Source of the DNA: Pseudoalteromonas sp. Scap06
GTDB lineage: Bacteria; Pseudomonadota; Gammaproteobacteria; Enterobacterales; Alteromonadaceae
Assembly (NCBI RefSeq): GCF_013394165.1
Contig: NZ_CP041330.1
Coordinates: 1,914,501-1,978,500, forward strand
Reading direction: 5' to 3'
Length of the DNA stretch: 64,000 bases
Shown: piece by piece, positions 1-64,000 of the stretch
Layout of the letters: each line of letters begins with the position of its first letter
Numbering within the stretch: position 1 is the first letter of the stretch
Program-made: the position numbers and the translations under genes
The notes under the pieces: model-generated
Told to the model about the DNA's origin: nothing
Database searches by the model: none
What the model saw: the letters and a program-made list of their open reading frames with translations, nothing else

Positions 1-238
1 TAGCTTCCACCGTTAAGCTAATGTGTTGACCAGCAATATGTATAGGCCACTTTTTACTTGGTTTAAGTGAAATACTTAAAAATTGCCCGCTTAGCGCTTG
101 AACATCAACAACCTTGGCTCGAAAAAGGTCAGCGCGCCACCCAGGTTTAAACACTTGCATTATCGGCTCAATATAAGCTGCAAAGCTTTGATGGTGTAAA
201 AACCATTTTGAAAATTGATCTAATACCGGAGTTAACAT
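1..238 (-). CDS. Ferredoxin/flavodoxin reductase-like protein, N-terminal part (cut by window edge)
   Basis: Reading leftward from an ATG at 236-238 the frame stays open to the window edge for 79 codons. The protein begins MLTPVLDQFSKWFLHHQ and continues with a segment (FKPGWRADLF, then SLKPSKKWPIHIAGQHISL) typical of the start of the FAD-binding barrel of ferredoxin-NADP reductase-like oxidoreductases, where the AGQH stretch is part of the flavin-binding region. Relatives of this type often sit beside an acyl-lipid desaturase and feed it electrons; that pairing is an inference because the rest of the gene lies outside the window. Two FabR/DesT-like palindromes lie 60-103 bases upstream, which fits control by fatty-acid status. 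The ribosome-binding site is weak. Confidence 0.7.
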   Translation of the reverse strand, partial: MLTPVLDQFSKWFLHHQSFAAYIEPIMQVFKPGWRADLFRAKVVDVQALSGQFLSISLKPSKKWPIHIAGQHISLTVEA

Positions 239-297
239 GGTTATAAATTCTCTATTTAAATCGACTACCCATTAGTTTCTGCTGGGCTTTATATTTG

Positions 298-315
298 AGC
301 ATACACGTGTAAGCC
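298..315. promoter_or_regulatory. FabR/DesT-like operator, copy 1
   Basis: An 18-bp near-palindrome with centre ACACGTGT and outer AGC/GCC arms, about 60 bases upstream of the reductase ATG. It shares the pattern AGC-N-(C/T)ACA-NN-TGT-N-(A/C)GC(T/C) with the second copy at 324-341. The pattern resembles palindromes bound by the TetR-family regulators FabR and DesT at unsaturated fatty acid genes. Binding is inferred. Confidence 0.5.
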
Positions 316-323
316 CAAACTTC

Positions 324-341
324 AGCGCACAAGTGTACGCT
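324..341. promoter_or_regulatory. FabR/DesT-like operator, copy 2
   Basis: The 18-mer AGCGCACAAGTGTACGCT is palindromic except for one pair and the central two bases. Its centre lies 26 bp from the centre of copy 1, so a dimeric regulator could bind both on nearly the same face of the helix. It is the better match of the two to FabR-type sites. It lies between the reductase gene (leftward) and the sugar dehydrogenase gene (rightward) but is closer to the former. Confidence 0.55.
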
Positions 342-532
342 CGAATTTTTAAATTTCAACCCCATTAGAGTAATTATTCAATTTTTCTAGAGCGATATTT
401 AAAGGTTAACAACGCTCAAGTACCCAATGGACAACGATTAAATTGCGTGCACTTGTACTTATCCCAAATACTTAACACCATGATAAATAGCGTGCTAAGG
501 TAGTTAAAATTTAGTTAATTTTGGAAGCCATT

Positions 533-1693
533 ATGAACAAAGTAACAACGCGTAAAAAATTTTCTACACTTGCCAAAATCAGTTGTGCATTTGCACTTTC
601 GGGGCTCACCAGCCTCAGTACTTATGCAGTTGATTTTAAAGAATTGGATAAATTAGCGCTTAATGTAAAACCGGTAACTGTTGCCCAAGGAATTTCAATT
701 CCGTGGGCTATTGAGGCTCTGCCAAACGGTGACTTATTAATAACCGAGCGCAGCGGTATCCTTTATTTACTTCGTAATAACTCCACCAGCTTAACTAAAA
801 TCACTGGGCTACCAAAAATAGATGCCAACGGCCAAGGCGGGCTTCTTGATTTAGAGCTACACCCTGATTTTGCTAATAATCAATGGCTATATATTACTTA
901 TTCAAGCAGTGAAGGCGATGGCGCAGGTAGTAACACCGCACTTATGCGTGCAAAGCTAAGTAACGATCACAGCCAACTACTTGAGTCACAACAATTATAC
1001 AAAGGTGAGCATAACTCTAAAAAAGGTCAGCATTACGGCAGCCGTATTGTGTTTGATAACCAAAACTATGTGTATTTTTCGATTGGCGACCGCGGCTCGC
1101 GAGATATTAATCCACAAGATTTAGGCCGTGATGGCGGTAAAATTTATCGTTTACACGACGATGGTAAAATTCCATCCGACAACCCCTTCGTAAACCAAAA
1201 AGGTGCAAAACCAGCGGTTTGGTCTTATGGGCATCGTAACCCACAAGGTATGTGGTTCGATGGTGACAATAGTGTATTTTGGGCACACGAACACGGCCCC
1301 CGTGGTGGCGATGAGCTTAATATGATTAAACCTAAAACTAACTACGGCTGGCCCGTGGTGAGTTACGGTATTAACTACAGCGGCACCTCGTTTACCGATT
1401 TAACAGAAAAACCGGGCATGCAAGCGCCCATATTACAGTGGACACCGTCTATCGCTCCTTCAGACATGTTGCTAGTAAAAGGTGATAAATACCCTGAACT
1501 TAAAGGTAAATTTTTACTCGCTTCAATGAAATACGCCTTTGTTAGCGTATTAGAAATAGTAGATGGCAAGGTCGTTAAACAAAGTAAATTACTTGAAGGT
1601 ATTGGCCGTATTCGCAGCCTAGCCCAAGGTGATGATGGTACTATTTACCTTGGATTAGATGGCCAGGGCATTGTGCGACTAGGTCCTAAGTAG
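533..1693 (+). CDS. Periplasmic PQQ-dependent aldose sugar dehydrogenase (YliI/Asd type)
   Basis: 386 residues from the ATG at 533, chosen because GGAAG lies 5 bases upstream; an upstream TTG at 521 overlaps that site. A signal peptide (lysine-rich start, hydrophobic core, cleavage near TYA-VD, about residue 32) sends it to the periplasm. The rest is a six-bladed beta-propeller of the GSDH/sorbosone dehydrogenase family: motifs include QGGLLDLELHPDF, GSRIVFD, GHRNPQGMWFD and HGPRGGDELN, and the region around PKTNYGWP is typical for the family. Known members oxidise aldose sugars to lactones with PQQ and pass electrons to the respiratory chain. The substrate here is unknown. It appears to be a single-gene unit. 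Confidence 0.85.
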   Translation: MNKVTTRKKFSTLAKISCAFALSGLTSLSTYAVDFKELDKLALNVKPVTVAQGISIPWAIEALPNGDLLITERSGILYLLRNNSTSLTKITGLPKIDANGQGGLLDLELHPDFANNQWLYITYSSSEGDGAGSNTALMRAKLSNDHSQLLESQQLYKGEHNSKKGQHYGSRIVFDNQNYVYFSIGDRGSRDINPQDLGRDGGKIYRLHDDGKIPSDNPFVNQKGAKPAVWSYGHRNPQGMWFDGDNSVFWAHEHGPRGGDELNMIKPKTNYGWPVVSYGINYSGTSFTDLTEKPGMQAPILQWTPSIAPSDMLLVKGDKYPELKGKFLLASMKYAFVSVLEIVDGKVVKQSKLLEGIGRIRSLAQGDDGTIYLGLDGQGIVRLGPK

Positions 1694-1786
1694 TCATTTA
1701 ATACATCTAATTACAGTAACAGCAAACTTTTTGCAGCTTAACTGCGTACTGTTACTGTAATTAGCTAATAAACAACGAGGGTGTTG

Positions 1787-1966
1787 ATGTTTTCATTTTT
1801 AAAGCCAGATCCAATCAAAAAATTGCGTAAAGAGTACGATGCAAAATTAGAGCAAGGCATGCAAGCACAAAGAAAAGGCGATATTAAAAGCTATGCGATG
1901 TTAACTGACGAGGCTGAAAAAATCTGGAATGAAATAGAAGCACTCGAAGCAAAAAAAGCCAAGTAA
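1787..1966 (+). CDS. DUF6435 family small protein
   Basis: 59 residues beginning MFSFLKPDPIKKL. The ATG at 1787 is preceded by GAGG at a 6-base spacing, which favours it over the GTG at 1781. The protein is highly charged and predicted helical (YDAKLEQGMQAQRKGDIKSY, then EAEKIWNEIEALEAKK), matching the small conserved DUF6435 proteins of marine gammaproteobacteria. Its function is unknown. It has no signal or membrane segment, so it is probably cytoplasmic. A strong hairpin terminator follows 27 bases after the stop. Confidence 0.8.
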   Translation: MFSFLKPDPIKKLRKEYDAKLEQGMQAQRKGDIKSYAMLTDEAEKIWNEIEALEAKKAK

Positions 1967-2396
1967 ACATATAGCCTACCAATTCAAACCAATCCCGCGT
2001 TAAAAACGCGGGGTTTTAATACTTACAAACATCCTTTTTTAAATTCACTTAAGCCCAACCAGATAATTCCCCAACTTAACCTCCATCGTAACCAGCTTTT
2101 AATTGAGCACAGCTCATTATACTCATAGCATTATTGCCTTCTCTTACTTATGCTCATAACCTACCTAAAAACTCGCATAAACAATTATTTACATTAACGT
2201 TAATTAGTGGAATTATTAATCTAGTCCAAAAGAGTTGATGCATTGTTTGAAGTAGCAGAATATCAAAGCGCTGATGATTTTGTGAGTGCGAGGAAAGCAT
2301 TTTTAGTAAAGTGTGTAATTAAGCCATAAAGCATCAAAAATTTACTGGAAAAAATGCAATATAATGAAAAAATTATAATTAAATCAAGGAATACAG
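1967..2396. other. Intergenic stretch with a possible coding remnant
   Basis: Beyond the terminator at its left end no gene is evident. Bases 2242-2328 hold an open stretch without a convincing start, reading LFEVAEYQSADDFVSARKAF and ending in TAA; it could be the tail of a decayed gene or chance. The rest is AT-rich with in-frame stops in all frames. Confidence 0.4.
1994..2017 (+). terminator. Rho-independent terminator after the DUF6435 gene
   Basis: The stem CCCGCGTT / AACGCGGG closes a 3-base AAA loop and is followed by G and TTTT. Confidence 0.85.
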
Positions 2397-2804
2397 ATGT
2401 ACACAGGTAGTTGTTTATGCGGCTCAATCAACTTTTCAATTAATGGTAAAGTTACTGATATTATTCATTGTCATTGTTCGCTTTGTCGTAAGGCCAGTGG
2501 CAGTGCTTTTGCTACTAATGGATTTATTAATGTCAGCGATCTGACATTAACTGACTACAACGGCACACTTACTTTTTACCAAAGTAGTGAAGGTAAACGT
2601 AAGTACTTTTGTAAAACCTGCGGTGCTCCAATTTATAGTGCTAACGCTCAATCTCCTCAAAGATATCGCCTTCGATTAGGCGCGTTGACCTGCGATATAA
2701 CAGAGCGACCCATATCGCATAATTTCATCACCTCAAAAGCTAATTGGGAAGACTTAGATGCTCAGCTTCCTCGTTATGAGGGACATGAGCCAGGGCGAGA
2801 GTAA
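2397..2804 (+). CDS. GFA/CENP-V family protein
   Basis: 135 residues, start ATG 2397 with CAAGGA upstream. It carries the zinc-binding cysteine pattern of the GFA (glutathione-dependent formaldehyde-activating enzyme-like) fold: CLCGS near residue 6, HCHCSLCRK near residue 29, and CKTCGAP near residue 67. The family name comes from an enzyme that was proposed to condense glutathione with formaldehyde, but most small members have no proven activity. It is followed after 41 bases by a VOC-domain gene on the same strand; the two may be co-transcribed, and such pairs often travel together among stress or detoxification genes. Confidence 0.85.
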   Translation: MYTGSCLCGSINFSINGKVTDIIHCHCSLCRKASGSAFATNGFINVSDLTLTDYNGTLTFYQSSEGKRKYFCKTCGAPIYSANAQSPQRYRLRLGALTCDITERPISHNFITSKANWEDLDAQLPRYEGHEPGRE

Positions 2805-2845
2805 ATCCATATAAATTTATCTATTTTTTTGAAGTGGGAGTTTGA

Positions 2846-3226
2846 ATGAATCTGAATCAAGTAACTTTGCCAGTCAAAGATATGAATGAAGCGGTGAGTT
2901 TTTATCGCACACTTGGCTTTACCCAAATCGTTGATACACCTCATTATGCACGTTTTAGTTGCCCTGAAGGTGATTCTACATTTTCATTGTCTTTAGAAAG
3001 TGAATTTTTTGAAAATCATTCTGTAATTTATTTTGAGAACGATGACCTTGAACAATTGTGCCAGCAGTTAATCAAAAAAGGGATCGTATTCGAACAGCAA
3101 CCCACAGAGCAAAGATATCTATGGAAGGAAGCGGTTTTAAAAGACCCTTCAGGAAATAAAATTAAGCTCTACAAAGCTGGAGAAAATCGATTAAACCCAC
3201 CTTGGAAGGTACAAAAACAGCCATAA
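2846..3226 (+). CDS. VOC superfamily (glyoxalase/bleomycin-resistance fold) protein
   Basis: 126 residues, ATG 2846 with GTGGGAG upstream. The sequence shows the paired beta-alpha-beta-beta-beta units of the vicinal oxygen chelate fold: MNLNQVTLPVKDMNEAVSFY at the start and KDPSGNKIKLYKAGENR at the end. Metal ligands of true glyoxalase I are not clearly kept, so catalysis is uncertain and a binding or resistance role is possible. It lies just downstream of the GFA gene. Confidence 0.8.
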   Translation: MNLNQVTLPVKDMNEAVSFYRTLGFTQIVDTPHYARFSCPEGDSTFSLSLESEFFENHSVIYFENDDLEQLCQQLIKKGIVFEQQPTEQRYLWKEAVLKDPSGNKIKLYKAGENRLNPPWKVQKQP

Positions 3227-3289
3227 AGCTGAACACGAACCAGCATTGCGCTAAACAGCTAAATGCTGGCGTTTAAGTACTGTACTTAG

Positions 3290-4081
3290 TTATTTATATT
3301 CCACCTTAGCGGTTAAGCGATTAAATAATCCTGGGAAAAACCGTTTTATAAACGGTGCCCAACCACTTAACCCTTGGCCTATTACAACTTCGTCTTTTTT
3401 ATTGTAGATTGCGGTGAGCATTTTTGATGCGGCTACATTTACGTTCATACCATTTTCTATTGAAGGCTCAGATTTGTTTTGCGCTTCCCCTTGCTCGTTT
3501 AATGAGTTATGGGCAATCGCCGTTTTAATTGAGCCAGGGCAAATAGTTAAACAATGTATATTGTGCTCTGCCACTTCGGCGCGTAAGCAATCCATAAAGC
3601 CTACTACAGCGTATTTACTGCCTGAATATCCGGTTCTGAACTTAGATCCTACTTTGCCTGCCACGCTACTAATAGCCACTACTGAACCGCTTTTACGTGC
3701 CACCATTGAAGGTAGTACCGCTTTAGTGAGTGCAATTAAGCCAAAGTAATTTACTTCCATAAGTTGCCGGTACACTTTAAAGTCGTTTTCTAAAAATAAG
3801 CTACGTTGTGATACACCGCCGTTATTAATTAAAATATCAATGGGGCCTAAGCTATCTATTTGCGCCGATACATCCTGCAGTAGGGTTTCGGGCTTTGATA
3901 AATCAAGCGGGATAACGCGGTGCCCCTCGCCTTTTAACTCGCCTTTTACTTGGTTGAGTTTATCGATATTTCGCGCTGATAAAATAACCTTTGCACCTTG
4001 CTCTGCAAATTGTTTTGCAAGTTCTTCACCAATACCTGATGATGCGCCGGTGATCCAGACTGTTTTATTATTATAATCCAT
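3290..4081 (-). CDS. Short-chain dehydrogenase/reductase (SDR family)
   Basis: 263 residues. The N-terminal Rossmann motif TGASSGIG lies near residue 11, NNGG near residue 86, the catalytic serine in ISSVAG and the YSGSK catalytic Tyr-Lys pair near residue 152. These mark a classical SDR that binds NAD(P)H and reduces or oxidises a carbonyl or alcohol; the substrate is not evident. The C-terminal hydrophobic tail resembles DHRS7-like members. It is 25 bases downstream of the Mpo1-like gene on the same strand and is probably in the same operon, which hints at a lipid substrate, but this is only inference from context. Confidence 0.85.
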   Translation of the reverse strand: MDYNNKTVWITGASSGIGEELAKQFAEQGAKVILSARNIDKLNQVKGELKGEGHRVIPLDLSKPETLLQDVSAQIDSLGPIDILINNGGVSQRSLFLENDFKVYRQLMEVNYFGLIALTKAVLPSMVARKSGSVVAISSVAGKVGSKFRTGYSGSKYAVVGFMDCLRAEVAEHNIHCLTICPGSIKTAIAHNSLNEQGEAQNKSEPSIENGMNVNVAASKMLTAIYNKKDEVVIGQGLSGWAPFIKRFFPGLFNRLTAKVEYK

Positions 4082-4106
4082 GGTTTACCTTATATTCTTT
4101 GACTGG

Positions 4107-4610
4107 TTATGCTTTAGTTGGACCCGCTATTTCATTCACTTGCTGTTCTAAGTTTTTGTAAAAGCCCATTAAAAATAGTAGCTCAACAGTGACATACAAA
4201 GGGCCAATAATTAAGCCTACTAAATCATCAACAAAAGCGGGCTTTTTACCTTCAAAATAATGACCAATAAACTGTAATATCCAGCCAAACACGAATACCC
4301 CAACTCCAATTACCAACCAAGGTATTAATGCCATTGCGGCAATTGGCTGGGCAGCTACCAGTAACAAAGTGAAAATAATTCCCATGATCAAACCAAGCGA
4401 AAAGCTCAACATAAAATAGTAAACCACAGAGGCTAATACAAAAATTTGCGCGCCATCAATGCTAAAATTAGCAATAGGAATTTCAATTCGGGCGAGTAAG
4501 CATAAAGCGGCAAACACAATGAGTGGAATACCAAAAAAATGGGTTAATACATTTCGTTTAGAGCGATGGTACAAACCATACTGGCCGAGCTGTTGTTCAA
4601 GGGTTTTCAT
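4107..4610 (-). CDS. Mpo1-like (DUF962) membrane protein
   Basis: 167 residues from the ATG at 4608-4610 (MKTLEQQLGQYGLYHRSK); an earlier in-frame start would add 22 atypical residues. Several hydrophobic segments follow (FFGIPLIVFAALCLLA, FVLASVVYYFMLSFSLGLIM, PWLVIGVGVFVFGWILQF). The pairs YHRSKRN...H near residue 17 and QFIGHYFEGKKPAFVDD near residue 120 match conserved histidine motifs of the Mpo1/YGL010W family. Yeast Mpo1 is an iron-dependent dioxygenase in alpha-oxidation of 2-hydroxy fatty acids; activity of bacterial members is less well established. It heads a likely two-gene operon with the SDR gene. Confidence 0.8.
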   Translation of the reverse strand: MKTLEQQLGQYGLYHRSKRNVLTHFFGIPLIVFAALCLLARIEIPIANFSIDGAQIFVLASVVYYFMLSFSLGLIMGIIFTLLLVAAQPIAAMALIPWLVIGVGVFVFGWILQFIGHYFEGKKPAFVDDLVGLIIGPLYVTVELLFLMGFYKNLEQQVNEIAGPTKA

Positions 4611-4788
4611 GACGGCGTTCCTATTGTTATTTTTATAAGCAAAGTTCACCTTATAAAAAATGACACATAATAACAACTGATAACGATAGTTAATCTGTAA
4701 AAATGGTGAGCAGCACCTTATGCGTTATAGCTATAAATTAGGTAAGGTCATCGTTAATAATTAACATGATCAGCACCAGGAGGTTTAC

Positions 4789-5187
4789 ATGCTTTAAAAA
4801 ACACGCGCCGTTGGCCTATTACTCGCTTTAGCTGAGATAATTAATGGCAATATTAGAGTAAGGATTTTACATCGATTTTACGCTCTAAAACGCGCTAAAA
4901 CACTCAGCTTACTTTTGGGCACTGCGATTATTTATGCCATTACTTGGCTGACCTTGCCATGGGTTAACCCTATTTCGTACTTAGATTGTTTAAATGTGGG
5001 TTTTGTTTGGCTAACAATAATGCTTAGTTTAGATATTGTTGTGGGCAGATATTTATTTAAGTATAAGTTGCACAAAATACTTGATGATTTTAACCTTTTT
5101 AGAGGTAACTTACTGAGTATGGGCATGCTATTACTTTTTATAAGCCCCTGTTTGGTTTTTTGGTTACAGATGAAAGTTATGGTTTAG
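4789..5187 (+). pseudogene. Small multi-pass membrane protein gene interrupted by a stop at codon 3
   Basis: A textbook ribosome-binding site (AGGAGG, 4778-4783) sits 5 bases before ATG at 4789, but the third codon is TAA (4795-4797). Beyond it the same frame stays open for 129 codons, through KTRAVGLLLALAEIINGN and three hydrophobic segments (TLSLLLGTAIIYAITWLTLP, VGFVWLTIMLSLDIVVG, LLSMGMLLLFISPCLVFW), to TAG at 5185-5187. The intact product would be about 132 residues in the inner membrane. A single substitution at 4795 explains the defect. Translation from a later TTG (4915) would lose the first third. I do not recognise the family. The repeat array begins three bases after its stop. Confidence 0.65.
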
Positions 5188-5190
5188 AGC

Positions 5191-5740
5191 ACTCCTCTAA
5201 TAGCGAAGCGTCTCTTCGCCCTCTTTGTGCATAATTGACTAAACCCTATTTGAACACAGTGAAGCGAATGAGGAGTAAATGAGAAGCCATAAAAAGTTAT
5301 CGTGTAGTACACTCCTCTAAAAGCGCAGCGCCTCTTTGCCCTCTTTGTGCATAATTCACTAAACCCTATTTGAACACAGAGAAGCGAATGAGGAGTAAAT
5401 GAGAAGCCATAAAAAGTTATCGTGTAGTACACTCCTCTAAAAGCGCAGCGCCTCTTTGCCCTCTTTGTGCATAATTCACTAAACCCTATTTGAACACAGA
5501 GAAGCGAATGAGGAGTAAATGAGAAGCCATAAAAAGTTATCGTGTAGTACACTCCTCTAAAAGCGCAGCGCCTCTTTGCCCTCTTTGTGCATAATTCATT
5601 AAACCCTATTTGAACACAGAGAAGCGAATGAGGAGTAAATGAGAAGCCATATAAGTTTTGGTTTAATTTACTTCTCTAAAAGCGTAGCGCCTCTTCACCC
5701 TCTTTGTGCGTTAATCACTTAAAACCTGCTTAAAGACAGG
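5191..5740. repeat. Tandem array of a 120-bp palindromic repeat (four full units plus a partial one)
   Basis: Units start at 5191, 5311, 5431 and 5551, and a shortened fifth copy starts near 5670. Units 2 and 3 are identical; unit 4 differs by one base until its last 15 bases; unit 1 differs at several sites. Each unit can fold back on itself: a left arm (ACTCCTC ... CTCTTTGTGC) faces a right arm (GAACACAGAG ... GAGGAGT). There are no spacers, so this is not CRISPR. Related single or double copies lie at 28613-28711 and 45637-45850. Confidence 0.9.
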
Positions 5741-5768
5741 AGTCAATAACCTTTCAACATGCCGTTAT

Positions 5769-6185
5769 CTAAGCTAATGCGGTTACTAGCTTGCCTTTTT
5801 CATGTGTTGGTTGCATTGCCATTCGCTCCGTGCCTTTTTCGAATTCTTGCTCTAACATTTTTTGTAATTCAGCAATCTGCTCTTTTATGGCATCTACATC
5901 AACCCCTTCCTCTCCTAGTTCTTCTGCCAAGGCTTCTATTGCTGCTTTTAACTCAGCTATAGTTTCTTTATCGACACCTAAACGTTGATAAATTAATGCC
6001 TCTTGGGCATTTTCTAAAAAGCTTTTGTCTTCTGGTTTAGCGATAAAATTAGGGGTTGCTTGGTTTTCAGCGGTACTGGTTGTTGCCGCAGCGGCAGATG
6101 TTGGCAGAGCGTCACTCGTTTTTGCCACTTTGTTAACGAGATTATTGTAACTACTATATTGATTTTTAAAGGTTATTGAAGTCAT
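5769..6185 (-). CDS. Hypothetical coiled-coil protein
   Basis: 138 residues starting MTSITFKNQYSSYNNL. An N-terminal half rich in Ala, Ser and Thr (low complexity, near residues 20-45) is followed by a strongly charged helical region (residues 60-120) with heptad-like EALAEELGEEG and IKEQIAELQKMLEQEF, predicted to form a coiled coil. There is no signal peptide or membrane segment. I do not recognise the family. The gene stands alone between the repeat array and a LysR gene on the same strand. Its amino-acid composition is consistent with a real protein. Confidence 0.6.
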   Translation of the reverse strand: MTSITFKNQYSSYNNLVNKVAKTSDALPTSAAAATTSTAENQATPNFIAKPEDKSFLENAQEALIYQRLGVDKETIAELKAAIEALAEELGEEGVDVDAIKEQIAELQKMLEQEFEKGTERMAMQPTHEKGKLVTALA

Positions 6186-6286
6186 TGGCTCAAATCCATT
6201 TTTGCTTTAATCGTTATATTCTTTAGCTGAAATAACTTAAGCAACTTTGATACCAGTTAATATTTGATTGTCTCTAAGGCTTATTT

Positions 6287-7231
6287 TTATTTCAAATTAA
6301 GCCCGCTTAACTCATTTCGCACCCACTTCTCATCTAAATACAGCTCTAAGTGTTGCTCAGCAAACTTTAAAAAGCTGCGTGCAGCGTGTGATATATGTCG
6401 GTCTGTACGCACCACAAAATACCAATGGCTAGCTAAAGTGGTGTCGGTAACATTAAGCACTTTAAAACTATTATCACCTTTAGGCAGCACATGCTGAGAA
6501 AGCACCGCAATCCCCATACCTGAAGCTACCGCCACTCTAATGGCTTCATTACTGGCCATTTGCACACTGTCACTTAATACCAACCCTCTACTTTGCAGCT
6601 CGCTTTCAAATAACATGCGAGTGGCGGAGCCTGTTTCACGCAATAAAAAACGATACGGAACTAAATCAGCCAGTTTAAGTGCGGTTTTATCGGCTAATGG
6701 ATGATTTAGTGGCACTATAAACACTAAAGGGTTATGTAGAAACCTAGCAGCCTGGGCATGCTCTAAAGATGGCGGGTGACTAAATACATAAATATCGTCT
6801 TCTCCGCGTTCAAAGCGTGCTAAAACGGCTGAACGATTACCTATTTCAAGTGGTAGCTCTACATGCGGATGTTCATTACTGTATGGGCCTAACAATTTAG
6901 GTAAAATATATTGGGCAGTATTAACCATAGCAATTTTACATCGTCCACGTTCACCCCCTTTTAGCTCCGCTAAGTAATCTTGGTAATCTTCAAAATGACC
7001 AAAAACCTGTTGGCAAGTCCTAAATAAGGCCATACCAGCTTCGGTTATTTGCAACTTTTGTTGCTGCATAATTATTAACGGTTCATCTACCGCTTCTTGT
7101 AAGCGTTTAATTTGTAAAGAAACCGTAGGCTGAGTCAAATGAAGCCTCCGTGCGGTTTCGCTTATAGAGCCGGTTTTTACTACACTCATAAATACTTCAA
7201 GAAGTCGGAAGGAAAGTTGTCTTATATTCAT
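6287..7231 (-). CDS. LysR-family regulator, CbbR/CmpR-like, divergent from a bicarbonate permease
   Basis: 314 residues from the ATG at 7229-7231, which has GAGG five bases upstream; the GTG at 7237 is too close to that site. An N-terminal winged helix-turn-helix (SISETARRLHLTQPTVSLQIKR, residues 20-41) is followed by an effector domain beginning CKIAMVNTAQYILPKLL, close in style to CbbR/CmpR regulators of carbon-fixation and bicarbonate genes. The divergent neighbour is an SbtA-type permease, so this protein probably controls it. An ATAG-N8-CTAT inverted pair at 7241-7256 in the intergenic region is a candidate binding site. Confidence 0.85.
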   Translation of the reverse strand: MNIRQLSFRLLEVFMSVVKTGSISETARRLHLTQPTVSLQIKRLQEAVDEPLIIMQQQKLQITEAGMALFRTCQQVFGHFEDYQDYLAELKGGERGRCKIAMVNTAQYILPKLLGPYSNEHPHVELPLEIGNRSAVLARFERGEDDIYVFSHPPSLEHAQAARFLHNPLVFIVPLNHPLADKTALKLADLVPYRFLLRETGSATRMLFESELQSRGLVLSDSVQMASNEAIRVAVASGMGIAVLSQHVLPKGDNSFKVLNVTDTTLASHWYFVVRTDRHISHAARSFLKFAEQHLELYLDEKWVRNELSGLNLK

Positions 7232-7240
7232 ACACACCTC

Positions 7241-7307
7241 ATAGGTTTTTATCTATAGGATGTTAGCATTCATTTTATTATTTACTATATAAAGATTTGC
7301 CTATAAT
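7241..7307 (+). promoter_or_regulatory. Promoter and LysR-type site for the bicarbonate permease gene
   Basis: A perfect -10 hexamer TATAAT lies at 7302-7307, about 45 bases before the GTG start; the -35 region (around TTATTT, 7278-7283) is weak, as is usual for an activated promoter. An inverted pair ATAG-N8-CTAT at 7241-7256 lies upstream, where a LysR activator would bind. Regulation is inferred from position. Confidence 0.5.
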
Positions 7308-7351
7308 AGCGCCGCTTAACAAATTAAATTAGTAATAAAGAGGAGAACAGC

Positions 7352-8299
7352 GTGCCTGATATTGTAGTAATGTTTTTTATTTTAGGATTAGCAGCGGGTA
7401 TCCTTCGCTCTGATTTAGCTATCCCCAAAGCGACGTATGACACTCTCAGCTTACTACTCATGCTTACCATAGGTCTAAAAGGTGGCATGGTTCTGCATGG
7501 CAATTTAAGTTGGCAATTACTCCCAGAAATGGCCTCGGTTATGTTACTTGGTGGGCTTATTCCACTCACTTTATACCCTATTTTAAAACACGTTGTTAAG
7601 CTAAGCGTAGCGAATAGCGCCAGCATTGCTGCCCACTATGGTTCGGTTAGTGCTGGTACATTTGCGGTAGCATTAGCGTATGCCGAATCGGCTAAATTAG
7701 AAGTGGGCGCAGAAGTTACCTTGTACCTAGTTATGCTTGAGTTACCAGCAATTATTGTAGGTTTACTGTTGTATCGTAAGCTCGACAAAGCACACAGCGA
7801 AAACACCAACTTATCGTTAAAAGCACTGTGGCACGAAACGCTTACCAATAAGAGTGTGATTTTGCTCGTTGGCGGTGTAATTATCGGTATGATGTATGGC
7901 ACCCAACAGGGTAGCCAAGTTACGAGTTTACTTACCAGTAGCTTTAAAGTAGTGCTGGCGCTATTTTTACTCGAAATGGGCTTGGTTGCTGCACAAACGC
8001 TTCGCCCTTTTCCTTGGCAGCAATGGAAACTGGCTTCCTTCGCCATTATTACGCCGTTATTTTTAGGCACCATTGGCGTTATGGTTGGCACCTTGCTAAA
8101 TTTAGAATTAGGTTCAGTGGTTATTCTGGGGAGCTTAGTGGCGAGTGCTTCTTACATTGCCGCACCTGCTGCTATAAAAGCCGCTATTCCCAAAGCGGAC
8201 ATTGGTCTTGCCATGCTTAGCTCGTTAGGTGTCACCTTTCCATTTAATGTTATTGTTGGGATTGGTTTGTATCATCAACTTGCCGTTGCCATAAGTTAA
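7352..8299 (+). CDS. SbtA-type sodium-dependent bicarbonate permease family protein
   Basis: 315 residues, GTG start at 7352 fixed by AGGAG at a 6-base spacing. About ten hydrophobic segments are visible. The segments GLKGGMVLHGN (near residue 42), AAHYGSVSAGTFAVALAYAE (residues 92-111) and a second-half repeat ending SYIAAPAAIKAAIP match the Sbt_1 (DUF897) family, whose cyanobacterial member SbtA imports bicarbonate with sodium. In marine heterotrophs members of this family may supply bicarbonate for carboxylases; actual substrate here is inferred. No SbtB-like PII partner is adjacent. A hairpin terminator follows. Confidence 0.85.
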   Translation: MPDIVVMFFILGLAAGILRSDLAIPKATYDTLSLLLMLTIGLKGGMVLHGNLSWQLLPEMASVMLLGGLIPLTLYPILKHVVKLSVANSASIAAHYGSVSAGTFAVALAYAESAKLEVGAEVTLYLVMLELPAIIVGLLLYRKLDKAHSENTNLSLKALWHETLTNKSVILLVGGVIIGMMYGTQQGSQVTSLLTSSFKVVLALFLLEMGLVAAQTLRPFPWQQWKLASFAIITPLFLGTIGVMVGTLLNLELGSVVILGSLVASASYIAAPAAIKAAIPKADIGLAMLSSLGVTFPFNVIVGIGLYHQLAVAIS

Positions 8300-8315
8300 A
8301 TATAACGTATTAAAA

Positions 8316-8336
8316 AAGCCCAAAGTGGGCTTCTTT
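8316..8336 (+). terminator. Terminator after the Sbt permease gene
   Basis: Stem AAGCCCA / TGGGCTT around a 3-base loop, followed by CTTT. The A-rich left flank could make it work in both directions, but the helicase gene on the other strand ends 54 bases away. Confidence 0.7.
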
Positions 8337-8389
8337 AATACGTATGAACCACATAATTGGGCACTCTGACGCTTACTTGAGCAACAGTA

Positions 8390-10525
8390 TCAAGCAGTTT
8401 TTGTAACACCTTTAAAGACCGCTTTATTTTTTAACTCAAATACTTCGATTTTATGCTCGTTTATAAGTTCATCAACAAAGCAGCTGGGGTTGTTATCATC
8501 AGTTATTATGTAGACCTTATGTTTAGCGCGAGTAAGCGCTACATAAAATAAGCGACGCTCTTCACTATGTGCGAAATTATCTTTTGCGGGTAATAATACC
8601 TCTAAAATTTGAGGCATTGGCTTAGTGCTCGGGAATCCAAACGCTCCGCCATTCATTGCTAATATAATGACATAATCGGCTTCTTTGCCTTTTGAGCCAT
8701 GAAACGTATCACACTCAATATGCAATGCTGAAAACTCTTGCTGTAAAGCACTTATATCGGCTTGTGAAGGTAACTGAAATCGAAACCGTGCAAGTAAATA
8801 CACAGTAACAGGCTTGCCTGAATGACCCTTAATCCCCTGTAGTAAATACTTAATTGCGCCATTATTTAGCTCCGCTATTTTGGTGTTTTTAGCTGAGCCA
8901 CTTTTCAATGTTTTTAGCACGCTAACGGCGGGCTTAGTTACCTTTGCAACTGAGTGAATGTCTTTAGCTAACTGCGCTGGGTTTTTCATAATAAAACCTG
9001 CGGCAACCTCGCCAATTTTATTATTAAAGCGAAAGGTCCTATCTAATAGAGTTTGTGTTGTAAAACCAAAATGTGCGGCAAACTCGGTAGTAAGTCGCAT
9101 ATCTGCACCACTAAAACGGTAAATAGCTTGCCAATCGTCCCCTACTGCAAACAGTGAACTATTAGACTTACTATCGCGCAGTGCTTTTACAAGTGTAGCT
9201 CGCAGCGGTGATATATCTTGAAATTCATCTACCATGATATAACGCCAAGGCGATGTAAACTTTTTAGTGTTTACATAATCGAGGGCTTTAATAATCATAT
9301 CGTCGAAGTCTATTTCGCCCTGCGTGCGTAAATAATGGTTATAGTTGGCTAACAACGGCTTTAATAATTTCCAGGCTTGCTGTATCTGTTTTGAATCGCT
9401 CTCAAGTGTTATATTTGCGGTTTTATACACGCTGATTAATTGGCTAAACACAGTCGCTAATTTAGTTAAATGACCGCTAGTTTTTATTTCTTTTAAAAGC
9501 GCAATATGATTAGGCTTTGCAGCACTAAATTTAAATTCGCCTTTAACGTCATTAAGAGTGTTATTTATATAATTTACCAGTGCTTTAGCATATTGTGGTT
9601 TAGCATTGGCAAGCGATTCAAAACATCCTTCAACCCATTTTATTTTAGCTTTTTCGTTTTCAGCAAGTTTAGATATTTTAGGTCGCTTGCCCTCAACCTC
9701 GCTAATAATAGTCAAGCCGACGCTGTGAAACGTGGCCGCTTTAATGGACTCAGTGCCCAGCTTTTGTTTAATTCGTTCATCCATTTCGCAAGCAGCTTGC
9801 TTACCATAGGCGAGTAATAAAATATCGTTGTAATTAGCTTGTTCACTGTTAACCAAGTAGCCCGCTCTGGCCACCAACACACTGGTTTTTCCTGTTCCTG
9901 CCCCTGCTAGCACTAAGTTATTGTCGTCATCTATTATACAAGCTCGGCGTTGTTGCTCTGTGAGTGGATTTGCTTCAACACAATTAAAAAAATCGTTATA
10001 GCGCTCTAATTGAGACTGGGTATATTTATGCTGAAAAAAACGAGTGAGTGCATCACTCCACTGGCTGTATTGTTCAAGCAATTTTATTTGTGTGCTTACT
10101 GGTGTTAAAACATCGCTGCTTTTTATCCAAGGTAGCCAACGTTTACATTGCTCATCTACCTGTTTTTTTATATCAGTCACATATGATTGGCGCAAAAACT
10201 GAGTGTGAGCAAAGTGGTTTATTTTACTTAACATCTCGTTGAGCACTGCAATATTGCTTTTAACCCATAGCATATCGGTATGCGCTTTAAATGCCCTATT
10301 GCTGCCATAGGCTCTCATCCAAATACGATAATGCTTAGAGTCTGTATTAAAGCGCAGTGTTTGCCCAAGCACACCATACTCATAGCTAATGGGCGACGTT
10401 AAATCACACCAACTCAATGAGGTTATTTGTGTTTTATTGCTGATCACTAAACCTTGTTGGTTTATATCGACAAAGCGATGCGGGGTAAAGATACGGCCAA
10501 ATATACTAGGCTGAATTGAATTCAT
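8390..10525 (-). CDS. helD: UvrD/Rep superfamily DNA helicase, helicase IV (HelD)-like
   Basis: 711 residues from ATG 10523-10525; a TTG further upstream would add 11 residues. The Walker A motif AGAGTGKTS lies near residue 210 after a roughly 190-residue N-terminal extension, the layout of E. coli helicase IV (684 residues). Further superfamily 1 motifs: VDEFQDISP (Walker B), GDDWQAIYRFSGA, TFHGSKGKEADYVI, and the C-terminal FYVALTRAKHKVYI. Helicase IV unwinds DNA 3' to 5' and has a minor role in recombination and repair. The gene stands alone. The symbol is assigned by domain layout, so I hold it with moderate certainty. Confidence 0.8.
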   Translation of the reverse strand: MNSIQPSIFGRIFTPHRFVDINQQGLVISNKTQITSLSWCDLTSPISYEYGVLGQTLRFNTDSKHYRIWMRAYGSNRAFKAHTDMLWVKSNIAVLNEMLSKINHFAHTQFLRQSYVTDIKKQVDEQCKRWLPWIKSSDVLTPVSTQIKLLEQYSQWSDALTRFFQHKYTQSQLERYNDFFNCVEANPLTEQQRRACIIDDDNNLVLAGAGTGKTSVLVARAGYLVNSEQANYNDILLLAYGKQAACEMDERIKQKLGTESIKAATFHSVGLTIISEVEGKRPKISKLAENEKAKIKWVEGCFESLANAKPQYAKALVNYINNTLNDVKGEFKFSAAKPNHIALLKEIKTSGHLTKLATVFSQLISVYKTANITLESDSKQIQQAWKLLKPLLANYNHYLRTQGEIDFDDMIIKALDYVNTKKFTSPWRYIMVDEFQDISPLRATLVKALRDSKSNSSLFAVGDDWQAIYRFSGADMRLTTEFAAHFGFTTQTLLDRTFRFNNKIGEVAAGFIMKNPAQLAKDIHSVAKVTKPAVSVLKTLKSGSAKNTKIAELNNGAIKYLLQGIKGHSGKPVTVYLLARFRFQLPSQADISALQQEFSALHIECDTFHGSKGKEADYVIILAMNGGAFGFPSTKPMPQILEVLLPAKDNFAHSEERRLFYVALTRAKHKVYIITDDNNPSCFVDELINEHKIEVFELKNKAVFKGVTKTA

Positions 10526-10740
10526 TAACAGCAGAATTCCTTTATAAAAATGAACCAATTAGCCGTATTTTAAGCGAATATGCCGTACAAGGATAATAAA
10601 ACCAATAAAAAATAACAGTAATGTTATACGGACTTGCAGCGTATAAAAAACACCCAATTAATTTACCCAACTGCTTGGCATAAGTCCCACTATATGACTA
10701 ACATTTACTCTAGATACAGTAAGATAACAAGGATTGAAAC

Positions 10741-12783
10741 ATGCGAATAAATTCAATTAGAACTAAAGTCATTTTACCAATCGCTTTTTTAGCACTGATC
10801 CTTGCAGGCTTGCTAGTTGCCATAGCTTCGATTACTTACATACAAGACAACGCTATGAAAAGGCAAACAGAAACCTTTTTTGAAGCTGTTACTGTTATTC
10901 TCAATGCCGACAGAGACATATATCAAGCACGTATTGCACTCGAAAATTTACTCAGCGCAACTGGCGATAGTGAGACGAATAAAACAGAGTTTTTAGAAAA
11001 CGCAGAGCAAGTAAAGGATCGCTTTAACAAATACTTAATCTATTTAAAAGATGAAGAAGCGTTACTCGCAAAGCATGATTCATTTTCCAGCTTTATGCCT
11101 TTGTATAATGAATGGGTCAATCATAGTAAAACACTCATTAATACCAATCACTCGCAAGGTAAAATGCAAAGTGATTTAAATAAATCTGAACCTGAATTTA
11201 TAAAAATACGCGAAATGATGGATCAGGCAGGCGAAGAGCTTCGCGCTTATACTAATGAACAACAGCAAGATAAAGTGGGGGCTGAGCGTTTAGGGCGTTA
11301 TGTAGAAGCCATTTCAGAGGTACTAAATGCCGATAGAGATATATACCAAGCCCGGCTTGCAAAACAAAAAATAGTAAACCAGCATGGTGATTTAGAACAA
11401 AATCAAAAATTATTTGAAGAAAACGCAGCCCAAGTTATACGTCGCTTTAATAGTTATCGTAGCTATTTAATTGACGAGCCTCAGCTAACACAAAAATATG
11501 CCAACTTCGATCAGCTTTATCAGCAATGGTATGAGCAAAGTAAAACCTTGATTTACTCAACTCCTGCAAAGCAAGTCGCTTTAATTGATAATAATTTAGC
11601 AAAAGCTGATAAAAGCTTTAACGAATTAAGAAATATACTTGATGTTGCGGGCGAAGAGGCACGCACACATGCCAGAGCGGTAAAACAAGACGTACAACAT
11701 AGCATTCAACTTTTTGAAAAAATTGTTTTTATTGTGATTATTATTGCCTTTATTGTCGCTTTAGGTGTGGGCTATTACATTCCGAAAAAGCTAACCGATA
11801 ATATCAATAATATTACCCTTCGTATTAAAGAAATAGCCGCTGGCGATGGCGATTTAACCCAGCGTATTAACACTACATCACACGACGAATTAGCTGATTT
11901 AAGCAATGAATTTGATAACTTCTTGAGCCATTTACAAACAATAATAAAAAATATTCAGCAGCAATCAAGCCAACTTGGTGCAGTAACGGGTGATTTAAAT
12001 GATGTATCTGATACCGCGATGGAAGTAACCCAAAAACTTGCTAATGCCTCTGAGTCAATAGTTAGTGCGGGCCATGAGATGGACATGGCCAATCAACAAA
12101 TGGCAGATCTTGCAAAAAATACTGCGCAGGAAGCCGATATATCTAGCGAGCAGGTTAAGCAAGGTGTTCAAGCTATTGATGTGTCAGGCAAAGCGATTGA
12201 AGATTTAGCTAACGATATTGAGTCAGCATTAGCGAATTCGGTTGAACTAGAAAGTAGCTCTACAGATATAACCTCTGTTCTTGAAGTGATACGTAATATT
12301 GCAGAGCAAACAAACTTATTAGCTTTAAATGCAGCGATTGAAGCCGCTAGAGCCGGCGAGCAAGGCCGTGGATTTGCTGTAGTAGCTGATGAGGTAAGAA
12401 CGCTTGCCACACGAACTCAACAAAGCACAGACGAAATTGATACCATGATCCAACGCTTAAATGACAACGTTAAAGCGTCGTCTGATTCGATTAAAAATAG
12501 CCAAACTAATGCCAATACCACTTTAACCAACTTTGACTCAGTAATTACCATTTTTAATAGCCTGACTCACGCATTTGAAAAAGTACAGCAAATGTCGACT
12601 GAAACCGCACAAGCTACACAAGAGCAGTCACATGTGGCTAACGAAATAAATCGAAATTTAGTGTCATTAAAAGAGCAATCTGCACAAATGAAACAAATTT
12701 CCACGCAAACCACGCAACAATCTAAAAATGTATCGGCCTTATATGAGCAAATGAAATCGCAAGTGGAAAGCTTTAAAGTATGA
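10741..12783 (+). CDS. Methyl-accepting chemotaxis protein with duplicated helical sensor module
   Basis: 680 residues. A short cytoplasmic start and a first membrane helix ([15 protein letters not shown], near residue 20) lead to a large periplasmic helical region of about 290 residues. Two similar halves are visible: [16 protein letters not shown] near residue 53 and [16 protein letters not shown] near residue 192, each followed by a conserved ENAEQV/ENAAQV ... YLxDE ... YNEW/YQQW ... SKTLI pattern. A second membrane helix (near 330-350), a HAMP domain and the signalling hairpin tip [20 protein letters not shown] (near residue 522) complete it. The sensor resembles HBM-type bimodular bundles that bind organic acids; the ligand is unknown. 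Confidence 0.9.
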
Positions 12784-12799
12784 GCAAGTAACAATTATA

Positions 12800-12832
12800 A
12801 AGTTAAGCGCACGTAAATTGCGCTTAACTTTT
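12800..12832. terminator. Bidirectional terminator between MCP and pirin genes
   Basis: Stem AAGTTAAGCGCA / TGCGCTTAACTT with a 7-base loop. It ends the chemoreceptor transcript on the + strand and overlaps the last codons of the pirin gene on the - strand (stop at 12824-12826), so the two genes share it. Confidence 0.75.
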
Positions 12833-13531
12833 GCTATCGATAATAATCAATTCACACTCAGTGTTTGCTGTTAAGGTGATGGTTTTAGTCTGTGTAACTT
12901 CTGCGCCGTCACCCTTATTCATGCTAACTGAGGCTGACTCATCATTAATACTAAACTCCCCTGCCGATGCCAATACGTAGGCTTGATGATCAATCGGCTG
13001 TGTTATTGACGTGCCTTTTGCCAGCTTACCACCGTAAATACGCGCCTGCTGATTAATAAAAAGTGCACTATCGGCATCTTTTGGATAACCCGAAACCAGT
13101 AAGCTAAGGGTGCTTGTGGCTTGTGTAGGAAACTTCTTGCTTTCCCAGCGCGGCTCAACATTATGTTGATTACTCTGAATCCAAATTTGATAAAACGTTA
13201 GTGGTTCATCTGTTAGGTTATATTCTGAGTGGGTAATGCCGGTGCCTGCACTCATTACCTGCACCTCACCTTGCTCGGTGATCCCCTTGTTGCCCATACT
13301 ATCTTGGTGAGTAATGGCACCACTGCGGATAAAACTAATAATTTCCATATTTCTATGCGGGTGCGCACCAAACCCCATACCTGGGGCTACCCAGTCATCA
13401 TTAACTACACGCAAAGTGCCAAACCCCATACGCGCAGGATTATAGTAATTCGCAAAACTAAAGTGGTGCTTTGACTTAAGCCAACCATGATCAGCATGTC
13501 CTAAGCTATTTTTTGGGTAATGGGTAAGCAT
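12824..13531 (-). CDS. Pirin family protein (YhhW-type)
   Basis: 235 residues. The N-terminal cupin keeps the metal-binding motifs of pirins: AHPHRNMEIIS (two histidines near residues 57-59) and GTGITHSEYN (third histidine and glutamate near residues 101-103). The length matches E. coli YhhW, which cleaves quercetin in vitro. Pirins are cytoplasmic iron proteins linked to redox sensing. It is the last gene of a likely doxX-yqjG-pirin operon (30 bases after yqjG), whose partners act on quinones, so a role in quinone or flavonoid-like electrophile metabolism is plausible. Confidence 0.9.
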   Translation of the reverse strand: MLTHYPKNSLGHADHGWLKSKHHFSFANYYNPARMGFGTLRVVNDDWVAPGMGFGAHPHRNMEIISFIRSGAITHQDSMGNKGITEQGEVQVMSAGTGITHSEYNLTDEPLTFYQIWIQSNQHNVEPRWESKKFPTQATSTLSLLVSGYPKDADSALFINQQARIYGGKLAKGTSITQPIDHQAYVLASAGEFSINDESASVSMNKGDGAEVTQTKTITLTANTECELIIIDSKS

Positions 13532-13561
13532 ATTTTTTCCTATACGTTATCTCTGCGTCAT

Positions 13562-14512
13562 TTAGTATTGACGGTCTCGATCATGGGCTGCGTCAAAGGT
13601 GTGTTTAGCACCTAAAGGCACAATTTGCGTTGGGTTAATGGTTACGTGACTTACGTAGTAATGCACCTTTGTGTATTCTAAATCGACCGTTTCCTTTATC
13701 CCAGGTACTTGGTAAAGCTCATTAATGTAGTTACTAAGATGATGAAACTCAGTTAACTTTTCTCGATTACACTTAAAGTGCCCGTGATACACAGCATCAA
13801 AGCGGATAAGTGTGGTAAATAATCGCCAATCGGCTTCAGTGAGTGTATCGCCCACTAAGTAACGCTGTTTTGCTAATCGAGCTTCTAACCAATCTAAGCT
13901 ATCAAACAAGGCTGTGTAAGCTTCGTTGTAAGCTTCTTGAGTTGTAGCAAAACCGGCTTTATACACCCCATTATTAATGGTGTTATAGACACGGTTATTC
14001 ACTGTTTCTATTTCTTCACGTAGCGCATCTGGATAATAATCGTCGTTGTTACCAGTAAGCTCATTAAACGCACTATTAAACATGCGAATTATTTCTATTG
14101 ATTCGTTGTTTACAATAGTCTGCGTTTTTTTATCCCATAAAATAGGTACGGTAACACGCCCTTCATAGCTAGGGTCGGCTTTTAAATACAATTGATAAGC
14201 GTAATCTAAGTTATAAAGTGGATCGCCCTGCTCGCCAAATTCCCAACCGTTTTCCATCATGGGTGCTTCAACAATACTCATAGAAATAATGTCTTCGAGC
14301 TGCTTTAATTTACGAAATATAATGGTGCGGTGCGCCCAAGGGCAAGCCAAGGATACATATAAATGATAGCGACCTGCTTCTGGTTTAAATTTACTGTTTT
14401 GCGCTGATGAAATCGTATCTCTAAACCGGCTATCTTGGCGTACAAATTTACCGTCGCTTTTTTCGGTGTCGTACCATTTATCGACCCATTCACCGTTAAC
14501 AAGTAACCCCAT
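13562..14512 (-). CDS. yqjG: Glutathionyl-hydroquinone reductase (YqjG, Xi-class GST)
   Basis: 316 residues, ATG 14510-14512 with AGGAG upstream. The motif SLACPWAHRT (catalytic cysteine near residue 56) and the preceding RYHLYV are diagnostic of S-glutathionyl-hydroquinone reductases; the C-terminal all-helical GST domain follows. The enzyme removes glutathione from glutathionyl-hydroquinones with a second glutathione, recycling quinones that have reacted with GSH. Second gene of the doxX-yqjG-pirin unit, divergent from a LysR regulator. In E. coli, yqjG likewise follows a DoxX gene (yqjF), supporting the annotation. Confidence 0.92.
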   Translation of the reverse strand: MGLLVNGEWVDKWYDTEKSDGKFVRQDSRFRDTISSAQNSKFKPEAGRYHLYVSLACPWAHRTIIFRKLKQLEDIISMSIVEAPMMENGWEFGEQGDPLYNLDYAYQLYLKADPSYEGRVTVPILWDKKTQTIVNNESIEIIRMFNSAFNELTGNNDDYYPDALREEIETVNNRVYNTINNGVYKAGFATTQEAYNEAYTALFDSLDWLEARLAKQRYLVGDTLTEADWRLFTTLIRFDAVYHGHFKCNREKLTEFHHLSNYINELYQVPGIKETVDLEYTKVHYYVSHVTINPTQIVPLGAKHTFDAAHDRDRQY

Positions 14513-14593
14513 GTCCGTCTCCTTAGTTTATAGAATGTGCCTACCTTACGCAGGTTGGCAGCTTAAAGTTTAATCACTTATGTGATCCGCTTA

Positions 14594-15043
14594 TTAATTT
14601 AATTTGTTATGAATTTTTCCATCAACAGATAGCTTTCCAGCTCCTTGGATCAGTAAAGCTAAGGTAATAGCTAACAGCGATAACGCAAATTCATAACCGT
14701 TGTTGCTCATAAATAAACCGTTATCTATGTGCGTGGTAAAAATAGCAACCACCATAGTGATAGCCAGTACAAAACTCGCAGGACGCACCAGCAAACCAAC
14801 GATGAGTAGTAACCCACCAAAAAATTCGGCGCCACCGGCCATTAATGCCATTAAATAGCCCGGTGCTAAGCCAATCGACTCCATCCATTGCCCTGTGCCT
14901 TCCAAGCCATAGCCGCCAAACCACGCAAACAGTTTTTGTGCACCATGAGCACTAAACACTAATCCCGCAATAAGCCTTAATGGTAATGTTGCAAAAGACT
15001 GTTCAGTTTTTGTGATGGCGGCTGTAATATTTTTAATCGTCAT
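14594..15043 (-). CDS. DoxX family membrane protein (YqjF-like)
   Basis: 149 residues with four hydrophobic segments typical of DoxX: LPLRLIAGLVFSAHGAQKLF, YLMALMAGGAEFFGGLLLIV, PASFVLAITMVVAIFTTHI and FALSLLAITLALLIQGAGK. The motif HGAQKLFAWFGG is a family signature. DoxX proteins are inner-membrane proteins often found with redox or quinone-stress genes. It is the promoter-proximal gene of the operon with yqjG (81-base gap) and pirin. A 19-bp palindrome lies about 90-105 bases upstream and probably binds the divergent LysR protein. Confidence 0.88.
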   Translation of the reverse strand: MTIKNITAAITKTEQSFATLPLRLIAGLVFSAHGAQKLFAWFGGYGLEGTGQWMESIGLAPGYLMALMAGGAEFFGGLLLIVGLLVRPASFVLAITMVVAIFTTHIDNGLFMSNNGYEFALSLLAITLALLIQGAGKLSVDGKIHNKLN

Positions 15044-15129
15044 AGTTTTAACCTGTATTGTTCCAATTGAGTATGCAGCTATTGTATAAGTTGAATTAAA
15101 ATTAAATAACTCCTATTATTTGCTCTATA

Positions 15130-15148
15130 TGTTCAAATATTTTGAACA
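15130..15148. promoter_or_regulatory. LysR-type operator (19-bp perfect inverted repeat)
   Basis: TGTTCAAA-TAT-TTTGAACA is a perfect palindrome with a 3-base centre and contains the T-N11-A pattern of LysR binding sites. It lies 20 bases before the LysR ATG and about 90 before the doxX ATG, the usual place for a site that both autoregulates and activates the divergent operon. Confidence 0.65.
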
Positions 15149-15167
15149 GTTGATATTTGGTATGATA

Positions 15168-16061
15168 ATGAATACACCTCCTATAAGCATAGAAGCTTTA
15201 TTGGTATTAGACGCCATTGAGCATCGTGGCAGTTACGCAGCCGCTGCAGAGCAACTTAATAAAGTACCCTCAGCCTTGTCGTATATTGTTAATAAACTTG
15301 AAGAGCAATTAAATGTAACCTTGTTTCAACGTCAAGGTCGGAGAGCGGTTTTGACCCCCGCAGGTAAACATTTACTAAGCGAGGGGCGTAAGGTACTCAA
15401 TGCTATAAATAATTTATCTGAGCAAACACAAACCATAGCTAATGGCTGGGAGCCACGGATACGTATTGCCTATGACTCTATTTTTGACATAAGTGACGTA
15501 TTCAAAAATCTACAGCTATTTTTAAATGAGCATAAAAATATCGAGATAGACATTAAAGAGGAAGTACTTAATGGCACTTGGGAGGCTTTAATTGAGGATG
15601 ACGTTGACTTAGTGATTGGCGCACCGGCCCCTGTACCTAATCAAAAGGGGATCAGAGCGGTAAAAATAGCTGATATTCAAAATGTTCTGGTGGTTCACCC
15701 TAGCCACCCGTTAGCGCTACTAAAAACCCCCATTGAGCCCAGCGAACTCGGTCAATACACCACGGTTATAGTGCATGACTCAGCAAAGCAAGGTATTCCG
15801 TGGTCAGCTAACTTAATCGAAGGTAATCAACGTTTTTATGTAAATTCTGTAAGCCAAAAAATGACCGCTATTTTATCCGCTATTGGCATTGGTTATTTAC
15901 CTGAGAACCTTATTGCTGAGTATGTTAAAGCTAACAAACTGCATGTTGTGGAGCTTACCGAACCACGTCCACCTCAAGACTTATACCTTGCATGGAAAAT
16001 AACTAACAAAGGTAAAGGGCTAAAACAGTTGACCCAAATTATGCTAAATAATCCTAACTAG
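15168..16061 (+). CDS. LysR-family regulator of the doxX-yqjG-pirin operon
   Basis: 297 residues from ATG 15168 (MNTPPISIEALLVLD). Upstream starts at 15120 or 15162 are possible, but the region 15130-15148 is an operator palindrome, which favours the later starts. The helix-turn-helix is SYAAAAEQLNKVPSALSYIV (near residues 21-40), with the typical LysR recognition segment; the effector domain follows. Close relatives in Pseudomonas and Alteromonadales sit beside DoxX, YqjG and pirin genes and respond to oxidants or electrophiles. Inducer unknown. Confidence 0.88.
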   Translation: MNTPPISIEALLVLDAIEHRGSYAAAAEQLNKVPSALSYIVNKLEEQLNVTLFQRQGRRAVLTPAGKHLLSEGRKVLNAINNLSEQTQTIANGWEPRIRIAYDSIFDISDVFKNLQLFLNEHKNIEIDIKEEVLNGTWEALIEDDVDLVIGAPAPVPNQKGIRAVKIADIQNVLVVHPSHPLALLKTPIEPSELGQYTTVIVHDSAKQGIPWSANLIEGNQRFYVNSVSQKMTAILSAIGIGYLPENLIAEYVKANKLHVVELTEPRPPQDLYLAWKITNKGKGLKQLTQIMLNNPN

Positions 16062-16080
16062 TGTTTAACCCTAAAAACGC

Positions 16081-16112
16081 AAAAGCCCATGCTAAAACAG
16101 CATGGGCTTTTT
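16081..16112. terminator. Bidirectional terminator between LysR and a TPR-like gene
   Basis: Perfect 13-bp stem AAAAGCCCATGCT / AGCATGGGCTTTT with a 5-base loop and T/A runs on both sides, between two convergent genes. Confidence 0.9.
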
Positions 16113-16128
16113 GAATCGGTAATAGATA

Positions 16129-16539
16129 TTACAGTGCGAGGTCTTGCTTAGCGCGCGTTAAGTTGTGCGACACTAACTCGTTACCAGACATTTGTTGTGC
16201 TTCGTAAAAGTCTGATAATGCAGCTGTTTCATTTTTAGCCATTAAACGTCCTACACCACGGTTACTTAAAGCAAATGACGTAAGCTCACGTACTTTAAAG
16301 CGAGGGCCAGTGCTTTGTTGTAATAAAGTAATTGCTTTTGAGCAGATTTCTTCAGCTTGGCTATAATTTTTTGATTTTACATTTAATGCACAATCGTTAA
16401 ATGCAACTTCGAATTCTTGAGGGGCTGTTTTAGCCTCTTCAATAACCATTAACTTATAATCACTTTGATCAGCCATTACAGCAGCTGAGCAAGTTAATAA
16501 AGAGCCAAGAGCGATGGTTTTGATAAGTGAGCGTTTCAT
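16129..16539 (-). CDS. Secreted TPR-like hypothetical protein
   Basis: 136 residues with a clear signal peptide (MKRSLIKTIALGSLLTCSAA, cleavage near VMA-DQ). The mature part contains helical repeats resembling tetratricopeptide units: CALNVKSKNYSQAEEICSKA near residue 50 and ALSNRGVGRLMAKNETAALS near residue 90. Two cysteines (near 50 and 65) could form a disulfide in the periplasm. Its function is unknown; a protein-binding role is inferred from the repeat type. Its promoter region precedes it on the minus strand, and AGGAAA lies upstream of the ATG. Confidence 0.7.
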   Translation of the reverse strand: MKRSLIKTIALGSLLTCSAAVMADQSDYKLMVIEEAKTAPQEFEVAFNDCALNVKSKNYSQAEEICSKAITLLQQSTGPRFKVRELTSFALSNRGVGRLMAKNETAALSDFYEAQQMSGNELVSHNLTRAKQDLAL

Positions 16540-16677
16540 GATTAATTTCCTATTTGGTTAGTCGTGCTTGTTGCCGACAACTAAACTTTAGAGTGTTTAC
16601 TTAATCCCGACAAACGATTAAAAACAAACCAATAAGTGAAAAAAACTAACCTATAGACTTTAAGCTGCTAAAAACGT

Positions 16678-17523
16678 CTAACAGTTCAAAAAATCAATCA
16701 CCTCTTCTTGCACATCAATATAATCGTCTTCTGACATATTTAATGTTGCTAAAACTTGTTTTTCTATGTCATCCCAATCTTTAGTGGTGTCACCGCGTAA
16801 AACACTATTAACCAAATTTTCAGACATTTTTAAAACGCTGTAACACAATTGTTGATTACTTCCAGTTATATCACTTAGCATACTCAAATCGTGATGACGT
16901 AAAATAAGCTGGCAAATATCTACAGGTAAATGCCAGCTGGTCGCTAAATAGTAACCCACAGTGGCATGATTAGTTCCATATAAGCGCTCTTCTATATCTA
17001 TTAAGCTTTCTTTATGGGTATTATTTGAAGTATGTAAAGCACTCACGTAATTATCGAATTTAATTGCCATCGGCACAATGCCACAATCATGAAATAAACC
17101 CAGCGTATACAAGTACTCAACGGGAACATTGTTTTTTATACGTTGCCCAATAATCATATTTACATCAGCAATTTCTGATGCGGTATCCCAAAAACGCTCC
17201 AAACTAATGCAACATTCTTTTTGGGCGAACATTTGCTTTAGCTTTAAGCTAGGTACTAAAGCTTCAATGCCATTCCACCCTAAAAACATAATAGCCTGTT
17301 TAATATTTGACACACTACGAACTAAGCCATAAGCAGGTGAATTAACTATCTTTAGAATAGCTGATGCAATAGCAACATCTTTAGCGATGATTTCTGCGGC
17401 GTCTGAGAGCGAGGGCTCCTGTGCAGATGCTAATATTTCAAGATCATTTAAGATTTGTGGTTTTGGTGGGATAACAAAGTTTTTGTTTACATCAGATAAC
17501 ACCTGCTCATTAACTACAATCAT
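16678..17523 (-). CDS. HDOD domain protein
   Basis: 281 residues. The segment from about residue 18 to 215 matches the HDOD domain: IPPKPQILNDLEIL, IIAKDVAIASAILKIVNSPA (near 45-64), IKQAIMFLGWNGIEALV, then LFHDCGIVPMA and YLATSWHLPVDICQLILRHH. HDOD resembles the HD phosphohydrolase fold but usually lacks the full metal site; such proteins take part in signalling, often with cyclic di-GMP or chemotaxis genes. No output domain is attached. GGAGG lies 10 bases before the ATG. It is not obviously in an operon. Confidence 0.88.
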   Translation of the reverse strand: MIVVNEQVLSDVNKNFVIPPKPQILNDLEILASAQEPSLSDAAEIIAKDVAIASAILKIVNSPAYGLVRSVSNIKQAIMFLGWNGIEALVPSLKLKQMFAQKECCISLERFWDTASEIADVNMIIGQRIKNNVPVEYLYTLGLFHDCGIVPMAIKFDNYVSALHTSNNTHKESLIDIEERLYGTNHATVGYYLATSWHLPVDICQLILRHHDLSMLSDITGSNQQLCYSVLKMSENLVNSVLRGDTTKDWDDIEKQVLATLNMSEDDYIDVQEEVIDFLNC

Positions 17524-17659
17524 CGATGTCTAGCCTCCAGCTAAGCTATATGGATTATTTATTTTATTCCATTTGAACTTTTATACTAGAAGTTGATTAA
17601 AGATTTATCAATTTGTAGGTGCTAAATAGGTAGAGCAAAAATATTTTTTTAAACAACAT

Positions 17660-17689
17660 AAGCACACGCCAATGTCTAGGCGTGTGCTT
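17660..17689 (-). terminator. Terminator after the porin gene
   Basis: Stem AAGCACACGCC / GGCGTGTGCTT with an 8-base loop, 11 bases beyond the stop of the leftward porin gene; the T-run on that strand is weak (TTGTTT). Confidence 0.7.
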
Positions 17690-17700
17690 TGAATATTGAT

Positions 17701-18999
17701 TTAGAAGTAATAGCCAATATTAATGTTGAAGCGACGCTCAGTTTCGCTGCTATCGCCCGCTAATGAACCACCAACAAATGGCATATTTTTACCATGAACT
17801 AAGTCAAAGTAAGTAAATAAACCACCAGCAGCTACCGAGAAACCGGTTACGTTCATCCACGTATCTCTGCTGTTGTCTGATTTGTCGTAAATTGCACTAT
17901 AGTCGTTGTAAAACTGTAAGTTTGTTACCGCGCCCCATTGTACCGGTACACTGTATGCTACGTTTGCACTCGACATTGTTGCCTCTGCCGCCATGCTGTC
18001 GTAAAACGAGTAAGCGCCCACAGCAATACGGTTTACGTTATCAATATCGTAGTTATATTCACCGTGTTGAAGTTGTAAGTTCCAAGGGCCCATATTACTG
18101 TTTAAATGTAATGCCCACGCGTTGTAGTCACCTGCGCGGTCAACACCGTCATGCAAGCCACCAGCAAGTGCCGACACACCTATTTCAGTTTTACCACCTT
18201 CATGTTCTAGGTGGTAGCCGTAACGGCCTGAGAACGTATTATACTCGCCTATAGCATTAGTAGGCTCAGCATAAACACCATCTCCAGCTTCTCTAAAGCC
18301 AACAATGTCGTAAGAATAGCGATCGCTGCGGTTATCTACATAACCATCAACACCACCTAATTCATCATTTTTGAAAAAACCCAAATCAAGCTGCCAGTTA
18401 TCAGCAATATTACGCTTAAATAACACCCCTAAATCGTGGTCGTCTTCAAGGCCAACATAATAGTTAGTGCTGAAAAAGTAGTTATGTGAGTTGTATGGCC
18501 AGTTACCAAAAGGAACCTTGGTAATACCTGCTTGAACTTGCCAATCATCAGCAAAATCGTAAGCTGCATAAGCGTATTTAACAGCGGTCATATAATCAAA
18601 AAAGCGAATTTCAGCGTTTAACTTTACATCACCAACGTCGCCTGAGAAATTTAAGCGAAAAATATCAAAGTCAAAATCGCCGCCGCGATTTTTATTATCG
18701 TCATCATACGAAGTATGGCTGTAGTTGGTTCGAACAGCACCGCCAATTTTAATTCCCTGAGGCTTGTGTTCATGTTTAGCTACTTTAACTTCAGCTATAT
18801 CTTCTTTCTCTTCAATGGTGCGCTCGATTGATTTTTCACTTTTTTGCTCTGCTTTTGCAAGTTGCTTTTGCAGCATTTCCACTTGTTTTTGTAAGCTGCT
18901 TAATTGCTGCTTAACTTTATCAAGATCTGTATCTGCATGTGCCTGATGTGAAAAAACAACCATAGCCACTGCCAGTGCTAAAGGTTTCATAGGTGTCAT
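17701..18999 (-). CDS. Outer-membrane porin, O/P (phosphate-selective-like) family, with N-terminal coiled coil
   Basis: 432 residues; AAGGA six bases before ATG 18999 supports the start. A signal peptide ending HQAHA precedes a coiled-coil segment (VKQQLSSLQKQVEMLQKQLA and following, residues 28-70), then a 16-strand-type beta-barrel rich in alternating aromatic residues with conserved segments LNAEIRFFDY, VQAGITKVPFGNWPY and a final FNINIGYYF with terminal Phe. These are features of porin O/P and related DcaP-like trimeric porins, where the coiled coil extends into the periplasm. Substrate unknown; phosphate, pyrophosphate or small organic acids are possibilities. Confidence 0.8.
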   Translation of the reverse strand: MTPMKPLALAVAMVVFSHQAHADTDLDKVKQQLSSLQKQVEMLQKQLAKAEQKSEKSIERTIEEKEDIAEVKVAKHEHKPQGIKIGGAVRTNYSHTSYDDDNKNRGGDFDFDIFRLNFSGDVGDVKLNAEIRFFDYMTAVKYAYAAYDFADDWQVQAGITKVPFGNWPYNSHNYFFSTNYYVGLEDDHDLGVLFKRNIADNWQLDLGFFKNDELGGVDGYVDNRSDRYSYDIVGFREAGDGVYAEPTNAIGEYNTFSGRYGYHLEHEGGKTEIGVSALAGGLHDGVDRAGDYNAWALHLNSNMGPWNLQLQHGEYNYDIDNVNRIAVGAYSFYDSMAAEATMSSANVAYSVPVQWGAVTNLQFYNDYSAIYDKSDNSRDTWMNVTGFSVAAGGLFTYFDLVHGKNMPFVGGSLAGDSSETERRFNINIGYYF

Positions 19000-19342
19000 A
19001 ATTTGTCCTTGCTTGCCTTGTTGATATTATTAACTCGAACTTGGTCAGCGTGAGCTAAGTACCTGCTTGATTTTACATGTTGTTTTACAATGATAACGTA
19101 TTTTTACAACTCTTCAATTACACTTTATGATTTTGCGCAACACACCAGCAACACACAAACTACTTTTAAGCAGGATAAGTATGACAATTGCTCATCACTT
19201 TTATAAATGAAAGCAGTAGCTTGCAAAATTAAAGCTTAAAAAAGCAGAGTCATCACGCACCTATTTTAATGTGTTATTATTTGAAAAATCATATTTAAAT
19301 CAGCCAGTTTACTGCTGCACATATAAATTAAGGCTCTGAAAA
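19000..19342. other. Intergenic region between divergent porin and small-protein genes
   Basis: This 343-base AT-rich stretch should hold both divergent promoters. No ORF of useful length, hairpin or clear operator was seen. Confidence 0.4.
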
Positions 19343-19588
19343 ATGAAAAATAACGATACCTTTAACACGATTGCTACGTTAATTTTTAAGCATCTTTATA
19401 ATAACTTTCCAACTCCAAGCCAGTTAGATCCTGAACAATTAATTAGCGATGCCTCAGATCATCAAGGTGAGCAAATAAAAGGAACTATCGCGTTTCTTCT
19501 TCATGAGGAATATATATTTTCAACGCCTAGCGCCGCTTTTTTGCTAACAGAAAAAGGCTTTAGCCACGCTTTGTGCCCTAAATTTTAA
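19343..19588 (+). CDS. Small hypothetical protein, possible winged-helix fold
   Basis: 81 residues, ATG 19343. The middle and C-terminal parts (EQIKGTIAFLLHEEYIFSTP, then AAFLLTEKGFSHAL) read like a winged helix: a recognition-like helix, a beta hairpin and a terminal helix, as in small YjcQ-like or PadR-like proteins. There is no signal peptide. I cannot assign a family. It stands alone and is followed by a hairpin that serves as terminator for the convergent SPFH operon. Confidence 0.6.
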   Translation: MKNNDTFNTIATLIFKHLYNNFPTPSQLDPEQLISDASDHQGEQIKGTIAFLLHEEYIFSTPSAAFLLTEKGFSHALCPKF

Positions 19589-19611
19589 ACTCACCGTTTA
19601 AAAAGCGATAC

Positions 19612-19646
19612 CACAAAAAAAGCCCTAGCAATTAAAGCTAGGGCTT
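19612..19646 (-). terminator. Terminator of the SPFH operon (possibly bidirectional)
   Basis: Stem AAGCCCTAGC / GCTAGGGCTT with a 7-base loop. On the minus strand it is followed by TTTTTTGTGG, a proper U-tract; on the plus strand the T-tract is short. Confidence 0.85.
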
Positions 19647-19664
19647 GATAATGATTTTTAAAGG

Positions 19665-21008
19665 TTATTTTTTCTCTTTTTCTAAACGCTTTTTAAGACT
19701 CAATGCCGCATCTGCAGCCAACAAACGCATAAATTCAGAGCCGTTGTTTTGTTCGCCTTGACCCGCACCTATAACAATTTCAGGCACTAAGCGGCTGTTA
19801 CCTAGGCTATTAAATAAAGCAGTTTGAATTTTAACTTCCGCTTTAAGTGTTTCATCAAAAACATATTTAGGATCAAGTGCTGCTGACTTTGCGCGTAAAC
19901 GTGCTTCAGCTAATACATCCATGCCTAATGCCTCTAAGCGTTGCTGTTTTAAGATTTCTTCTTGCTCTTTTGCAAGCTCAGCCTTTACTGCAACACGCTG
20001 TTGTGCAGAAATAATTGCATTGGCTTTTATTCGCTCTGCATCAATTTGCTCTTTAATTTTTAGCTTTTCAGACTCAGCTCTTTGCTTTGCAATCGCTTGT
20101 TCGCCTAATGCAACTTCTGTACGTGCTTGTTGCTCTGCCTTTTTAAGGTTTTGTCTTGCAAGGGCTTCATCTGCTGCAGCTTGCTTTTGCGCCTCTAAGC
20201 GCGCATTTACCTTATTTTCGTAATCAATATCAATAATACTCGCATCAACCACCGTTATACCGTAAGAGCCTAAAATAGGTGCATTACGCAGCGGCTTTCC
20301 TTCAGCATCTTTCTTTATATTAATCGTAACGCGTTGTTGCTTACTTAAATTGCTTAAATCGTCAGACTTGTCACGCTCGCCAGTACTAATAATTTGCTCA
20401 GTAACAAAAATGCCATTAGTTAGTTGATCAGAAAAATCTTGGCTTAATTGACCATTACCACCTGAATAATGTTGCTCAACCGACATCATACGTGCAGACG
20501 CTTTTACATTTTCTGTAGTGGCACGCATTAAAAGGTTAGAGATGAGAGTCTCTTGGGAACCAAATTCTTCATGAATTTTTAATAATCCACGTAAAGCACC
20601 CGACTCACTTGCAGGTACATTACCTGGTAATCTAAAACGTGATACTCCTCTGGCGCCACCAGTTGTCGTATCCAAAAATCGAATAGGAATGAGTGGTACA
20701 ATGGCACTGGCTGTTGCACTGCTATCACCGGTAAAGTTAATCGAGATAACTTTTTTATAGGCTGATGTGGTGCCAAATGCTTTTAAGTAAGGACCAGCTT
20801 GGTTTATTACCGTTAAATTACCAGTAAAAGCTGATTGGTGAACAAGCCGTTCATCGGCTTCATTCCATGAAATAACCTGCGATGTTAATGTTGCAATCAC
20901 TGCTAACACCACAACAACTGACGTTAATAAAATTACATTACGACGGCCAAAACGTGCCATAAATGATGTATTTTTTGCCTCTGCGACGGCTTGTTGCTCG
21001 CTATCCAT
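19665..21008 (-). CDS. SPFH/Band-7 (prohibitin-like) membrane protein
   Basis: 447 residues. One membrane anchor (NVILLTSVVVVLAVIATL, residues 25-42) is followed by an SPFH domain (about residues 50-260, e.g. GPYLKAFGTTSAYKKVISIN) and a long Ala/Glu/Lys-rich coiled coil (residues 270-380: ARLEAQKQAAADEALARQNL onward). A conserved tail (PEIVIGAGQGEQNNGSEF) ends it. SPFH proteins form large ring-like membrane scaffolds and can regulate membrane proteases. The gene overlaps the upstream small membrane gene by 8 bases, indicating translational coupling and a shared complex. Confidence 0.85.
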   Translation of the reverse strand: MDSEQQAVAEAKNTSFMARFGRRNVILLTSVVVVLAVIATLTSQVISWNEADERLVHQSAFTGNLTVINQAGPYLKAFGTTSAYKKVISINFTGDSSATASAIVPLIPIRFLDTTTGGARGVSRFRLPGNVPASESGALRGLLKIHEEFGSQETLISNLLMRATTENVKASARMMSVEQHYSGGNGQLSQDFSDQLTNGIFVTEQIISTGERDKSDDLSNLSKQQRVTINIKKDAEGKPLRNAPILGSYGITVVDASIIDIDYENKVNARLEAQKQAAADEALARQNLKKAEQQARTEVALGEQAIAKQRAESEKLKIKEQIDAERIKANAIISAQQRVAVKAELAKEQEEILKQQRLEALGMDVLAEARLRAKSAALDPKYVFDETLKAEVKIQTALFNSLGNSRLVPEIVIGAGQGEQNNGSEFMRLLAADAALSLKKRLEKEKK

Positions 21009-21339
21009 TTTTAGTACTCTCCATGTTTAATTTCTTTTTAACAAAATAAGTAATTTCTTGTTCGCTTAAGTGCGCACAAAAGCTACCCGATCGATGCAAA
21101 TCTATAAATGTTGCAAGGATCTCTTGTTTGCCTTTAATTGTTTTTTCCTGGTTTTCTTGGGTTTGGTTTTTCTCGCTAAGTTGAGCAATAAGATCATCAA
21201 TGATGGTGTCTTTATCAAATAACACATTATATTCTTTTGACTTTCTTACTCGGCTCTTACGTACATTGCTGTAAATCACATAAAGCGCCACACACAAAAT
21301 AATAACAAGCGTACTTAACCCAATAATATAAAAAATCAT
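21001..21339 (-). CDS. Single-pass membrane protein coupled to the SPFH gene
   Basis: 112 residues: an N-terminal membrane helix (IIGLSTLVIILCVALYVIYS, residues 4-23), a basic stop-transfer patch (RKSRVRKSK), then a charged helical segment that may form a coiled coil and a compact C-terminal part (IDLHRSGSFCAHLSEQEITY). Its stop codon lies inside the start of the SPFH gene (ATGGATAG overlap). I do not recognise a named family; the context suggests a partner or adaptor of the SPFH assembly. Confidence 0.75.
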   Translation of the reverse strand: MIFYIIGLSTLVIILCVALYVIYSNVRKSRVRKSKEYNVLFDKDTIIDDLIAQLSEKNQTQENQEKTIKGKQEILATFIDLHRSGSFCAHLSEQEITYFVKKKLNMESTKNG

Positions 21340-21827
21340 AACGTCTGCTTATATTAATTGAATAATTAACCCTAACAACAAATGTAACGGTTAAATCACA
21401 AATGTTAAGCCGATAATTTTACAGAATAACGCCCCAAATAACAGAATTAATACTTGGCTCTTGTATATTTTTGTAAAAATTAAAATAGAAAAGTTTAATA
21501 TCTGAAGTCTCAACATCAACAATGTTACTTTTAATGAGTGTGGGTGACAGCCGCTTAGAGTCAACGGTAAACATATTCTGCTCAAACTTTTATATTGAAT
21601 ATTAAGCCATTTATCCTTTTTAAAATAAGCTGATTTCAAAGTGAAAAATGCAATAATTTCCGAGTAAAGTTAAAAATATTTTAATTTTTTCTGGCGAAGA
21701 TCAAAATGCGGCCTACCCTTAGTATGTGAATTAGGTACTGATTATTTGCTCAAAATTAAATCATATGGGCATGCAGTTGATCATTTACGTTACATCAAAC
21801 CACTTGTTAGTGAAAAAGGATATAAAG
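21340..21827. other. AT-rich intergenic region before the secreted protease gene
   Basis: Nearly 490 bases between divergent genes. No convincing small gene: a minus-strand reading frame at 21391-21639 has no ribosome-binding site and an implausible composition. It should contain both promoters. No strong palindrome was seen. Confidence 0.4.
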
Positions 21828-23960
21828 ATGAAAAAATGTAAATACGCAGCATTGCTCGCTTCAGCTATCTATGCACAATACAGTTTTGCTGCAATCGATG
21901 AGCTCACTATTTTACAACACACTCAAGAAGCAAAAAAAACCACAATTGCCAAACACGCTAATACCCATGTAAATCTTTCTAGGCAATTTACAATCGAAAC
22001 AACACAAGGTCCTGTAATTACTCAAACTGTATCGCACCCTAATGCTGATTATATAAAGCTACATTTTAGCCAAGTAGATCTAAATGGTGACGCAAAGTTA
22101 ATCGTTAGAAGCGAAGACAACTCAGAGCGATATGAATATAGTAGGAATAATATGGACGCTGCAACAATCGATAGCTTAAACGGAGATGATGGTGTGCATT
22201 CATTTTCTTCTATGTCGGTTTCAAATGACAGCGTTATCATTGAATATTACCCTGATCCAAAAAACAGTAAGCAGCAACACCAGTTTGGTGTTATTGATAG
22301 CTATTTTTACGGCACTGAAAGTGCCAATATAAATATCAATGAACAAAATAAACCTGCCCCTTTGTCTACCTGCGGTATTAATGAGCGCAAAGATGTGCAG
22401 TGTTGGGCTAATTCCAACCCAACAGAGTTTGACCGCAGCCGCCCCGTAGCACGCCTAGTAATTGGTGGCCGCAGCTTATGTACCGGTTGGCGCGTTGGCA
22501 GCGATAATAAATTATTTACCAATAACCACTGTATAGAGACTGCATCTGAGCTTGCCTCTACAGAAGTGTGGTTTAACTACCAAAATAAAAGTTGTAATGG
22601 GACAACCAGAGAAACCACTGTAAAAGTAACAGGTAAAGAGTTTTTTAAAACTGATTACACGTTAGATTACACCCTATTTAGTGTTAATGACTTTGCCAAT
22701 ATTGAACAGTTTGGTTACTTAGGGCTTGATGTGCGAAACGCACAGCAAAGTGAACGTATTTATATTCCGCAACATGGTTCAGGTAATCCTAAGGAGCTGT
22801 CGATTGAATCTGATCAAGACACCAATGGTTTGTGCCAAGTTAATGCCCCCTCAACGAATGGGCGTGGAAGTAATACTGATATTGGATACTATTGTGACAC
22901 TATAGGCGGCTCTTCTGGTTCTCCTGTTGTTGCAGCATCAAGTAATCGTGTTATTGCACTTCATCATTTAGGCGGATGCTACAATAAAGGCGCCAAAATA
23001 AGTAAGATTTGGCCCCAAGTCGCAACTTACTTTAATAACACAGTGCCTGTTGGCGATAACGACGGTAATACACCACTGCCACCTACCGCACGTTTTGAAT
23101 ACAGCTGTGAGCAATTACAGTGTAATTTTGATGCAACAAGCTCCAGCTCAGCAGGTACTATCAATAGCTATAGTTGGAACTTTGGCGATAATCAAACCGA
23201 TACAGGTGCAACTGTAGTGCATAATTTTGTATCTGAGGGTGATTACGACGTCTCTGTTACGGTGCAAGATAGTAACAATAATACAAACACGCTAACCCAA
23301 ACGATTAGTGTTTCAAATGGCTCACCAACAGAAGTTGAATTAACTAAAGGGCAAGCATTAACAGGCCAAAGTGCAGCATTAAATCAAGAGACTATTTACT
23401 ATATTGATGTACCTGCAAATAGCACTAACATCTCAATCGACATAACGGGTGGTTCAGGTGATGCAGACCTCTATGTTAAAAAGAGTAGAGTGCCAAGCAC
23501 AAATAATTACGACTGCCGCCCATTTAGAAATGGTAACAATGAAAGCTGTAATATAAGTCAAGGAGAAGGTCGTTTTTACATTATGCTTAAAGCGTATAAC
23601 AGCTATCAAAACGTAACTATCGTGGCTAATTATGAAAATAGCGCACCACCTACAGATAATGACACTCGCGTATTAACGTCTCGTGCTTATGGATTTCCAG
23701 ATTTTTGGCAGCGCTATAGTTATGTAGTACCTACAGGCGCAACCACTGTAAACATAAAAACATTGGGTGGCGAGGGAAATACTAACCTCTATGTTCGAGC
23801 GGATGCAGCGGTAACAAAAACACAATATGATTGCTTATCGAACAACAAAGACAACAATGAAAGTTGTATCTTAGAAGTGAGTTCAGGCCAGACATTACAA
23901 ATCGGCTTGTTAGGTGTCACTAATTACGATTGGGTTAAGCTTGTTGCAACTGCAAAATAA
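21828..23960 (+). CDS. Secreted trypsin-like serine protease with PKD and two PPC domains
   Basis: 710 residues from ATG 21828 (AAAGGA upstream; the earlier start at 21765 would spoil the signal peptide). Signal peptide ends near YSFA-AI. A trypsin-type domain spans about residues 190-420: His234 in NNHC, an Asp in DYTLDYTLF (276 or 280) and Ser363 in GGSSGSPV form the catalytic triad, and a CTGW segment opens the domain. A PKD domain follows (about 425-505, SYSWNFGDNQTD), then two pre-peptidase C-terminal domains (about 515-605 and 615-710), each with a SGDADLYVKK- or EGNTNLYVRA-type motif. Such extracellular proteases degrade proteins for nutrition; the PPC and PKD parts aid secretion or substrate binding. 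Confidence 0.92.
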   Translation: MKKCKYAALLASAIYAQYSFAAIDELTILQHTQEAKKTTIAKHANTHVNLSRQFTIETTQGPVITQTVSHPNADYIKLHFSQVDLNGDAKLIVRSEDNSERYEYSRNNMDAATIDSLNGDDGVHSFSSMSVSNDSVIIEYYPDPKNSKQQHQFGVIDSYFYGTESANININEQNKPAPLSTCGINERKDVQCWANSNPTEFDRSRPVARLVIGGRSLCTGWRVGSDNKLFTNNHCIETASELASTEVWFNYQNKSCNGTTRETTVKVTGKEFFKTDYTLDYTLFSVNDFANIEQFGYLGLDVRNAQQSERIYIPQHGSGNPKELSIESDQDTNGLCQVNAPSTNGRGSNTDIGYYCDTIGGSSGSPVVAASSNRVIALHHLGGCYNKGAKISKIWPQVATYFNNTVPVGDNDGNTPLPPTARFEYSCEQLQCNFDATSSSSAGTINSYSWNFGDNQTDTGATVVHNFVSEGDYDVSVTVQDSNNNTNTLTQTISVSNGSPTEVELTKGQALTGQSAALNQETIYYIDVPANSTNISIDITGGSGDADLYVKKSRVPSTNNYDCRPFRNGNNESCNISQGEGRFYIMLKAYNSYQNVTIVANYENSAPPTDNDTRVLTSRAYGFPDFWQRYSYVVPTGATTVNIKTLGGEGNTNLYVRADAAVTKTQYDCLSNNKDNNESCILEVSSGQTLQIGLLGVTNYDWVKLVATAK

Positions 23961-23976
23961 ATAATATCATTCCCCT

Positions 23977-24011
23977 AAAAAAGCACTGTAGTGAACCTGC
24001 AGTGCTTTTTA
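23977..24011 (+). terminator. Terminator after the protease gene
   Basis: Stem AAAAGCACTG / CAGTGCTTTT with an 11-base loop and a T-run. Confidence 0.85.
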
Positions 24012-24130
24012 TTTGGTTTTAATATACTCTTTTAATGCAGGCGTAATAAACATCACAATAAATAAAAAATACCACCTATTACAAAAAGAACTCATAGTTA
24101 GTCGTTATTAAAAAACATAATCCGATCTCG

Positions 24131-24943
24131 CTATTGAGTGCGTGATAATAGCTTCAAAACTTGTTTAACTACCATTTCTGGCTCATCATTTTGTGGATAG
24201 TGGTAACTTTTACTGGTTAGCACTATCTCACCTTGAGGAAAAGCATTAGCCCAGTTTGAATGCAGTTCTCCCCACATTTCACGCCCTTTTTCAGTAAAAA
24301 ATAACACCGATGGATTTTCATATTTTTTAACTGAGGCAATAACCGTCACGGGAATATCTGCTATTTGTGGATAATCGGGCAGAGGTCGCTTCGACCAAAA
24401 GTCTAAATACTGATTCGACATGCCGCTTTTCATATCATCACGTTTTATAGCGGCAATTTCTTTTTCAGCGCGCGGTAAATCAATCTTACGCATAATATCA
24501 ACATCATGCTCTGAGGCGGGTTCAATTAACATTAACGCTTTAATGTTATTGGGGTAGCTTGCTGCAAATACCCTTGCGATATAAGCACCATAAGAATGCG
24601 CCATATAAACTACCGGTTCATCAATTTTTAGCGCTTTGAGTAATAATAAAGCCTCAGCAGCATACTCTTCTGAGCTATAGTTTTTCTTTATTTGCGCTGA
24701 GCCGCCATTGCCAATTCGAGAATAGCGAATTACTTTTGCATGCTTGGTAAGCGAGTTATAAATGGGATCCCAATCACTAAGCCCTGCAGAGCCACCCGCC
24801 TCGAGTAAAATAGTGTGTTTGCCACTACCCGCCATTTCATATTCAATATCAAAGCCATTTACTTTAACTTTAGCAAGCTCAGCAAACACAGCGGTTGAGG
24901 TGATTAATACCCAAAATAGAATCGTTTTTATTATTAGTTTCAT
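24131..24943 (-). CDS. Exported alpha/beta hydrolase
   Basis: 270 residues with a signal peptide (MKLIIKTILFWVLITSTAVF, cleavage near VFA). The fold is the alpha/beta hydrolase type: an oxyanion-hole region LLEAGGSAGLSDWDPIY near residue 46, the nucleophile elbow AHSYGAY with serine near residue 117, an acidic residue after strand 6 or 7, and a late histidine in SKSYHYPQNDEPE near residue 252. Substrate unknown; esterase or lactonase activity would be typical. It is a single gene, facing the protease gene. Confidence 0.82.
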   Translation of the reverse strand: MKLIIKTILFWVLITSTAVFAELAKVKVNGFDIEYEMAGSGKHTILLEAGGSAGLSDWDPIYNSLTKHAKVIRYSRIGNGGSAQIKKNYSSEEYAAEALLLLKALKIDEPVVYMAHSYGAYIARVFAASYPNNIKALMLIEPASEHDVDIMRKIDLPRAEKEIAAIKRDDMKSGMSNQYLDFWSKRPLPDYPQIADIPVTVIASVKKYENPSVLFFTEKGREMWGELHSNWANAFPQGEIVLTSKSYHYPQNDEPEMVVKQVLKLLSRTQ

Positions 24944-25100
24944 ATTGTTAAAATAGATTAGTAGTTAGTTTAAGTTTATAACATTATAAATAGAGCGAAA
25001 AAACCTTAATGGATGAATTAATCATTCTACTCTTTTTGGAGTTTTTCACCTGACATCTTATACAGCCATGTAACCGTTTATGGAAAAAGGTTGGTAGACT

Positions 25101-25223
25101 ATGGGTTATAAAGTCGCGCCCTGGTACTTTGAATTTGTGATAGTAGGCATTGCCGTTTCAACAATTGGGCTAATGCGATTGTTTAGAGCATTTTGGGGTG
25201 TCGGGATAAAAAGAAAGCGCTAG
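25101..25223 (+). CDS. 40-residue single-pass membrane protein
   Basis: The reading frame ATG 25101 to TAG 25221-25223 gives MGYKVAPWYFEFVIVGIAVS followed by a continued hydrophobic helix and a basic tail ending KRKR. One membrane helix with positive C-terminal flank suggests an inner-membrane small protein. AAAGG lies about 10 bases before the ATG. Family not recognised. The clear amphipathic layout argues against chance, but the short length leaves doubt. Confidence 0.5.
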   Translation: MGYKVAPWYFEFVIVGIAVSTIGLMRLFRAFWGVGIKRKR

Positions 25224-25270
25224 TTAGGAGCTAGAGCTTTTACTTTATAGTTCATGGCATATAGATATTT

Positions 25271-25474
25271 TTAGCTATTAACTAGAATCCTATATTTAAC
25301 TAAATCGACATGACTATATAGATTTTTGACACCTTTACCCTCTTCAATGAATCCTACTTCATCGAGGTGTATGCCTGCTGTATTACCTTCTATTACGCGC
25401 CCTTTAGCAACCAATACATCATTCTTCATTAGAGATATGATTTTATTATTAAGTTCACCATTCTTATATTCCAT
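25271..25474 (-). CDS. Small hypothetical protein
   Basis: 67 residues from the ATG at 25472-25474, which follows AAGGAAAA; the longer reading from 25507 lacks such a site. The protein (MEYKNGELNNKIISLMKNDV at the start, a central KGRVIEGNTAGIHLDE) looks like a small beta-rich domain, distantly reminiscent of PilZ or SH3-like barrels, but no motif is decisive. It sits at the left edge of the mobile-element scar and may belong to it. Confidence 0.55.
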   Translation of the reverse strand: MEYKNGELNNKIISLMKNDVLVAKGRVIEGNTAGIHLDEVGFIEEGKGVKNLYSHVDLVKYRILVNS

Positions 25475-25642
25475 TACATTTTCCTTTTTTGATTGAAGAT
25501 GCAACATATCAGATTAGTCGACATTATAAAAAATAAGATACTTACGTAACCTTAGAAACTTGCGCTGTGCTAATAAGAAGTATGACACCTAATAATAGTT
25601 ATTTGTTATGCACAAAATGACAGTGTATTTTATTAACGATTA

Positions 25643-25897
25643 GTGGTTATTATAGCGCGGGTTACTTGTCCAAATTGCGAAGCTAAAGCAACAATTACGT
25701 CACGCAAAAAGCAAAGCGCCCATGTGGTTAATTTATATTGCTCGTGTACTAACACTAAAGAGTGCGGGGCTACGTTCCGTATTACCCAATCGTTTGATCA
25801 CTTCTTAAACCCGCCTTGTAAAACCACTGCGCAATTAGCAGCATCGCTTATTAAAAACCTACCGCGTGAAGAACAATTAGAATTAATTGGTCTATAA
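25643..25897 (+). CDS. Ogr/Delta-type zinc-finger protein (P2-like phage late activator)
   Basis: 84 residues. The cysteine pattern CPNC (residue 9) ... CSCTNTKECGATF (near residue 33) with the following FRITQSFDHFLNPP is that of the Ogr/Delta family, which activates late genes in P2-like phages and their satellites by contacting RNA polymerase. The start is uncertain: GTG 25643 is the first option and has no good ribosome-binding site. No other late phage genes are present, so this is probably a relic or a domesticated regulator. A decayed integrase gene lies 0.6 kb away. Confidence 0.75.
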   Translation: MVIIARVTCPNCEAKATITSRKKQSAHVVNLYCSCTNTKECGATFRITQSFDHFLNPPCKTTAQLAASLIKNLPREEQLELIGL

Positions 25898-26190
25898 ACT
25901 AAATTCCACACCTGATTACCGTTCAAAATTTCCAATTTTTCAAGTATGTATAAAAAAATAGCAATCAATGATGATTAAAAAAGCAACTAGATTTATTTTT
26001 TAAAAGCGTAAATTTAATCTTTCCTTAGTTGATTTTCATTATTATAAATGCTAACCAACAGTATCAGGTTAATACCTACTAACACAAATACGATATCCCA
26101 AAGTTATCCACAATGAGAGCGTTTTCTGTCCCTTGCAAAAGATCCTTAATCACATTATCTTGGTGTTGAAGCTGAGATTATCACTACATC
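25898..26190. other. AT-rich non-coding part of the mobile-element scar with a DnaA-type box
   Basis: No gene was found here. A perfect consensus DnaA box TTATCCACA is present at 26104-26112. One such box can occur by chance; no iterons or further boxes are visible, so I do not call an origin. Confidence 0.4.
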
Positions 26191-26213
26191 TTGTGGTGTT
26201 CTTCAGTGGAGGG

Positions 26214-26243
26214 ACTAACACCATACGCCAATATGGTGTTAGT
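26214..26243. repeat. Perfect 12-bp inverted repeat with 6-base loop
   Basis: ACTAACACCATA and TATGGTGTTAGT flank CGCCAA. No T-run follows, so it is not a standard terminator. It overlaps the first codons of the candidate ORF starting at 26233 and could be an operator, an attachment-site arm, or an RNA hairpin that hides the start. Confidence 0.7.
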
Positions 26244-26442
26244 AAAGTCACTTGCTGAGATTCCAGCAAACGCTTATTTGTACGAAAACAGCGTAACGTA
26301 TTCTGAAATTATCGGCAAGTTAGTTTTATATTTTTTGGAGGGTAAAAAGTTGAAATTCAGCTTATCCTTAGAAATTTCGGAACGAGCAATTATTAATGTT
26401 ACACACCTAATAATTGCAATCTGTAGCTTGCTAGCAATGTAA
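26233..26442 (+). CDS. Possible small membrane protein in the scar region
   Basis: 69 residues from ATG 26233 (MVLVKSLAEIPANAYLYENS onward) with a C-terminal hydrophobic stretch (INVTHLIIAICSLLAM). A shorter reading from TTG 26350 is preceded by GGAGGG. A proper terminator begins 5 bases after the stop, which supports a real transcript. No family is recognised and composition is not decisive. Confidence 0.35.
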   Translation: MVLVKSLAEIPANAYLYENSVTYSEIIGKLVLYFLEGKKLKFSLSLEISERAIINVTHLIIAICSLLAM

Positions 26443-26446
26443 TTAT

Positions 26447-26472
26447 AAAGGGCTAAAGAAATTTAGCCCTTT
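26447..26472 (+). terminator. Rho-independent terminator
   Basis: Perfect stem AAAGGGCTAAA / TTTAGCCCTTT with a GAAA loop, followed by ATGTTTT. It also overlaps the end of the integrase remnant on the other strand. Confidence 0.8.
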
Positions 26473-26924
26473 ATGTTTTCCTTATCTTTATATGATCTTT
26501 TCTCTGGAACTGGTGGTTTTTTTAGGTTTAACAACTGAGTTATACACCCGGTTGCGGCGTTTAACGTTTGTGTTTTTTCTTTTAGGTCGGGTACCTTTTT
26601 AGCTAACCACTTTGCTGCAATATCTGCCATTGTGGGTAAGCCCTTGGCATTGTTTCGCATGAGTTTAAGTTCTAGGCGTGGGTCTTTATCTTGGCTTAAC
26701 CAATTTTGAAATAATGGGATATAGTCTTGCACTTCTTTAATGCTAAGCCTCGGATAACGCCCTAGCGTAATAATTACCTGTTTACCACCTACACGACAAC
26801 GGTAGTGCTAAGTGATAGTCCCCTTAGCAGATACCCTTACACTTAAACTATCTCTATGCGATAATACACACGGTGTTTGATTTTTGCCTAGCAGCTTTAT
26901 TATTTTCGTTTAACTGGTTGCCAT
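26463..26924 (-). pseudogene. Decayed tyrosine recombinase (P4-type integrase) gene, N-terminal part
   Basis: From an ATG at 26922-26924 the frame reads leftward with two in-frame stops, TAA (26910-26912) and TAG (26808-26810). Between and beyond them it encodes a recognisable arm-binding domain: HRDSLSVRVSAKGTIT, stop, then HYRCRVGGKQVIITLGRYPR and LSIKEVQDYIPLFQNWL, followed by the start of the core-binding domain (MADIAAKWLAKKVPDLKEKT). The frame ends at 26465 before any catalytic domain; no R...HxxR...Y is present. This is the N-terminal third of an integrase, inactivated by nonsense changes and truncation. It marks a former integrative element. Confidence 0.8.
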
Positions 26925-27062
26925 TTAATTTTTTATACACAGTTAGCAAAAAATTTATACGCGAATTTATACACACCATGCAAATATTAAAGTGCTTTCT
27001 AAAATAGACAATAAATAACAAAAGCAAATAAAACCCACGAATATATAGGGCTTAAAGAAAGA

Positions 27063-28514
27063 ATGAGCGAACCAACATACTACGAAAACCAAGCAACAAT
27101 CTATTGGCACGACTACGAAACTTGGGGAGCAAGCCCGCAAAAGGATAAGCCGAGTCAGTTTGCCGGTGTACGCACCGATCTTGATTTAAATATTATTGGC
27201 GAGCCGCTTATTGAGTACTGTAAGCCACAAGCGGATTATTTACCGCATCCTGAAGCGTGTTTAATTACCGGTATTACCCCACAAGTGGCGATGCAAAAAG
27301 GCTTAGTTGAGGCTGAATTTATTGCTAAAATTCATGCAGAATTTAGCGTACCCAATACCTGTGTAGCTGGTTATAACAGTATTCGCTTTGATGATGAAGT
27401 AAGCCGATATAGCTTTTATCGTAACTTTTACGACCCGTACGAGCGTGAATATAAAAACAATAACAGCCGTTGGGATATCATAGATTTAGTGCGTGCCTGC
27501 TATGCGCTGCGCCCTGAGGGTATTGAATGGCCATTAAAAGAAGATGGCAGCCCTAGCTTTAAGCTTGAGCATTTAACCGTCGCTAATGGTATTGAACATG
27601 CCGCTGCGCACGACGCACTAAGTGATGTAACGGCCACCATTGCACTGGCAAAGCTAATTAAAGAGAAGCAGCCTAAACTGTACCAATTCTTTTTTAGTCT
27701 TCGCGGTAAAAAAGCACTCGCTGAAATGGTTGATGTGTTTAATATGACCCCATTAGTGCACACCTCGTCTCGTATTCCAGCAACACAAGGTTGTACCACT
27801 TGGGTAGCACCTATGAGTTTTCACCCGGTAAATAAAAACGCGGTTATTTGTTTTGATTTAACCCAAAACCCACAGGTATTACTTGATTTAAATGTAGAGC
27901 AATTACGCAAGCGTTTATACACCAAACGTATAGATTTAGCAGAGGGTGATTTACCGGTAGGTTTAAAATTAGTGCATTTAAACAAGTGCCCTATTTTAGC
28001 ACCTGCTAAAACGCTACTGCCTGAAAACGCTGCTCGCTTGGGTATTGACCGTGAACAATGCTTGGCTAATTTAGCCATTTTAAAAGCCAATACCGAGCTA
28101 CGTGATAAAGTCACTGAGGTATTTAATGAGCAAGGCGATTACAGCGCGACCACGAACGTAGATTACTTATTATATGATGGCTTTACTAGCCATGCTGATA
28201 AAGCTAAATTTGCGATTATTCGTGATGCAAAACCTGAAGACTTGGCAAGTTTAAAGCTTGAATTTGAAGATCCTAAATTTAATACTTTGTTGTTTAGATA
28301 CCGCGCCCGTAACTGGCCACAAACGCTAAACCAACAAGAGCTTGATCAATGGCGTCAATATTGTCAAAGCAAGTTAATGCATGGCGAAGATCAACCCTCA
28401 ATCAGCGCACAAGATTTTATGATCACCCTTGAAAACCTAGCGCACGAGCATGATGACAGCGAAAAAAATCTTACAATTTTAAAAGCCTTATACAATTACG
28501 CGCAAAGCATGTAA
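27063..28514 (+). CDS. sbcB: Exodeoxyribonuclease I
   Basis: 483 residues. The DEDDh exonuclease motifs are intact: HDYETWG (Asp and Glu near residues 17-19), NSIRFDDE, and HDALSDVTATI (near residue 180). The family-specific SH3-like and C-terminal regions follow, and the length matches E. coli ExoI (475). The enzyme digests single-stranded DNA 3' to 5', binds SSB, and suppresses certain recombination routes. It is a single-gene unit with its own terminator. The upstream gap of 138 bases borders the integrase remnant. Confidence 0.95.
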   Translation: MSEPTYYENQATIYWHDYETWGASPQKDKPSQFAGVRTDLDLNIIGEPLIEYCKPQADYLPHPEACLITGITPQVAMQKGLVEAEFIAKIHAEFSVPNTCVAGYNSIRFDDEVSRYSFYRNFYDPYEREYKNNNSRWDIIDLVRACYALRPEGIEWPLKEDGSPSFKLEHLTVANGIEHAAAHDALSDVTATIALAKLIKEKQPKLYQFFFSLRGKKALAEMVDVFNMTPLVHTSSRIPATQGCTTWVAPMSFHPVNKNAVICFDLTQNPQVLLDLNVEQLRKRLYTKRIDLAEGDLPVGLKLVHLNKCPILAPAKTLLPENAARLGIDREQCLANLAILKANTELRDKVTEVFNEQGDYSATTNVDYLLYDGFTSHADKAKFAIIRDAKPEDLASLKLEFEDPKFNTLLFRYRARNWPQTLNQQELDQWRQYCQSKLMHGEDQPSISAQDFMITLENLAHEHDDSEKNLTILKALYNYAQSM

Positions 28515-28540
28515 TTTGCTTTAGTGTATATAACCCATGA

Positions 28541-28577
28541 AAAACGCGACCCTTTAGCAAAAAGTGTCGCGTTTTTT
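28541..28577 (+). terminator. Terminator after sbcB
   Basis: Stem AAAACGCGAC / GTCGCGTTTT with further partial pairing (CCTTT / AAAAG) inside and a T-run of six. Confidence 0.88.
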
Positions 28578-28612
28578 GTTACTAGGTAAAAAACCAAAAA
28601 ACTATCCCAACA

Positions 28613-28711
28613 AGAGAGGTAAATGAGAAAACATAAAACCAACATTCTTTTTTTAGGTGTATCACTTTCTCTAAAAGCGCAGCGCCTCTTAGCCTCTTTG
28701 TGAACAGTTTA
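28613..28711. repeat. Dispersed copy of the 120-bp palindromic repeat
   Basis: The stretch GAGAGGTAAATGAGAA (28613-28628) and CTCTAAAAGCGCAGCGCCTC (28670-28689) followed by CCTCTTTGTG match the right and left arms of the units at 5.2-5.7 kb, in the same relative order and orientation. It lies between sbcB and the next convergent gene. Confidence 0.8.
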
Positions 28712-28726
28712 CTTTTACCAATTACA

Positions 28727-29608
28727 TTACTTTTTATGTAGTGCTTCAATACGCGCTAATAAGCTTGAGGTATCGTATCGACCGCCACCAAGAGCCTGCA
28801 CATCGGCGTAGTATTGATCGACCGTTGCAGTCATTGGCAGCGTTGCACCATTATTTTTAGCTTCATCAAGGGCAATGCCTAAATCTTTACGCATCCAATC
28901 TACAGCAAAACCAAACTCGTACTCGCCTGCCCACATTGTTTTGTAGCGGTTTTCCATTTGCCACGAACCAGCTGCGCCTTTAGAAATGGTTTCTATTACT
29001 TTTTCGCCATCAAGCCCTGCTTGTTTAGCAAAATGTAAGCCCTCAGCTAATCCTTGCACTACACCTGCAATACAAATTTGGTTAACCATTTTACATAATT
29101 GCCCTGAGCCCGCTTCGCCTAAAAGCTGACTAAAACGGCTAAATGCACTCATGATAGGTTGTGCTTTAGCAAATACCGCTTCGTTACCACCCGCCATTAC
29201 GGTTAATACCCCATTTTCAGCGCCAGCTTGACCGCCCGATACTGGCGCATCAATAAAGTCGATATGCTGTAAAGCTGCTTTTGCCGCTACTTCACGTGCC
29301 ACTTCTGCTGAGGTAGTTGTGTGGTCAATTAAAATTGTGTTTTCGTGCATACCTGCTAGCACACCGTCATTGCCGTATACTACTGAACGTAAATCGTCGT
29401 CATTACCTACACACATAAATACCATATCGGCATCGCTTGCTGCCTCACGCGGAGTAGGTGCAAAGCTGCCGTCAAAATCTTCGACCCATTTTTGTGCTTT
29501 AGCCACCGTGCGGTTATAAACACATACGTTGTGCCCTGCTTTTGCTAAATGCCCTGCCATTGGGTAACCCATTACGCCTAAACCTATAAATGCAATTTTA
29601 ACTGACAT
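28727..29608 (-). CDS. 3-hydroxyisobutyrate dehydrogenase family NAD(P)-dependent reductase
   Basis: 293 residues. The nucleotide-binding motif GLGVMGYPMAGHL lies at residues 9-21, the substrate-binding DAPVSGGQAGAENG near residue 120, and the catalytic lysine in KMVNQ near residue 170. These are marks of the beta-hydroxyacid dehydrogenase family, which includes 3-hydroxyisobutyrate dehydrogenase, tartronate semialdehyde reductase and succinic semialdehyde reductase (GLYR1-like). No valine-degradation genes are adjacent, so the exact substrate is open. Cytoplasmic; it appears to be a single gene. Confidence 0.88.
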   Translation of the reverse strand: MSVKIAFIGLGVMGYPMAGHLAKAGHNVCVYNRTVAKAQKWVEDFDGSFAPTPREAASDADMVFMCVGNDDDLRSVVYGNDGVLAGMHENTILIDHTTTSAEVAREVAAKAALQHIDFIDAPVSGGQAGAENGVLTVMAGGNEAVFAKAQPIMSAFSRFSQLLGEAGSGQLCKMVNQICIAGVVQGLAEGLHFAKQAGLDGEKVIETISKGAAGSWQMENRYKTMWAGEYEFGFAVDWMRKDLGIALDEAKNNGATLPMTATVDQYYADVQALGGGRYDTSSLLARIEALHKK

Positions 29609-29728
29609 AAAAATGACCTATTTAACTGATAACTTAGAAACATAAGCTCGATTATGTCAATCGGCCGCTAAAAAAGCGAATGAAAGTCTTTTAAAATTTC
29701 CCGCATAAGGAAATTAGGTAGGTAACCT

Positions 29729-30250
29729 ATGGATAGCATTTATCAATTTAACGCACAACTTTGTAATAACAGTGATTTTCCTTTGAGCCAGTTAAAAGGA
29801 AAAACGGTTCTTATTGTAAATACAGCAAGCAAATGTCATTTTTCGGCGCAATTATGTGCGCTTGAAAAGCTATACCAACAATACAAAAGCGATGGGTTTA
29901 CTATTTTAGCCTTTCCATGCAATCAGTTTGATAAAAACGAACCATTAGAGGGCATGGCAATAAAAGACTACTATCAAAAACACTTTGCAATTAATTTTGA
30001 AGTCTTTGATAAGGTTATGGTGAATGGCCCAGATACACACCCCTTGTTTAGTTATTTAAAATCACATACGCGTGGAATTGCACAAAACCGTGCCATAAAG
30101 TGGAACTTCACTAAGTTTTTAATTAATGCTCAAGGACAACTAATTGCGCGCTATGCGCCGCGCACTAAACCAGAGTCATTACACAGCGTAATAACAAGCA
30201 GTTTAGGGTCAACGCAGATTATAAAAACAGCAAACACTCGTTTTGGTTAG
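29729..30250 (+). CDS. Glutathione peroxidase family thiol peroxidase
   Basis: 173 residues. The peroxidatic cysteine is Cys36 in NTASKC, followed by FPCNQFDKNEP (conserved Gln and a second cysteine near residue 70-73, resolving-cysteine position) and KWNFTKFLI (Trp-Asn of the catalytic tetrad). The enzyme reduces hydrogen peroxide or lipid hydroperoxides, probably with thioredoxin as in other bacterial Cys-type members. The sequence around Cys36 (CHFSAQLCALEKL) departs from the common CGFTPQY pattern. Cytoplasmic. Confidence 0.9.
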   Translation: MDSIYQFNAQLCNNSDFPLSQLKGKTVLIVNTASKCHFSAQLCALEKLYQQYKSDGFTILAFPCNQFDKNEPLEGMAIKDYYQKHFAINFEVFDKVMVNGPDTHPLFSYLKSHTRGIAQNRAIKWNFTKFLINAQGQLIARYAPRTKPESLHSVITSSLGSTQIIKTANTRFG

Positions 30251-30333
30251 GCATCTATAATAAAAATGGTTTATGGTAGATGTAACTAGGCTTGGTTTTC
30301 ACTTAGCCCACTAAGTTAGTAGGATAGTAATAA

Positions 30334-31314
30334 ATGAAAATTGCTTTTTTTAGTGCTCAAAAATACGAGCGGCCTTTTTTTGAACAAAGCTTAACTGGCT
30401 TTTCTAACATCGCTATTACCTATTTTGAGCAAAGTTTATCGGCGCACACTGCGGTTTTAGCTAAAGAATTTGATGCGGTATGCGTATTTGTAAACGATTC
30501 GGTAGATAAAGCGGTTATTGAGCAACTGGCTATATTTGGGGTTAACACCATTTTACTGCGCTGTGCGGGTTTTAATAATGTAGATTTAGCCGCTGCTAAA
30601 CAGCATGGTATGCGTGTTCTGCGCGTTCCGGCTTACAGCCCTGAGGCAGTCGCAGAGCATTGTATTGCACTTATGCTTACGCTTAGCCGTAAAACCCATA
30701 AAGCTTATAACCGCGTACGTGAAGACAATTTTGACTTAAACGGCTTACTTGGATTTAACTTACATAATAAAACGGTGGGTATTATTGGCTGCGGTAAAAT
30801 TGGCCAAGCATTGTGTAATATATTAACCGGTTTCGGCGCTCACATTTTAGTGTGCGATCCTAATGCACAAGCTGGTAATTACACAATTACTGATTTAAAC
30901 ACCTTGCTTACACAAAGCGATATCATTTCTTTGCATTGCCCGTTAAACGAGCACACCCATCATTTAATTGACGATGACGCATTTGCAGCGATGAAAACAG
31001 GAGTTATGCTAATAAACACCTCGCGCGGTGCATTGGTTAATAGTAAAGCGTGTATTAAGGCACTTAAATCACAAAAACTAGGTTATTTAGGGCTTGATGT
31101 GTACGAGCAAGAATCAGAGCTGTTTTTTAAAAACCACAGCGACGATATAAACCAAGACGATATTTTCTCTCGCTTGGTAAGCTTTAAAAATGTATTGATC
31201 ACCGGCCATCAAGGCTTTTTTACTCAAGAAGCGCTTACAGAAATTGCCAATATCACCTTACAAAATGCATTTGAGGTTACTCAAGGAAATAGCTTAACAA
31301 ACGAAGTGCTATAG
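30334..31314 (+). CDS. ldhA: D-lactate dehydrogenase (2-hydroxyacid dehydrogenase family)
   Basis: 326 residues. The NAD-binding motif GIIGCGKIGQ lies near residue 150, with catalytic Arg in INTSRGALVN (near residue 232), Glu in the DVYEQES segment, and His in ITGHQGFFT (near residue 293). The start KIAFFSAQKYERPFF and full layout match fermentative D-lactate dehydrogenase (E. coli LdhA, 329 residues), which reduces pyruvate to D-lactate with NADH. It lies 83 bases downstream of the glutathione peroxidase gene and has its own terminator. Confidence 0.88.
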   Translation: MKIAFFSAQKYERPFFEQSLTGFSNIAITYFEQSLSAHTAVLAKEFDAVCVFVNDSVDKAVIEQLAIFGVNTILLRCAGFNNVDLAAAKQHGMRVLRVPAYSPEAVAEHCIALMLTLSRKTHKAYNRVREDNFDLNGLLGFNLHNKTVGIIGCGKIGQALCNILTGFGAHILVCDPNAQAGNYTITDLNTLLTQSDIISLHCPLNEHTHHLIDDDAFAAMKTGVMLINTSRGALVNSKACIKALKSQKLGYLGLDVYEQESELFFKNHSDDINQDDIFSRLVSFKNVLITGHQGFFTQEALTEIANITLQNAFEVTQGNSLTNEVL

Positions 31315-31333
31315 CGCGGCTAAACAAAAAGCA

Positions 31334-31367
31334 AAAAAGCGAACAAAATATAGTGTTCGCTTTTTTT
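31334..31367. terminator. Bidirectional terminator between ldhA and the NSS transporter gene
   Basis: Stem AAAAAGCGAACA / TGTTCGCTTTTT with an 8-base loop, T-run after it and A-run before it, between convergent genes. Confidence 0.88.
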
Positions 31368-31396
31368 GTTATCAATAACACATGAGTTGTTGTATT

Positions 31397-32719
31397 CTAG
31401 CCAAACGCAACGTTTGCAAATACTAAGGTCATTAGCACTGGGCAGACAAAACGAATGTACTGAGCAAACCAATAATGTGCACCAGAACTTGCTTGATGAA
31501 GCTTATTACCACGCTGCCATAACCAGCCCACTGTAATAAAATAAAACAGTCCCATCAACGGGAGTTGGTATTGGGTAAATACCATAATAACCAAACCAAA
31601 TAGCCAATCAAAATTAACAATAATAGTACTGGCACAAACAAATACAATGGCGCTAACGGCCCATGTAGCTTTGGTTCTATCAACACGGTGGTTTTCTACT
31701 AAAAAAGCCACCGGAATTTCAGTCGATGAAATGGTTGATGTAACTGAAGCAATCGACATCAACACAAAAAATAGTAAGCCAACCAATAAACCAATTTCAC
31801 CCATGGTGCCAAATAACTCAGGTAATATGGCAAAAATAAGCTGCCCTTCACCAATTAGCTTGCCGTTGCTAAATACTTCAACGCCATTGAACTGCGCCAC
31901 ATATATAGCCGGTATAATTAATAGTCCAGCTAAAAATGCCACGCTGGTGTCGAGTAACGCAACACTTGCAGTCAATTTTGGTAAGTTAGCACCGGGCTTT
32001 AAATAAGAGCCATAAATCATCATACAGCCCACACCCAGTGATAATGAGAAAAACGCTTGCCCCATTGCGGCAATAATTAAATCGGGGTCGAGTATTTTAC
32101 TAAAGTCAGGCACTAAATAGGCCGCAAACCCTTCGCTGGCACCCTCTAAGGTAGCAATGTAAGCAATTAGGCCAACGAGTAAAACAAGTAATAATGGCAT
32201 TAAACGGCGCGACCAGGTTTCAATTCCTGATTTAACACCTTTTAAAATAATGCTAGCGGTTAAAATAAGCATCAGCGGCGTAAATATAAAATTACGTAGC
32301 ATAGAGTCGCTATGTAAAAACTCACTCAAGCTCTGCACACCTAAAAAGGTGGTTATAGGCTCTATGGCGTAAGAAAGCATCCAACCTGCCACTATTGAAT
32401 AAAAGCTTAACATGACAATTGCGCCAGCTAAGCCTATATAACCTGCAGCAGCGCCTACTTTAGGCGCATGGTCTTGCCATGCTTGGCCTAAGGCTTTAAC
32501 CGGATTAGCTTGGGCTTTGTAGCCTAAATACAGCTCGGTGTATAACGCGGGAAGCGCTAGCAAAAAAATAACAATAAAGTACACCAATAAAAATGCGCCG
32601 CCACCATGATTAGCAGCCTGTGTAGGAAAACCCCATATATTGCCTAAACCTACCGCAGCACCGGCTGCTGCCAATACAAAACCAAGTCGACTTTGAAAAC
32701 CATCACGCACTTGTGTCAT
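31397..32719 (-). CDS. Neurotransmitter:sodium symporter (NSS/SNF) family transporter
   Basis: 440 residues with about eleven or twelve membrane segments. The start RDGFQSRLGFVLAAAGAAVG and LGNIWGFPTQAANHGGGAF is the NSS signature around membrane helix 1, which binds sodium and substrate. The family (LeuT, MhsT, TnaT-like) takes up amino acids with sodium; the tyrosine or tryptophan branch is possible but specificity cannot be read here. Eleven-helix bacterial members are usually close to this length. Single gene in the inner membrane, consistent with other sodium-driven systems in the window. Confidence 0.9.
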   Translation of the reverse strand: MTQVRDGFQSRLGFVLAAAGAAVGLGNIWGFPTQAANHGGGAFLLVYFIVIFLLALPALYTELYLGYKAQANPVKALGQAWQDHAPKVGAAAGYIGLAGAIVMLSFYSIVAGWMLSYAIEPITTFLGVQSLSEFLHSDSMLRNFIFTPLMLILTASIILKGVKSGIETWSRRLMPLLLVLLVGLIAYIATLEGASEGFAAYLVPDFSKILDPDLIIAAMGQAFFSLSLGVGCMMIYGSYLKPGANLPKLTASVALLDTSVAFLAGLLIIPAIYVAQFNGVEVFSNGKLIGEGQLIFAILPELFGTMGEIGLLVGLLFFVLMSIASVTSTISSTEIPVAFLVENHRVDRTKATWAVSAIVFVCASTIIVNFDWLFGLVIMVFTQYQLPLMGLFYFITVGWLWQRGNKLHQASSGAHYWFAQYIRFVCPVLMTLVFANVAFG

Positions 32720-32885
32720 ACACCTACAAATCTGTTATTATTTTATCGAATGTGAATTAAACCATATTTAAGGGCGACTGAGTAATAAAAATGTACTTAG
32801 CGCGCATAACAGCAAACAACCGCTCACAAACTATCCAGCTTATAACGATAACTATGTAATCGGTATTCACTTTTAACGAGCAATA

Positions 32886-33644
32886 ATGAGTTCAGCTTAC
32901 TTCGACAATCAGTTATTACAAACCCCGCTTGCTGAGAATAATAACCACACCATTTTATTATTTGATGCCAGCCAATTGCAGGTTGATGAGCTAACACTTA
33001 CACAGTTTTTAAGCCCATTTGAATTAAGTGTCATCGCGCGTCGTAAAACGCCCCAAGCAAAGCAAGAATATGTAGCAACGCGGCTGTTACTAAAATATTT
33101 AGTCAAAAGTGTATTACCTAGCAGCAGTAATATAACGCTTGATAAAATCAGCTCTGAATTTAATCAACAAACCAGTAAGCTTGAGCTAAATATAAATAAC
33201 AACCAGGTGTATAGTTGCTGTGTGTCACACTCTCATGGTTTGGTAGGCGTGGCGCTAAATATTGATCATTCGCTATTTGGTTTTGATATAGAAAAAATCA
33301 GTTTAAAACGGCCATTTGAAAAACTCGCAAAGCACTTTTATGATGCTGCAGAAGTGGCTCTTATAACTAAGCAACCATGCACAGCTTCTAAAGCGGCGAC
33401 ATTTTTTAGACTTTGGACTTTAAAAGAGGCGTTAGCAAAAGCAACCAGCCGCCCTATTGCCCAGCTATTAAGCCCCAATGTATTTTGTGAGCTTGGCAAC
33501 TCGCAATTAAGTGCAACTAGTACCGCATTAACAAATGATGTAAACGAGCAGTTTGATATTAGCGTTGTGGCAAAAAAAAGCACCGACTGGCAGTGCTCAT
33601 TTATCTCATTTGCAGCGTTAAGCAGCAAGCTCGCCTTCAAGTAG
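32886..33644 (+). CDS. 4'-phosphopantetheinyl transferase superfamily protein (Sfp type)
   Basis: 252 residues. Hallmarks: VSHSHGLVGVAL near residue 110, GFDIEKI (magnesium-binding Asp-x-Glu, near residues 128-132) and FFRLWTLKEALAKAT (near residue 175). Such enzymes move the phosphopantetheine arm of CoA onto carrier proteins. No NRPS, PKS or carrier-protein gene lies in the window, so it acts on targets elsewhere, for example siderophore or polyunsaturated fatty acid synthases. Its last 27 bases overlap the 3' end of lysC on the other strand. Confidence 0.85.
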   Translation: MSSAYFDNQLLQTPLAENNNHTILLFDASQLQVDELTLTQFLSPFELSVIARRKTPQAKQEYVATRLLLKYLVKSVLPSSSNITLDKISSEFNQQTSKLELNINNNQVYSCCVSHSHGLVGVALNIDHSLFGFDIEKISLKRPFEKLAKHFYDAAEVALITKQPCTASKAATFFRLWTLKEALAKATSRPIAQLLSPNVFCELGNSQLSATSTALTNDVNEQFDISVVAKKSTDWQCSFISFAALSSKLAFK

Positions 33645-35009
33645 TCGGCTATGAATAGCTTGGACCACAGCATCAGACTCACTTTGCTCGACTAAAAAGC
33701 ACAGGTTGTGTTTACTCGCACCATGGCAAATAAGACGAATGTTAAATTCGCTCAACACCTGCATTAAATTCATTTCGTGCTGACGCAATACAATTTCAGA
33801 CCCAATAAGTGCTACTAGGGTTAAATTGTTCTCAACCGATACATGGCAAAACTCAGCGAGTTTATCTAAGCATTCTTGATCTAGCTCTGGGCGTGATGCA
33901 TTAGGCGCGTTATCAAGGGTAATAGCTACACTAATTTCAGAGGTAGTAACCAAGTCTACCGAAATATTACATTCACTTAAAATAGTAAAAATACGCGCTA
34001 AAAAACCACTCGCTAATAGCATTTCAGGGCTTTTAAGGGTTAATAATATTTGATTTTTACGTTGCGTGACCGCACGAATACCAGGTAGCTGAGATTTTTC
34101 TCGTTCAATCCAAGTGCCACCACGCTCTGGCTCTGTGCTTGAGCCAACAAACACATTTATATGGCTGCGACTGGCTGGCAAAATTGTAGCCGGATGCAGC
34201 ACTTTAGCGCCAAAAGTGGCCATTTCTGCCGCTTCATCAAAGCTTAAACGCGCAATAGGTGTGGCTTTTACACACAAACGCGGATCGGTGCTAAAAATAC
34301 CCACTACGTCGGTCCAAATATGCACACTTTTAGCGTTAATTGCTTCAGCTAACAAGGCGGCACTGTAATCAGAGCCACCGCGACCTAGTGTGGTAGTTAC
34401 ATTGTTTTCATCGCTGCCAATAAAGCCCTGAGTAACAATTACATTGTTCTCTAGTAAAGGAATTAAATGCTCTTTAGCTGCAAGCGCTGTGGCGGCTACA
34501 TTAGGCGTGGCTTTACCAAATTGGCTATCGGTTTTAAGCACCTGGCGAACATCAAAACGCTGCGAATTTAAGCCCTTTAAGCGCAATACTTGAGTAAATA
34601 AATACGACGATAAACGCTCGCCAAAGCTGAGTAACTCATCGTGTTGCTTCTCTGTTGTCAGTATTTGATGTGCCAGTGTTTGGAAGTCATCGAGGGTGTT
34701 ATTAAAACCAAGCGCTAAATCATCATCTAGGGTCAGATCAGTTAAAATTGCCTGCTGAATAGCAAGTACACCGTCAACATGCTGTTGACGTTCAGCGGCA
34801 TCAATATCGGCTTTGCAAAGTGCCACCAAGTGATTAGTTACACCGGCGCTGGCGCTCACTGCAACAATTCGAACGCTGTTATCGTTTACAATGATTTCGC
34901 TACAACGGCTCATCGCCTCAAAGTTAGCAACGCTGGTGCCACCAAATTTGGCAACAATGTAATCTGATTTTGTGCACTGTGAACTTTGTGGCACTGATTG
35001 GGTAGTCAT
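33618..35009 (-). CDS. lysC: Lysine-sensitive aspartokinase III
   Basis: 463 residues from ATG 35007-35009, which has AAGGAG upstream. The kinase motif AKFGGTSVANFEAM lies near residue 18, GRGGSDYSA near residue 210 and two ACT domains occupy the C-terminal third. The enzyme phosphorylates aspartate in the first step to lysine, threonine and methionine; there is no fused homoserine dehydrogenase. A lysine riboswitch precedes it, which with the AKIII layout identifies the lysine-regulated isozyme. Its 3' end overlaps the convergent phosphopantetheinyl transferase gene by 27 bases. The product DAP pathway also uses dapB at 60 kb. Confidence 0.93.
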   Translation of the reverse strand: MTTQSVPQSSQCTKSDYIVAKFGGTSVANFEAMSRCSEIIVNDNSVRIVAVSASAGVTNHLVALCKADIDAAERQQHVDGVLAIQQAILTDLTLDDDLALGFNNTLDDFQTLAHQILTTEKQHDELLSFGERLSSYLFTQVLRLKGLNSQRFDVRQVLKTDSQFGKATPNVAATALAAKEHLIPLLENNVIVTQGFIGSDENNVTTTLGRGGSDYSAALLAEAINAKSVHIWTDVVGIFSTDPRLCVKATPIARLSFDEAAEMATFGAKVLHPATILPASRSHINVFVGSSTEPERGGTWIEREKSQLPGIRAVTQRKNQILLTLKSPEMLLASGFLARIFTILSECNISVDLVTTSEISVAITLDNAPNASRPELDQECLDKLAEFCHVSVENNLTLVALIGSEIVLRQHEMNLMQVLSEFNIRLICHGASKHNLCFLVEQSESDAVVQAIHSRLLEGELAA

Positions 35010-35084
35010 TTCGTCTCCTTTCGCGGCATCCAAACCGCAATAAAACAAGAAGAACTTGGCAGGAAATAAAGATAAGAAAAATCT

Positions 35085-35225
35085 ACTGCCAGAAGCTCTC
35101 CACCTAAATTGGTGACAGTTTTGAGGATTCAGCCCCATAAACCGAAAAACAATGGTAACGACCCATTATTTTCCTCGGCGAGTACTTCCCTCCTTAATGG
35201 TCGCAGGCTGTCGTTGCCTCACATT
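35085..35225 (-). promoter_or_regulatory. Lysine riboswitch (L box) in the lysC leader
   Basis: On the minus strand the leader contains, in order, GAGGGAAGTACTCGCCGAGG, GGGGCTGAATCCTC, ACTGTCACC and GGTGGAGAGCTTCTGGC, the conserved core elements of lysine aptamers, ending about 75 bases before the lysC ATG. Downstream, TGGCAG (near 35089) can pair with CTGCCA (near 35059), and T-rich sequence follows, a possible expression platform. Boundaries are approximate. Confidence 0.82.
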
Positions 35226-35274
35226 AAGTACCTAAGTATCGCACCTCTTCTGAATGTATTATTAACCTGTGGCT

Positions 35275-35303
35275 AATAAAACAAAACCGCACTAAGAGTG
35301 CGG
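35275..35303 (-). terminator. Hairpin with T-run upstream of the nhaD 3' end
   Basis: Stem CCGCACT / AGTGCGG with a 3-base loop; on the minus strand it is followed by TTTTGTTTT. It ends the leftward nhaD transcript before the lysC promoter. Confidence 0.82.
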
Positions 35304-35355
35304 CTTTGAAAGTTATCGTTTAGACGTCTAGCTGTCAAGTCGTTTTATTATAAAA

Positions 35356-36603
35356 TCAAATAAAACTACCCATAAAGTAAGAGCCAGCATAACCAAAGGT
35401 GTAACACACTAACAAATACAACGACAAACGAAGGTAACTTGCAAAAGTAAGTTCTTTAACCTTACTCATAGCAATAATACCAGCCGCCGAACCAATGATC
35501 AGCATTGAACCACCCACACCGGTTGCATACGTAAACGACAACCAATGCTGTTGACTCATTACAATGTCGGCTTTTAGTAACGCAGCCGTTAGTGGCACGT
35601 TATCAACACCGGCCGATAAAATACCCATTAAGTAGTTAGCGTACTCTGGCGCCATCACTGTATACAGGTTTGTAAATTGGCTTAGCACGCCCACTTCTTT
35701 TAATGCGCCAACAAGTAATAACACACCTACGAAAAACAGTAAGGTGTCGTACTCTATGTCACGTATAAAGTCGATCATATCTTTATTGATGTCTTTTTTG
35801 CGCATTAAAAATTGCGCGACTAAAAACATAATAGACAGGCCGAGTAAAAAGGTAAGTAACGGCGGCACACTATATAAAACACTTAAAGTAAGGGTAGAAA
35901 TAACGGTAGTGAAGAAAATGACAGCGATAGTAATGTCGGTTTTTTCAATGCGTTTAAATTTAGTCTTTTTAAACTCTAACTGCTTGTTCATACCAATTGA
36001 TAACAAGGTAGCCAGTAATAATACGCTTAATAATGCAGGCACAATTAACAATAATAAGTGACTAATAGTCACTTTACCATCAAGGAAAATCATTAACGTG
36101 GTTACATCACCTGTGATAAGTGAAACACCACCGGAGTTCACTGCAAATACAATTAAGGTGGCGTACTTAACTAGTTTTTTGGCTTCAAGCTTTAATGACA
36201 TGATAACAGCCAAGGAGATCAGTGTAGCTGTTACATTGTCGGAGATAGACGAAAATACAAATGCAAAACACCCTACCAAAAACATTAGCTTTCGTTCACT
36301 AATACTGGTTGGCATTATCCGGTTCACAACATTTTCAATAAGTCCCTTGGAGTTTAAATAGGCAACAAAGGTCATTGCGGCCATTAAAAACAGCCATAAG
36401 GAAGCAATTTCTAAAATATTGTGGTCAAGGAGGGTTTGAATCGTTTCAGGGCTTTGCCCATTAAGAGGAAAAATAAAGGAGATAATCCAACAAAGTGTAC
36501 CAAAAAATAATGTCGTTTTGGCTTTGTTTACGTGAATCACATCCTCAATAACGATAAGCAAGAATGCAATCGCTATCAGCGTCAGGATAATCGAGGAAAC
36601 CAT
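35356..36603 (-). CDS. nhaD: Sodium/proton antiporter NhaD
   Basis: 415 residues from ATG 36601-36603 (a TTG 12 bases earlier lacks a site). About 12 membrane segments. The motifs SSISDNVTATLISLA near residue 118 and VNSGGVSLITGDVTTLMIF near residue 152 and SAGVDNVPLTAALLKA near residue 325 are typical of NhaD antiporters of the ion transporter superfamily. It exports sodium in exchange for protons, important for marine and alkaline life, and maintains the gradient used by the sodium-coupled carriers nearby. Single gene. Confidence 0.9.
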   Translation of the reverse strand: MVSSIILTLIAIAFLLIVIEDVIHVNKAKTTLFFGTLCWIISFIFPLNGQSPETIQTLLDHNILEIASLWLFLMAAMTFVAYLNSKGLIENVVNRIMPTSISERKLMFLVGCFAFVFSSISDNVTATLISLAVIMSLKLEAKKLVKYATLIVFAVNSGGVSLITGDVTTLMIFLDGKVTISHLLLLIVPALLSVLLLATLLSIGMNKQLEFKKTKFKRIEKTDITIAVIFFTTVISTLTLSVLYSVPPLLTFLLGLSIMFLVAQFLMRKKDINKDMIDFIRDIEYDTLLFFVGVLLLVGALKEVGVLSQFTNLYTVMAPEYANYLMGILSAGVDNVPLTAALLKADIVMSQQHWLSFTYATGVGGSMLIIGSAAGIIAMSKVKELTFASYLRLSLYLLVCYTFGYAGSYFMGSFI

Positions 36604-36799
36604 GATATTAAACAACCTTCGGGTTTAAGTAAAAATTGAAACCATGTAAAAAATAGAGGTACACACTCTATGTGCCTATATTCGGCGCGGATACTATCAC
36701 TAAGCGAGTGTAAAAACTATTATTAAATCGTCGCAAAAACGAATACCATATAAGTTCAAGAAATATAAAATAACGAATACTAGGATGTTGTAACGCCTT

Positions 36800-38071
36800 A
36801 TGATCCCAGCTAAAAAGCTACTTAATACCCTCACTGAGCATTGGGGTGTATTAGAGCTATTATTTAAACGCTTTAAAATGGCCGACTTTAGTATTAAAGA
36901 TTTACAAAATGCCATAAAACAAAAGCAACCGACGTGGAATAATGAGCGTATTTATAAAGAAACCAATCGGTTATTAAATCAAGAAATCATTATTCCCTTG
37001 GCTAAATCGTCACAACTAGAAATTAACCGTGCCATTGCGGACTTTGCTACCTTTTTACTTCAAGAAGAACATTTAGGCTTAGCACAAGAAATTAGTGTAT
37101 TGGTTGATGATTTAGCTCGCTTAGGTAACCGGCTATCTAATGCCGGTGAAATGGAAGATTTTGATGATTTACGTCGCTTTAGCCGCATTATGGATGATCG
37201 GGTTCGTAAAATAATTAAGCTGTTTTTACATAACGAAAACGCCATTTTAAATATTGTTGAGCAAGCCAAATCAAATAACGCGGTGCAATCGCTGCAAAAG
37301 CGCTACAAAGCCGTCATAGAAGCGTTTGATGAATATATAGAACCCATGCTAGAAATGGTCGATATTAGAGGCGACTTTCATGCCTGTTTTACTCTAATTG
37401 AGCAACAAATTAGCACCCAAATAGAACATATTGAACGCTCAGGCAAGGCGTACAGTGATAAACGTATGCTTGAGCAATTACGTACTCGTATTCTCGAAAT
37501 GCATCTAGTTGGCCGGACAAGCTTACGTAAAAGTGCCGATATGCTAATGCCACTGCGTGAAGAGTTGCGCCGTAATAACCTTATTACCCGCCAAGCGGCA
37601 AAAGTATTAGGGCTAATTCGTAAAAACGGGGTGGATAATATGCTCAGCGCCGTGCAACCCCATTTTGTAAGCGATGCGCAAAAGTATTCATTGGGTCAAC
37701 AGCGTCATATTGTTGCCTATATGGCAAGCTTAGCTGAGTTTGAACACCACGAATATCAGCTACCAGAACAAAATGATGTGCCCGCGTTTGTCACGCCAAA
37801 CATTCCTGACTATCACGATGTAAAAGCGCAATTTACCAAACGCTTTAAAAAGCAGCGTAAAAAACCACAGCCTTTGCTGCAATTTTTAGATGAAAGCTAT
37901 CCTGAGCTTGAAGCCGATGAAATGCTGTTTTTGTATCAAAAGTTGGTAAGCGATAGCACCCTAGAAATTAGCCAAAGCGATAAAAAAGCCCGCGTTAACA
38001 TTGCAGGCCAGCACTTTAATTTATATCCCTTTAATTCAGAGCCTCAGGCTGATAAAGCCGAGCACGAGTAA
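36800..38071 (+). CDS. mksF: MksF-like kleisin of an Mks-type SMC complex
   Basis: 423 residues. The N-terminal segment (LLNTLTEHWGVLELLFKRFK) and the helical body (residues 60-260) look like MukF/MksF kleisins, with a C-terminal part (residues 330-423) of winged-helix type (FLDESYPELEADEMLFLYQK). Kleisins bridge the two heads of an SMC dimer. The ATG at 36800 has no strong ribosome-binding site; a start at MADFSIKD (36878) is an alternative. The stop is 5 bases before the next gene of the operon. Identification rests on size, order and the two following genes, since I cannot run a profile search. Confidence 0.75.
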   Translation: MIPAKKLLNTLTEHWGVLELLFKRFKMADFSIKDLQNAIKQKQPTWNNERIYKETNRLLNQEIIIPLAKSSQLEINRAIADFATFLLQEEHLGLAQEISVLVDDLARLGNRLSNAGEMEDFDDLRRFSRIMDDRVRKIIKLFLHNENAILNIVEQAKSNNAVQSLQKRYKAVIEAFDEYIEPMLEMVDIRGDFHACFTLIEQQISTQIEHIERSGKAYSDKRMLEQLRTRILEMHLVGRTSLRKSADMLMPLREELRRNNLITRQAAKVLGLIRKNGVDNMLSAVQPHFVSDAQKYSLGQQRHIVAYMASLAEFEHHEYQLPEQNDVPAFVTPNIPDYHDVKAQFTKRFKKQRKKPQPLLQFLDESYPELEADEMLFLYQKLVSDSTLEISQSDKKARVNIAGQHFNLYPFNSEPQADKAEHE

Positions 38072-38076
38072 TCACC

Positions 38077-38625
38077 ATGACCCATATAAACTTAGATGAG
38101 CTTTCTCACTTACAAGCCATTAATAAAAAATTAGTCGCCGGTTACCACATTTGCGAACAAGACACCGTAATGTGGCAAGAGCTTGACCAACAAATAGACG
38201 CTTATACTGCCTTATTTACAGCACTAGGCCACGAGTTAAAACACGATAGCCGTGGTTTTTATTATTTTGCCAGCGATGAAAGCACCCCAAACATGGGTAA
38301 GATTTCCCGCGCTGTAGCGCTCACTATTTACATTTTAATAGAGCATTTTGCCAATACAGGTAAAGACCCAATGCGCGCATTATTTGACGAGCCAAACGAT
38401 TTAGAGCTCATGCAAACCTTGGTGCAACTTAATAAACATTTATTTGATCAGCTTGAGATATTTTCGGGTTCTGACTTACGAAAAGATGTGTATTTACGCA
38501 TGGTACGTTTAGGCCTTGCCCGCGAAGTAGAAGGTGGCTTTATGTTGCAAGCCCCTATTCACCGCTATATTGATGCCTTAATGGAAGTAAACGAAGAGAC
38601 CTTTATTAGTGAGGACGAGCAATGA
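38077..38625 (+). CDS. mksE: MksE-like (KITE) subunit
   Basis: 182 residues. Mostly helical with a winged-helix character (e.g. HELKHDSRGFYYFASDE, residues 53-70, and SRAVALTIYILIEHFANTGK), in keeping with MksE/MukE subunits that bind the kleisin. The stop overlaps the start of the next gene (ATGA at 38622-38625), showing translational coupling, and the gap to mksF is only 5 bases. The size is close to the usual 180-230 residues of MksE. Function: part of a chromosome-organising or DNA-defence SMC complex. Confidence 0.75.
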   Translation: MTHINLDELSHLQAINKKLVAGYHICEQDTVMWQELDQQIDAYTALFTALGHELKHDSRGFYYFASDESTPNMGKISRAVALTIYILIEHFANTGKDPMRALFDEPNDLELMQTLVQLNKHLFDQLEIFSGSDLRKDVYLRMVRLGLAREVEGGFMLQAPIHRYIDALMEVNEETFISEDEQ

Positions 38626-41414
38626 AAAATTTATACGGACTGAGTAAACTCGCCCTACTAAATACCGCAGGCTATGCAAAATGTGTGATCCCACTGGATA
38701 AAAGTAGCTCGATTTGTGCCCCTAACAACACAGGTAAAAGCTCAGTAATTAATGCACTGCAATTTCCGCTAATTAACGATTTACGCCTAACCGAGTGGGA
38801 TGGCCACGATTTAGATGAAACCCGTAAGTTTTATTTTTCATCAGATCAATCGTACATTTTATTGCAAGCCGATTTGCCCCATGGCTCAGTCGTCATTGGC
38901 GTAGCCGGCTTAGGTAAAATTGCCGGTTATGCACACCAATACTTTTGCTATCAAGGTAAGCTTGATTTAGCCCAGTACACCCAAGGCAATACCATTATTA
39001 AGTTTACCAAGCTGTTTAATCACTTAAAGCAGCAAGGTTACAACCCAATAGAGCTTAAAGCACAAGAGTTAAACGCCCTACTGACAGGCGGAGCAACGCA
39101 ATTTGACGGTGAGATCAATTTAAAAATGATCCCCCTTAACAACGTTCAAGACTCTGCAATATACAAAGAAATATTTCGTCGTATTCTTAATTTACATAAA
39201 TTAGGCGCAAACGACGTTAAGCGCTTTATGCTCCGTGTGTTTGAACGCCATATGTCAAATTCTAAGGTCGACTTTTACGAGGTTTGGCGCCGTTCGTTTG
39301 ATAAAGTAAACCGCGCAAAACGTGAATTAAAAGCCCTTGAGTCAATGCAAGAGCCCATAGCCGCCCTTGAATCTATGCTTGAAAACCAAACCGTTCTTAA
39401 AGGTAAACTGGCCGCTTATGCACCAAAAATTGACCAAGCACTGATTGATTTTGATGCTTACCAAGAAGAGCAACTAAGCGAGCTCAACATCGCCCTTGAA
39501 GACATTGAGCACGAAAAGCACGAGTTCGAACAAAAGCAAGGGCTATACGTGCAACAATCGCGCGATATAGAGCGCAAGCAAACTCAAATTGAACAATGGT
39601 TTTTAGATTTCAACGCCCTTAAAAGTGAATTTGAGCTGGTTAATAAAGCCACTATCAAAAGCAACCTAACGCAGTTAAAAAATGACTACGAGTCGTTGTC
39701 ACACTCTATTACGAGTGCTCAAGGGCAAAGTCTGCACACCCTTGATTACCGTATTGGTGAAACACAAAAACAAATTAAGAGCTTAAAGTTACAACTTAAA
39801 AACTTAGAATTTAATTTATTCACCCGTATGCGTGAAGACTTATCACTTAAAGAAGTAGAAGAAATATCGCGGCTATTGAACCCCGATCTTCTCTCCTTTG
39901 CCACCACCAGTAATGGCGATATAACCATTGATGACGAAGACGCCTTTGGTGAATTTTTATCACAGCTGAGCGAAAATGTTAAAGGCGGTATACTCACCCT
40001 ACCTGGTGCCAGTATTAAACTTAAAAAGCTCTCACCAGTACAAATGCAAAGCGGCGAAAATAAAGAGCAACTGAGCGCTCAGTTAACCGCGCTTGAGCAA
40101 TCATTAAAAGAGTTTAAACAACAGCGCGAAGTGGCCGCCAATGTTGCTGATAAACAAAAAGAAAAAGACGCGCTATACGAGGAGCTTATGAGTGCAGAAA
40201 GTGCACTTAAACGCTTAGAGCAATTTGAAGTGATGCAACAGTCAGTTGACGCCCAAGCAATGCTAAAAGAGCAGCTTTTAGCCGAGCGCGAACAAGTTGA
40301 CGATTACCTACAAGATATTCAAAAAAACAGTGGCTCAATTGCTGATAGACGCTCGTTAATCAAATCAAAACAAGCGCAAATTAATCGTCAAACAGAGCGC
40401 TTACGCCAAGTTAAAACTGAGCGTATTGACCACACTTTAGATTTATACAGTGGTAAAGTAACGCCTTACATGATTGATATAAAAATCGATTTTGATAATT
40501 TAAGCGATTTAATTCATCACTTTAATAAGGACTGCCAAGAGCTACGTAATTTCGATATAAATGTACGTAATACCTATATGCATATTTATAATGCCGGTAT
40601 CACTAAGTTTGATAACGAAAACGATGAGTTTAGTAAATATCAAAAGCTTATTAGCGCGTTTCATAACATTGATAACGAGCGCGATGCAGTTGAGCGCCAA
40701 GGTCGCGTTGCCCTCACCGAAGTAGCCGCTACAATTAAAGGACTGCGCGAAGATTTAGACCGCTTACGCCGTGAAATGAATAGCTTTAATAAAGGCATTA
40801 GCCAGCACCGCATCTCAAACCTGCAAGCGTTTAAAATTAATATTATCCCGCGCAAAATGTTGGTAGATAGTATTGATACCATTATCAGTACCTCTAACCA
40901 ATTTGAACAAGGCGATACCCTAGATTTACTCAGCCAAGAACCTTATAGCGAGAGCGCGGTAAACGAGGCAAAAGATCATTTAATTAAACTCGCCTCAGAC
41001 AAAGCAGGTCTGACCCTCACCGATTTGTTTGATATTCGTTTTGAAGTGGTTAACCGTGCAGGTGAAACCGAGCACTTTGAAAAGATAGACTCGGCTGGCT
41101 CAAATGGTACACGTATCACCATTAAGCTATTATGTGGCATGTTGTTTATTCGTTATTTATTAAGCGATCAGGAACAAAACTTATACCGTATACCTATTTA
41201 TATAGATGAAGCGGCTGATATCGACCCGCAAAATCAAAAGGCAATTATAGAAACTGCCCTGAGCTTTGGCTTTGTGCCAATATTTGCCTCGGTTAAACCG
41301 CAAATAAGTTGTGATTATATTGTGCCAATTCGTTCAGTAAAAGACGGCGCACAAAACTGGGTAGATGAAAAAGATTGGATTGAGGTTGAACATAAATCAC
41401 CTCAGCTAGACTAA
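38622..41414 (+). CDS. mksB: MksB-like SMC ATPase
   Basis: 930 residues. Walker A APNNTGKSS lies at residues 33-41; long coiled-coil arms (about 230-420 and 480-760: e.g. AESALKRLEQFEVMQQ) flank a small hinge region; a signature-like SAGSNGTRITIKLL lies near residue 823 and Walker B (IPIYIDEAADID) near 860. This is the layout of a short SMC protein of the MukB/MksB class, shorter than MukB (1486). The protein should form a dimer that extrudes or clamps DNA, with MksE and MksF. No MksG/JetD nuclease gene follows; the next gene is a lipoprotein 105 bases away. This argues for a chromosomal Mks rather than a full Wadjet system. Confidence 0.82.
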   Translation: MKNLYGLSKLALLNTAGYAKCVIPLDKSSSICAPNNTGKSSVINALQFPLINDLRLTEWDGHDLDETRKFYFSSDQSYILLQADLPHGSVVIGVAGLGKIAGYAHQYFCYQGKLDLAQYTQGNTIIKFTKLFNHLKQQGYNPIELKAQELNALLTGGATQFDGEINLKMIPLNNVQDSAIYKEIFRRILNLHKLGANDVKRFMLRVFERHMSNSKVDFYEVWRRSFDKVNRAKRELKALESMQEPIAALESMLENQTVLKGKLAAYAPKIDQALIDFDAYQEEQLSELNIALEDIEHEKHEFEQKQGLYVQQSRDIERKQTQIEQWFLDFNALKSEFELVNKATIKSNLTQLKNDYESLSHSITSAQGQSLHTLDYRIGETQKQIKSLKLQLKNLEFNLFTRMREDLSLKEVEEISRLLNPDLLSFATTSNGDITIDDEDAFGEFLSQLSENVKGGILTLPGASIKLKKLSPVQMQSGENKEQLSAQLTALEQSLKEFKQQREVAANVADKQKEKDALYEELMSAESALKRLEQFEVMQQSVDAQAMLKEQLLAEREQVDDYLQDIQKNSGSIADRRSLIKSKQAQINRQTERLRQVKTERIDHTLDLYSGKVTPYMIDIKIDFDNLSDLIHHFNKDCQELRNFDINVRNTYMHIYNAGITKFDNENDEFSKYQKLISAFHNIDNERDAVERQGRVALTEVAATIKGLREDLDRLRREMNSFNKGISQHRISNLQAFKINIIPRKMLVDSIDTIISTSNQFEQGDTLDLLSQEPYSESAVNEAKDHLIKLASDKAGLTLTDLFDIRFEVVNRAGETEHFEKIDSAGSNGTRITIKLLCGMLFIRYLLSDQEQNLYRIPIYIDEAADIDPQNQKAIIETALSFGFVPIFASVKPQISCDYIVPIRSVKDGAQNWVDEKDWIEVEHKSPQLD

Positions 41415-41519
41415 GAATTAATTGGCTATTCATCTTAGCCAGTTACACTTATTTTATAGATTTTAAATTACCCTCGCCCATGGTAGTTTAAACAAACGCA
41501 CTTTATTGGAGCAAACGGA

Positions 41520-42071
41520 ATGAAACACATATTTATTGTCGCAGCACTGGCATTACTAACCGCCTGTACACAAACGCCCGATTGGGATTACGATAAATCA
41601 GCAAACTTTAGTAACTACAAAACGTTTGCTTGGGTAGAAAACGCGAGTCTAACCAAAGACACGAATAACTACCAAATCAGTGGGCTTATGGAAAAACGCG
41701 TTCGCAATGCGGTAAACAACCAACTAAGCCAACAATTAGGTATGCAATTGGTTGATGTAGCGCAAGCTGATGTACTTGTTAATTACCATGCAAGTGTAGA
41801 TAAAGAGCTTGAAGTTGACAGCTTTAACGTAGGCTACGGTGCGCGTTGGGGTTACTGGGGCACAGGCTTTAACCACGATGTAAGCGCACGCGAATATGAA
41901 GTAGGCACATTAGTTATCGATATTATTGATCGTGAGTCAAACCAATTAATTTGGCGTGGTGCTAAAGATGGTCGTTTAAAGAAAAAACAAACCCCATCAC
42001 AACGTGAAGCCGCTATTAAGGAAACGGTTGCCAATATTTTAAGTAACTTTCCGCCTAAAGCGCAGCAATAA
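41520..42071 (+). CDS. DUF4136 lipoprotein
   Basis: 183 residues with a lipobox LLTAC (lipidated Cys16). The mature part opens DWDYDKSANFSNYKTFAW and ends with LIWRGAKDGRLKKKQ, the typical DUF4136 pattern. Lipoprotein localisation probably is the periplasmic face of the outer membrane, as the residue after Cys is Thr. Function unknown; members are common in gammaproteobacteria and Bacteroidetes. It is a single-gene unit with a strong terminator. Confidence 0.88.
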   Translation: MKHIFIVAALALLTACTQTPDWDYDKSANFSNYKTFAWVENASLTKDTNNYQISGLMEKRVRNAVNNQLSQQLGMQLVDVAQADVLVNYHASVDKELEVDSFNVGYGARWGYWGTGFNHDVSAREYEVGTLVIDIIDRESNQLIWRGAKDGRLKKKQTPSQREAAIKETVANILSNFPPKAQQ

Positions 42072-42087
42072 ACTTTAATTGATATTT

Positions 42088-42115
42088 AAAAGCCCGCATG
42101 TTTGCGGGCTTTTTT
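42088..42115 (+). terminator. Terminator after the DUF4136 gene
   Basis: Perfect stem AAAAGCCCGCA / TGCGGGCTTTT with a TGTT loop and T-run. Confidence 0.92.
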
Positions 42116-42271
42116 ATGGCTTAAAGACTGTTTACCTATAAAGTAATAAGTTACACATTAACAAGGTGATAGCTCAATGCTATAGTAATCATGTTACAAG
42201 GATAAAGCTTAATCAATAAGACGTTTAGTAAACGTTGTGTTTAAAGTTGTGAGATAAATTAAAGGATTAAA

Positions 42272-42571
42272 ATGAAAGAAACGTGCCCAAATTGTAAAAG
42301 TAATTTTGCAGCTAAAGATATAAAAAATATTAACAAAAATAGTATTTTTATTGAAAAACAATGCCCTTCTTGTCAAACATGGTTTTGTTCGAATAAAACA
42401 CTCACGATTATAAAAATTATTGGTATTTTTTTATTGTTAATAACCAGCCTATTAAATATCTTCAATATTAAAAGCCAATACAGTCTAATGTTTTCAAGCA
42501 TTGGCTTGGTAGGAATACTGGTAGCAATCATTATTACTTTTTTTGGCCAAAATGAAGCAATCAAAAAATAA
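42272..42571 (+). CDS. Zinc-ribbon membrane protein
   Basis: 99 residues, AAAGGA upstream of ATG 42272. The N-terminus has two CxxC pairs (CPNC near residue 5 and CPSC near residue 32), forming a zinc ribbon in the cytoplasm, followed by two membrane helices (IIKIIGIFLLLITSLL and YSLMFSSIGLVGILVAIIIT). Family not recognised. The gene overlaps the next small membrane gene by about 20 bases, so the two are translated together. Confidence 0.7.
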   Translation: MKETCPNCKSNFAAKDIKNINKNSIFIEKQCPSCQTWFCSNKTLTIIKIIGIFLLLITSLLNIFNIKSQYSLMFSSIGLVGILVAIIITFFGQNEAIKK

Positions 42572-42893
42572 GAAACCAAAAGTAAAATATGTAGATATCA
42601 GTAATACGAGAATGCTATTGAATCAAATCTCATTCTCTTTAGTCTTTTGGGCTTTGGGGTTATTACTTATAATAATCGCAGGAAAATCTATATACGACGG
42701 TTATGTTCATACACCAACAGATTATCGAGTGGAGTCTGAGGTTTATTTTTTCTCGACCTCTCCATTTGCTTATCTTTTTAACCTTCTTTTTTACTTAGGA
42801 ACTGGGATCTACTTTTTAGCTGTGCCCTACCTTTCTAGAGATAAGTTTCCTCGAAAAAAGAAAAAGCCTAATAAATCTAAAAAAAAAGCATAA
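42552..42893 (+). CDS. Small membrane protein overlapping the zinc-ribbon gene
   Basis: 113 residues from ATG 42552 (MKQSKNKKPKVK); a TTG at 42543 is also possible. Two hydrophobic segments (SLVFWALGLLLIIIAG and AYLFNLLFYLGTGIYFLAV) lie between a basic N-terminus and a very basic C-terminus (KKKKPNKSKKKA). No family recognised. Overlap with the upstream gene in another frame implies coupling; the pair may form a membrane complex. Terminator follows within 10 bases. Confidence 0.65.
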   Translation: MKQSKNKKPKVKYVDISNTRMLLNQISFSLVFWALGLLLIIIAGKSIYDGYVHTPTDYRVESEVYFFSTSPFAYLFNLLFYLGTGIYFLAVPYLSRDKFPRKKKKPNKSKKKA

Positions 42894-42897
42894 ACGA

Positions 42898-42939
42898 GGT
42901 AACAGCTAATTTTAGCTTTATTAGTTACCAGTCTTTTTT
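42898..42939 (+). terminator. Terminator after the small membrane gene pair
   Basis: Outer stem GGTAAC / GTTACC with imperfect inner pairing (GCTAA / TTAG), followed by CTTTTTTA. Confidence 0.65.
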
Positions 42940-42964
42940 ATTCAAATACTCCCCAATGAAGTTG

Positions 42965-43468
42965 TTATTTATACTTGTGTAATAAATCAAGTGGGATATG
43001 GCAATAATCATCAGGGTGATTGGTTAAACGGTCTTGATGCTCAGGATCGCTAGGGACATAATTAGTCAATGGCGCTACTTGTACCGCTATTTTTTCAGCA
43101 TCATCACGCTGGCTAATATAGTCTTTGGCGATGTTTAAATGATTGCTGTCTTGGCTAAAAATGGCGGTGCGGTATTTTTCGCCTACATCGTCACCTTGTT
43201 TATTGATACTGTATGGGTCAATAATCTCAAAAAAATAGCCAATTAATTCATTTAAGGTTACTTCTTGGGCATCAAAGGTTATTTTCACGCATTCGGCATA
43301 GCCATCGTATTCACCTTGTGTTGTGTTACTCGTGCCGTTGGCACGCCCCGCCTCAGTAGTCACTACTCCAGGTAAATACCTCATAAACTCTTGCACGCCC
43401 CATAAGCAACCACCAGCAAAATAAAGTGTGTGCTGATTTAATGAATGACTCGATTGTTGTGTTTGCAT
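42965..43468 (-). CDS. msrA: Peptide-methionine (S)-S-oxide reductase MsrA
   Basis: 167 residues. The active-site motif GGCLWGVQ (catalytic Cys near residue 21; the usual form is GCFWG) and the segments GEYDGYAECVKITFD and SINKQGDDVGEKYRTAIF are conserved in MsrA. It reduces methionine-S-sulfoxide with thioredoxin. MsrB is not adjacent. Single gene in the cytoplasm, facing away from the TonB receptor gene. Confidence 0.93.
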   Translation of the reverse strand: MQTQQSSHSLNQHTLYFAGGCLWGVQEFMRYLPGVVTTEAGRANGTSNTTQGEYDGYAECVKITFDAQEVTLNELIGYFFEIIDPYSINKQGDDVGEKYRTAIFSQDSNHLNIAKDYISQRDDAEKIAVQVAPLTNYVPSDPEHQDRLTNHPDDYCHIPLDLLHKYK

Positions 43469-43599
43469 AATAAAGTGACCAATGTAAATAATTTATAGGT
43501 TGCAGAGTTACTATTTTGTAACGCTAGGTTTGATTATCAAATGCAGTTTTTTATCATTAATGTACAATAGCGCCCAAAATCACCCTAGCTTAGTGAGCT

Positions 43600-43674
43600 T
43601 ACCTTATCATGTGATAAAAATGATAAGGTATTTAATTTTTAGCGTCATTGCATAAAATGAGAATAATGATATGA
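43600..43674 (+). promoter_or_regulatory. Leader hairpin and Fur-like sequence before the TonB receptor gene
   Basis: TACCTTATCA (43600-43609) and TGATAAGGTA (43621-43630) form a perfect 10-bp inverted repeat with an 11-base loop, followed by TTTAATTTTT, so it could be a terminator-like leader or an operator. AATGAGAATAAT at 43656-43667 partly resembles a Fur box just before the start codon. Neither is conclusive. Confidence 0.4.
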
Positions 43675-45524
43675 ATCGTGCCCCGCACCTTATAATACCG
43701 GCCGTACTAGCCAGTATTTCAACTGTTGCTTATGCAGAGCAGAGTAAAGAAACAGCAACCATAGAAAAAATAACAATTGAAGCGTCACCCACTGCCAATA
43801 CCTTACCAGTAGGCACTTTTGATTCACCTATTTCAAATTTAGAATACGACCCGCGTGTTGACTTGCAATCACGCAATATGGCTGAAGCACAAGCTGATGT
43901 AACGATACGCGGTGGTATTTTTGAAAATACCGGCTTTAGAGTCGGTAGTGCAACCCTACTTGACCCGCAGTCTGGTCACTACTTTGCAGAAATTCCTATT
44001 GCACCACAAATGCTAACGGGTGCCAGCGTATTAACCGGAGCCGATAACGCACTTTATGGCATGAATAGCTCTGTGGGTACTGTGTCGTTTGCTTGGAAAC
44101 CAATAACAACCGGTGGCAGTGTCTCTTTGGGCGCAGGCTCAAATGACTTTAACTTACAAACAATTCATGCAGGTTTGAGTTCTCCACTTGAAGCAAACGC
44201 TAATTGGCATATTGGTTTTGAAGGTGAATATTCGCACTCACAAAGTGATGGTTCAATTGATTTTGGCGACCATGATTTTACCCGTACTTCTGGCAGAGTG
44301 CAGTTAACTGGGAGCGATTCACAAACTGATTTATTTTACGGCTTACAAGAAAAGTTTTTTGGTTGGCCAAACCTTTATACCCCATTTGGTGTCAATGAAA
44401 CCGAAGACTTAGAAACTCAATTATGGATGCTCAACCATAAACAAGCCTATGCTACCAACAGTGAATTTGAAGTATCCGCTTATTACCGCGAGCATAACGA
44501 TCATTATGTTTATTCAAGAGAAAACCCAAGCGCGTTCCAAGCATTTCATGAAACACAAGTAAAATCATTGGCTATTTCAGGTCGTCATGCGCAAACAAAG
44601 TCAGTTGCGGTTAATTACTCGGCGCAATATATAGAAGATAGTATTGACTCCACCACCCTTGAAAATAACTTTACTTCACGTAACTACTTTAAGATTAGTT
44701 TATTACCAGAATACAAAACATCCCTTGCAAGTGATCAGCAACTAACTGTACGTTTAGGGGCTACATTTGATAACACCAGTCGTGATGATTCCGAGCTATC
44801 GCTAATTGGTGATGTTAGTTTCAATACCCAAAATAACGATGGCACTGAGCGAACATTGTATTTATCGTATGCCGAGGCAAGCCAAGTAGCAGGCTACACC
44901 GCCATTGGTGGCAGTGAATCAGGTGGTTTGTTTAGAAGTAACGCTAACCTTGAGCGTGAAACCACCAAAAGCTTAGAGCTGGGCTTATTGCTTGAGCAAC
45001 AAAGCTGGCAACTCAATTCAGCGCTTTTTTATCGTAAAGATAACAACCTAACCGATTGGACATTTAACTTTGATTCAAGCTCTGCACGATTTGCACAGCC
45101 TGTTGATATTGATACTACAGGCCTTGAGTTTTTAGCCACTAAACAATTTGATAACGCAGAAATTATTGCCAGCTATGCGTACTTACATAAAACAGAAACC
45201 TACGGCGCTGAAAATATTGACGCTAGCTTTTATGCCTTAAATTTTCCTGATCATCGTGTAACACTCGGTGCGATTTGGAACCCAATGGATATATTAGAGT
45301 TTCGTGTAGATAATGAGTGGCGTAAACAGCATAACAATGCGCTGCGCCGTTCAGGCGACGAAGCGCTATTTACTCAGCTGACGGTAAAAATAACTCCGCC
45401 AGCTGTGCCTAACTTCTTTATTAGTCTTGCGGCTGATAACTTGTGGGATGAGTCGTTTGAAGAAATTCCAGGTACGCCAGGGCGCGGCGAGCAATATACA
45501 CTAAGTGCCACGTATAGCTGGTAA
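43671..45524 (+). CDS. TonB-dependent outer-membrane receptor
   Basis: 617 residues with a signal peptide ending VAYA. A short N-terminal segment containing ATIEKITIEAS (TonB-box region) leads to the plug (RNMAEAQADVTIRGGIFENT, then TGASVLTGADNALYGMNSSV, about residues 60-150), then a 22-strand barrel rich in alternating aromatic residues. It ends YTLSATYSW with C-terminal Trp as expected for barrel insertion. Size and style are close to BtuB-like receptors, but no cobalamin riboswitch precedes it, so the ligand is unknown. A Fur-like sequence next to the start leaves a siderophore or heme role possible. Confidence 0.88.
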   Translation: MNRAPHLIIPAVLASISTVAYAEQSKETATIEKITIEASPTANTLPVGTFDSPISNLEYDPRVDLQSRNMAEAQADVTIRGGIFENTGFRVGSATLLDPQSGHYFAEIPIAPQMLTGASVLTGADNALYGMNSSVGTVSFAWKPITTGGSVSLGAGSNDFNLQTIHAGLSSPLEANANWHIGFEGEYSHSQSDGSIDFGDHDFTRTSGRVQLTGSDSQTDLFYGLQEKFFGWPNLYTPFGVNETEDLETQLWMLNHKQAYATNSEFEVSAYYREHNDHYVYSRENPSAFQAFHETQVKSLAISGRHAQTKSVAVNYSAQYIEDSIDSTTLENNFTSRNYFKISLLPEYKTSLASDQQLTVRLGATFDNTSRDDSELSLIGDVSFNTQNNDGTERTLYLSYAEASQVAGYTAIGGSESGGLFRSNANLERETTKSLELGLLLEQQSWQLNSALFYRKDNNLTDWTFNFDSSSARFAQPVDIDTTGLEFLATKQFDNAEIIASYAYLHKTETYGAENIDASFYALNFPDHRVTLGAIWNPMDILEFRVDNEWRKQHNNALRRSGDEALFTQLTVKITPPAVPNFFISLAADNLWDESFEEIPGTPGRGEQYTLSATYSW

Positions 45525-45636
45525 CTTTATCGCTCAGCGAGGGCTTACTCCACGCTGAGCTTATCTTTTAAGTTAAAATAAGACACAGACCAGTAGAAAG
45601 CTGAATTAGAAATTTCATTTCGCAGCCCTCCCTAAG

Positions 45637-45850
45637 TACTCTAAAAGCGCAGAATCCCCTCCTCTGTGTACATGCATAATTGAAATAGTATGAGCAAAGA
45701 GAAGTGAATGAGAAATCACTAGTAACTAAGCCAAATAACTTTATGTCTAAGTCACTCACTCTTAAAGCGCAGCGCCTCTTCGCCCTCTTTGTGCATTTAT
45801 AATTAAAAAATTATGAACTGAGAGAATTAAATGAGAAATAAATGAGGTAA
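45637..45850. repeat. Two degenerate copies of the dispersed palindromic repeat
   Basis: The first (about 45637-45714) contains TACTCTAAAAGCGCAG and later AGAGAAGTGAATGAGAAATC; the second (about 45756-45850) contains AAAGCGCAGCGCCTCTTCGC, CCTCTTTGTGC and AATGAGAAATAAATGAGG. Both keep the arm order of the array near 5.2 kb. The region 45525-45976 between the TonB receptor gene and the YkgJ gene holds nothing else recognisable. Confidence 0.75.
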
Positions 45851-45976
45851 CACTAGCGACAATGTAAAGTAGATACGTAATTTTCTTCTCTGAGTATGGG
45901 TTTTAGAAACACAAAGTAAGTGTCTACACTTTTCAAACGTATTAATTGTAAATATATGTGTATTTAATACAATAAA

Positions 45977-46240
45977 TTAGGTTAATTGCTCTAATTCGGT
46001 AATTAACGTTAATGCTTGCTCATTGGTTGTCCCGCATACATCTAACGTGGCACTAAAGTCACTGCACACTTTTGGGCGCGACTCATCACCAAATAGCTTG
46101 CATAAATTACGTTCATCCAGCTGAATACAACGTTCTCCGGCCTTTTTACCGTTTGGCATACCTGGAATTGGCGAGCTAATACTCGGCGCAATACAACATG
46201 CTCCACAGCCTAAACGGCACGCCATTGATTGTGTTTTCAT
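45977..46240 (-). CDS. YkgJ family cysteine-cluster protein
   Basis: 87 residues from ATG 46238-46240, which has GAGG five bases upstream; the longer frame has no such site. The cluster CRLGCGACC near residue 8, with later cysteines in GERCIQ, NLCKLF and RPKVCSDF, matches the YkgJ/CxxCxxCC family, thought to bind zinc or an iron-sulfur cluster. Function not established. It is divergent from the RND adaptor gene. Confidence 0.85.
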   Translation of the reverse strand: MKTQSMACRLGCGACCIAPSISSPIPGMPNGKKAGERCIQLDERNLCKLFGDESRPKVCSDFSATLDVCGTTNEQALTLITELEQLT

Positions 46241-46411
46241 TCTAACCTCAGTAATAAATTTCAATTGTTTTGTTGCTGCTTTGTACATAAATAGCGTGTT
46301 TCGTTCTATTTGTAACCGCTTTGTGCAATGACTTGTTACATCTTCAAACACACTGTAAACACTTTATTGCGTATCATTAGCCCATCAGCACAATTTATGA
46401 AGGAATGCCCT

Positions 46412-47584
46412 GTGGCGACTAAAAAACAAATAATACTTCCGATCGCGGTCCTTGTTGGTGGCATTGGCCTCGCAGCAGGCTTTTCTGCAATGAAAAAGCC
46501 ACCAGAAGAAAAGCCCCCCCAAGACATGCGCCCTTTGGTTGCAGCACAACCAGTCCACCTTGATGCAATTACCCTCGATGTAAAATCGTACGGTATTGTG
46601 CAACCAAAAGACCGCACTGAATTGATTGCTCAGGTGAGTGGCCAAGTTATTTCAGTTGCAGGACAATTTGTTGAAGGTGCCTTTGTAAAGCAAGGCGACA
46701 TTTTAGCACGAATTGATCCAAATGATTATGAAGCTGATTTAATTGAAGCAGAGGCAGGCCTTGCCCAAGCAAGCTCAGCACTCGAAATTGAACGCGCACA
46801 AGCGCATGTTGCTAAAGCCGAATGGGAACGCATTAAAGCAGACTCAAGCGATGTTACTGCATCAGCACTGTATTTACGTAAACCGCAATTAGCAGAAAAA
46901 ATGGCGCGATATCGCTCAGCCCAAGCAAGTGTAAAACGTGCTAAACGTAATTTAGAACGCACATATATTAAAGCTCCCTACGATGCGATTATAAACGAGC
47001 GCAGCATTAGTTTAGGCTCTGTAGTTAATCCTGGTAATAGCTTTGGCTCTCTTAGTTCAACTGAGGTCGCCGAGGTGCGTTTACCTGTTGCCGATAAAGA
47101 GCTGCAATACCTTAATAATAGTGGCATAGGCGCAACAGTTGAATTTAATGCACAATACGCAGGTAAAGAAACTACATGGCAGGCTAAAGTGGTACGAAGT
47201 GAAGGTGTGATTGATCAAAAAAGCCGAATGAGTTATTTGGTTGCCCAACTTCAAACCCCATATGAAGGGGTTCAGCCACTTCGTTTTGGCTCATATATAA
47301 ACGCTACAATTGAAGGTCGCGCCGTTAATGGCGCTATTGTTGTTCCTCATCATCTGGTTAAAAATAATAAAATTGCAGTGTTAAACGATGATTTAACTTT
47401 GTCATTTAAAACACTCAATATTATTCGCGAACAAGATGGCATGGTCATCGCAAATCAAGGCTTAGCAGAGGGAGAACAACTGATAACTTCTGCTCTTGAA
47501 TACCCTAGCGAAGGAATGGCAGTAAAAATTGAAGACACTGTGACCAAACCAGACGTTACTCAACTTGCATTAAAAGGAGAGTAA
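46412..47584 (+). CDS. RND efflux periplasmic adaptor (membrane fusion protein)
   Basis: 390 residues from GTG 46412, seven bases after AAGGA; an upstream ATG at 46397 overlaps that site. An N-terminal membrane anchor (ILPIAVLVGGIGLAAGFSAM) is followed by a lipoyl-like domain (IAQVSGQVISVAGQFVEGAF), a helical hairpin (about residues 105-165: AEAGLAQASSALEIERAQAH), a second lipoyl half (YIKAPYDAIINERSIS) and a beta-barrel. It joins an inner-membrane RND pump to an outer-membrane channel. The pump gene follows after 3 bases; an outer-membrane TolC-like gene is not in this locus. Confidence 0.9.
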   Translation: MATKKQIILPIAVLVGGIGLAAGFSAMKKPPEEKPPQDMRPLVAAQPVHLDAITLDVKSYGIVQPKDRTELIAQVSGQVISVAGQFVEGAFVKQGDILARIDPNDYEADLIEAEAGLAQASSALEIERAQAHVAKAEWERIKADSSDVTASALYLRKPQLAEKMARYRSAQASVKRAKRNLERTYIKAPYDAIINERSISLGSVVNPGNSFGSLSSTEVAEVRLPVADKELQYLNNSGIGATVEFNAQYAGKETTWQAKVVRSEGVIDQKSRMSYLVAQLQTPYEGVQPLRFGSYINATIEGRAVNGAIVVPHHLVKNNKIAVLNDDLTLSFKTLNIIREQDGMVIANQGLAEGEQLITSALEYPSEGMAVKIEDTVTKPDVTQLALKGE

Positions 47585-47587
47585 ACG

Positions 47588-50500
47588 ATGACCACAACTG
47601 ATGAAAAAGGGTTAATTGCGTGGTTTGCGCGTAACCCCGTTGCAGCTAACCTAATCATGATTTTTATCTTGATTGGTGGGTTGTTAACCGCGCTAACCAT
47701 TCGTAAGCAAGCATTCCCTCAATTTGAAAGTAACTGGGTAAGTATTCAAGCTGTTTACCCTGGTGCCGCACCACAAGAAGTGGAAGAAGGCATTACTATA
47801 AAAATTGAAGAAAACCTTGAAGGAACCGAAGGTATAAAGCGTTTAATCACTTATTCTAATCGAGGCTATGCACAAGCCTGGGTTGAGATTGAAGAAAAAT
47901 ATGACGCCAAAGAAGCGCTAGATGAAATAAAAGCGCAAGTAGATTCAATTAATACGTTTCCTGCGGGTATGGAACGCCCTGTTGTTCAGCGTGAAAAATT
48001 TCAGCAAGAAGTAATGATACTCGCGCTTTATGGTGATATGAGTTATTACCAATTAAAAGAACTTGGCAATGATATTAAAGATGAATTGCAAAACCTTCCT
48101 CATGTAAACCTAGTTGATTTTTACAGTGGCTTAGACTACGAAATTGGTATTGAAATTAGCCCTGATAAACTTCGCGAATATGGACTCACATTTAGAGATG
48201 TATCTAATGCGGTACAAAGCTTTTCTACTAATATGTCGGCGGGGCAAATTCGCTCTGATACTGGCTACATTTCGATGCGTGTCGAAAAGCAAGCCTATCG
48301 TGGCGGTGAATTTGAAAAATTACCGCTAATTACATTACCAGACGGTGCTCAAATTAAATTAGGCGATGTAGCCACCATTAATGATGGCTTTGAAGAAGGC
48401 TTACTATATTCTAAATACAACGGCAAAAATTCACTGTCGTTTGAAATTGATGCCTCAAAAGATCAAGACATTACCGTTGTTGCTAAAGTCCTTAAAAAGT
48501 ACCTAGCAGACAAAGCAAATCAACTTCCTGCAGGCGTTAAGTTATCACCCATCGTTGATTTAACATACTACCTTGAAGGTCGCCTCGACATGATGGTCGA
48601 TAATATGGTGTGGGGCGGTATTTTAGTTATGCTGGTATTAGCGCTGTTTTTACCACTTAGATTAGCGTTTTGGGTAATGATGGGCCTCCCAGTGTCTTTC
48701 TTAGGGGCATTCTTATTTATGCCTATCGGCTTTTTAGACATTACTATTAATATGGTGTCTTTGTTTGCCTTTATTATTGTTTTAGGGATTGTGGTTGATG
48801 ATGCCATTGTTGTAGGTGAGTCGGCCAGTGCTGAAATTGAAAAACATGGGCACTCACTTAACAACGTTATTCGTGGTGTAAAACGTGTAGCCATGCCAGC
48901 AACCTTTGGTGTACTAACCACTATTGCTGCATTTTTACCTCAAGCAATGGCTTCAGGGCCGAGCGCTGCGTTTTCGAAAGCAATTGGTGTAGTGATTATT
49001 TTATGCTTAATTTTTTCACTGATTGAATCAAAACTAATTTTACCTGCACACATCGCAGCAATGAACCCGCGTAAGCCTAATCCTAAAAACCCATTACATA
49101 AATTACGTAATGCAGTTGATAGTGGCTTAAAGCATTTTGTTGAACATTATTACACTCCATTTATCGGTCGTTGTATCCATTATCGCTATACCGTGATTAT
49201 TGGCTTTTTATGTATTTTAATTGTCAGTGCAGGACTCTTTGCCGGTGGAATGGTTAAATTTGTACCAAATCCTAAAATTCCGCATGATTTTCCGCGTATA
49301 TCGCTAGAAATGAACCTTGCCTCTTCTGAGCAAGCCACGCTTGAAACAGCGCGTAAAATAGAAAATGTATTACTGAGCGTCGATAAAGAACTAGAGCAGC
49401 AGTATGGCCAATCTATGATCCGTGATTTGTCTGTTAGTCTGCGTGGTCGTACTAATGCGAGTATTATGGCCATTTTAGTAGAGCCTCACTTACGCCCAAT
49501 CGATACCTTTGAGCTAAGCACTATGTGGCGTGAAAAAATGCCACCGCTACCGGGGCTTAAAACACTCACCATTCAAGATAGTATTTTTGGTGGTGGTCGT
49601 GATGATGGCGACGTTAGCTTTAGACTCGAAGGAAAAAATGCCGACGAGTTAAAAGAGGTATCTAGCAAACTAAAAGCTAAGTTACAAAGTATGGAAGGTG
49701 TAGGTGATGTAAATGACTCACTGCAAAGTGCCACCGACGAAGTGCAACTTGATTTAAAACCACTTGCTTACAGTATGGGCTTAACCCTTGCTGATGTGGC
49801 CTCTCAAGTAAGCTTTAGCTATTACGGCCTTGAAGCACAGCGTATTCTGCGTGAAGGTGAAGAAATCAAAGTAATGATTCGTTACCCGCAAAGCGAGCGT
49901 AACTCAATAAGCAACATTCAAGATACGCGTATTATCACTCCTGCGGGCGCTGAAGTTTCTTTGAGTGAAATAGCTATAGTCAAGCTAGTTGACGGCGTAA
50001 GCAGTATCAGACGTGAAAACTCAAATCGTACTGTTAATGTGTGGGCTGCGGTTAATAGTGACGAAGTAGAGCCATTTGCCATTGCACAAGAAATTCGTGA
50101 TGTTTACTTACCGGCACTGCTTAAAAACTACCCTGGTGTAAAAAGTAATGTTGCTGGGCGTATTCAAGAAGAGATGGAAAGTGCTAATGAACAACTACGT
50201 GATTTTGCAATCTCATTAATGATTATTTTTGCGCTACTGGCCATCCCGCTTCGCTCATATTCTCAGCCACTGATCATTATGTCGGTGATCCCATTTGGTG
50301 TTGTGGGTGCTATGTTCGGTCATATGGCTTTAGGTATGACCATGAGCGGGCTATCAATGTTCGGCATTATCGCTGTAGCCGGTATAGTGGTTAATGATTC
50401 GCTTGTTATGGTGGATTTTGTAAACAAAGCCCGTGCAGAAGGTGTGGCAATAAAAGAAGCGGTAATGCAAGCCGGAGCGCGTCGCTTTAGAGCCATATTA

Positions 50501-50740
50501 CTAACCTCAGTCACTACTTTTATTGGCGTAATGCCGATTATTATGGAAACCAGTTTACAAGCAAAAATTGTAATACCTATGGCAGTATCACTCGCCTTTG
50601 GTGTGCTGTTTGCCACAGTAATTACGCTTATTCTTATACCGTGTCAGTACGTTGCGCTTGAAGATACAAAACGCATAATTCGAAAGTGGCGCGGTAAAGA
50701 CCCTATTGTCGATGGCCAACCAGCAACGACCAATAGTTAA
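47588..50740 (+). CDS. RND-family efflux pump inner-membrane subunit
   Basis: 1050 residues; GGAGAG upstream of ATG 47588. The usual duplicated layout is seen: N-terminal helix (NPVAANLIMIFILIGGLLTA), a first periplasmic loop, six helices, then the second copy. Typical segments include the proton-relay region FIIVLGIVVDDAIVVGESAS in helix 4 with the two adjacent Asp residues, and the second-half counterpart GIIAVAGIVVNDSLVMVDFV. It belongs to the HAE/AcrB class and should export drugs, detergents or fatty acids with the adaptor upstream; the substrate is unknown. A strong terminator follows. Confidence 0.92.
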   Translation: MTTTDEKGLIAWFARNPVAANLIMIFILIGGLLTALTIRKQAFPQFESNWVSIQAVYPGAAPQEVEEGITIKIEENLEGTEGIKRLITYSNRGYAQAWVEIEEKYDAKEALDEIKAQVDSINTFPAGMERPVVQREKFQQEVMILALYGDMSYYQLKELGNDIKDELQNLPHVNLVDFYSGLDYEIGIEISPDKLREYGLTFRDVSNAVQSFSTNMSAGQIRSDTGYISMRVEKQAYRGGEFEKLPLITLPDGAQIKLGDVATINDGFEEGLLYSKYNGKNSLSFEIDASKDQDITVVAKVLKKYLADKANQLPAGVKLSPIVDLTYYLEGRLDMMVDNMVWGGILVMLVLALFLPLRLAFWVMMGLPVSFLGAFLFMPIGFLDITINMVSLFAFIIVLGIVVDDAIVVGESASAEIEKHGHSLNNVIRGVKRVAMPATFGVLTTIAAFLPQAMASGPSAAFSKAIGVVIILCLIFSLIESKLILPAHIAAMNPRKPNPKNPLHKLRNAVDSGLKHFVEHYYTPFIGRCIHYRYTVIIGFLCILIVSAGLFAGGMVKFVPNPKIPHDFPRISLEMNLASSEQATLETARKIENVLLSVDKELEQQYGQSMIRDLSVSLRGRTNASIMAILVEPHLRPIDTFELSTMWREKMPPLPGLKTLTIQDSIFGGGRDDGDVSFRLEGKNADELKEVSSKLKAKLQSMEGVGDVNDSLQSATDEVQLDLKPLAYSMGLTLADVASQVSFSYYGLEAQRILREGEEIKVMIRYPQSERNSISNIQDTRIITPAGAEVSLSEIAIVKLVDGVSSIRRENSNRTVNVWAAVNSDEVEPFAIAQEIRDVYLPALLKNYPGVKSNVAGRIQEEMESANEQLRDFAISLMIIFALLAIPLRSYSQPLIIMSVIPFGVVGAMFGHMALGMTMSGLSMFGIIAVAGIVVNDSLVMVDFVNKARAEGVAIKEAVMQAGARRFRAILLTSVTTFIGVMPIIMETSLQAKIVIPMAVSLAFGVLFATVITLILIPCQYVALEDTKRIIRKWRGKDPIVDGQPATTNS

Positions 50741-50760
50741 TTCAGTAAAATCCCAACCAA

Positions 50761-50792
50761 AAAAGCTCGGCATAATTATGCCGAGCTTTTTA
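50761..50792 (+). terminator. Terminator after the RND operon
   Basis: Perfect stem AAAAGCTCGGCAT / ATGCCGAGCTTTT with an AATT loop and T-run. Confidence 0.93.
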
Positions 50793-50869
50793 TTTATAAA
50801 TTAAACTGCTCGTTTTTTATGCCTTTTACGTTATGGTATTAAATAATCATAATAAAATAAGGCACTACT

Positions 50870-51758
50870 ATGACCTCCCCTCAGTCTGAACACATTCCTC
50901 AAGAAGCATTTGATTGGTATGACGAATACGCTCATGGTTTAATTGATAGACGCACGTTTATGAAAAAACTCGGTGGCTTAGCCGCATTGGGCTTTTCAAT
51001 GACAGTACTTACAGGTGCATTATTACCTAATTACGCTCAAGCTGAGCAGGTCTCATTTAACGACGATGACATAAAAGCCACTTACCAAGAATTTGATTCG
51101 CCTGATGGTCATGGTTCGGGTAAAGGCTATTTAGTGGTTCCAAAAAATACACAAGGCAAGCTACCTGTTGTATTAGTAGTACACGAGAATCGCGGCTTAA
51201 ATCCGTATGTAAAAGATGTTGCAAGGCGACTGGCTAAAGCCGGCTTTATTGCCTTTGCCCCTGATGCGTTGCACCCACTGGGTGGCTACCCAGGCAACGA
51301 CGATGAAGGTCGAGCCATGCAACGTACCCTTGAGCACTAAAATACAAAATGATTTTGTAGCCGCTGCTCACTTTTTAAAAGCACAGCCAAATAGTAATGG
51401 TAAATTAGGCGCGGTTGGTTTTTGTTTTGGTGGCTATATTGTTAATTATTTAGGCTCAGTAGACAGTAACTTATTGAGCGCGGGCGTGCCCTTTTATGGC
51501 ACACCTGCAAGTGAAAGCTTACACAAAAATATAAAAGCGCCGTTAATGATTCAATTAGGTGAACTTGATAAACGGGTTAACGCTACATGGCCTGAGTATG
51601 AGCAAAGCTTAAATGCTAACAATGTTGAGTTCATCATGCATAAGTATGAAGGTGCAAACCATGGTTTCCACAATGACTCAACTGGCCGTTACGATGAAAA
51701 GAGTGCCGAACTTGCTTGGCAGCGAACCTTGGCGTTTTTTAAAAACTATTTAAGTTAA
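50870..51758 (+). pseudogene. Exported dienelactone hydrolase gene with a +1 frameshift
   Basis: The first frame (50870-51340) encodes a twin-arginine-like leader (DRRTFMKKLGGLAALGFSM) and the N-terminal half of a dienelactone hydrolase, ending GRAMQRTLEH and a stop. The second frame, shifted by one base, continues with STKIQNDFVAAAHFLKAQP, the nucleophile motif GFCFGG (catalytic Cys), LGELDKRVN and the catalytic histidine in ANHGFHND, to 51758. Removing one C of the CCC run at 51327-51329 restores a single 295-residue protein. As written, the product lacks the nucleophile. A sequencing error cannot be excluded. Confidence 0.85.
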
Positions 51759-51778
51759 CGTTACTAAACGTGTATTTG

Positions 51779-52720
51779 TTACTCGTTAATTAATATGCGT
51801 TTATCAACAATCCCCTGCTTTACTAGCTGATTCAATAAGTGAGCGGTTTTTTCTCTGCACACATCACGCAATAGTCGTACAGCGGGAGTAATCGATTGCC
51901 TGCTTGGGCAAATGAGCCACAGCTCACCACAGGTATGCTGGTAATTATTCATCACAGTAACAACGCGTTTATTTAATAAGTCATCGGCAATATCTAACGC
52001 TGATTTAACCGCTAAACCTTTACCTGCAACACACCAACGCCTAACTAAATCGCCATCATTTGAGGCACGTTTGCCCTGCATTTTTACTTTGTATTTTTTC
52101 CCGCCGTCGGTAAATTCCCACACATTATTGATAATATCTTGCAGCTGGTAAAATAATCCGTGATGCTGCGCTAAATCATCTGGGTGCTCTGGCTCACCAT
52201 ATTTAGCTAAATAGGTAGGTGTAGCACAAAGTAGTCGCGGTACGTTGCAAATTTTAAATCCATATACACTGCTATCACTGGGTGAGCCATAACGTAGTGC
52301 TATATCAACCGAATCACGAAAAAAATCAATATTGCTATCGCTAATGTGCGTACGCAAGCTCACACTTGGGTACTTATCCATGATTTCATCAATCCAAGGG
52401 ATCACTAAGTTGCGCCCTAAATCAGATGAGGTAGCTACCCGTAACTCCCCTTCAATGGCATCATGTTCTCCTTTAAGGTTTTGCCTTGCCGTTTCAAGCA
52501 CGGCCAGAGCTTGTTCGCATTGGGGAATGTATCGCTCCCCTGCACTAGATAAACGCAAATGCCGAGTGGTTCTAATAAATAATTCACAGCCAAGTGCCAA
52601 CTCTACACGCTTAATAGCAGCACTGGCCGTTGCTGTGCGCATATCTAACTTGGCTGCTGCTAGCGTAATGCTTCGACACTCCGCTACTTTTAAAATCAGT
52701 TTTAAGTCATCAACCTGCAT
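51779..52720 (-). CDS. LysR-family regulator divergent from a nitroreductase gene
   Basis: 313 residues from ATG 52718-52720; a TTG at 52750 is a weaker alternative. The helix-turn-helix is SITLAAAKLDMRTATASAAI (near residues 17-36), followed by a type of effector domain common in the AaeR/DsdC-like branch (VATSSDLGRNLVIPWIDEI near residue 95). The divergent neighbour is a nitroreductase, which it probably regulates. It ends 20 bases from the stop of the dienelactone hydrolase gene, convergent. Confidence 0.87.
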   Translation of the reverse strand: MQVDDLKLILKVAECRSITLAAAKLDMRTATASAAIKRVELALGCELFIRTTRHLRLSSAGERYIPQCEQALAVLETARQNLKGEHDAIEGELRVATSSDLGRNLVIPWIDEIMDKYPSVSLRTHISDSNIDFFRDSVDIALRYGSPSDSSVYGFKICNVPRLLCATPTYLAKYGEPEHPDDLAQHHGLFYQLQDIINNVWEFTDGGKKYKVKMQGKRASNDGDLVRRWCVAGKGLAVKSALDIADDLLNKRVVTVMNNYQHTCGELWLICPSRQSITPAVRLLRDVCREKTAHLLNQLVKQGIVDKRILINE

Positions 52721-52761
52721 ATTATCTATTTTTATTTGATAATGATTCAATAATTATGCTG

Positions 52762-52776
52762 TTTATTTTAAATAAA
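52762..52776. promoter_or_regulatory. Candidate LysR-type site in the regulator/nitroreductase interval
   Basis: TTTATTT-T-AAATAAA is a 7-bp perfect palindrome in the 127-base interval between divergent genes. It is AT-rich, so chance is possible. Confidence 0.35.
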
Positions 52777-52847
52777 GCAAATTGTATTATGCTGCTCATA
52801 CACTCAATGAACACTATTTATCAGCCCTTTTTTATTATGGAGAGACT

Positions 52848-53504
52848 ATGACTCACCCTATTATTCGCGATCTTGAAAGCCGCCACACCGCTAAACGTTA
52901 TGATGCTACAAAGCGCATTTCTCAAGACGATTTAGCGGTATTGTATGATGCTATGCGTCTTTCTCCTTCGTCTATTAATTCACAGCCTTGGAAATTTATT
53001 GTGATTGAATCTGATGCCGCAAAAGAGCGTATGCACAGTACCTTTGCTAATAAGTTTCAATTTAATCAGCCACACATTAAAGCGGCGTCACACATTATTT
53101 TATTTGCTCATAATCCACAATACACACGTGAAAATTATGGCCAAGTGATTGATGCTGATATAAAAAATGGCCGAACTCAAAAAGAAAACCGCGAGCAAGC
53201 TTTTGGCGCCTTTGCGTTTGTGGATTTAAATACCGATGAGCAGGGTAATAATGCCGCCTGGACTAAAGCACAAACCTACATTGCTTTAGGCAATACTATG
53301 CATGCAGCAGCACGCTTAGGGATTGATACCACACCGATGGAAGGCGTTGATGCACAACTGATTGGCGAAGAGTTCGCAAGCGAATTAGACGGCTACATCT
53401 GTGATGTCGCACTTGCGCTGGGCTACCATGACGCAGAAGAAGACTACAATGCTAAGCTGCCAAAATCACGTTTAAGCAAAGAACAAATTATTCAGGTTTT
53501 ATAA
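52848..53504 (+). CDS. NAD(P)H nitroreductase (NfsB-like)
   Basis: 218 residues from ATG 52848, with GGAGAG upstream; the earlier start at 52782 adds no typical residues. The FMN-binding start (SRHTAKRYD near residue 11 and SPSSINSQPWKFIV near residue 40) and the later GIDTTPMEG near residue 165 follow the NfsB/FRase I type. It reduces nitroaromatics, quinones or flavins with NAD(P)H in the cytoplasm. Its LysR neighbour probably controls it; the hairpin after it serves both this gene and the convergent peptidase gene. Confidence 0.9.
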   Translation: MTHPIIRDLESRHTAKRYDATKRISQDDLAVLYDAMRLSPSSINSQPWKFIVIESDAAKERMHSTFANKFQFNQPHIKAASHIILFAHNPQYTRENYGQVIDADIKNGRTQKENREQAFGAFAFVDLNTDEQGNNAAWTKAQTYIALGNTMHAAARLGIDTTPMEGVDAQLIGEEFASELDGYICDVALALGYHDAEEDYNAKLPKSRLSKEQIIQVL

Positions 53505-53509
53505 GTCAT

Positions 53510-53541
53510 AACTGCTCACTTTAAATAGTAAGTGAGCAGTT
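53510..53541. terminator. Bidirectional terminator between nitroreductase and LD-carboxypeptidase genes
   Basis: Perfect 12-bp stem AACTGCTCACTT / AAGTGAGCAGTT with an 8-base loop; short T/A tracts on both sides. Confidence 0.8.
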
Positions 53542-53549
53542 TATTATTA

Positions 53550-54608
53550 CTAGGCTAGTTTTGTAACCACAGATGCACTGAGCACTTTGCCTTGTTCAAC
53601 ATCTGCGGTAACAGTGCATAATGCACCATTAACTAAGTTTAAATTAGGAGGAATGTGGCCAATATCAGCATCAATGATCACCGGAAATAAACACCCACCA
53701 AAAGCGGCATTTAAGCCTTGGCGATAATCAAACCCTGGGTCTTGCCCTTGTAAGGTCACATGACGACCAATAATCACCCCATTTATATCATCAAACATGC
53801 CCGCTAATTTAAGTGACAATAAAAATCGTGCAACGGTCGCTGGCGTGAGCTCTGCGCTTTCTAAATAAAGTACAATACCTTGCGAGGCATTGTGCTTTTT
53901 AAACTCATGCAGAGCTAAAAAAGGCGAATCAAGTAACAGCCCAACCGTATCAAGACACCCACCAAACAACCGCCCTGACATTTCAATACTGCGCTTATCG
54001 GTGTAATTTAAACATTGCCATTGGGTGGGAACGCTGTGATCAAATAATGCATTCGGGTTTTGTGCGTAATCAGGCTTGCTATGTTGATGGTAAGTCGAGG
54101 GGGCTTGCTCAAACTCACTGCTAGCCTCATAGCTTAGGCTTTCAAAAATTTGTAAACAATACGGGTCTTTTTCATCAGGGTGTAATTGAATTAAATTAGC
54201 GCTATGCAGTGTTGCCCAATTACATTTTGCTGTCAGTGCACAAGCAATCGTACTGACATCTGAATAGCCCACTAACCATTTAGGTTTAGCGTTTTTAATT
54301 GCGCTAAAATCAAGCAGAGGCAATATTTCCATTGCCAGCTCTCCGCCCATTGGCGGCATGATCGCATCTATTTCATCATCTAATAAAAAGTCCATTAATT
54401 GCTTGGCATGCTGCTTAGCTGTAACTTGAGTTCGCGGCTCGTTTTGACGTAAAAACTCCCCCTCAACAATCTGATAACCTCGATGTTTTAAGCCATTAAT
54501 GACAATATCTAACCGTGGATGATATTTTGATTTGATCCCCGCTGATAAAGAACACACGGCGATTTTAGATCCCACTGTTAAAGGTGCCGGATACAGTATA
54601 TTTGCCAT
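53550..54608 (-). CDS. S66 family peptidase (LD-carboxypeptidase/MccF-like)
   Basis: 352 residues. The start LTVGSKIAVCSLSAGI, the conserved AIMPPMGGELAMEILPLLD near residue 88, and the nucleophile segment WLVGYSDVS (catalytic Ser near 115) identify the S66 family; a Glu (YLESAEL near residue 250) and a His near residue 320 would complete the triad. Relatives include MccF, which inactivates microcin C, and LdcA, which trims murein peptides. Length and the lack of a signal peptide fit a cytoplasmic MccF-type enzyme; the role here is not set. Confidence 0.85.
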   Translation of the reverse strand: MANILYPAPLTVGSKIAVCSLSAGIKSKYHPRLDIVINGLKHRGYQIVEGEFLRQNEPRTQVTAKQHAKQLMDFLLDDEIDAIMPPMGGELAMEILPLLDFSAIKNAKPKWLVGYSDVSTIACALTAKCNWATLHSANLIQLHPDEKDPYCLQIFESLSYEASSEFEQAPSTYHQHSKPDYAQNPNALFDHSVPTQWQCLNYTDKRSIEMSGRLFGGCLDTVGLLLDSPFLALHEFKKHNASQGIVLYLESAELTPATVARFLLSLKLAGMFDDINGVIIGRHVTLQGQDPGFDYRQGLNAAFGGCLFPVIIDADIGHIPPNLNLVNGALCTVTADVEQGKVLSASVVTKLA

Positions 54609-54712
54609 ATTATTTCCTTATTGAAGAATAGGTTACTACCATAACAACATAGCCTACATTTACAAACAATGAATAATATTCAACCGATTCTAAACCAAAT
54701 ATAAAAACCAAG

Positions 54713-54752
54713 CATAAAAAAACCAGTGCTTATTACTAAGCACTGGTTTTTA
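54713..54752 (-). terminator. Terminator after the carAB-greA operon
   Basis: Stem AAAACCAGTGCTTA / TAAGCACTGGTTTT with a TTAC loop; the minus strand then has a T-run of seven. Confidence 0.92.
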
Positions 54753-54777
54753 TAAAACGTTAAAGTGAGTTAACTAA

Positions 54778-55254
54778 TTAAATATACTCAACCTCAATGA
54801 TTTCGTACTCTACATCACCTTTTGGCGTTTTGATAATCACAGCGTCATCCGCTTGTTTACCAATTAAGCCGCGAGCAATTGGTGAATTAACAGAAATTAA
54901 ATTACTTTTAATATCTGCTTCATCATCGCCAACAATCTGATATTTAACTTCAGCGTCGGTTTCAACATTAACGATGGTTACTGTAGTACCAAAAATCACT
55001 TTACCTGTATTAGGCATCTTTGTTACGTCAATCATCTGCATGTTTGAAAGTTTTGCTTCAATTTCTTGAATACGGCCTTCACAAAAACCCTGTTGCTCAC
55101 GCGCAGCGTGATACTCAGCATTTTCTTTTAAGTCACCGTGTTCACGTGCATCAGCAATATCAGATACAATTTTTGGACGGGTAACAGTTTTTAATTCGTT
55201 AAGCTCATCGCGCAATAATTTTGCGCCACGAACTGTCATTGGAATTGATTGCAT
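54778..55254 (-). CDS. greA: Transcription elongation factor GreA
   Basis: 158 residues from ATG 55252-55254 ([20 protein letters not shown]), the length and start of E. coli GreA. The coiled-coil finger has the acidic tip [20 protein letters not shown] that stimulates RNA polymerase cleavage of backtracked transcripts. The C-terminal FKBP-like domain includes [14 protein letters not shown]. It is 50 bases after carB on the same strand, so it is probably read through from the car operon as well as from its own promoter. Confidence 0.97.
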
Positions 55255-55304
55255 ACTTTTCTCACTTAATCCCAAGGCCGTGGTTACGGCCTTGGCACAT
55301 TTCC

Positions 55305-58300
55305 TTAGTTCAATCGCAGGTGTAGTTCTTGAACAGACGTCACTTTACTGCGGTCATCTGCTTGGTTAGCAGTACAGTTAGCAAATGCCGCATTCAATGT
55401 CGTAGTATAATTGGTTTTGTGTTGCAATGCACCACGACGTAACACCTTCGAATCTTCAATCGCTTGGCGACCTTCGGTGGTATTAACGATATAGCTATAC
55501 TCGCCATTTTTGATTCTATCAAGAATGTGCGGACGACCTTCGTATACTTTATTTACACGGCGAACCGTAATTCCAGCATCTTCAAGTGCAGCAGCTGTTC
55601 CACCTGTTGCATCTAGCTCAAAACCAAGTTCTGTCATGGTTTTAGCTAGTTCTACAATACGTGGCTTATCGCTATTACGTACAGATAGTAACGCGCGACC
55701 ACCACGTGGTAAAGTGTTGCTTGCACCTAATTGTGCTTTTGCAAACGCTTCGGCGAAAGTATCACCAACACCCATTACTTCACCCGTTGAGCGCATTTCA
55801 GGTCCACGGATAGGATCCACACCTTGGAACTTAGCAAATGGCAATACCACTTCTTTTACGCTGTAGTAAGGTGGAATCACTTCTTTAGTAATGCCTTGGC
55901 TTGCTAAAGATTGACCCGCCATACAACGTGCCGCTACTTTTGCAAGTGCTACACCCGTTGCTTTAGATACAAATGGAACTGTACGTGCTGCACGTGGGTT
56001 TACTTCGATTAGATACACTTTGCCATCTTTAACCGCAAACTGTGTATTCATCAAACCAACTACGCCAAGTTCAAGTGCCATATCAGTTACTTGCTTACGC
56101 ATCACATCTTGCACTTCTTGCGTTAGCGAGTGAGCTGGTAATGAACATGCTGAGTCACCAGAGTGAACGCCCGCTTGTTCAATATGCTCCATGATACCGC
56201 CAATAATCACTTGCTCGCCGTCGCAAATTGCGTCAACGTCAACTTCTATCGCGTTATCTAAGAAACGGTCTAGTAATACTGGCGCTTCATTTGATGCAGA
56301 TACCGCTTCGGTCATGTAACGACGTAAGTCTTGCTCATCGTATACAATTTCCATCGCACGACCACCTAATACGTACGAAGGACGCACTACCAGTGGGAAA
56401 CCAATTTCAACTGATTTAAGTAGTGCTTCTTCAGTAGAGGTAACCGTCGCATTTTCTGGTTGCAGTAAGTCTAAACGCTCAACAAGTTGTTGGAAACGCT
56501 CACGGTCTTCTGCACGGTCAATGGCATCAGGTGAAGTACCAATTACAGGCACGCCGTTAGCTTCAAGCTCACGCGCTAGTTTAAGTGGTGTTTGACCACC
56601 GTACTGCACGATAACGCCTTTTGGCTTTTCAACACGTACAATTTCTAGTACGTCTTCAAGCGTAATTGGCTCAAAGTATAAACGATCAGATGTGTCGTAA
56701 TCGGTAGAAACCGTTTCAGGGTTACAGTTAACCATGATGGTCTCGTAGCCGTCTTCGCGAAGCGCAAGGGCTGCGTGTACACAACAGTAATCAAATTCAA
56801 TACCTTGGCCGATACGGTTAGGACCGCCACCAATTACCATGATTTTATCACGGTCAGATGCGTTAGCTTCACATTCTTCATCGTAAGATGAGTACATGTA
56901 AGCAGTGTCTGAGCTAAATTCTGCGGCGCACGTATCAACGCGTTTGTATACAGGTACAATATTGAGTTGATGGCGCTTTTTACGAATTTCAGCTTCTGAC
57001 ACACCAGCAATTTCTGCAATACGCGGATCAGCAAACCCTTTGCGTTTAAGTTTACGCAAGAAGTCTGCATTTAAGCCGGCCATACCGACTTCTGAAATTT
57101 TAGCTTCATCTTTTAGGATGTCTTCAATTTGTACTAAGTACCAAGGGTCAATCTTAGTCAATTCGAACACATCTTCAACGCTCATTCCATGGCGCATCGC
57201 ATCGGCAATGTACCAAATACGCTCTGCACCAGGCTCACGTAATTCACGAATGATTTTTTCTTTTGCTTTCGGGTCGTCAAGCGCCACAATTGGGTTAAAG
57301 CCCGTTGCGCCTACTTCTAAACCACGTAATGCTTTTTGTAATGACTCTTGTTGGTTACGACCAATCGCCATTACTTCGCCTACTGATTTCATTTGCGTTG
57401 TTAAACGGTCGTTTGCACCGGCAAATTTTTCAAAGTTAAAGCGAGGAATTTTTGTTACAACATAATCGATTGAAGGCTCAAACGATGCTGGGGTTTTACC
57501 GCCAGTAATATCATTCTGTAACTCGTCTAACGTGTAACCTACAGCAAGCTTAGCTGCGATTTTAGCAATCGGGAAGCCTGTTGCTTTAGATGCAAGCGCT
57601 GATGAACGTGATACACGCGGGTTCATCTCGATGATAACCATACGGCCATCAACTGGATTTACACCAAATTGTACGTTTGAACCGCCGGTTTCAACACCAA
57701 TTTCACGCAATACGGCCATAGAGGCATTACGCATAATTTGGTATTCTTTGTCGGTTAATGTTTGTGCTGGTGCAACCGTGATTGAGTCACCTGTGTGCAC
57801 ACCCATTGGGTCAAAGTTTTCAATAGAACAGACGATAATACAGTTGTCTTTTTTGTCACGAACAACTTCCATTTCGTATTCTTTCCAACCAATTAACGAT
57901 TCATCAATTAATAACTCGCTGGTTGGTGAAAGGTCTAAACCGCGCTCACAAATTTCTTCAAACTCTTCCATGTTGTAAGCCACACCGCCACCGGTGCCGC
58001 CCATTGTGAAAGAAGGACGAATAATACACGGTAAGCCGATTCGGGTCATGGTATCGCGCGCTTCATCCATTGAATGGGCAATTTCAGCACGTGGACATTC
58101 AAGGCCGATGTTACGCATAGCAACATCAAAACGCTCACGGTTTTCTGCTTTATCGATTGCATCGGCTGTTGCGCCAATAAGCTCAACGCCATGCTTTGCC
58201 AATACACCGTGCTTATCTAAATCAAGCGCACAGTTTAATGCCGTTTGACCACCCATTGTAGGCAGTACAGCATCTGGCTTTTCTTTTTCAATAATTTTTT

Positions 58301-58523
58301 CTACCACTTCCCAGTGAATTGGTTCGATGTATGTTGCATCGGCCATTTCTGGATCAGTCATGATAGTGGCTGGGTTTGAGTTAACTAATATAACTCTATA
58401 GCCTTCTTCTCTTAGTGCTTTACACGCTTGAGCACCAGAGTAGTCAAATTCACAAGCTTGACCAATTACAATTGGGCCTGCGCCTAAGATAAGAATGCTT
58501 TTTATATCGGTACGTTTTGGCAT
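55305..58523 (-). CDS. carB: Carbamoyl-phosphate synthase, large subunit
   Basis: 1072 residues, the normal length. Two ATP-grasp halves are evident, each starting [19 protein letters not shown] or [19 protein letters not shown], followed by the allosteric C-terminal domain ([20 protein letters not shown]). It joins bicarbonate, ammonia and ATP into carbamoyl phosphate for arginine and pyrimidine synthesis, using ammonia channelled from CarA. 16 bases after carA, same operon. The nearby Sbt permease could supply bicarbonate, though it is far away and this is only a thought. Confidence 0.98.
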
Positions 58524-58539
58524 TATTACTCCGGTTAAA

Positions 58540-59676
58540 TTAGTGGTTACGCGCTTGCATCAAGTCGATGAAGTGGTCAAATAATGGGGCTGCATCGTGC
58601 GGACCAGGACTTGCTTCAGGATGACCTTGGAAGCTAAACGCTGGTTTATCTGTACGGTGAATACCTTGTAATGTACCGTCAAATAACGATTTGTGCGTAG
58701 CACGTAAGTTATCTGGTAATGTGGCTTCATCTGCAGCAAAACCGTGGTTTTGTGCAGTGATCATTACAACATCGCGGTCAAGATCTTTAACTGGGTGGTT
58801 ACCACCATGGTGGCCAAACTTCATTTTTACTGTTTTAGCACCTGAGGCAAGTGCTAGTAGTTGATGCCCTAAACAAATACCAAAAATTGGCGTGTCGGTT
58901 TCTAAAAAGGTTTTAATTGCATCAATGGCATAAGTACATGGCTCAGGATCGCCAGGGCCGTTTGATAAGAAAATACCATCTGGGTTTAAGGCTAGTACGT
59001 CAGCGGCAGAGGTTTGTGCTGGGACAACGGTCAGTTTACAACCACGATCAACAAGCATACGTAAAATGTTACGTTTAACACCGAAGTCGTAGGCAACAAC
59101 ATGAAACTTTTCATCATCAGCGTGTAAGGTTTTAAACCCCTCGCCTAATGTCCAGCTTGATTCGCGCCACTCAAAATTTTCCTTGGTTGAGACAACTTTT
59201 GCTAAATCCATACCTTTTAAGCCTGGGAAGGCTTGCGCGGCTTCGAGCGCTTTTTTCTCGTCTAGTTCGTCACCAGCAACAATACAGCCATTTTGTGCGC
59301 CTTTGTCACGCAAAATACGGGTTAGTTTTCTGGTGTCGATGTCCGCAATACCTAAAATATTACGTTCTTTTAAGTAATCATCTAACGATTGCTCGTTACG
59401 AAAATTACTTGCTAGCAGTGGCAAATCACGGATCACTAGGCCTTTAGCCCAAATGTGACTCGCTTCTTCGTCTTCGCTGTTGGTACCCGTATTACCGATA
59501 TGTGGGTACGTCAAAGTTACGATTTGTTCCGCGTACGATGGATCAGTCAAAATTTCTTGATAACCAGTCATAGACGTATTGAATACTACTTCACCGACTG
59601 ACATGCCGTCAGCGCCGATTGCAGTACCGCGAAACACTGTGCCGTCTTCTAGGACTAACAGAGCGGATTTAGTCAA
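58540..59676 (-). CDS. carA: Carbamoyl-phosphate synthase, small subunit
   Basis: 378 residues. The start is TTG at 59674-59676 with AGGAGG six bases upstream; E. coli carA also starts with TTG. The glutaminase triad is seen: the nucleophile in [15 protein letters not shown] (Cys near residue 268) and His/Glu in [14 protein letters not shown] near residue 350. It hydrolyses glutamine to feed ammonia to CarB. First gene of carAB, with a 362-base leader between it and dapB. Confidence 0.97.
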
Positions 59677-60038
59677 GTTAAACCTCCTAACAGTAAAAAA
59701 CGGGAGTAAACAAATTGCTTAACACCCCGCCAATACCCAAATAATTGGTCAAAACCTGATTTCTGTGAGCTTAAATTGTTTTACGCAGTCTTAAATGATG
59801 CCGATGTAAACCACTAAACCTTCATTCATTTTTCTTGCCTAAAACTCTTTTTATTCCCACACAAACCCCGGTTTTGCTAACCATATGAGTATAATTGGAA
59901 ACACGCATTTAGTAATTTTTGGCAAATTGGCTGTATTCTACATGAAGTTGGCTTTTAGGTCTAACGCTAATTAGTAAATTGTAATAAATAAGTGGTTATA
60001 CCAAAAAACCACCTCAAAGCGTTAAAAAAGGAACTTAA
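59677..60038 (-). other. Leader/promoter region of carAB
   Basis: 362 bases between dapB and carA on the same strand. A short GTGGTT / AACCAC hairpin (59992-60012) just after dapB lacks a T-run. No ORF, attenuator or clear ArgR or PurR site was found by eye, though such control is usual for carAB. Confidence 0.4.
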
Positions 60039-60836
60039 CTACTTTAAATCTAGCACATCTTGCATATCATAAAGTCCTGCAGGTTTATTTTTCAACCACT
60101 GCGCAGCTCTTATAGCACCTAGCGCGAAGGTCATTCGCGAACTTGCTTTATGGGTTAATTCAAGTCTTTCGCCCATTGTAGCGAAGTAGGCTGTGTGTTC
60201 ACCTACTATATCGCCGCCTCTTAGCACCGAATAGCCAATTTCATTTTGTGATTTGGCCTGCTCTATGTTGTTACGATCATAAACAGCAACCTCATCATGA
60301 TCCCACCCTTTAGCCTGTGCAATCGACTCGCCAATAGCTAATGCTGTACCCGATGGCGCATCGATTTTATGGCGATGATGCGCTTCAAAAATTTCAATAT
60401 CTAAATCATCGCCTAATTTTGTCGCTGCTGTTTGCACTAAGTTAAGCAGTAAATTTACGCCCACGCTATAATTACGCGCAAATACGATCGGGATATGTTT
60501 AGCGGCATCGGTTAATAGAGCCATATCATCATGAGTTAAGCCAGTGGTGCCAATTACCATAGGTGTTTTTTTCTCAACAGCTGTTTTTAAGTGATTTCTC
60601 ATGCCTTGTGGAAGGGTAAAGTCTATAAGCACATCTACATTTTCAACCTGCTGTTCACTGCTAAAGTGAATGCCTTTAGCCGCTGCACTATTAAGTTGAT
60701 TAACCGATAGACCGACTAACTCAGACTCACTGCGTACATAGGCCGCCGCTAATTGTGAATTTTTATTGATTGTTGCTGCTTCTAAAAGTGCCAGGCCCAT
60801 ACGGCCATTCGCACCAAACACACCTACTCGATTCAT
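60039..60836 (-). CDS. dapB: 4-hydroxy-tetrahydrodipicolinate reductase
   Basis: 265 residues. The NAD(P)-binding motif VGVFGANGRMG lies at residues 4-14, GTTGLT near residue 97 and the catalytic EAHHRHKIDAPSGTA near residue 150. It reduces the dipicolinate precursor in the diaminopimelate/lysine pathway. Located upstream of carA as in other gammaproteobacteria, 362 bases apart, so co-transcription is uncertain. Lysine feedback acts at lysC, which has a riboswitch at 35 kb. Confidence 0.97.
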   Translation of the reverse strand: MNRVGVFGANGRMGLALLEAATINKNSQLAAAYVRSESELVGLSVNQLNSAAAKGIHFSSEQQVENVDVLIDFTLPQGMRNHLKTAVEKKTPMVIGTTGLTHDDMALLTDAAKHIPIVFARNYSVGVNLLLNLVQTAATKLGDDLDIEIFEAHHRHKIDAPSGTALAIGESIAQAKGWDHDEVAVYDRNNIEQAKSQNEIGYSVLRGGDIVGEHTAYFATMGERLELTHKASSRMTFALGAIRAAQWLKNKPAGLYDMQDVLDLK

Positions 60837-60929
60837 CTTTTTACAACCTATGTATTTTTTAGTTAGCTAGATTTTATCTAAAACTCATGTAATAGTCAGG
60901 AAAGCTTATAAAAAAGCTTCGATTATTTT

Positions 60930-61195
60930 AGGGTCTGTTGACCTTTGCGGATTAAAATTTGTTTAAACTAGGAGCGGTTTAATCGTGGCGCGAGGTTTGT
61001 AACCTAGTGGGCTATGTAAAAACCGAGCAACAAAGAGTAAATCGCTCCTAGGCAGAACCCTTCGGGCAGCGCCTGTTTGGCATTGATGCTGCGTTATCGC
61101 CTATTTATGGGGAATAACCACACCACATAGGCTCTGCCTTGCCTAAATACCAAACAGACTGCTGCAAATTTAACCTTGAAAGATCAACAGACCCT
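60930..61195. mobile_element. 266-bp MITE-like element with imperfect terminal inverted repeats
   Basis: Ends AGGGTCTGTTGACCTTTGCG (left) and, read inward from the right, AGGGTCTGTTGATCTTTCAA match at 15 of the first 16 bases; the similarity goes on through ATTAAAATTTG / GTTAAATTTG. Nested inverted pairs lie inside: CTAGGAGCGGTTTAATC / GAGTAAATCGCTCCTAG and CTGTTTGGCAT / ATACCAAACAG. There is no ORF, so a transposase in trans would be needed. A target-site duplication is not evident. It occupies most of the interval between dapB and the NhaC-type gene. Confidence 0.75.
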
Positions 61196-61365
61196 CATAA
61201 TAATAACAGATAGTCTTTGCATTTAGCCATCTATACATTTAAACTTCTTTTTTGCGCCGATTTGGTCTTTGGCTTGCGGGCGCTGTTGAGTTACTTATCT
61301 GGTTAGATAGTAAAACAAACAACTAAATTCAGCTAAAAGAGGGATGCTTTGGCTGTTAAGTATAT

Positions 61366-61381
61366 CAATCGGTTTCGATTG
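61366..61381. promoter_or_regulatory. 16-bp palindrome before the NhaC-type gene
   Basis: CAATCG-GTTT-CGATTG is a perfect 6-bp inverted repeat about 25 bases before the start codon. Its look is that of a repressor site, but no regulator gene is adjacent. Confidence 0.35.
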
Positions 61382-61406
61382 CTATGAATAATTAATGAGG
61401 ATTATG

Positions 61407-62720
61407 ATGCAGCCATCATTTGATAAAAATAAAGCAAGATTTTCTTTGCTACCCCTACTCACCTTTGTTGCTATTTTTTTAGGCTCAGGCTTATATTTGC
61501 AATCTCAAGGGGTTGATTATGCATTTTATCAACTCCCAGCACCGGTCGCTATTTTACCTGCGATTGTTTTAGCCTTTATCTTAAACAAAGCCAGTATTAA
61601 TCAGAGTGTAGAAACCTTTATTAAAGGCGTGGGTAATAACAATATTATTACCATGTGCCTTATCTATTTATTAGCAGGTGCTTTTTCTGCGGTTGCAGGG
61701 GCAACCGGTGGCGTTGACGCGGTTGTTAATGCTGGTCTCTCTCTTATTCCCCCTTCATTACTTCTGCCTGGTTTGTTTTTAATTGCAGCGGTTATCTCTA
61801 CTGCGATGGGCACGTCAATGGGAACTATCGGTGCTATTGGCCCAATTGCTTATGCAGTATCAATGAAAACAGGGATTGATCCCGCATTAATGGCCGGTAC
61901 CATTGTATCTGGCGCCATGTTTGGTGATAACCTATCAATAATTTCCGACACTACGATTGCAGCTACCCGCACGCAAGGCTGTGAAATGAAAGATAAGTTT
62001 AAAGAAAATCTTAAAATTGCTGTTCCGGCCGCTATCCTTACTATTGCATTACTATTGTTTTTAACGCCTGCAGCACAAGTAGTTGATACCAAAGACTACG
62101 ATATTTTATTAGTACTTCCTTATGCCTTTATTTTAGTACTGGCAGTAATGGGCTTTAATGTATTTGTAGTACTGTTAAGCGGTATTGTTTTCGCCGCATT
62201 GATGGGCTTTACTGGAAGCTATGAAGGCGCCAGCTTTGTAAAAGATGTTTACCAAGGTTTTAGCGACATGCAGGAAATATTTTTGCTCTCTATGTTTATT
62301 GGTGGCCTCTCTGAGTTTATTCGTATTAATGGCGGCCTCGACTACATCGCGCAAAAAATTCAAGCAATCACTAAGGTCATTGCAAAATGGCATCGCAAGG
62401 TAGCGGATCAGTTAGGGATAGCTGCATTAGTGCTAACCAGCAATATGTGTATTGCTAACAACACAGTGTCTATTATTGTGACTGGCCCTATTGCTAAAAA
62501 GCTAGCTGACGATGGCGAAATTAGTGGTAAACGTTCTGCCAGTTTATTAGATATTTTTGCCTGTGTTACCCAAGGGTCTTTACCTTACGGCGCACAAGCA
62601 CTTCTGCTTGGTGCTACATTTAAAATTAGCCCGTGGGAAGTATCAACCTCATCTTACTACTGCTTTATTTTAGCTTTTACCGCTATTGCGGTTATTTGTT
62701 TACGTCGTAATAAAGCTTAA
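61407..62720 (+). CDS. NhaC-type sodium/proton antiporter family protein
   Basis: 437 residues from ATG 61407, six bases after GAGG; ATGs at 61395 and 61404 overlap or crowd that site. About 11 membrane segments. The stretch STAMGTSMGTIGAIGPIAYA near residue 135 and SGAMFGDNLSIISDTTIAAT near residue 168 fit the NhaC branch, with C-terminal half NMCIANNTVSIIVTGPIAKK. Related proteins exchange sodium for protons or, in some branches, move malate/lactate or amino acids; the exact substrate is not certain. It precedes a Tsx-like channel gene on the same strand. Confidence 0.85.
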   Translation: MQPSFDKNKARFSLLPLLTFVAIFLGSGLYLQSQGVDYAFYQLPAPVAILPAIVLAFILNKASINQSVETFIKGVGNNNIITMCLIYLLAGAFSAVAGATGGVDAVVNAGLSLIPPSLLLPGLFLIAAVISTAMGTSMGTIGAIGPIAYAVSMKTGIDPALMAGTIVSGAMFGDNLSIISDTTIAATRTQGCEMKDKFKENLKIAVPAAILTIALLLFLTPAAQVVDTKDYDILLVLPYAFILVLAVMGFNVFVVLLSGIVFAALMGFTGSYEGASFVKDVYQGFSDMQEIFLLSMFIGGLSEFIRINGGLDYIAQKIQAITKVIAKWHRKVADQLGIAALVLTSNMCIANNTVSIIVTGPIAKKLADDGEISGKRSASLLDIFACVTQGSLPYGAQALLLGATFKISPWEVSTSSYYCFILAFTAIAVICLRRNKA

Positions 62721-62832
62721 ATCTTCTTTAAACAGTGTATTAGCCACATGCTAGTACACTGTTTATGACAATAAATAATTAACAAATTAACCGTCTTTGC
62801 TATAATGTGGTATTCAGCGTGTCACATAAAAT

Positions 62833-63627
62833 ATGGTTATGAAAATTAAAAACTTACTTCCTCTCGTTGCACTTAGTGCGTGTGCCTTAAGTTCAACAGC
62901 TACTGCTGCTAATTGGAGCAGTACTGCGCTTCATATTAACAACGGTAATCATAAAAACCCGTTCACTGAACAAAAATCAAGCACCACGGTTTATTCATTG
63001 CAACATGCTTCAGGCCATGACTATGGGGATAACTTTTTCTTTATTGATTACAGCACTGATGGCAATGACGATAACTACCAAGATCAAGACTTTTACTTTG
63101 AAGGTTATTCTACGCTTAGCTTATCGGCCGTTATGGACGAAAAAGTAGCGTCAGGTGCGCTCGTTGATGTTGGCCTAACCATGGGTATTAATGCCGCAGG
63201 CGATGCTAAAGTTGTTAAATACTTACCGGGTGTAAAATTAAGCTGGGATGTACCTGGTTTTAATTTCTTCTCAACCCTTGTGACTGCCTACATTGATGAT
63301 AGTGAAGGTGTTGCGAAAGGCGGTGCGCCAATTGAAACCAACAGCTGGATGTTTGACGTTGCTTTTGAATATCCATTTATGATTGGCTCACAAAAATTTA
63401 GTGTTAAGGGTCATGCGGAATATATTGCTGAGCGTGAAGATGAGTTTGGTAATGACGTACGCGCTTGGTTTTTAGCTCAACCTATTATTGTATGGGATAT
63501 GGGGCATGCGCTAGAAATGAAAGAAAACACCTTACTGTTAGGTATGGAGTGGCAGTACTGGCATAACAAACTTGGTACAGATGTTACAGAGTCAGTTCCA
63601 CAAGTACACATAGAGTGGACTTTTTAA
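62833..63627 (+). CDS. Tsx/OmpK-type nucleoside channel family outer-membrane protein
   Basis: 264 residues from ATG 62833; ATG 62839 (MKIKNLLPLVALSACALSS) is an equally good start for the signal peptide, which ends TATA-AN. The mature part opens WSSTALHINNGNHKNPFTEQ and is a small barrel ending VHIEWTF with terminal Phe, as in the Tsx channel family (Pfam Channel_Tsx), which includes Vibrio OmpK. These form narrow channels for nucleosides and serve as phage receptors. 112 bases downstream of the NhaC-type gene; separate promoter likely. Confidence 0.85.
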   Translation: MVMKIKNLLPLVALSACALSSTATAANWSSTALHINNGNHKNPFTEQKSSTTVYSLQHASGHDYGDNFFFIDYSTDGNDDNYQDQDFYFEGYSTLSLSAVMDEKVASGALVDVGLTMGINAAGDAKVVKYLPGVKLSWDVPGFNFFSTLVTAYIDDSEGVAKGGAPIETNSWMFDVAFEYPFMIGSQKFSVKGHAEYIAEREDEFGNDVRAWFLAQPIIVWDMGHALEMKENTLLLGMEWQYWHNKLGTDVTESVPQVHIEWTF

Positions 63628-63654
63628 TAATTAAATACTTAACTATTAAAAAAT

Positions 63655-63681
63655 AAAACCTGTCATTAGACAGGTTTTTTT
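63655..63681 (+). terminator. Terminator after the Tsx-like gene
   Basis: Stem AAAACCTGTC / GACAGGTTTT with an ATTA loop and a run of seven T. Confidence 0.92.
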
Positions 63682-63689
63682 ATGGTTGA

Positions 63690-64000
63690 TTACAACTTAC
63701 ACTGCGGATTTTTACCTTGTGCTTTAGCTGTTTTTTGCTCACTAAGCGCTTTACTCATTTGCGATTGTAAATTTGCAATACGGCTTGTTGGTGCTGGGTG
63801 AGTTGATAAAAACTCTGGCGTTGCCCCACTGCCCGCTTGACTCATATTTTGCCAGAGCGTAACAGACTCTTTAGGGTTGAAACCTGCTTGCGCCATTAAA
63901 TCTAAACCAATAACGTCAGCTTCTGTCTCATGTGAACGACTAAACGGTAAAACCACACCATATTGAGCGCCAAGACCAAGCCCTTGCATAATTTCATTGC
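63690..64000 (-). CDS. M48 family metallopeptidase, C-terminal part (cut by window edge)
   Basis: 103 codons remain; the frame is open to the right edge, so the N-terminal part, with the HExxH motif, lies outside. The visible segment [20 protein letters not shown] carries the third zinc ligand (Glu of HETEAD), and [16 protein letters not shown] is the usual end of the Oma1/LoiP/BepA-like M48 family. These are periplasmic or lipoprotein proteases active in envelope quality control. The C-terminal tail is Lys-rich and ends NPQCKL. Confidence 0.85.

Follow-up and report, generated by a model that had tools for sequence, protein, structure and literature searches.

What does a kleisin-KITE-SMC operon do in a bacterial chromosome when the nuclease gene found in plasmid-restricting Wadjet systems is missing from it? 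Three genes of this kind lie in the window, that is, the whole stretch of 64,000 nucleotides of Pseudoalteromonas sp. Scap06 analyzed here. The earlier note had considered a chromosome-organising MksBEF, a defence system recruiting a host nuclease, and a divergent SMC branch. Its interpretation holds in part: the operon most likely encodes a housekeeping MksBEF condensin that organises the chromosome, comparable to the one in P. aeruginosa, and not a defence system, whereas neither the borrowing of a nuclease nor a separate SMC branch finds support.

Gene layout and family assignment

The operon spans positions 36800-41414, with all three genes on the forward strand and starting at ATG in the list of open reading frames. 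The tight coupling that had been described is confirmed by the coordinates, which give products of 423, 182 and 930 residues, a gap of 5 bases between the kleisin and KITE genes and an overlap of 4 bases between the KITE and SMC genes (38622-38625). The lipoprotein gene reported to follow corresponds to the next gene on the 3′ side (41520-42071), whose product is a DUF4136 protein (Pfam) that reads as a lipoprotein from its N-terminus. The terminator-like hairpin after the SMC stop codon is weak evidence alone, because the region has 8 such matches where shuffled sequence averages 6.5. The divergent transporter gene upstream encodes a protein that we take to be NhaD-like.

Table 1. Features of the Mks locus (window positions; motif coordinates were counted from the SMC alignment)
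Feature	Position	Strand	Basis
CitMHS-type transporter gene, divergent conserved neighbour outside the complex	35356..36615	-	Pfam CitMHS
Kleisin subunit, 423 aa (MksF in the literature; "MksB" in NCBIfam)	36800..38071	+	NF040857 match
KITE subunit MksE, 182 aa	38077..38625	+	Pfam MksE PF21980, NF040858
SMC ATPase subunit, 930 aa (MksB in the literature; "MksF" in NCBIfam)	38622..41414	+	NF040859
Walker A core NNTGKS, SMC subunit	38724..38741	+	Alignment; 79/79 named relatives
Signature-like motif SAGSNGT, SMC subunit	41091..41111	+	Alignment; 78/79 named relatives
Walker B YIDEAADID, SMC subunit	41199..41225	+	Alignment; 79/79 named relatives
Terminator-like hairpin, directly 3′ of the SMC stop codon	41419..41445	+	Hairpin scan; weak alone

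All three proteins match the NCBIfam Mks condensin models, yet far under their equivalog cut-offs: the kleisin scores 211.8 bits on NF040857 (E 1.4e-62; cut-off 750), the KITE 130.1 bits on NF040858 (cut-off 400) and the SMC 556.4 bits on NF040859 (E 1.1e-166; residues 3-920 of 930; cut-off 1900). These models are narrow: none of the 108 genomes of the genus passes the one for the SMC, and 14 control genomes, C. glutamicum included, give no match. The KITE also reaches 137.8 bits on Pfam MksE PF21980, above the gathering cut-off of 27, a model that is passed by the KITEs of nuclease-bearing relatives as well and does not separate the two kinds. Judged by sequence, the operon is a divergent MksBEF and not the NCBIfam equivalog itself, and the NCBIfam and Pfam matches refute a branch outside Mks.

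In structural comparisons, the kleisin and the KITE come nearest to MukF and MukE. The AlphaFold2 model of the kleisin is middling (mean pLDDT 69.5, pTM 0.42), and its best fold match in the PDB is the MukBEF chain 9gm7_C (E 7e-4), the sole match at E <= 0.001, followed at ranks 2-6 by other MukF/MukBEF entries. A profile built from 16 KITEs retrieves structures of MukE at E 1.8e-6, and the single KITE sequence found MukE at E 0.93 only. Single-sequence PDB searches gave no match for the SMC and, for the kleisin, one dismissed as due to chance; the coiled-coil matches of an SMC profile to structures were rejected on the same ground, and a kleisin profile matched no structure. With the PADLOC JetA, JetB and JetC models, which separate little, as nuclease-bearing relatives score as weakly, the kleisin had no match, the KITE reached 13.2 bits and the SMC at most 26.7 bits (residues 482-754).

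The SAGSNGT motif and this form of Walker B differ from canonical SMC motifs. Both occur as the earlier note had quoted them, and their forms are the rule in the lineage (Table 1), the sole relative without SAGSNGT being one whose SMC frame is split (L094). Purifying selection on the operon is indicated by dN/dS values of 0.020-0.087 over 18 comparisons, which pair the three genes with those of six relatives; as dS exceeds 1 in most of them, the values are rough.

Distribution of the operon and search for a nuclease

The Mks SMC gene is present in 105 of 108 Pseudoalteromonas genomes. Among 79 named loci, from Pseudoalteromonas, Algicola, Rheinheimera and three MAGs, the operon neighbours an aspartokinase gene in 76 and the CitMHS-type transporter gene in 75, as expected of vertical inheritance. 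The three genomes of the genus without the gene keep the upstream neighbours, and the SMC frame is split in L094 and L119 and also in G828, G838 and G869, possibly the same organisms, so that the gene is dispensable. Outside the genus its occurrence is patchy: the SMC search was negative in all 24 genomes taken from 24 other families of the order, and a full-length match was found in one of the 14 genomes listed from other genera of the same family.

As had been noted, the operon contains no nuclease gene. None was found at the window locus, and a nuclease HMM run over 128 loci of the window's lineage and the Pseudomonas-like lineage gave no match, so that the sign of recent loss named in the earlier note, a toprim nuclease in the operons of close relatives, did not appear. 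A distant MksG, proposed for search, did not emerge either, with no match to JetD_C or DUF7281 in the window's genome; a literature search on DUF7281 returned no paper. Four of 36 genomes of the genus have JetD_C matches (G016, G018, G023 and G034), which in the first three lie on a different contig from the Mks operon, G034 having no such operon; G018 and G023 carry their JetD-like gene in a cassette of its own (L183, L184). More distant relatives, with SMC identities of 23-29%, do have a toprim nuclease gene in the operon, and this speaks for an old difference and against a recent loss. The genome also encodes a canonical SMC, in a frame of 1139 aa matched at C1:2142714-2143505 and at 2145657-2146058, and the MukB N-terminal domain PF04310 was found neither in the genome nor in the Pfam scan of the Mks SMC.

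A chromosomal condensin or a defence system

The operon resembles the MksBEF of P. aeruginosa and relatives in its kleisin-KITE-SMC order, in similar protein sizes, in the lack of a detectable nuclease gene and, according to PMC7485682 for P. aeruginosa, in coexisting with a canonical SMC. It differs from Pseudomonas-like MksBEF, meaning loci that pass or near NF040859 and whose standing for P. aeruginosa comes from the model and not from a named sequence, in an SMC 31% identical to the protein passing that model (L125), in scores far below the cut-offs, in its neighbours and in a separate branch in most trees. With Wadjet (MksBEFG, JetABCD) it shares the three core subunits, and its more distant relatives have a compact JetD-like fourth gene, but none came up in the operon, in any of the 128 loci (nuclease HMM) or in the genome at large (JetD_C and DUF7281). 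MukBEF is likewise a condensin without nuclease, and its MukF and MukE are nearest to the window's kleisin fold and KITE profile; however, the window's SMC has 930 aa against 1482-1549 aa for the MukB frames of nine relatives in the order, in a genome with canonical SMC and no MukB domain.

A role in defence against plasmids or phages, through compaction without cutting or with the help of a nuclease, possibly of an unrelated family, acting in trans, would fit the Wadjet-group SMC type and the four-gene, nuclease-bearing systems of the more distant relatives. It is nevertheless improbable, given a genome without JetD_C or DUF7281 matches, JetD_C genes in the genus that sit apart from the operon, and a near-universal presence with conserved upstream neighbours that is unlike the patchiness of defence genes. 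The split frames and the three genomes without the gene could instead reflect a decaying Wadjet that lost its nuclease recently, a reading that we consider very unlikely in view of the low dN/dS values, the ATPase motifs kept in 78-79 of 79 relatives and the absence of a detected nuclease from all three named genera, which makes the difference an old one.

The chromosomal MksBEF that we favour is supported by the family models, the distribution, the conserved upstream neighbours and the lack of a detected nuclease. In P. aeruginosa, MksBEF takes part in organising and segregating the chromosome (PMC10586767 and PMC7485682). Our literature search found no experiments on Mks in Pseudoalteromonas, and the following scheme is drawn from relatives. 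As in other condensins of the MukBEF/Wadjet group, the kleisin would bridge two SMC subunits and be bound by KITE dimers, and the SMC heads, by binding and hydrolysing ATP, would drive DNA loading and the extrusion of loops. Lacking MksG/JetD, the complex would not cut the extruded DNA, and would thus act as a second chromosomal condensin beside canonical SMC, as in P. aeruginosa, with a probable role in segregation and a division of labour between the two.

One nuclease loss or more

A further question is whether the nuclease-less state is shared with Pseudomonas-like MksBEF. In most of our trees, the window's lineage does not join Pseudomonas-like MksBEF but instead relatives whose nuclease is a compact DUF7281 protein, some of them plasmid-borne on large plasmids. 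Nuclease-less MksBEF may have arisen at least twice from four-gene systems of the plasmid-restriction type, with independent domestication in the window's lineage, a proposal at which the trees hint without proving it and to which we give about an even chance; under it, the nearest kin of the Pseudoalteromonas/Rheinheimera/Algicola lineage would be the four-gene kleisin-KITE-SMC-DUF7281 systems, found partly on large plasmids, and not Pseudomonas-like MksBEF. A single nuclease-less clade, defined by the nuclease trait after the first tree had been seen, is rejected by the SMC heads (p-AU 0.0056 and, in a later tree, 0.0024; 0.0099 with two long rows left out) and by the three proteins joined (0.0007).

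The same function could also follow from one loss common to both lineages, the split being a long-branch artefact, which we regard as a serious possibility of slightly under even probability. Rejection becomes marginal when three long rows are left out (p-AU 0.051), and the kleisin tree alone does not reject the single clade (0.226). Raw similarity also favours one loss: on a model that a Pseudomonas-like protein passes, the SMC of the window reaches 556 bits, against 293-342 for four nuclease-bearing relatives, and its head is 38% identical to Pseudomonas-like proteins, against 34-36% for the nuclease-bearing group placed with it in the tree and 31% for L128.

These trees rest on chosen representatives, in sets of 21, 20 (14 chromosomal, without L130, and 6 plasmid), 18 and 17 rows; the kleisin tree is without G_L126, and the joined tree is without G_L126 and P_Salinibacter and includes G_L164 without its KITE. 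We discarded a quick tree of 46 full-length SMC rows, which had not been run to completion and showed very long branches; its Wadjet rows L183 and L184 (branch 9.5) were dropped from later trees. The trees also leave aside the weaker class-level matches L131-L133, each with what reads as a JetD-like ORF before the SMC, L166 (where the SMC is matched in part and the nuclease HMM matches too), and weak phylum matches such as L167-L171.

Several members of the Wadjet group without nuclease are already in print (PMC7617805), which makes the operon itself ordinary, and it may already figure in the supplementary operon list of that paper. Its interest lies in adding a second lineage, made up of marine bacteria that live freely, whose Wadjet-type SMC seems to function with no nuclease.

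The gene set and its family

The compact three-gene operon described in the earlier note was confirmed (Table); 5 bases separate the kleisin and KITE genes, and the KITE and SMC genes overlap by 4. NCBIfam Mks condensin families match all three proteins across most of their length, with scores far below the equivalog cut-offs: 211.8 bits for the kleisin (NF040857, cut-off 750), 130.1 for the KITE protein (NCBIfam Mks model, cut-off 400) and 556.4 for the SMC protein (NF040859, cut-off 1900). The KITE protein clears Pfam MksE (137.8, cut-off 27), and a KITE profile matches MukE structures (E 1.8e-6). The kleisin was modelled with AlphaFold2 at middling quality (pLDDT 69.5, pTM 0.42), and the model has a MukBEF chain as top fold match (E 7e-4, the sole match at E <= 0.001) and a JetABCD core chain at rank 7. 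PADLOC Wadjet models barely respond to the operon proteins. NCBIfam labels NF040857 as MksB and NF040859 as MksF, the opposite of published usage, which in excerpts of PMC7617805 names the kleisin JetA/MksF, alongside JetC/MksB.

Named relatives of the SMC protein (79 distinct loci retained from 102 matching stretches) come from Pseudoalteromonas (best SMC identity 98%), Rheinheimera, one Algicola and three Gammaproteobacteria MAGs. Walker A and Walker B are present in 79/79 and the signature motif in 78/79, and dN/dS ranges from 0.020 to 0.087 in 18 comparisons, with dS > 1 in most of them. The SMC frame is split in two of the 79 loci, as well as in three genus genomes (G828, G838 and G869), possibly from the same organisms; the splits may be sequencing errors.

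Coordinates of the operon and of related features
Feature	Sequence	Coordinates	Strand	Content
Three-gene operon	window	36800-41414	+	
Kleisin gene	window	36800-38071	+	423 aa
KITE gene	window	38077-38625	+	182 aa
SMC gene	window	38622-41414	+	930 aa
Putative thermonuclease-like ORF	L126 (G299)	126-884		signal peptide
WYL-domain gene, divergent	L210 (Neptuniibacter plasmid)	1239-2081		
Additional cassette	L183 (Pseudoalteromonas)	4993-11560		WYL gene, JetD-like gene, SMC-like (971 aa), 472-aa protein, MksE (199 aa)
Additional cassette	L184 (Pseudoalteromonas)	5625-12243		as in L183

Distribution and genomic position

The SMC model matches 105/108 Pseudoalteromonas genomes. In a relatives set of 60 genomes, all 33 matches fall within the 36 of the same genus (including the window's own) and none in the remaining 24, each from a different family of the order, while a full-length SMC match occurs in one of the 14 genomes listed from other genera of the family, a patchy distribution outside the genus. 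Among the 79 named loci, neighbour clusters, with families assigned from the window's own proteins, comprise aspartokinase in 76, CitMHS in 75 and DUF4136 in 61. Three genus genomes without the operon (G003, G017 and G034) retain both upstream neighbours, the aspartokinase being identified there by reading of ORFs, with a different ORF at the site. The host genome (4.13 Mb) has two contigs, and the window lies on that of 3.38 Mb, where the operon sits at 0.578 of the length and a RecF-sized SMC_N match 2.6 kb from the start; in G002, another genome compared, the operon is at 0.561, with a comparable match near the contig start. Provided that contigs start at the origin, the operon would lie near the terminus.

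Nuclease search and four-gene relatives

The absence of a nuclease gene proposed earlier also held in a genome-wide search for a distant JetD/MksG nuclease, in which JetD_C had no match in the window's genome. This domain matches in 4/36 genus genomes, in three of them on a contig other than that of the Mks operon, and the fourth, G034, has no such operon. As the nearest four-gene relatives use a compact domain different from JetD_C, DUF7281, the window's genome was searched for it too, with no match and no candidate. An HMM from 11 DUF7281-type nucleases, which recovered L127, outside the training set, at 282.8 bits, found nothing in 128 loci (31 genus genome loci, two being the window itself, 79 named, one same-family and 17 Pseudomonas-like; some organisms may be represented by both a genome and a named locus), within flanks reaching at most 1.5 kb in genome loci and 8 kb in named loci, the downstream flank being very short in L150 and L161.

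In the class search, the SMC model matches 10/369 genomes, one of them the window's own. In G221 (1991 bits, which exceeds the cut-off) and G299 (1006 bits), no nuclease follows the SMC gene and DUF7281 has no match; G210, G068, G209 and G338 (318-348 bits) all have a DUF7281 match directly behind the SMC gene, below the cut-off in G068. The remaining three matches, short and weak, were left out. The phylum search added a four-gene locus (L165 of G546) and 15 further loci of G221's family, in which a nuclease was looked for and none found. Since G221 passes the NCBIfam model, this family is taken as Pseudomonas and kin. According to excerpts of PMC10123090, Pseudomonas species such as strain PA14 also have a four-gene mks operon with MksG, taken here as a separate Wadjet.

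Six plasmid matches (Polaromonas, Neptuniibacter, Halioglobus, two Pseudomonas and Salinibacter; L209, L210, L211, L212, L213 and L214) show the order kleisin-KITE-SMC-compact JetD-like nuclease. Pfam recognised DUF7281 in three of the five fourth genes run, and all six align with motifs [VI]EN, DYD and E[QH]E, which have a catalytic role in JetD. The annotated records call all four genes "hypothetical", L211 being without annotation. PADLOC models respond only weakly to the four-gene DUF7281 kind, as scanned with its chromosomal proteins. The WYL-domain gene on the Neptuniibacter plasmid lies upstream of the operon. The thermonuclease-like ORF of G299, from ORF reading, stands ~0.6 kb behind its SMC gene, and a gene annotated as thermonuclease family lies near the Salinibacter operon; both placements are probably chance. 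The cassettes in L183 and L184 are separate and additional, and their 472-aa protein has no family match, being a putative kleisin from its position. TniQ, TniB and a Mu-type transposase gene adjoin that of L184, which suggests a Tn7-like carrier.

Ancestry and likely role

In a tree of 20 SMC heads, the window's lineage joins six nuclease-bearing systems (support 98/99), and the Pseudomonas-like type, the nuclease-less lineage around G221, stands apart. In these unrooted trees, a joint nuclease-less clade, named only after the first tree was seen, is rejected with SMC heads (p-AU 0.0056 in the first set, 0.0024 with 20 proteins), with two long rows removed (0.0099) and with heads, kleisin and KITE joined (0.0007); p-AU is 0.051 with three long rows removed, and the kleisin-only tree does not reject the clade (0.226). 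Head identity of the window's SMC is 38% to Pseudomonas-like proteins versus 34-36% to the nuclease-bearing group that it joins, and it scores higher than nuclease-bearing SMCs with the Pseudomonas-like model; raw sequence similarity points opposite to the SMC-head and joined trees. The fourth genes of the two sides resemble each other and occupy the same position, which suggests that the nuclease may have been lost twice, independently.

The operon very probably encodes a chromosome condensin, its most likely role. The complex would load onto DNA and extrude loops through ATP hydrolysis, a mechanism drawn from MukBEF and Wadjet (PMC7617805, PMC10586767). MukB has no match in the window's genome, which contains a canonical SMC frame of 1139 aa. 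This pairing of canonical SMC with an MksBEF-type operon resembles P. aeruginosa, where, according to parts of PMC7485682, both are present and act in segregation. The absence of MksG/JetD from MukBEF and from several further members of the Wadjet group is already reported by a survey that started from 254,733 bacterial genomes (PMC7617805), so that the operon's kind is known, and the sole point of wider interest would be that the nuclease may have been lost a second time, independently.
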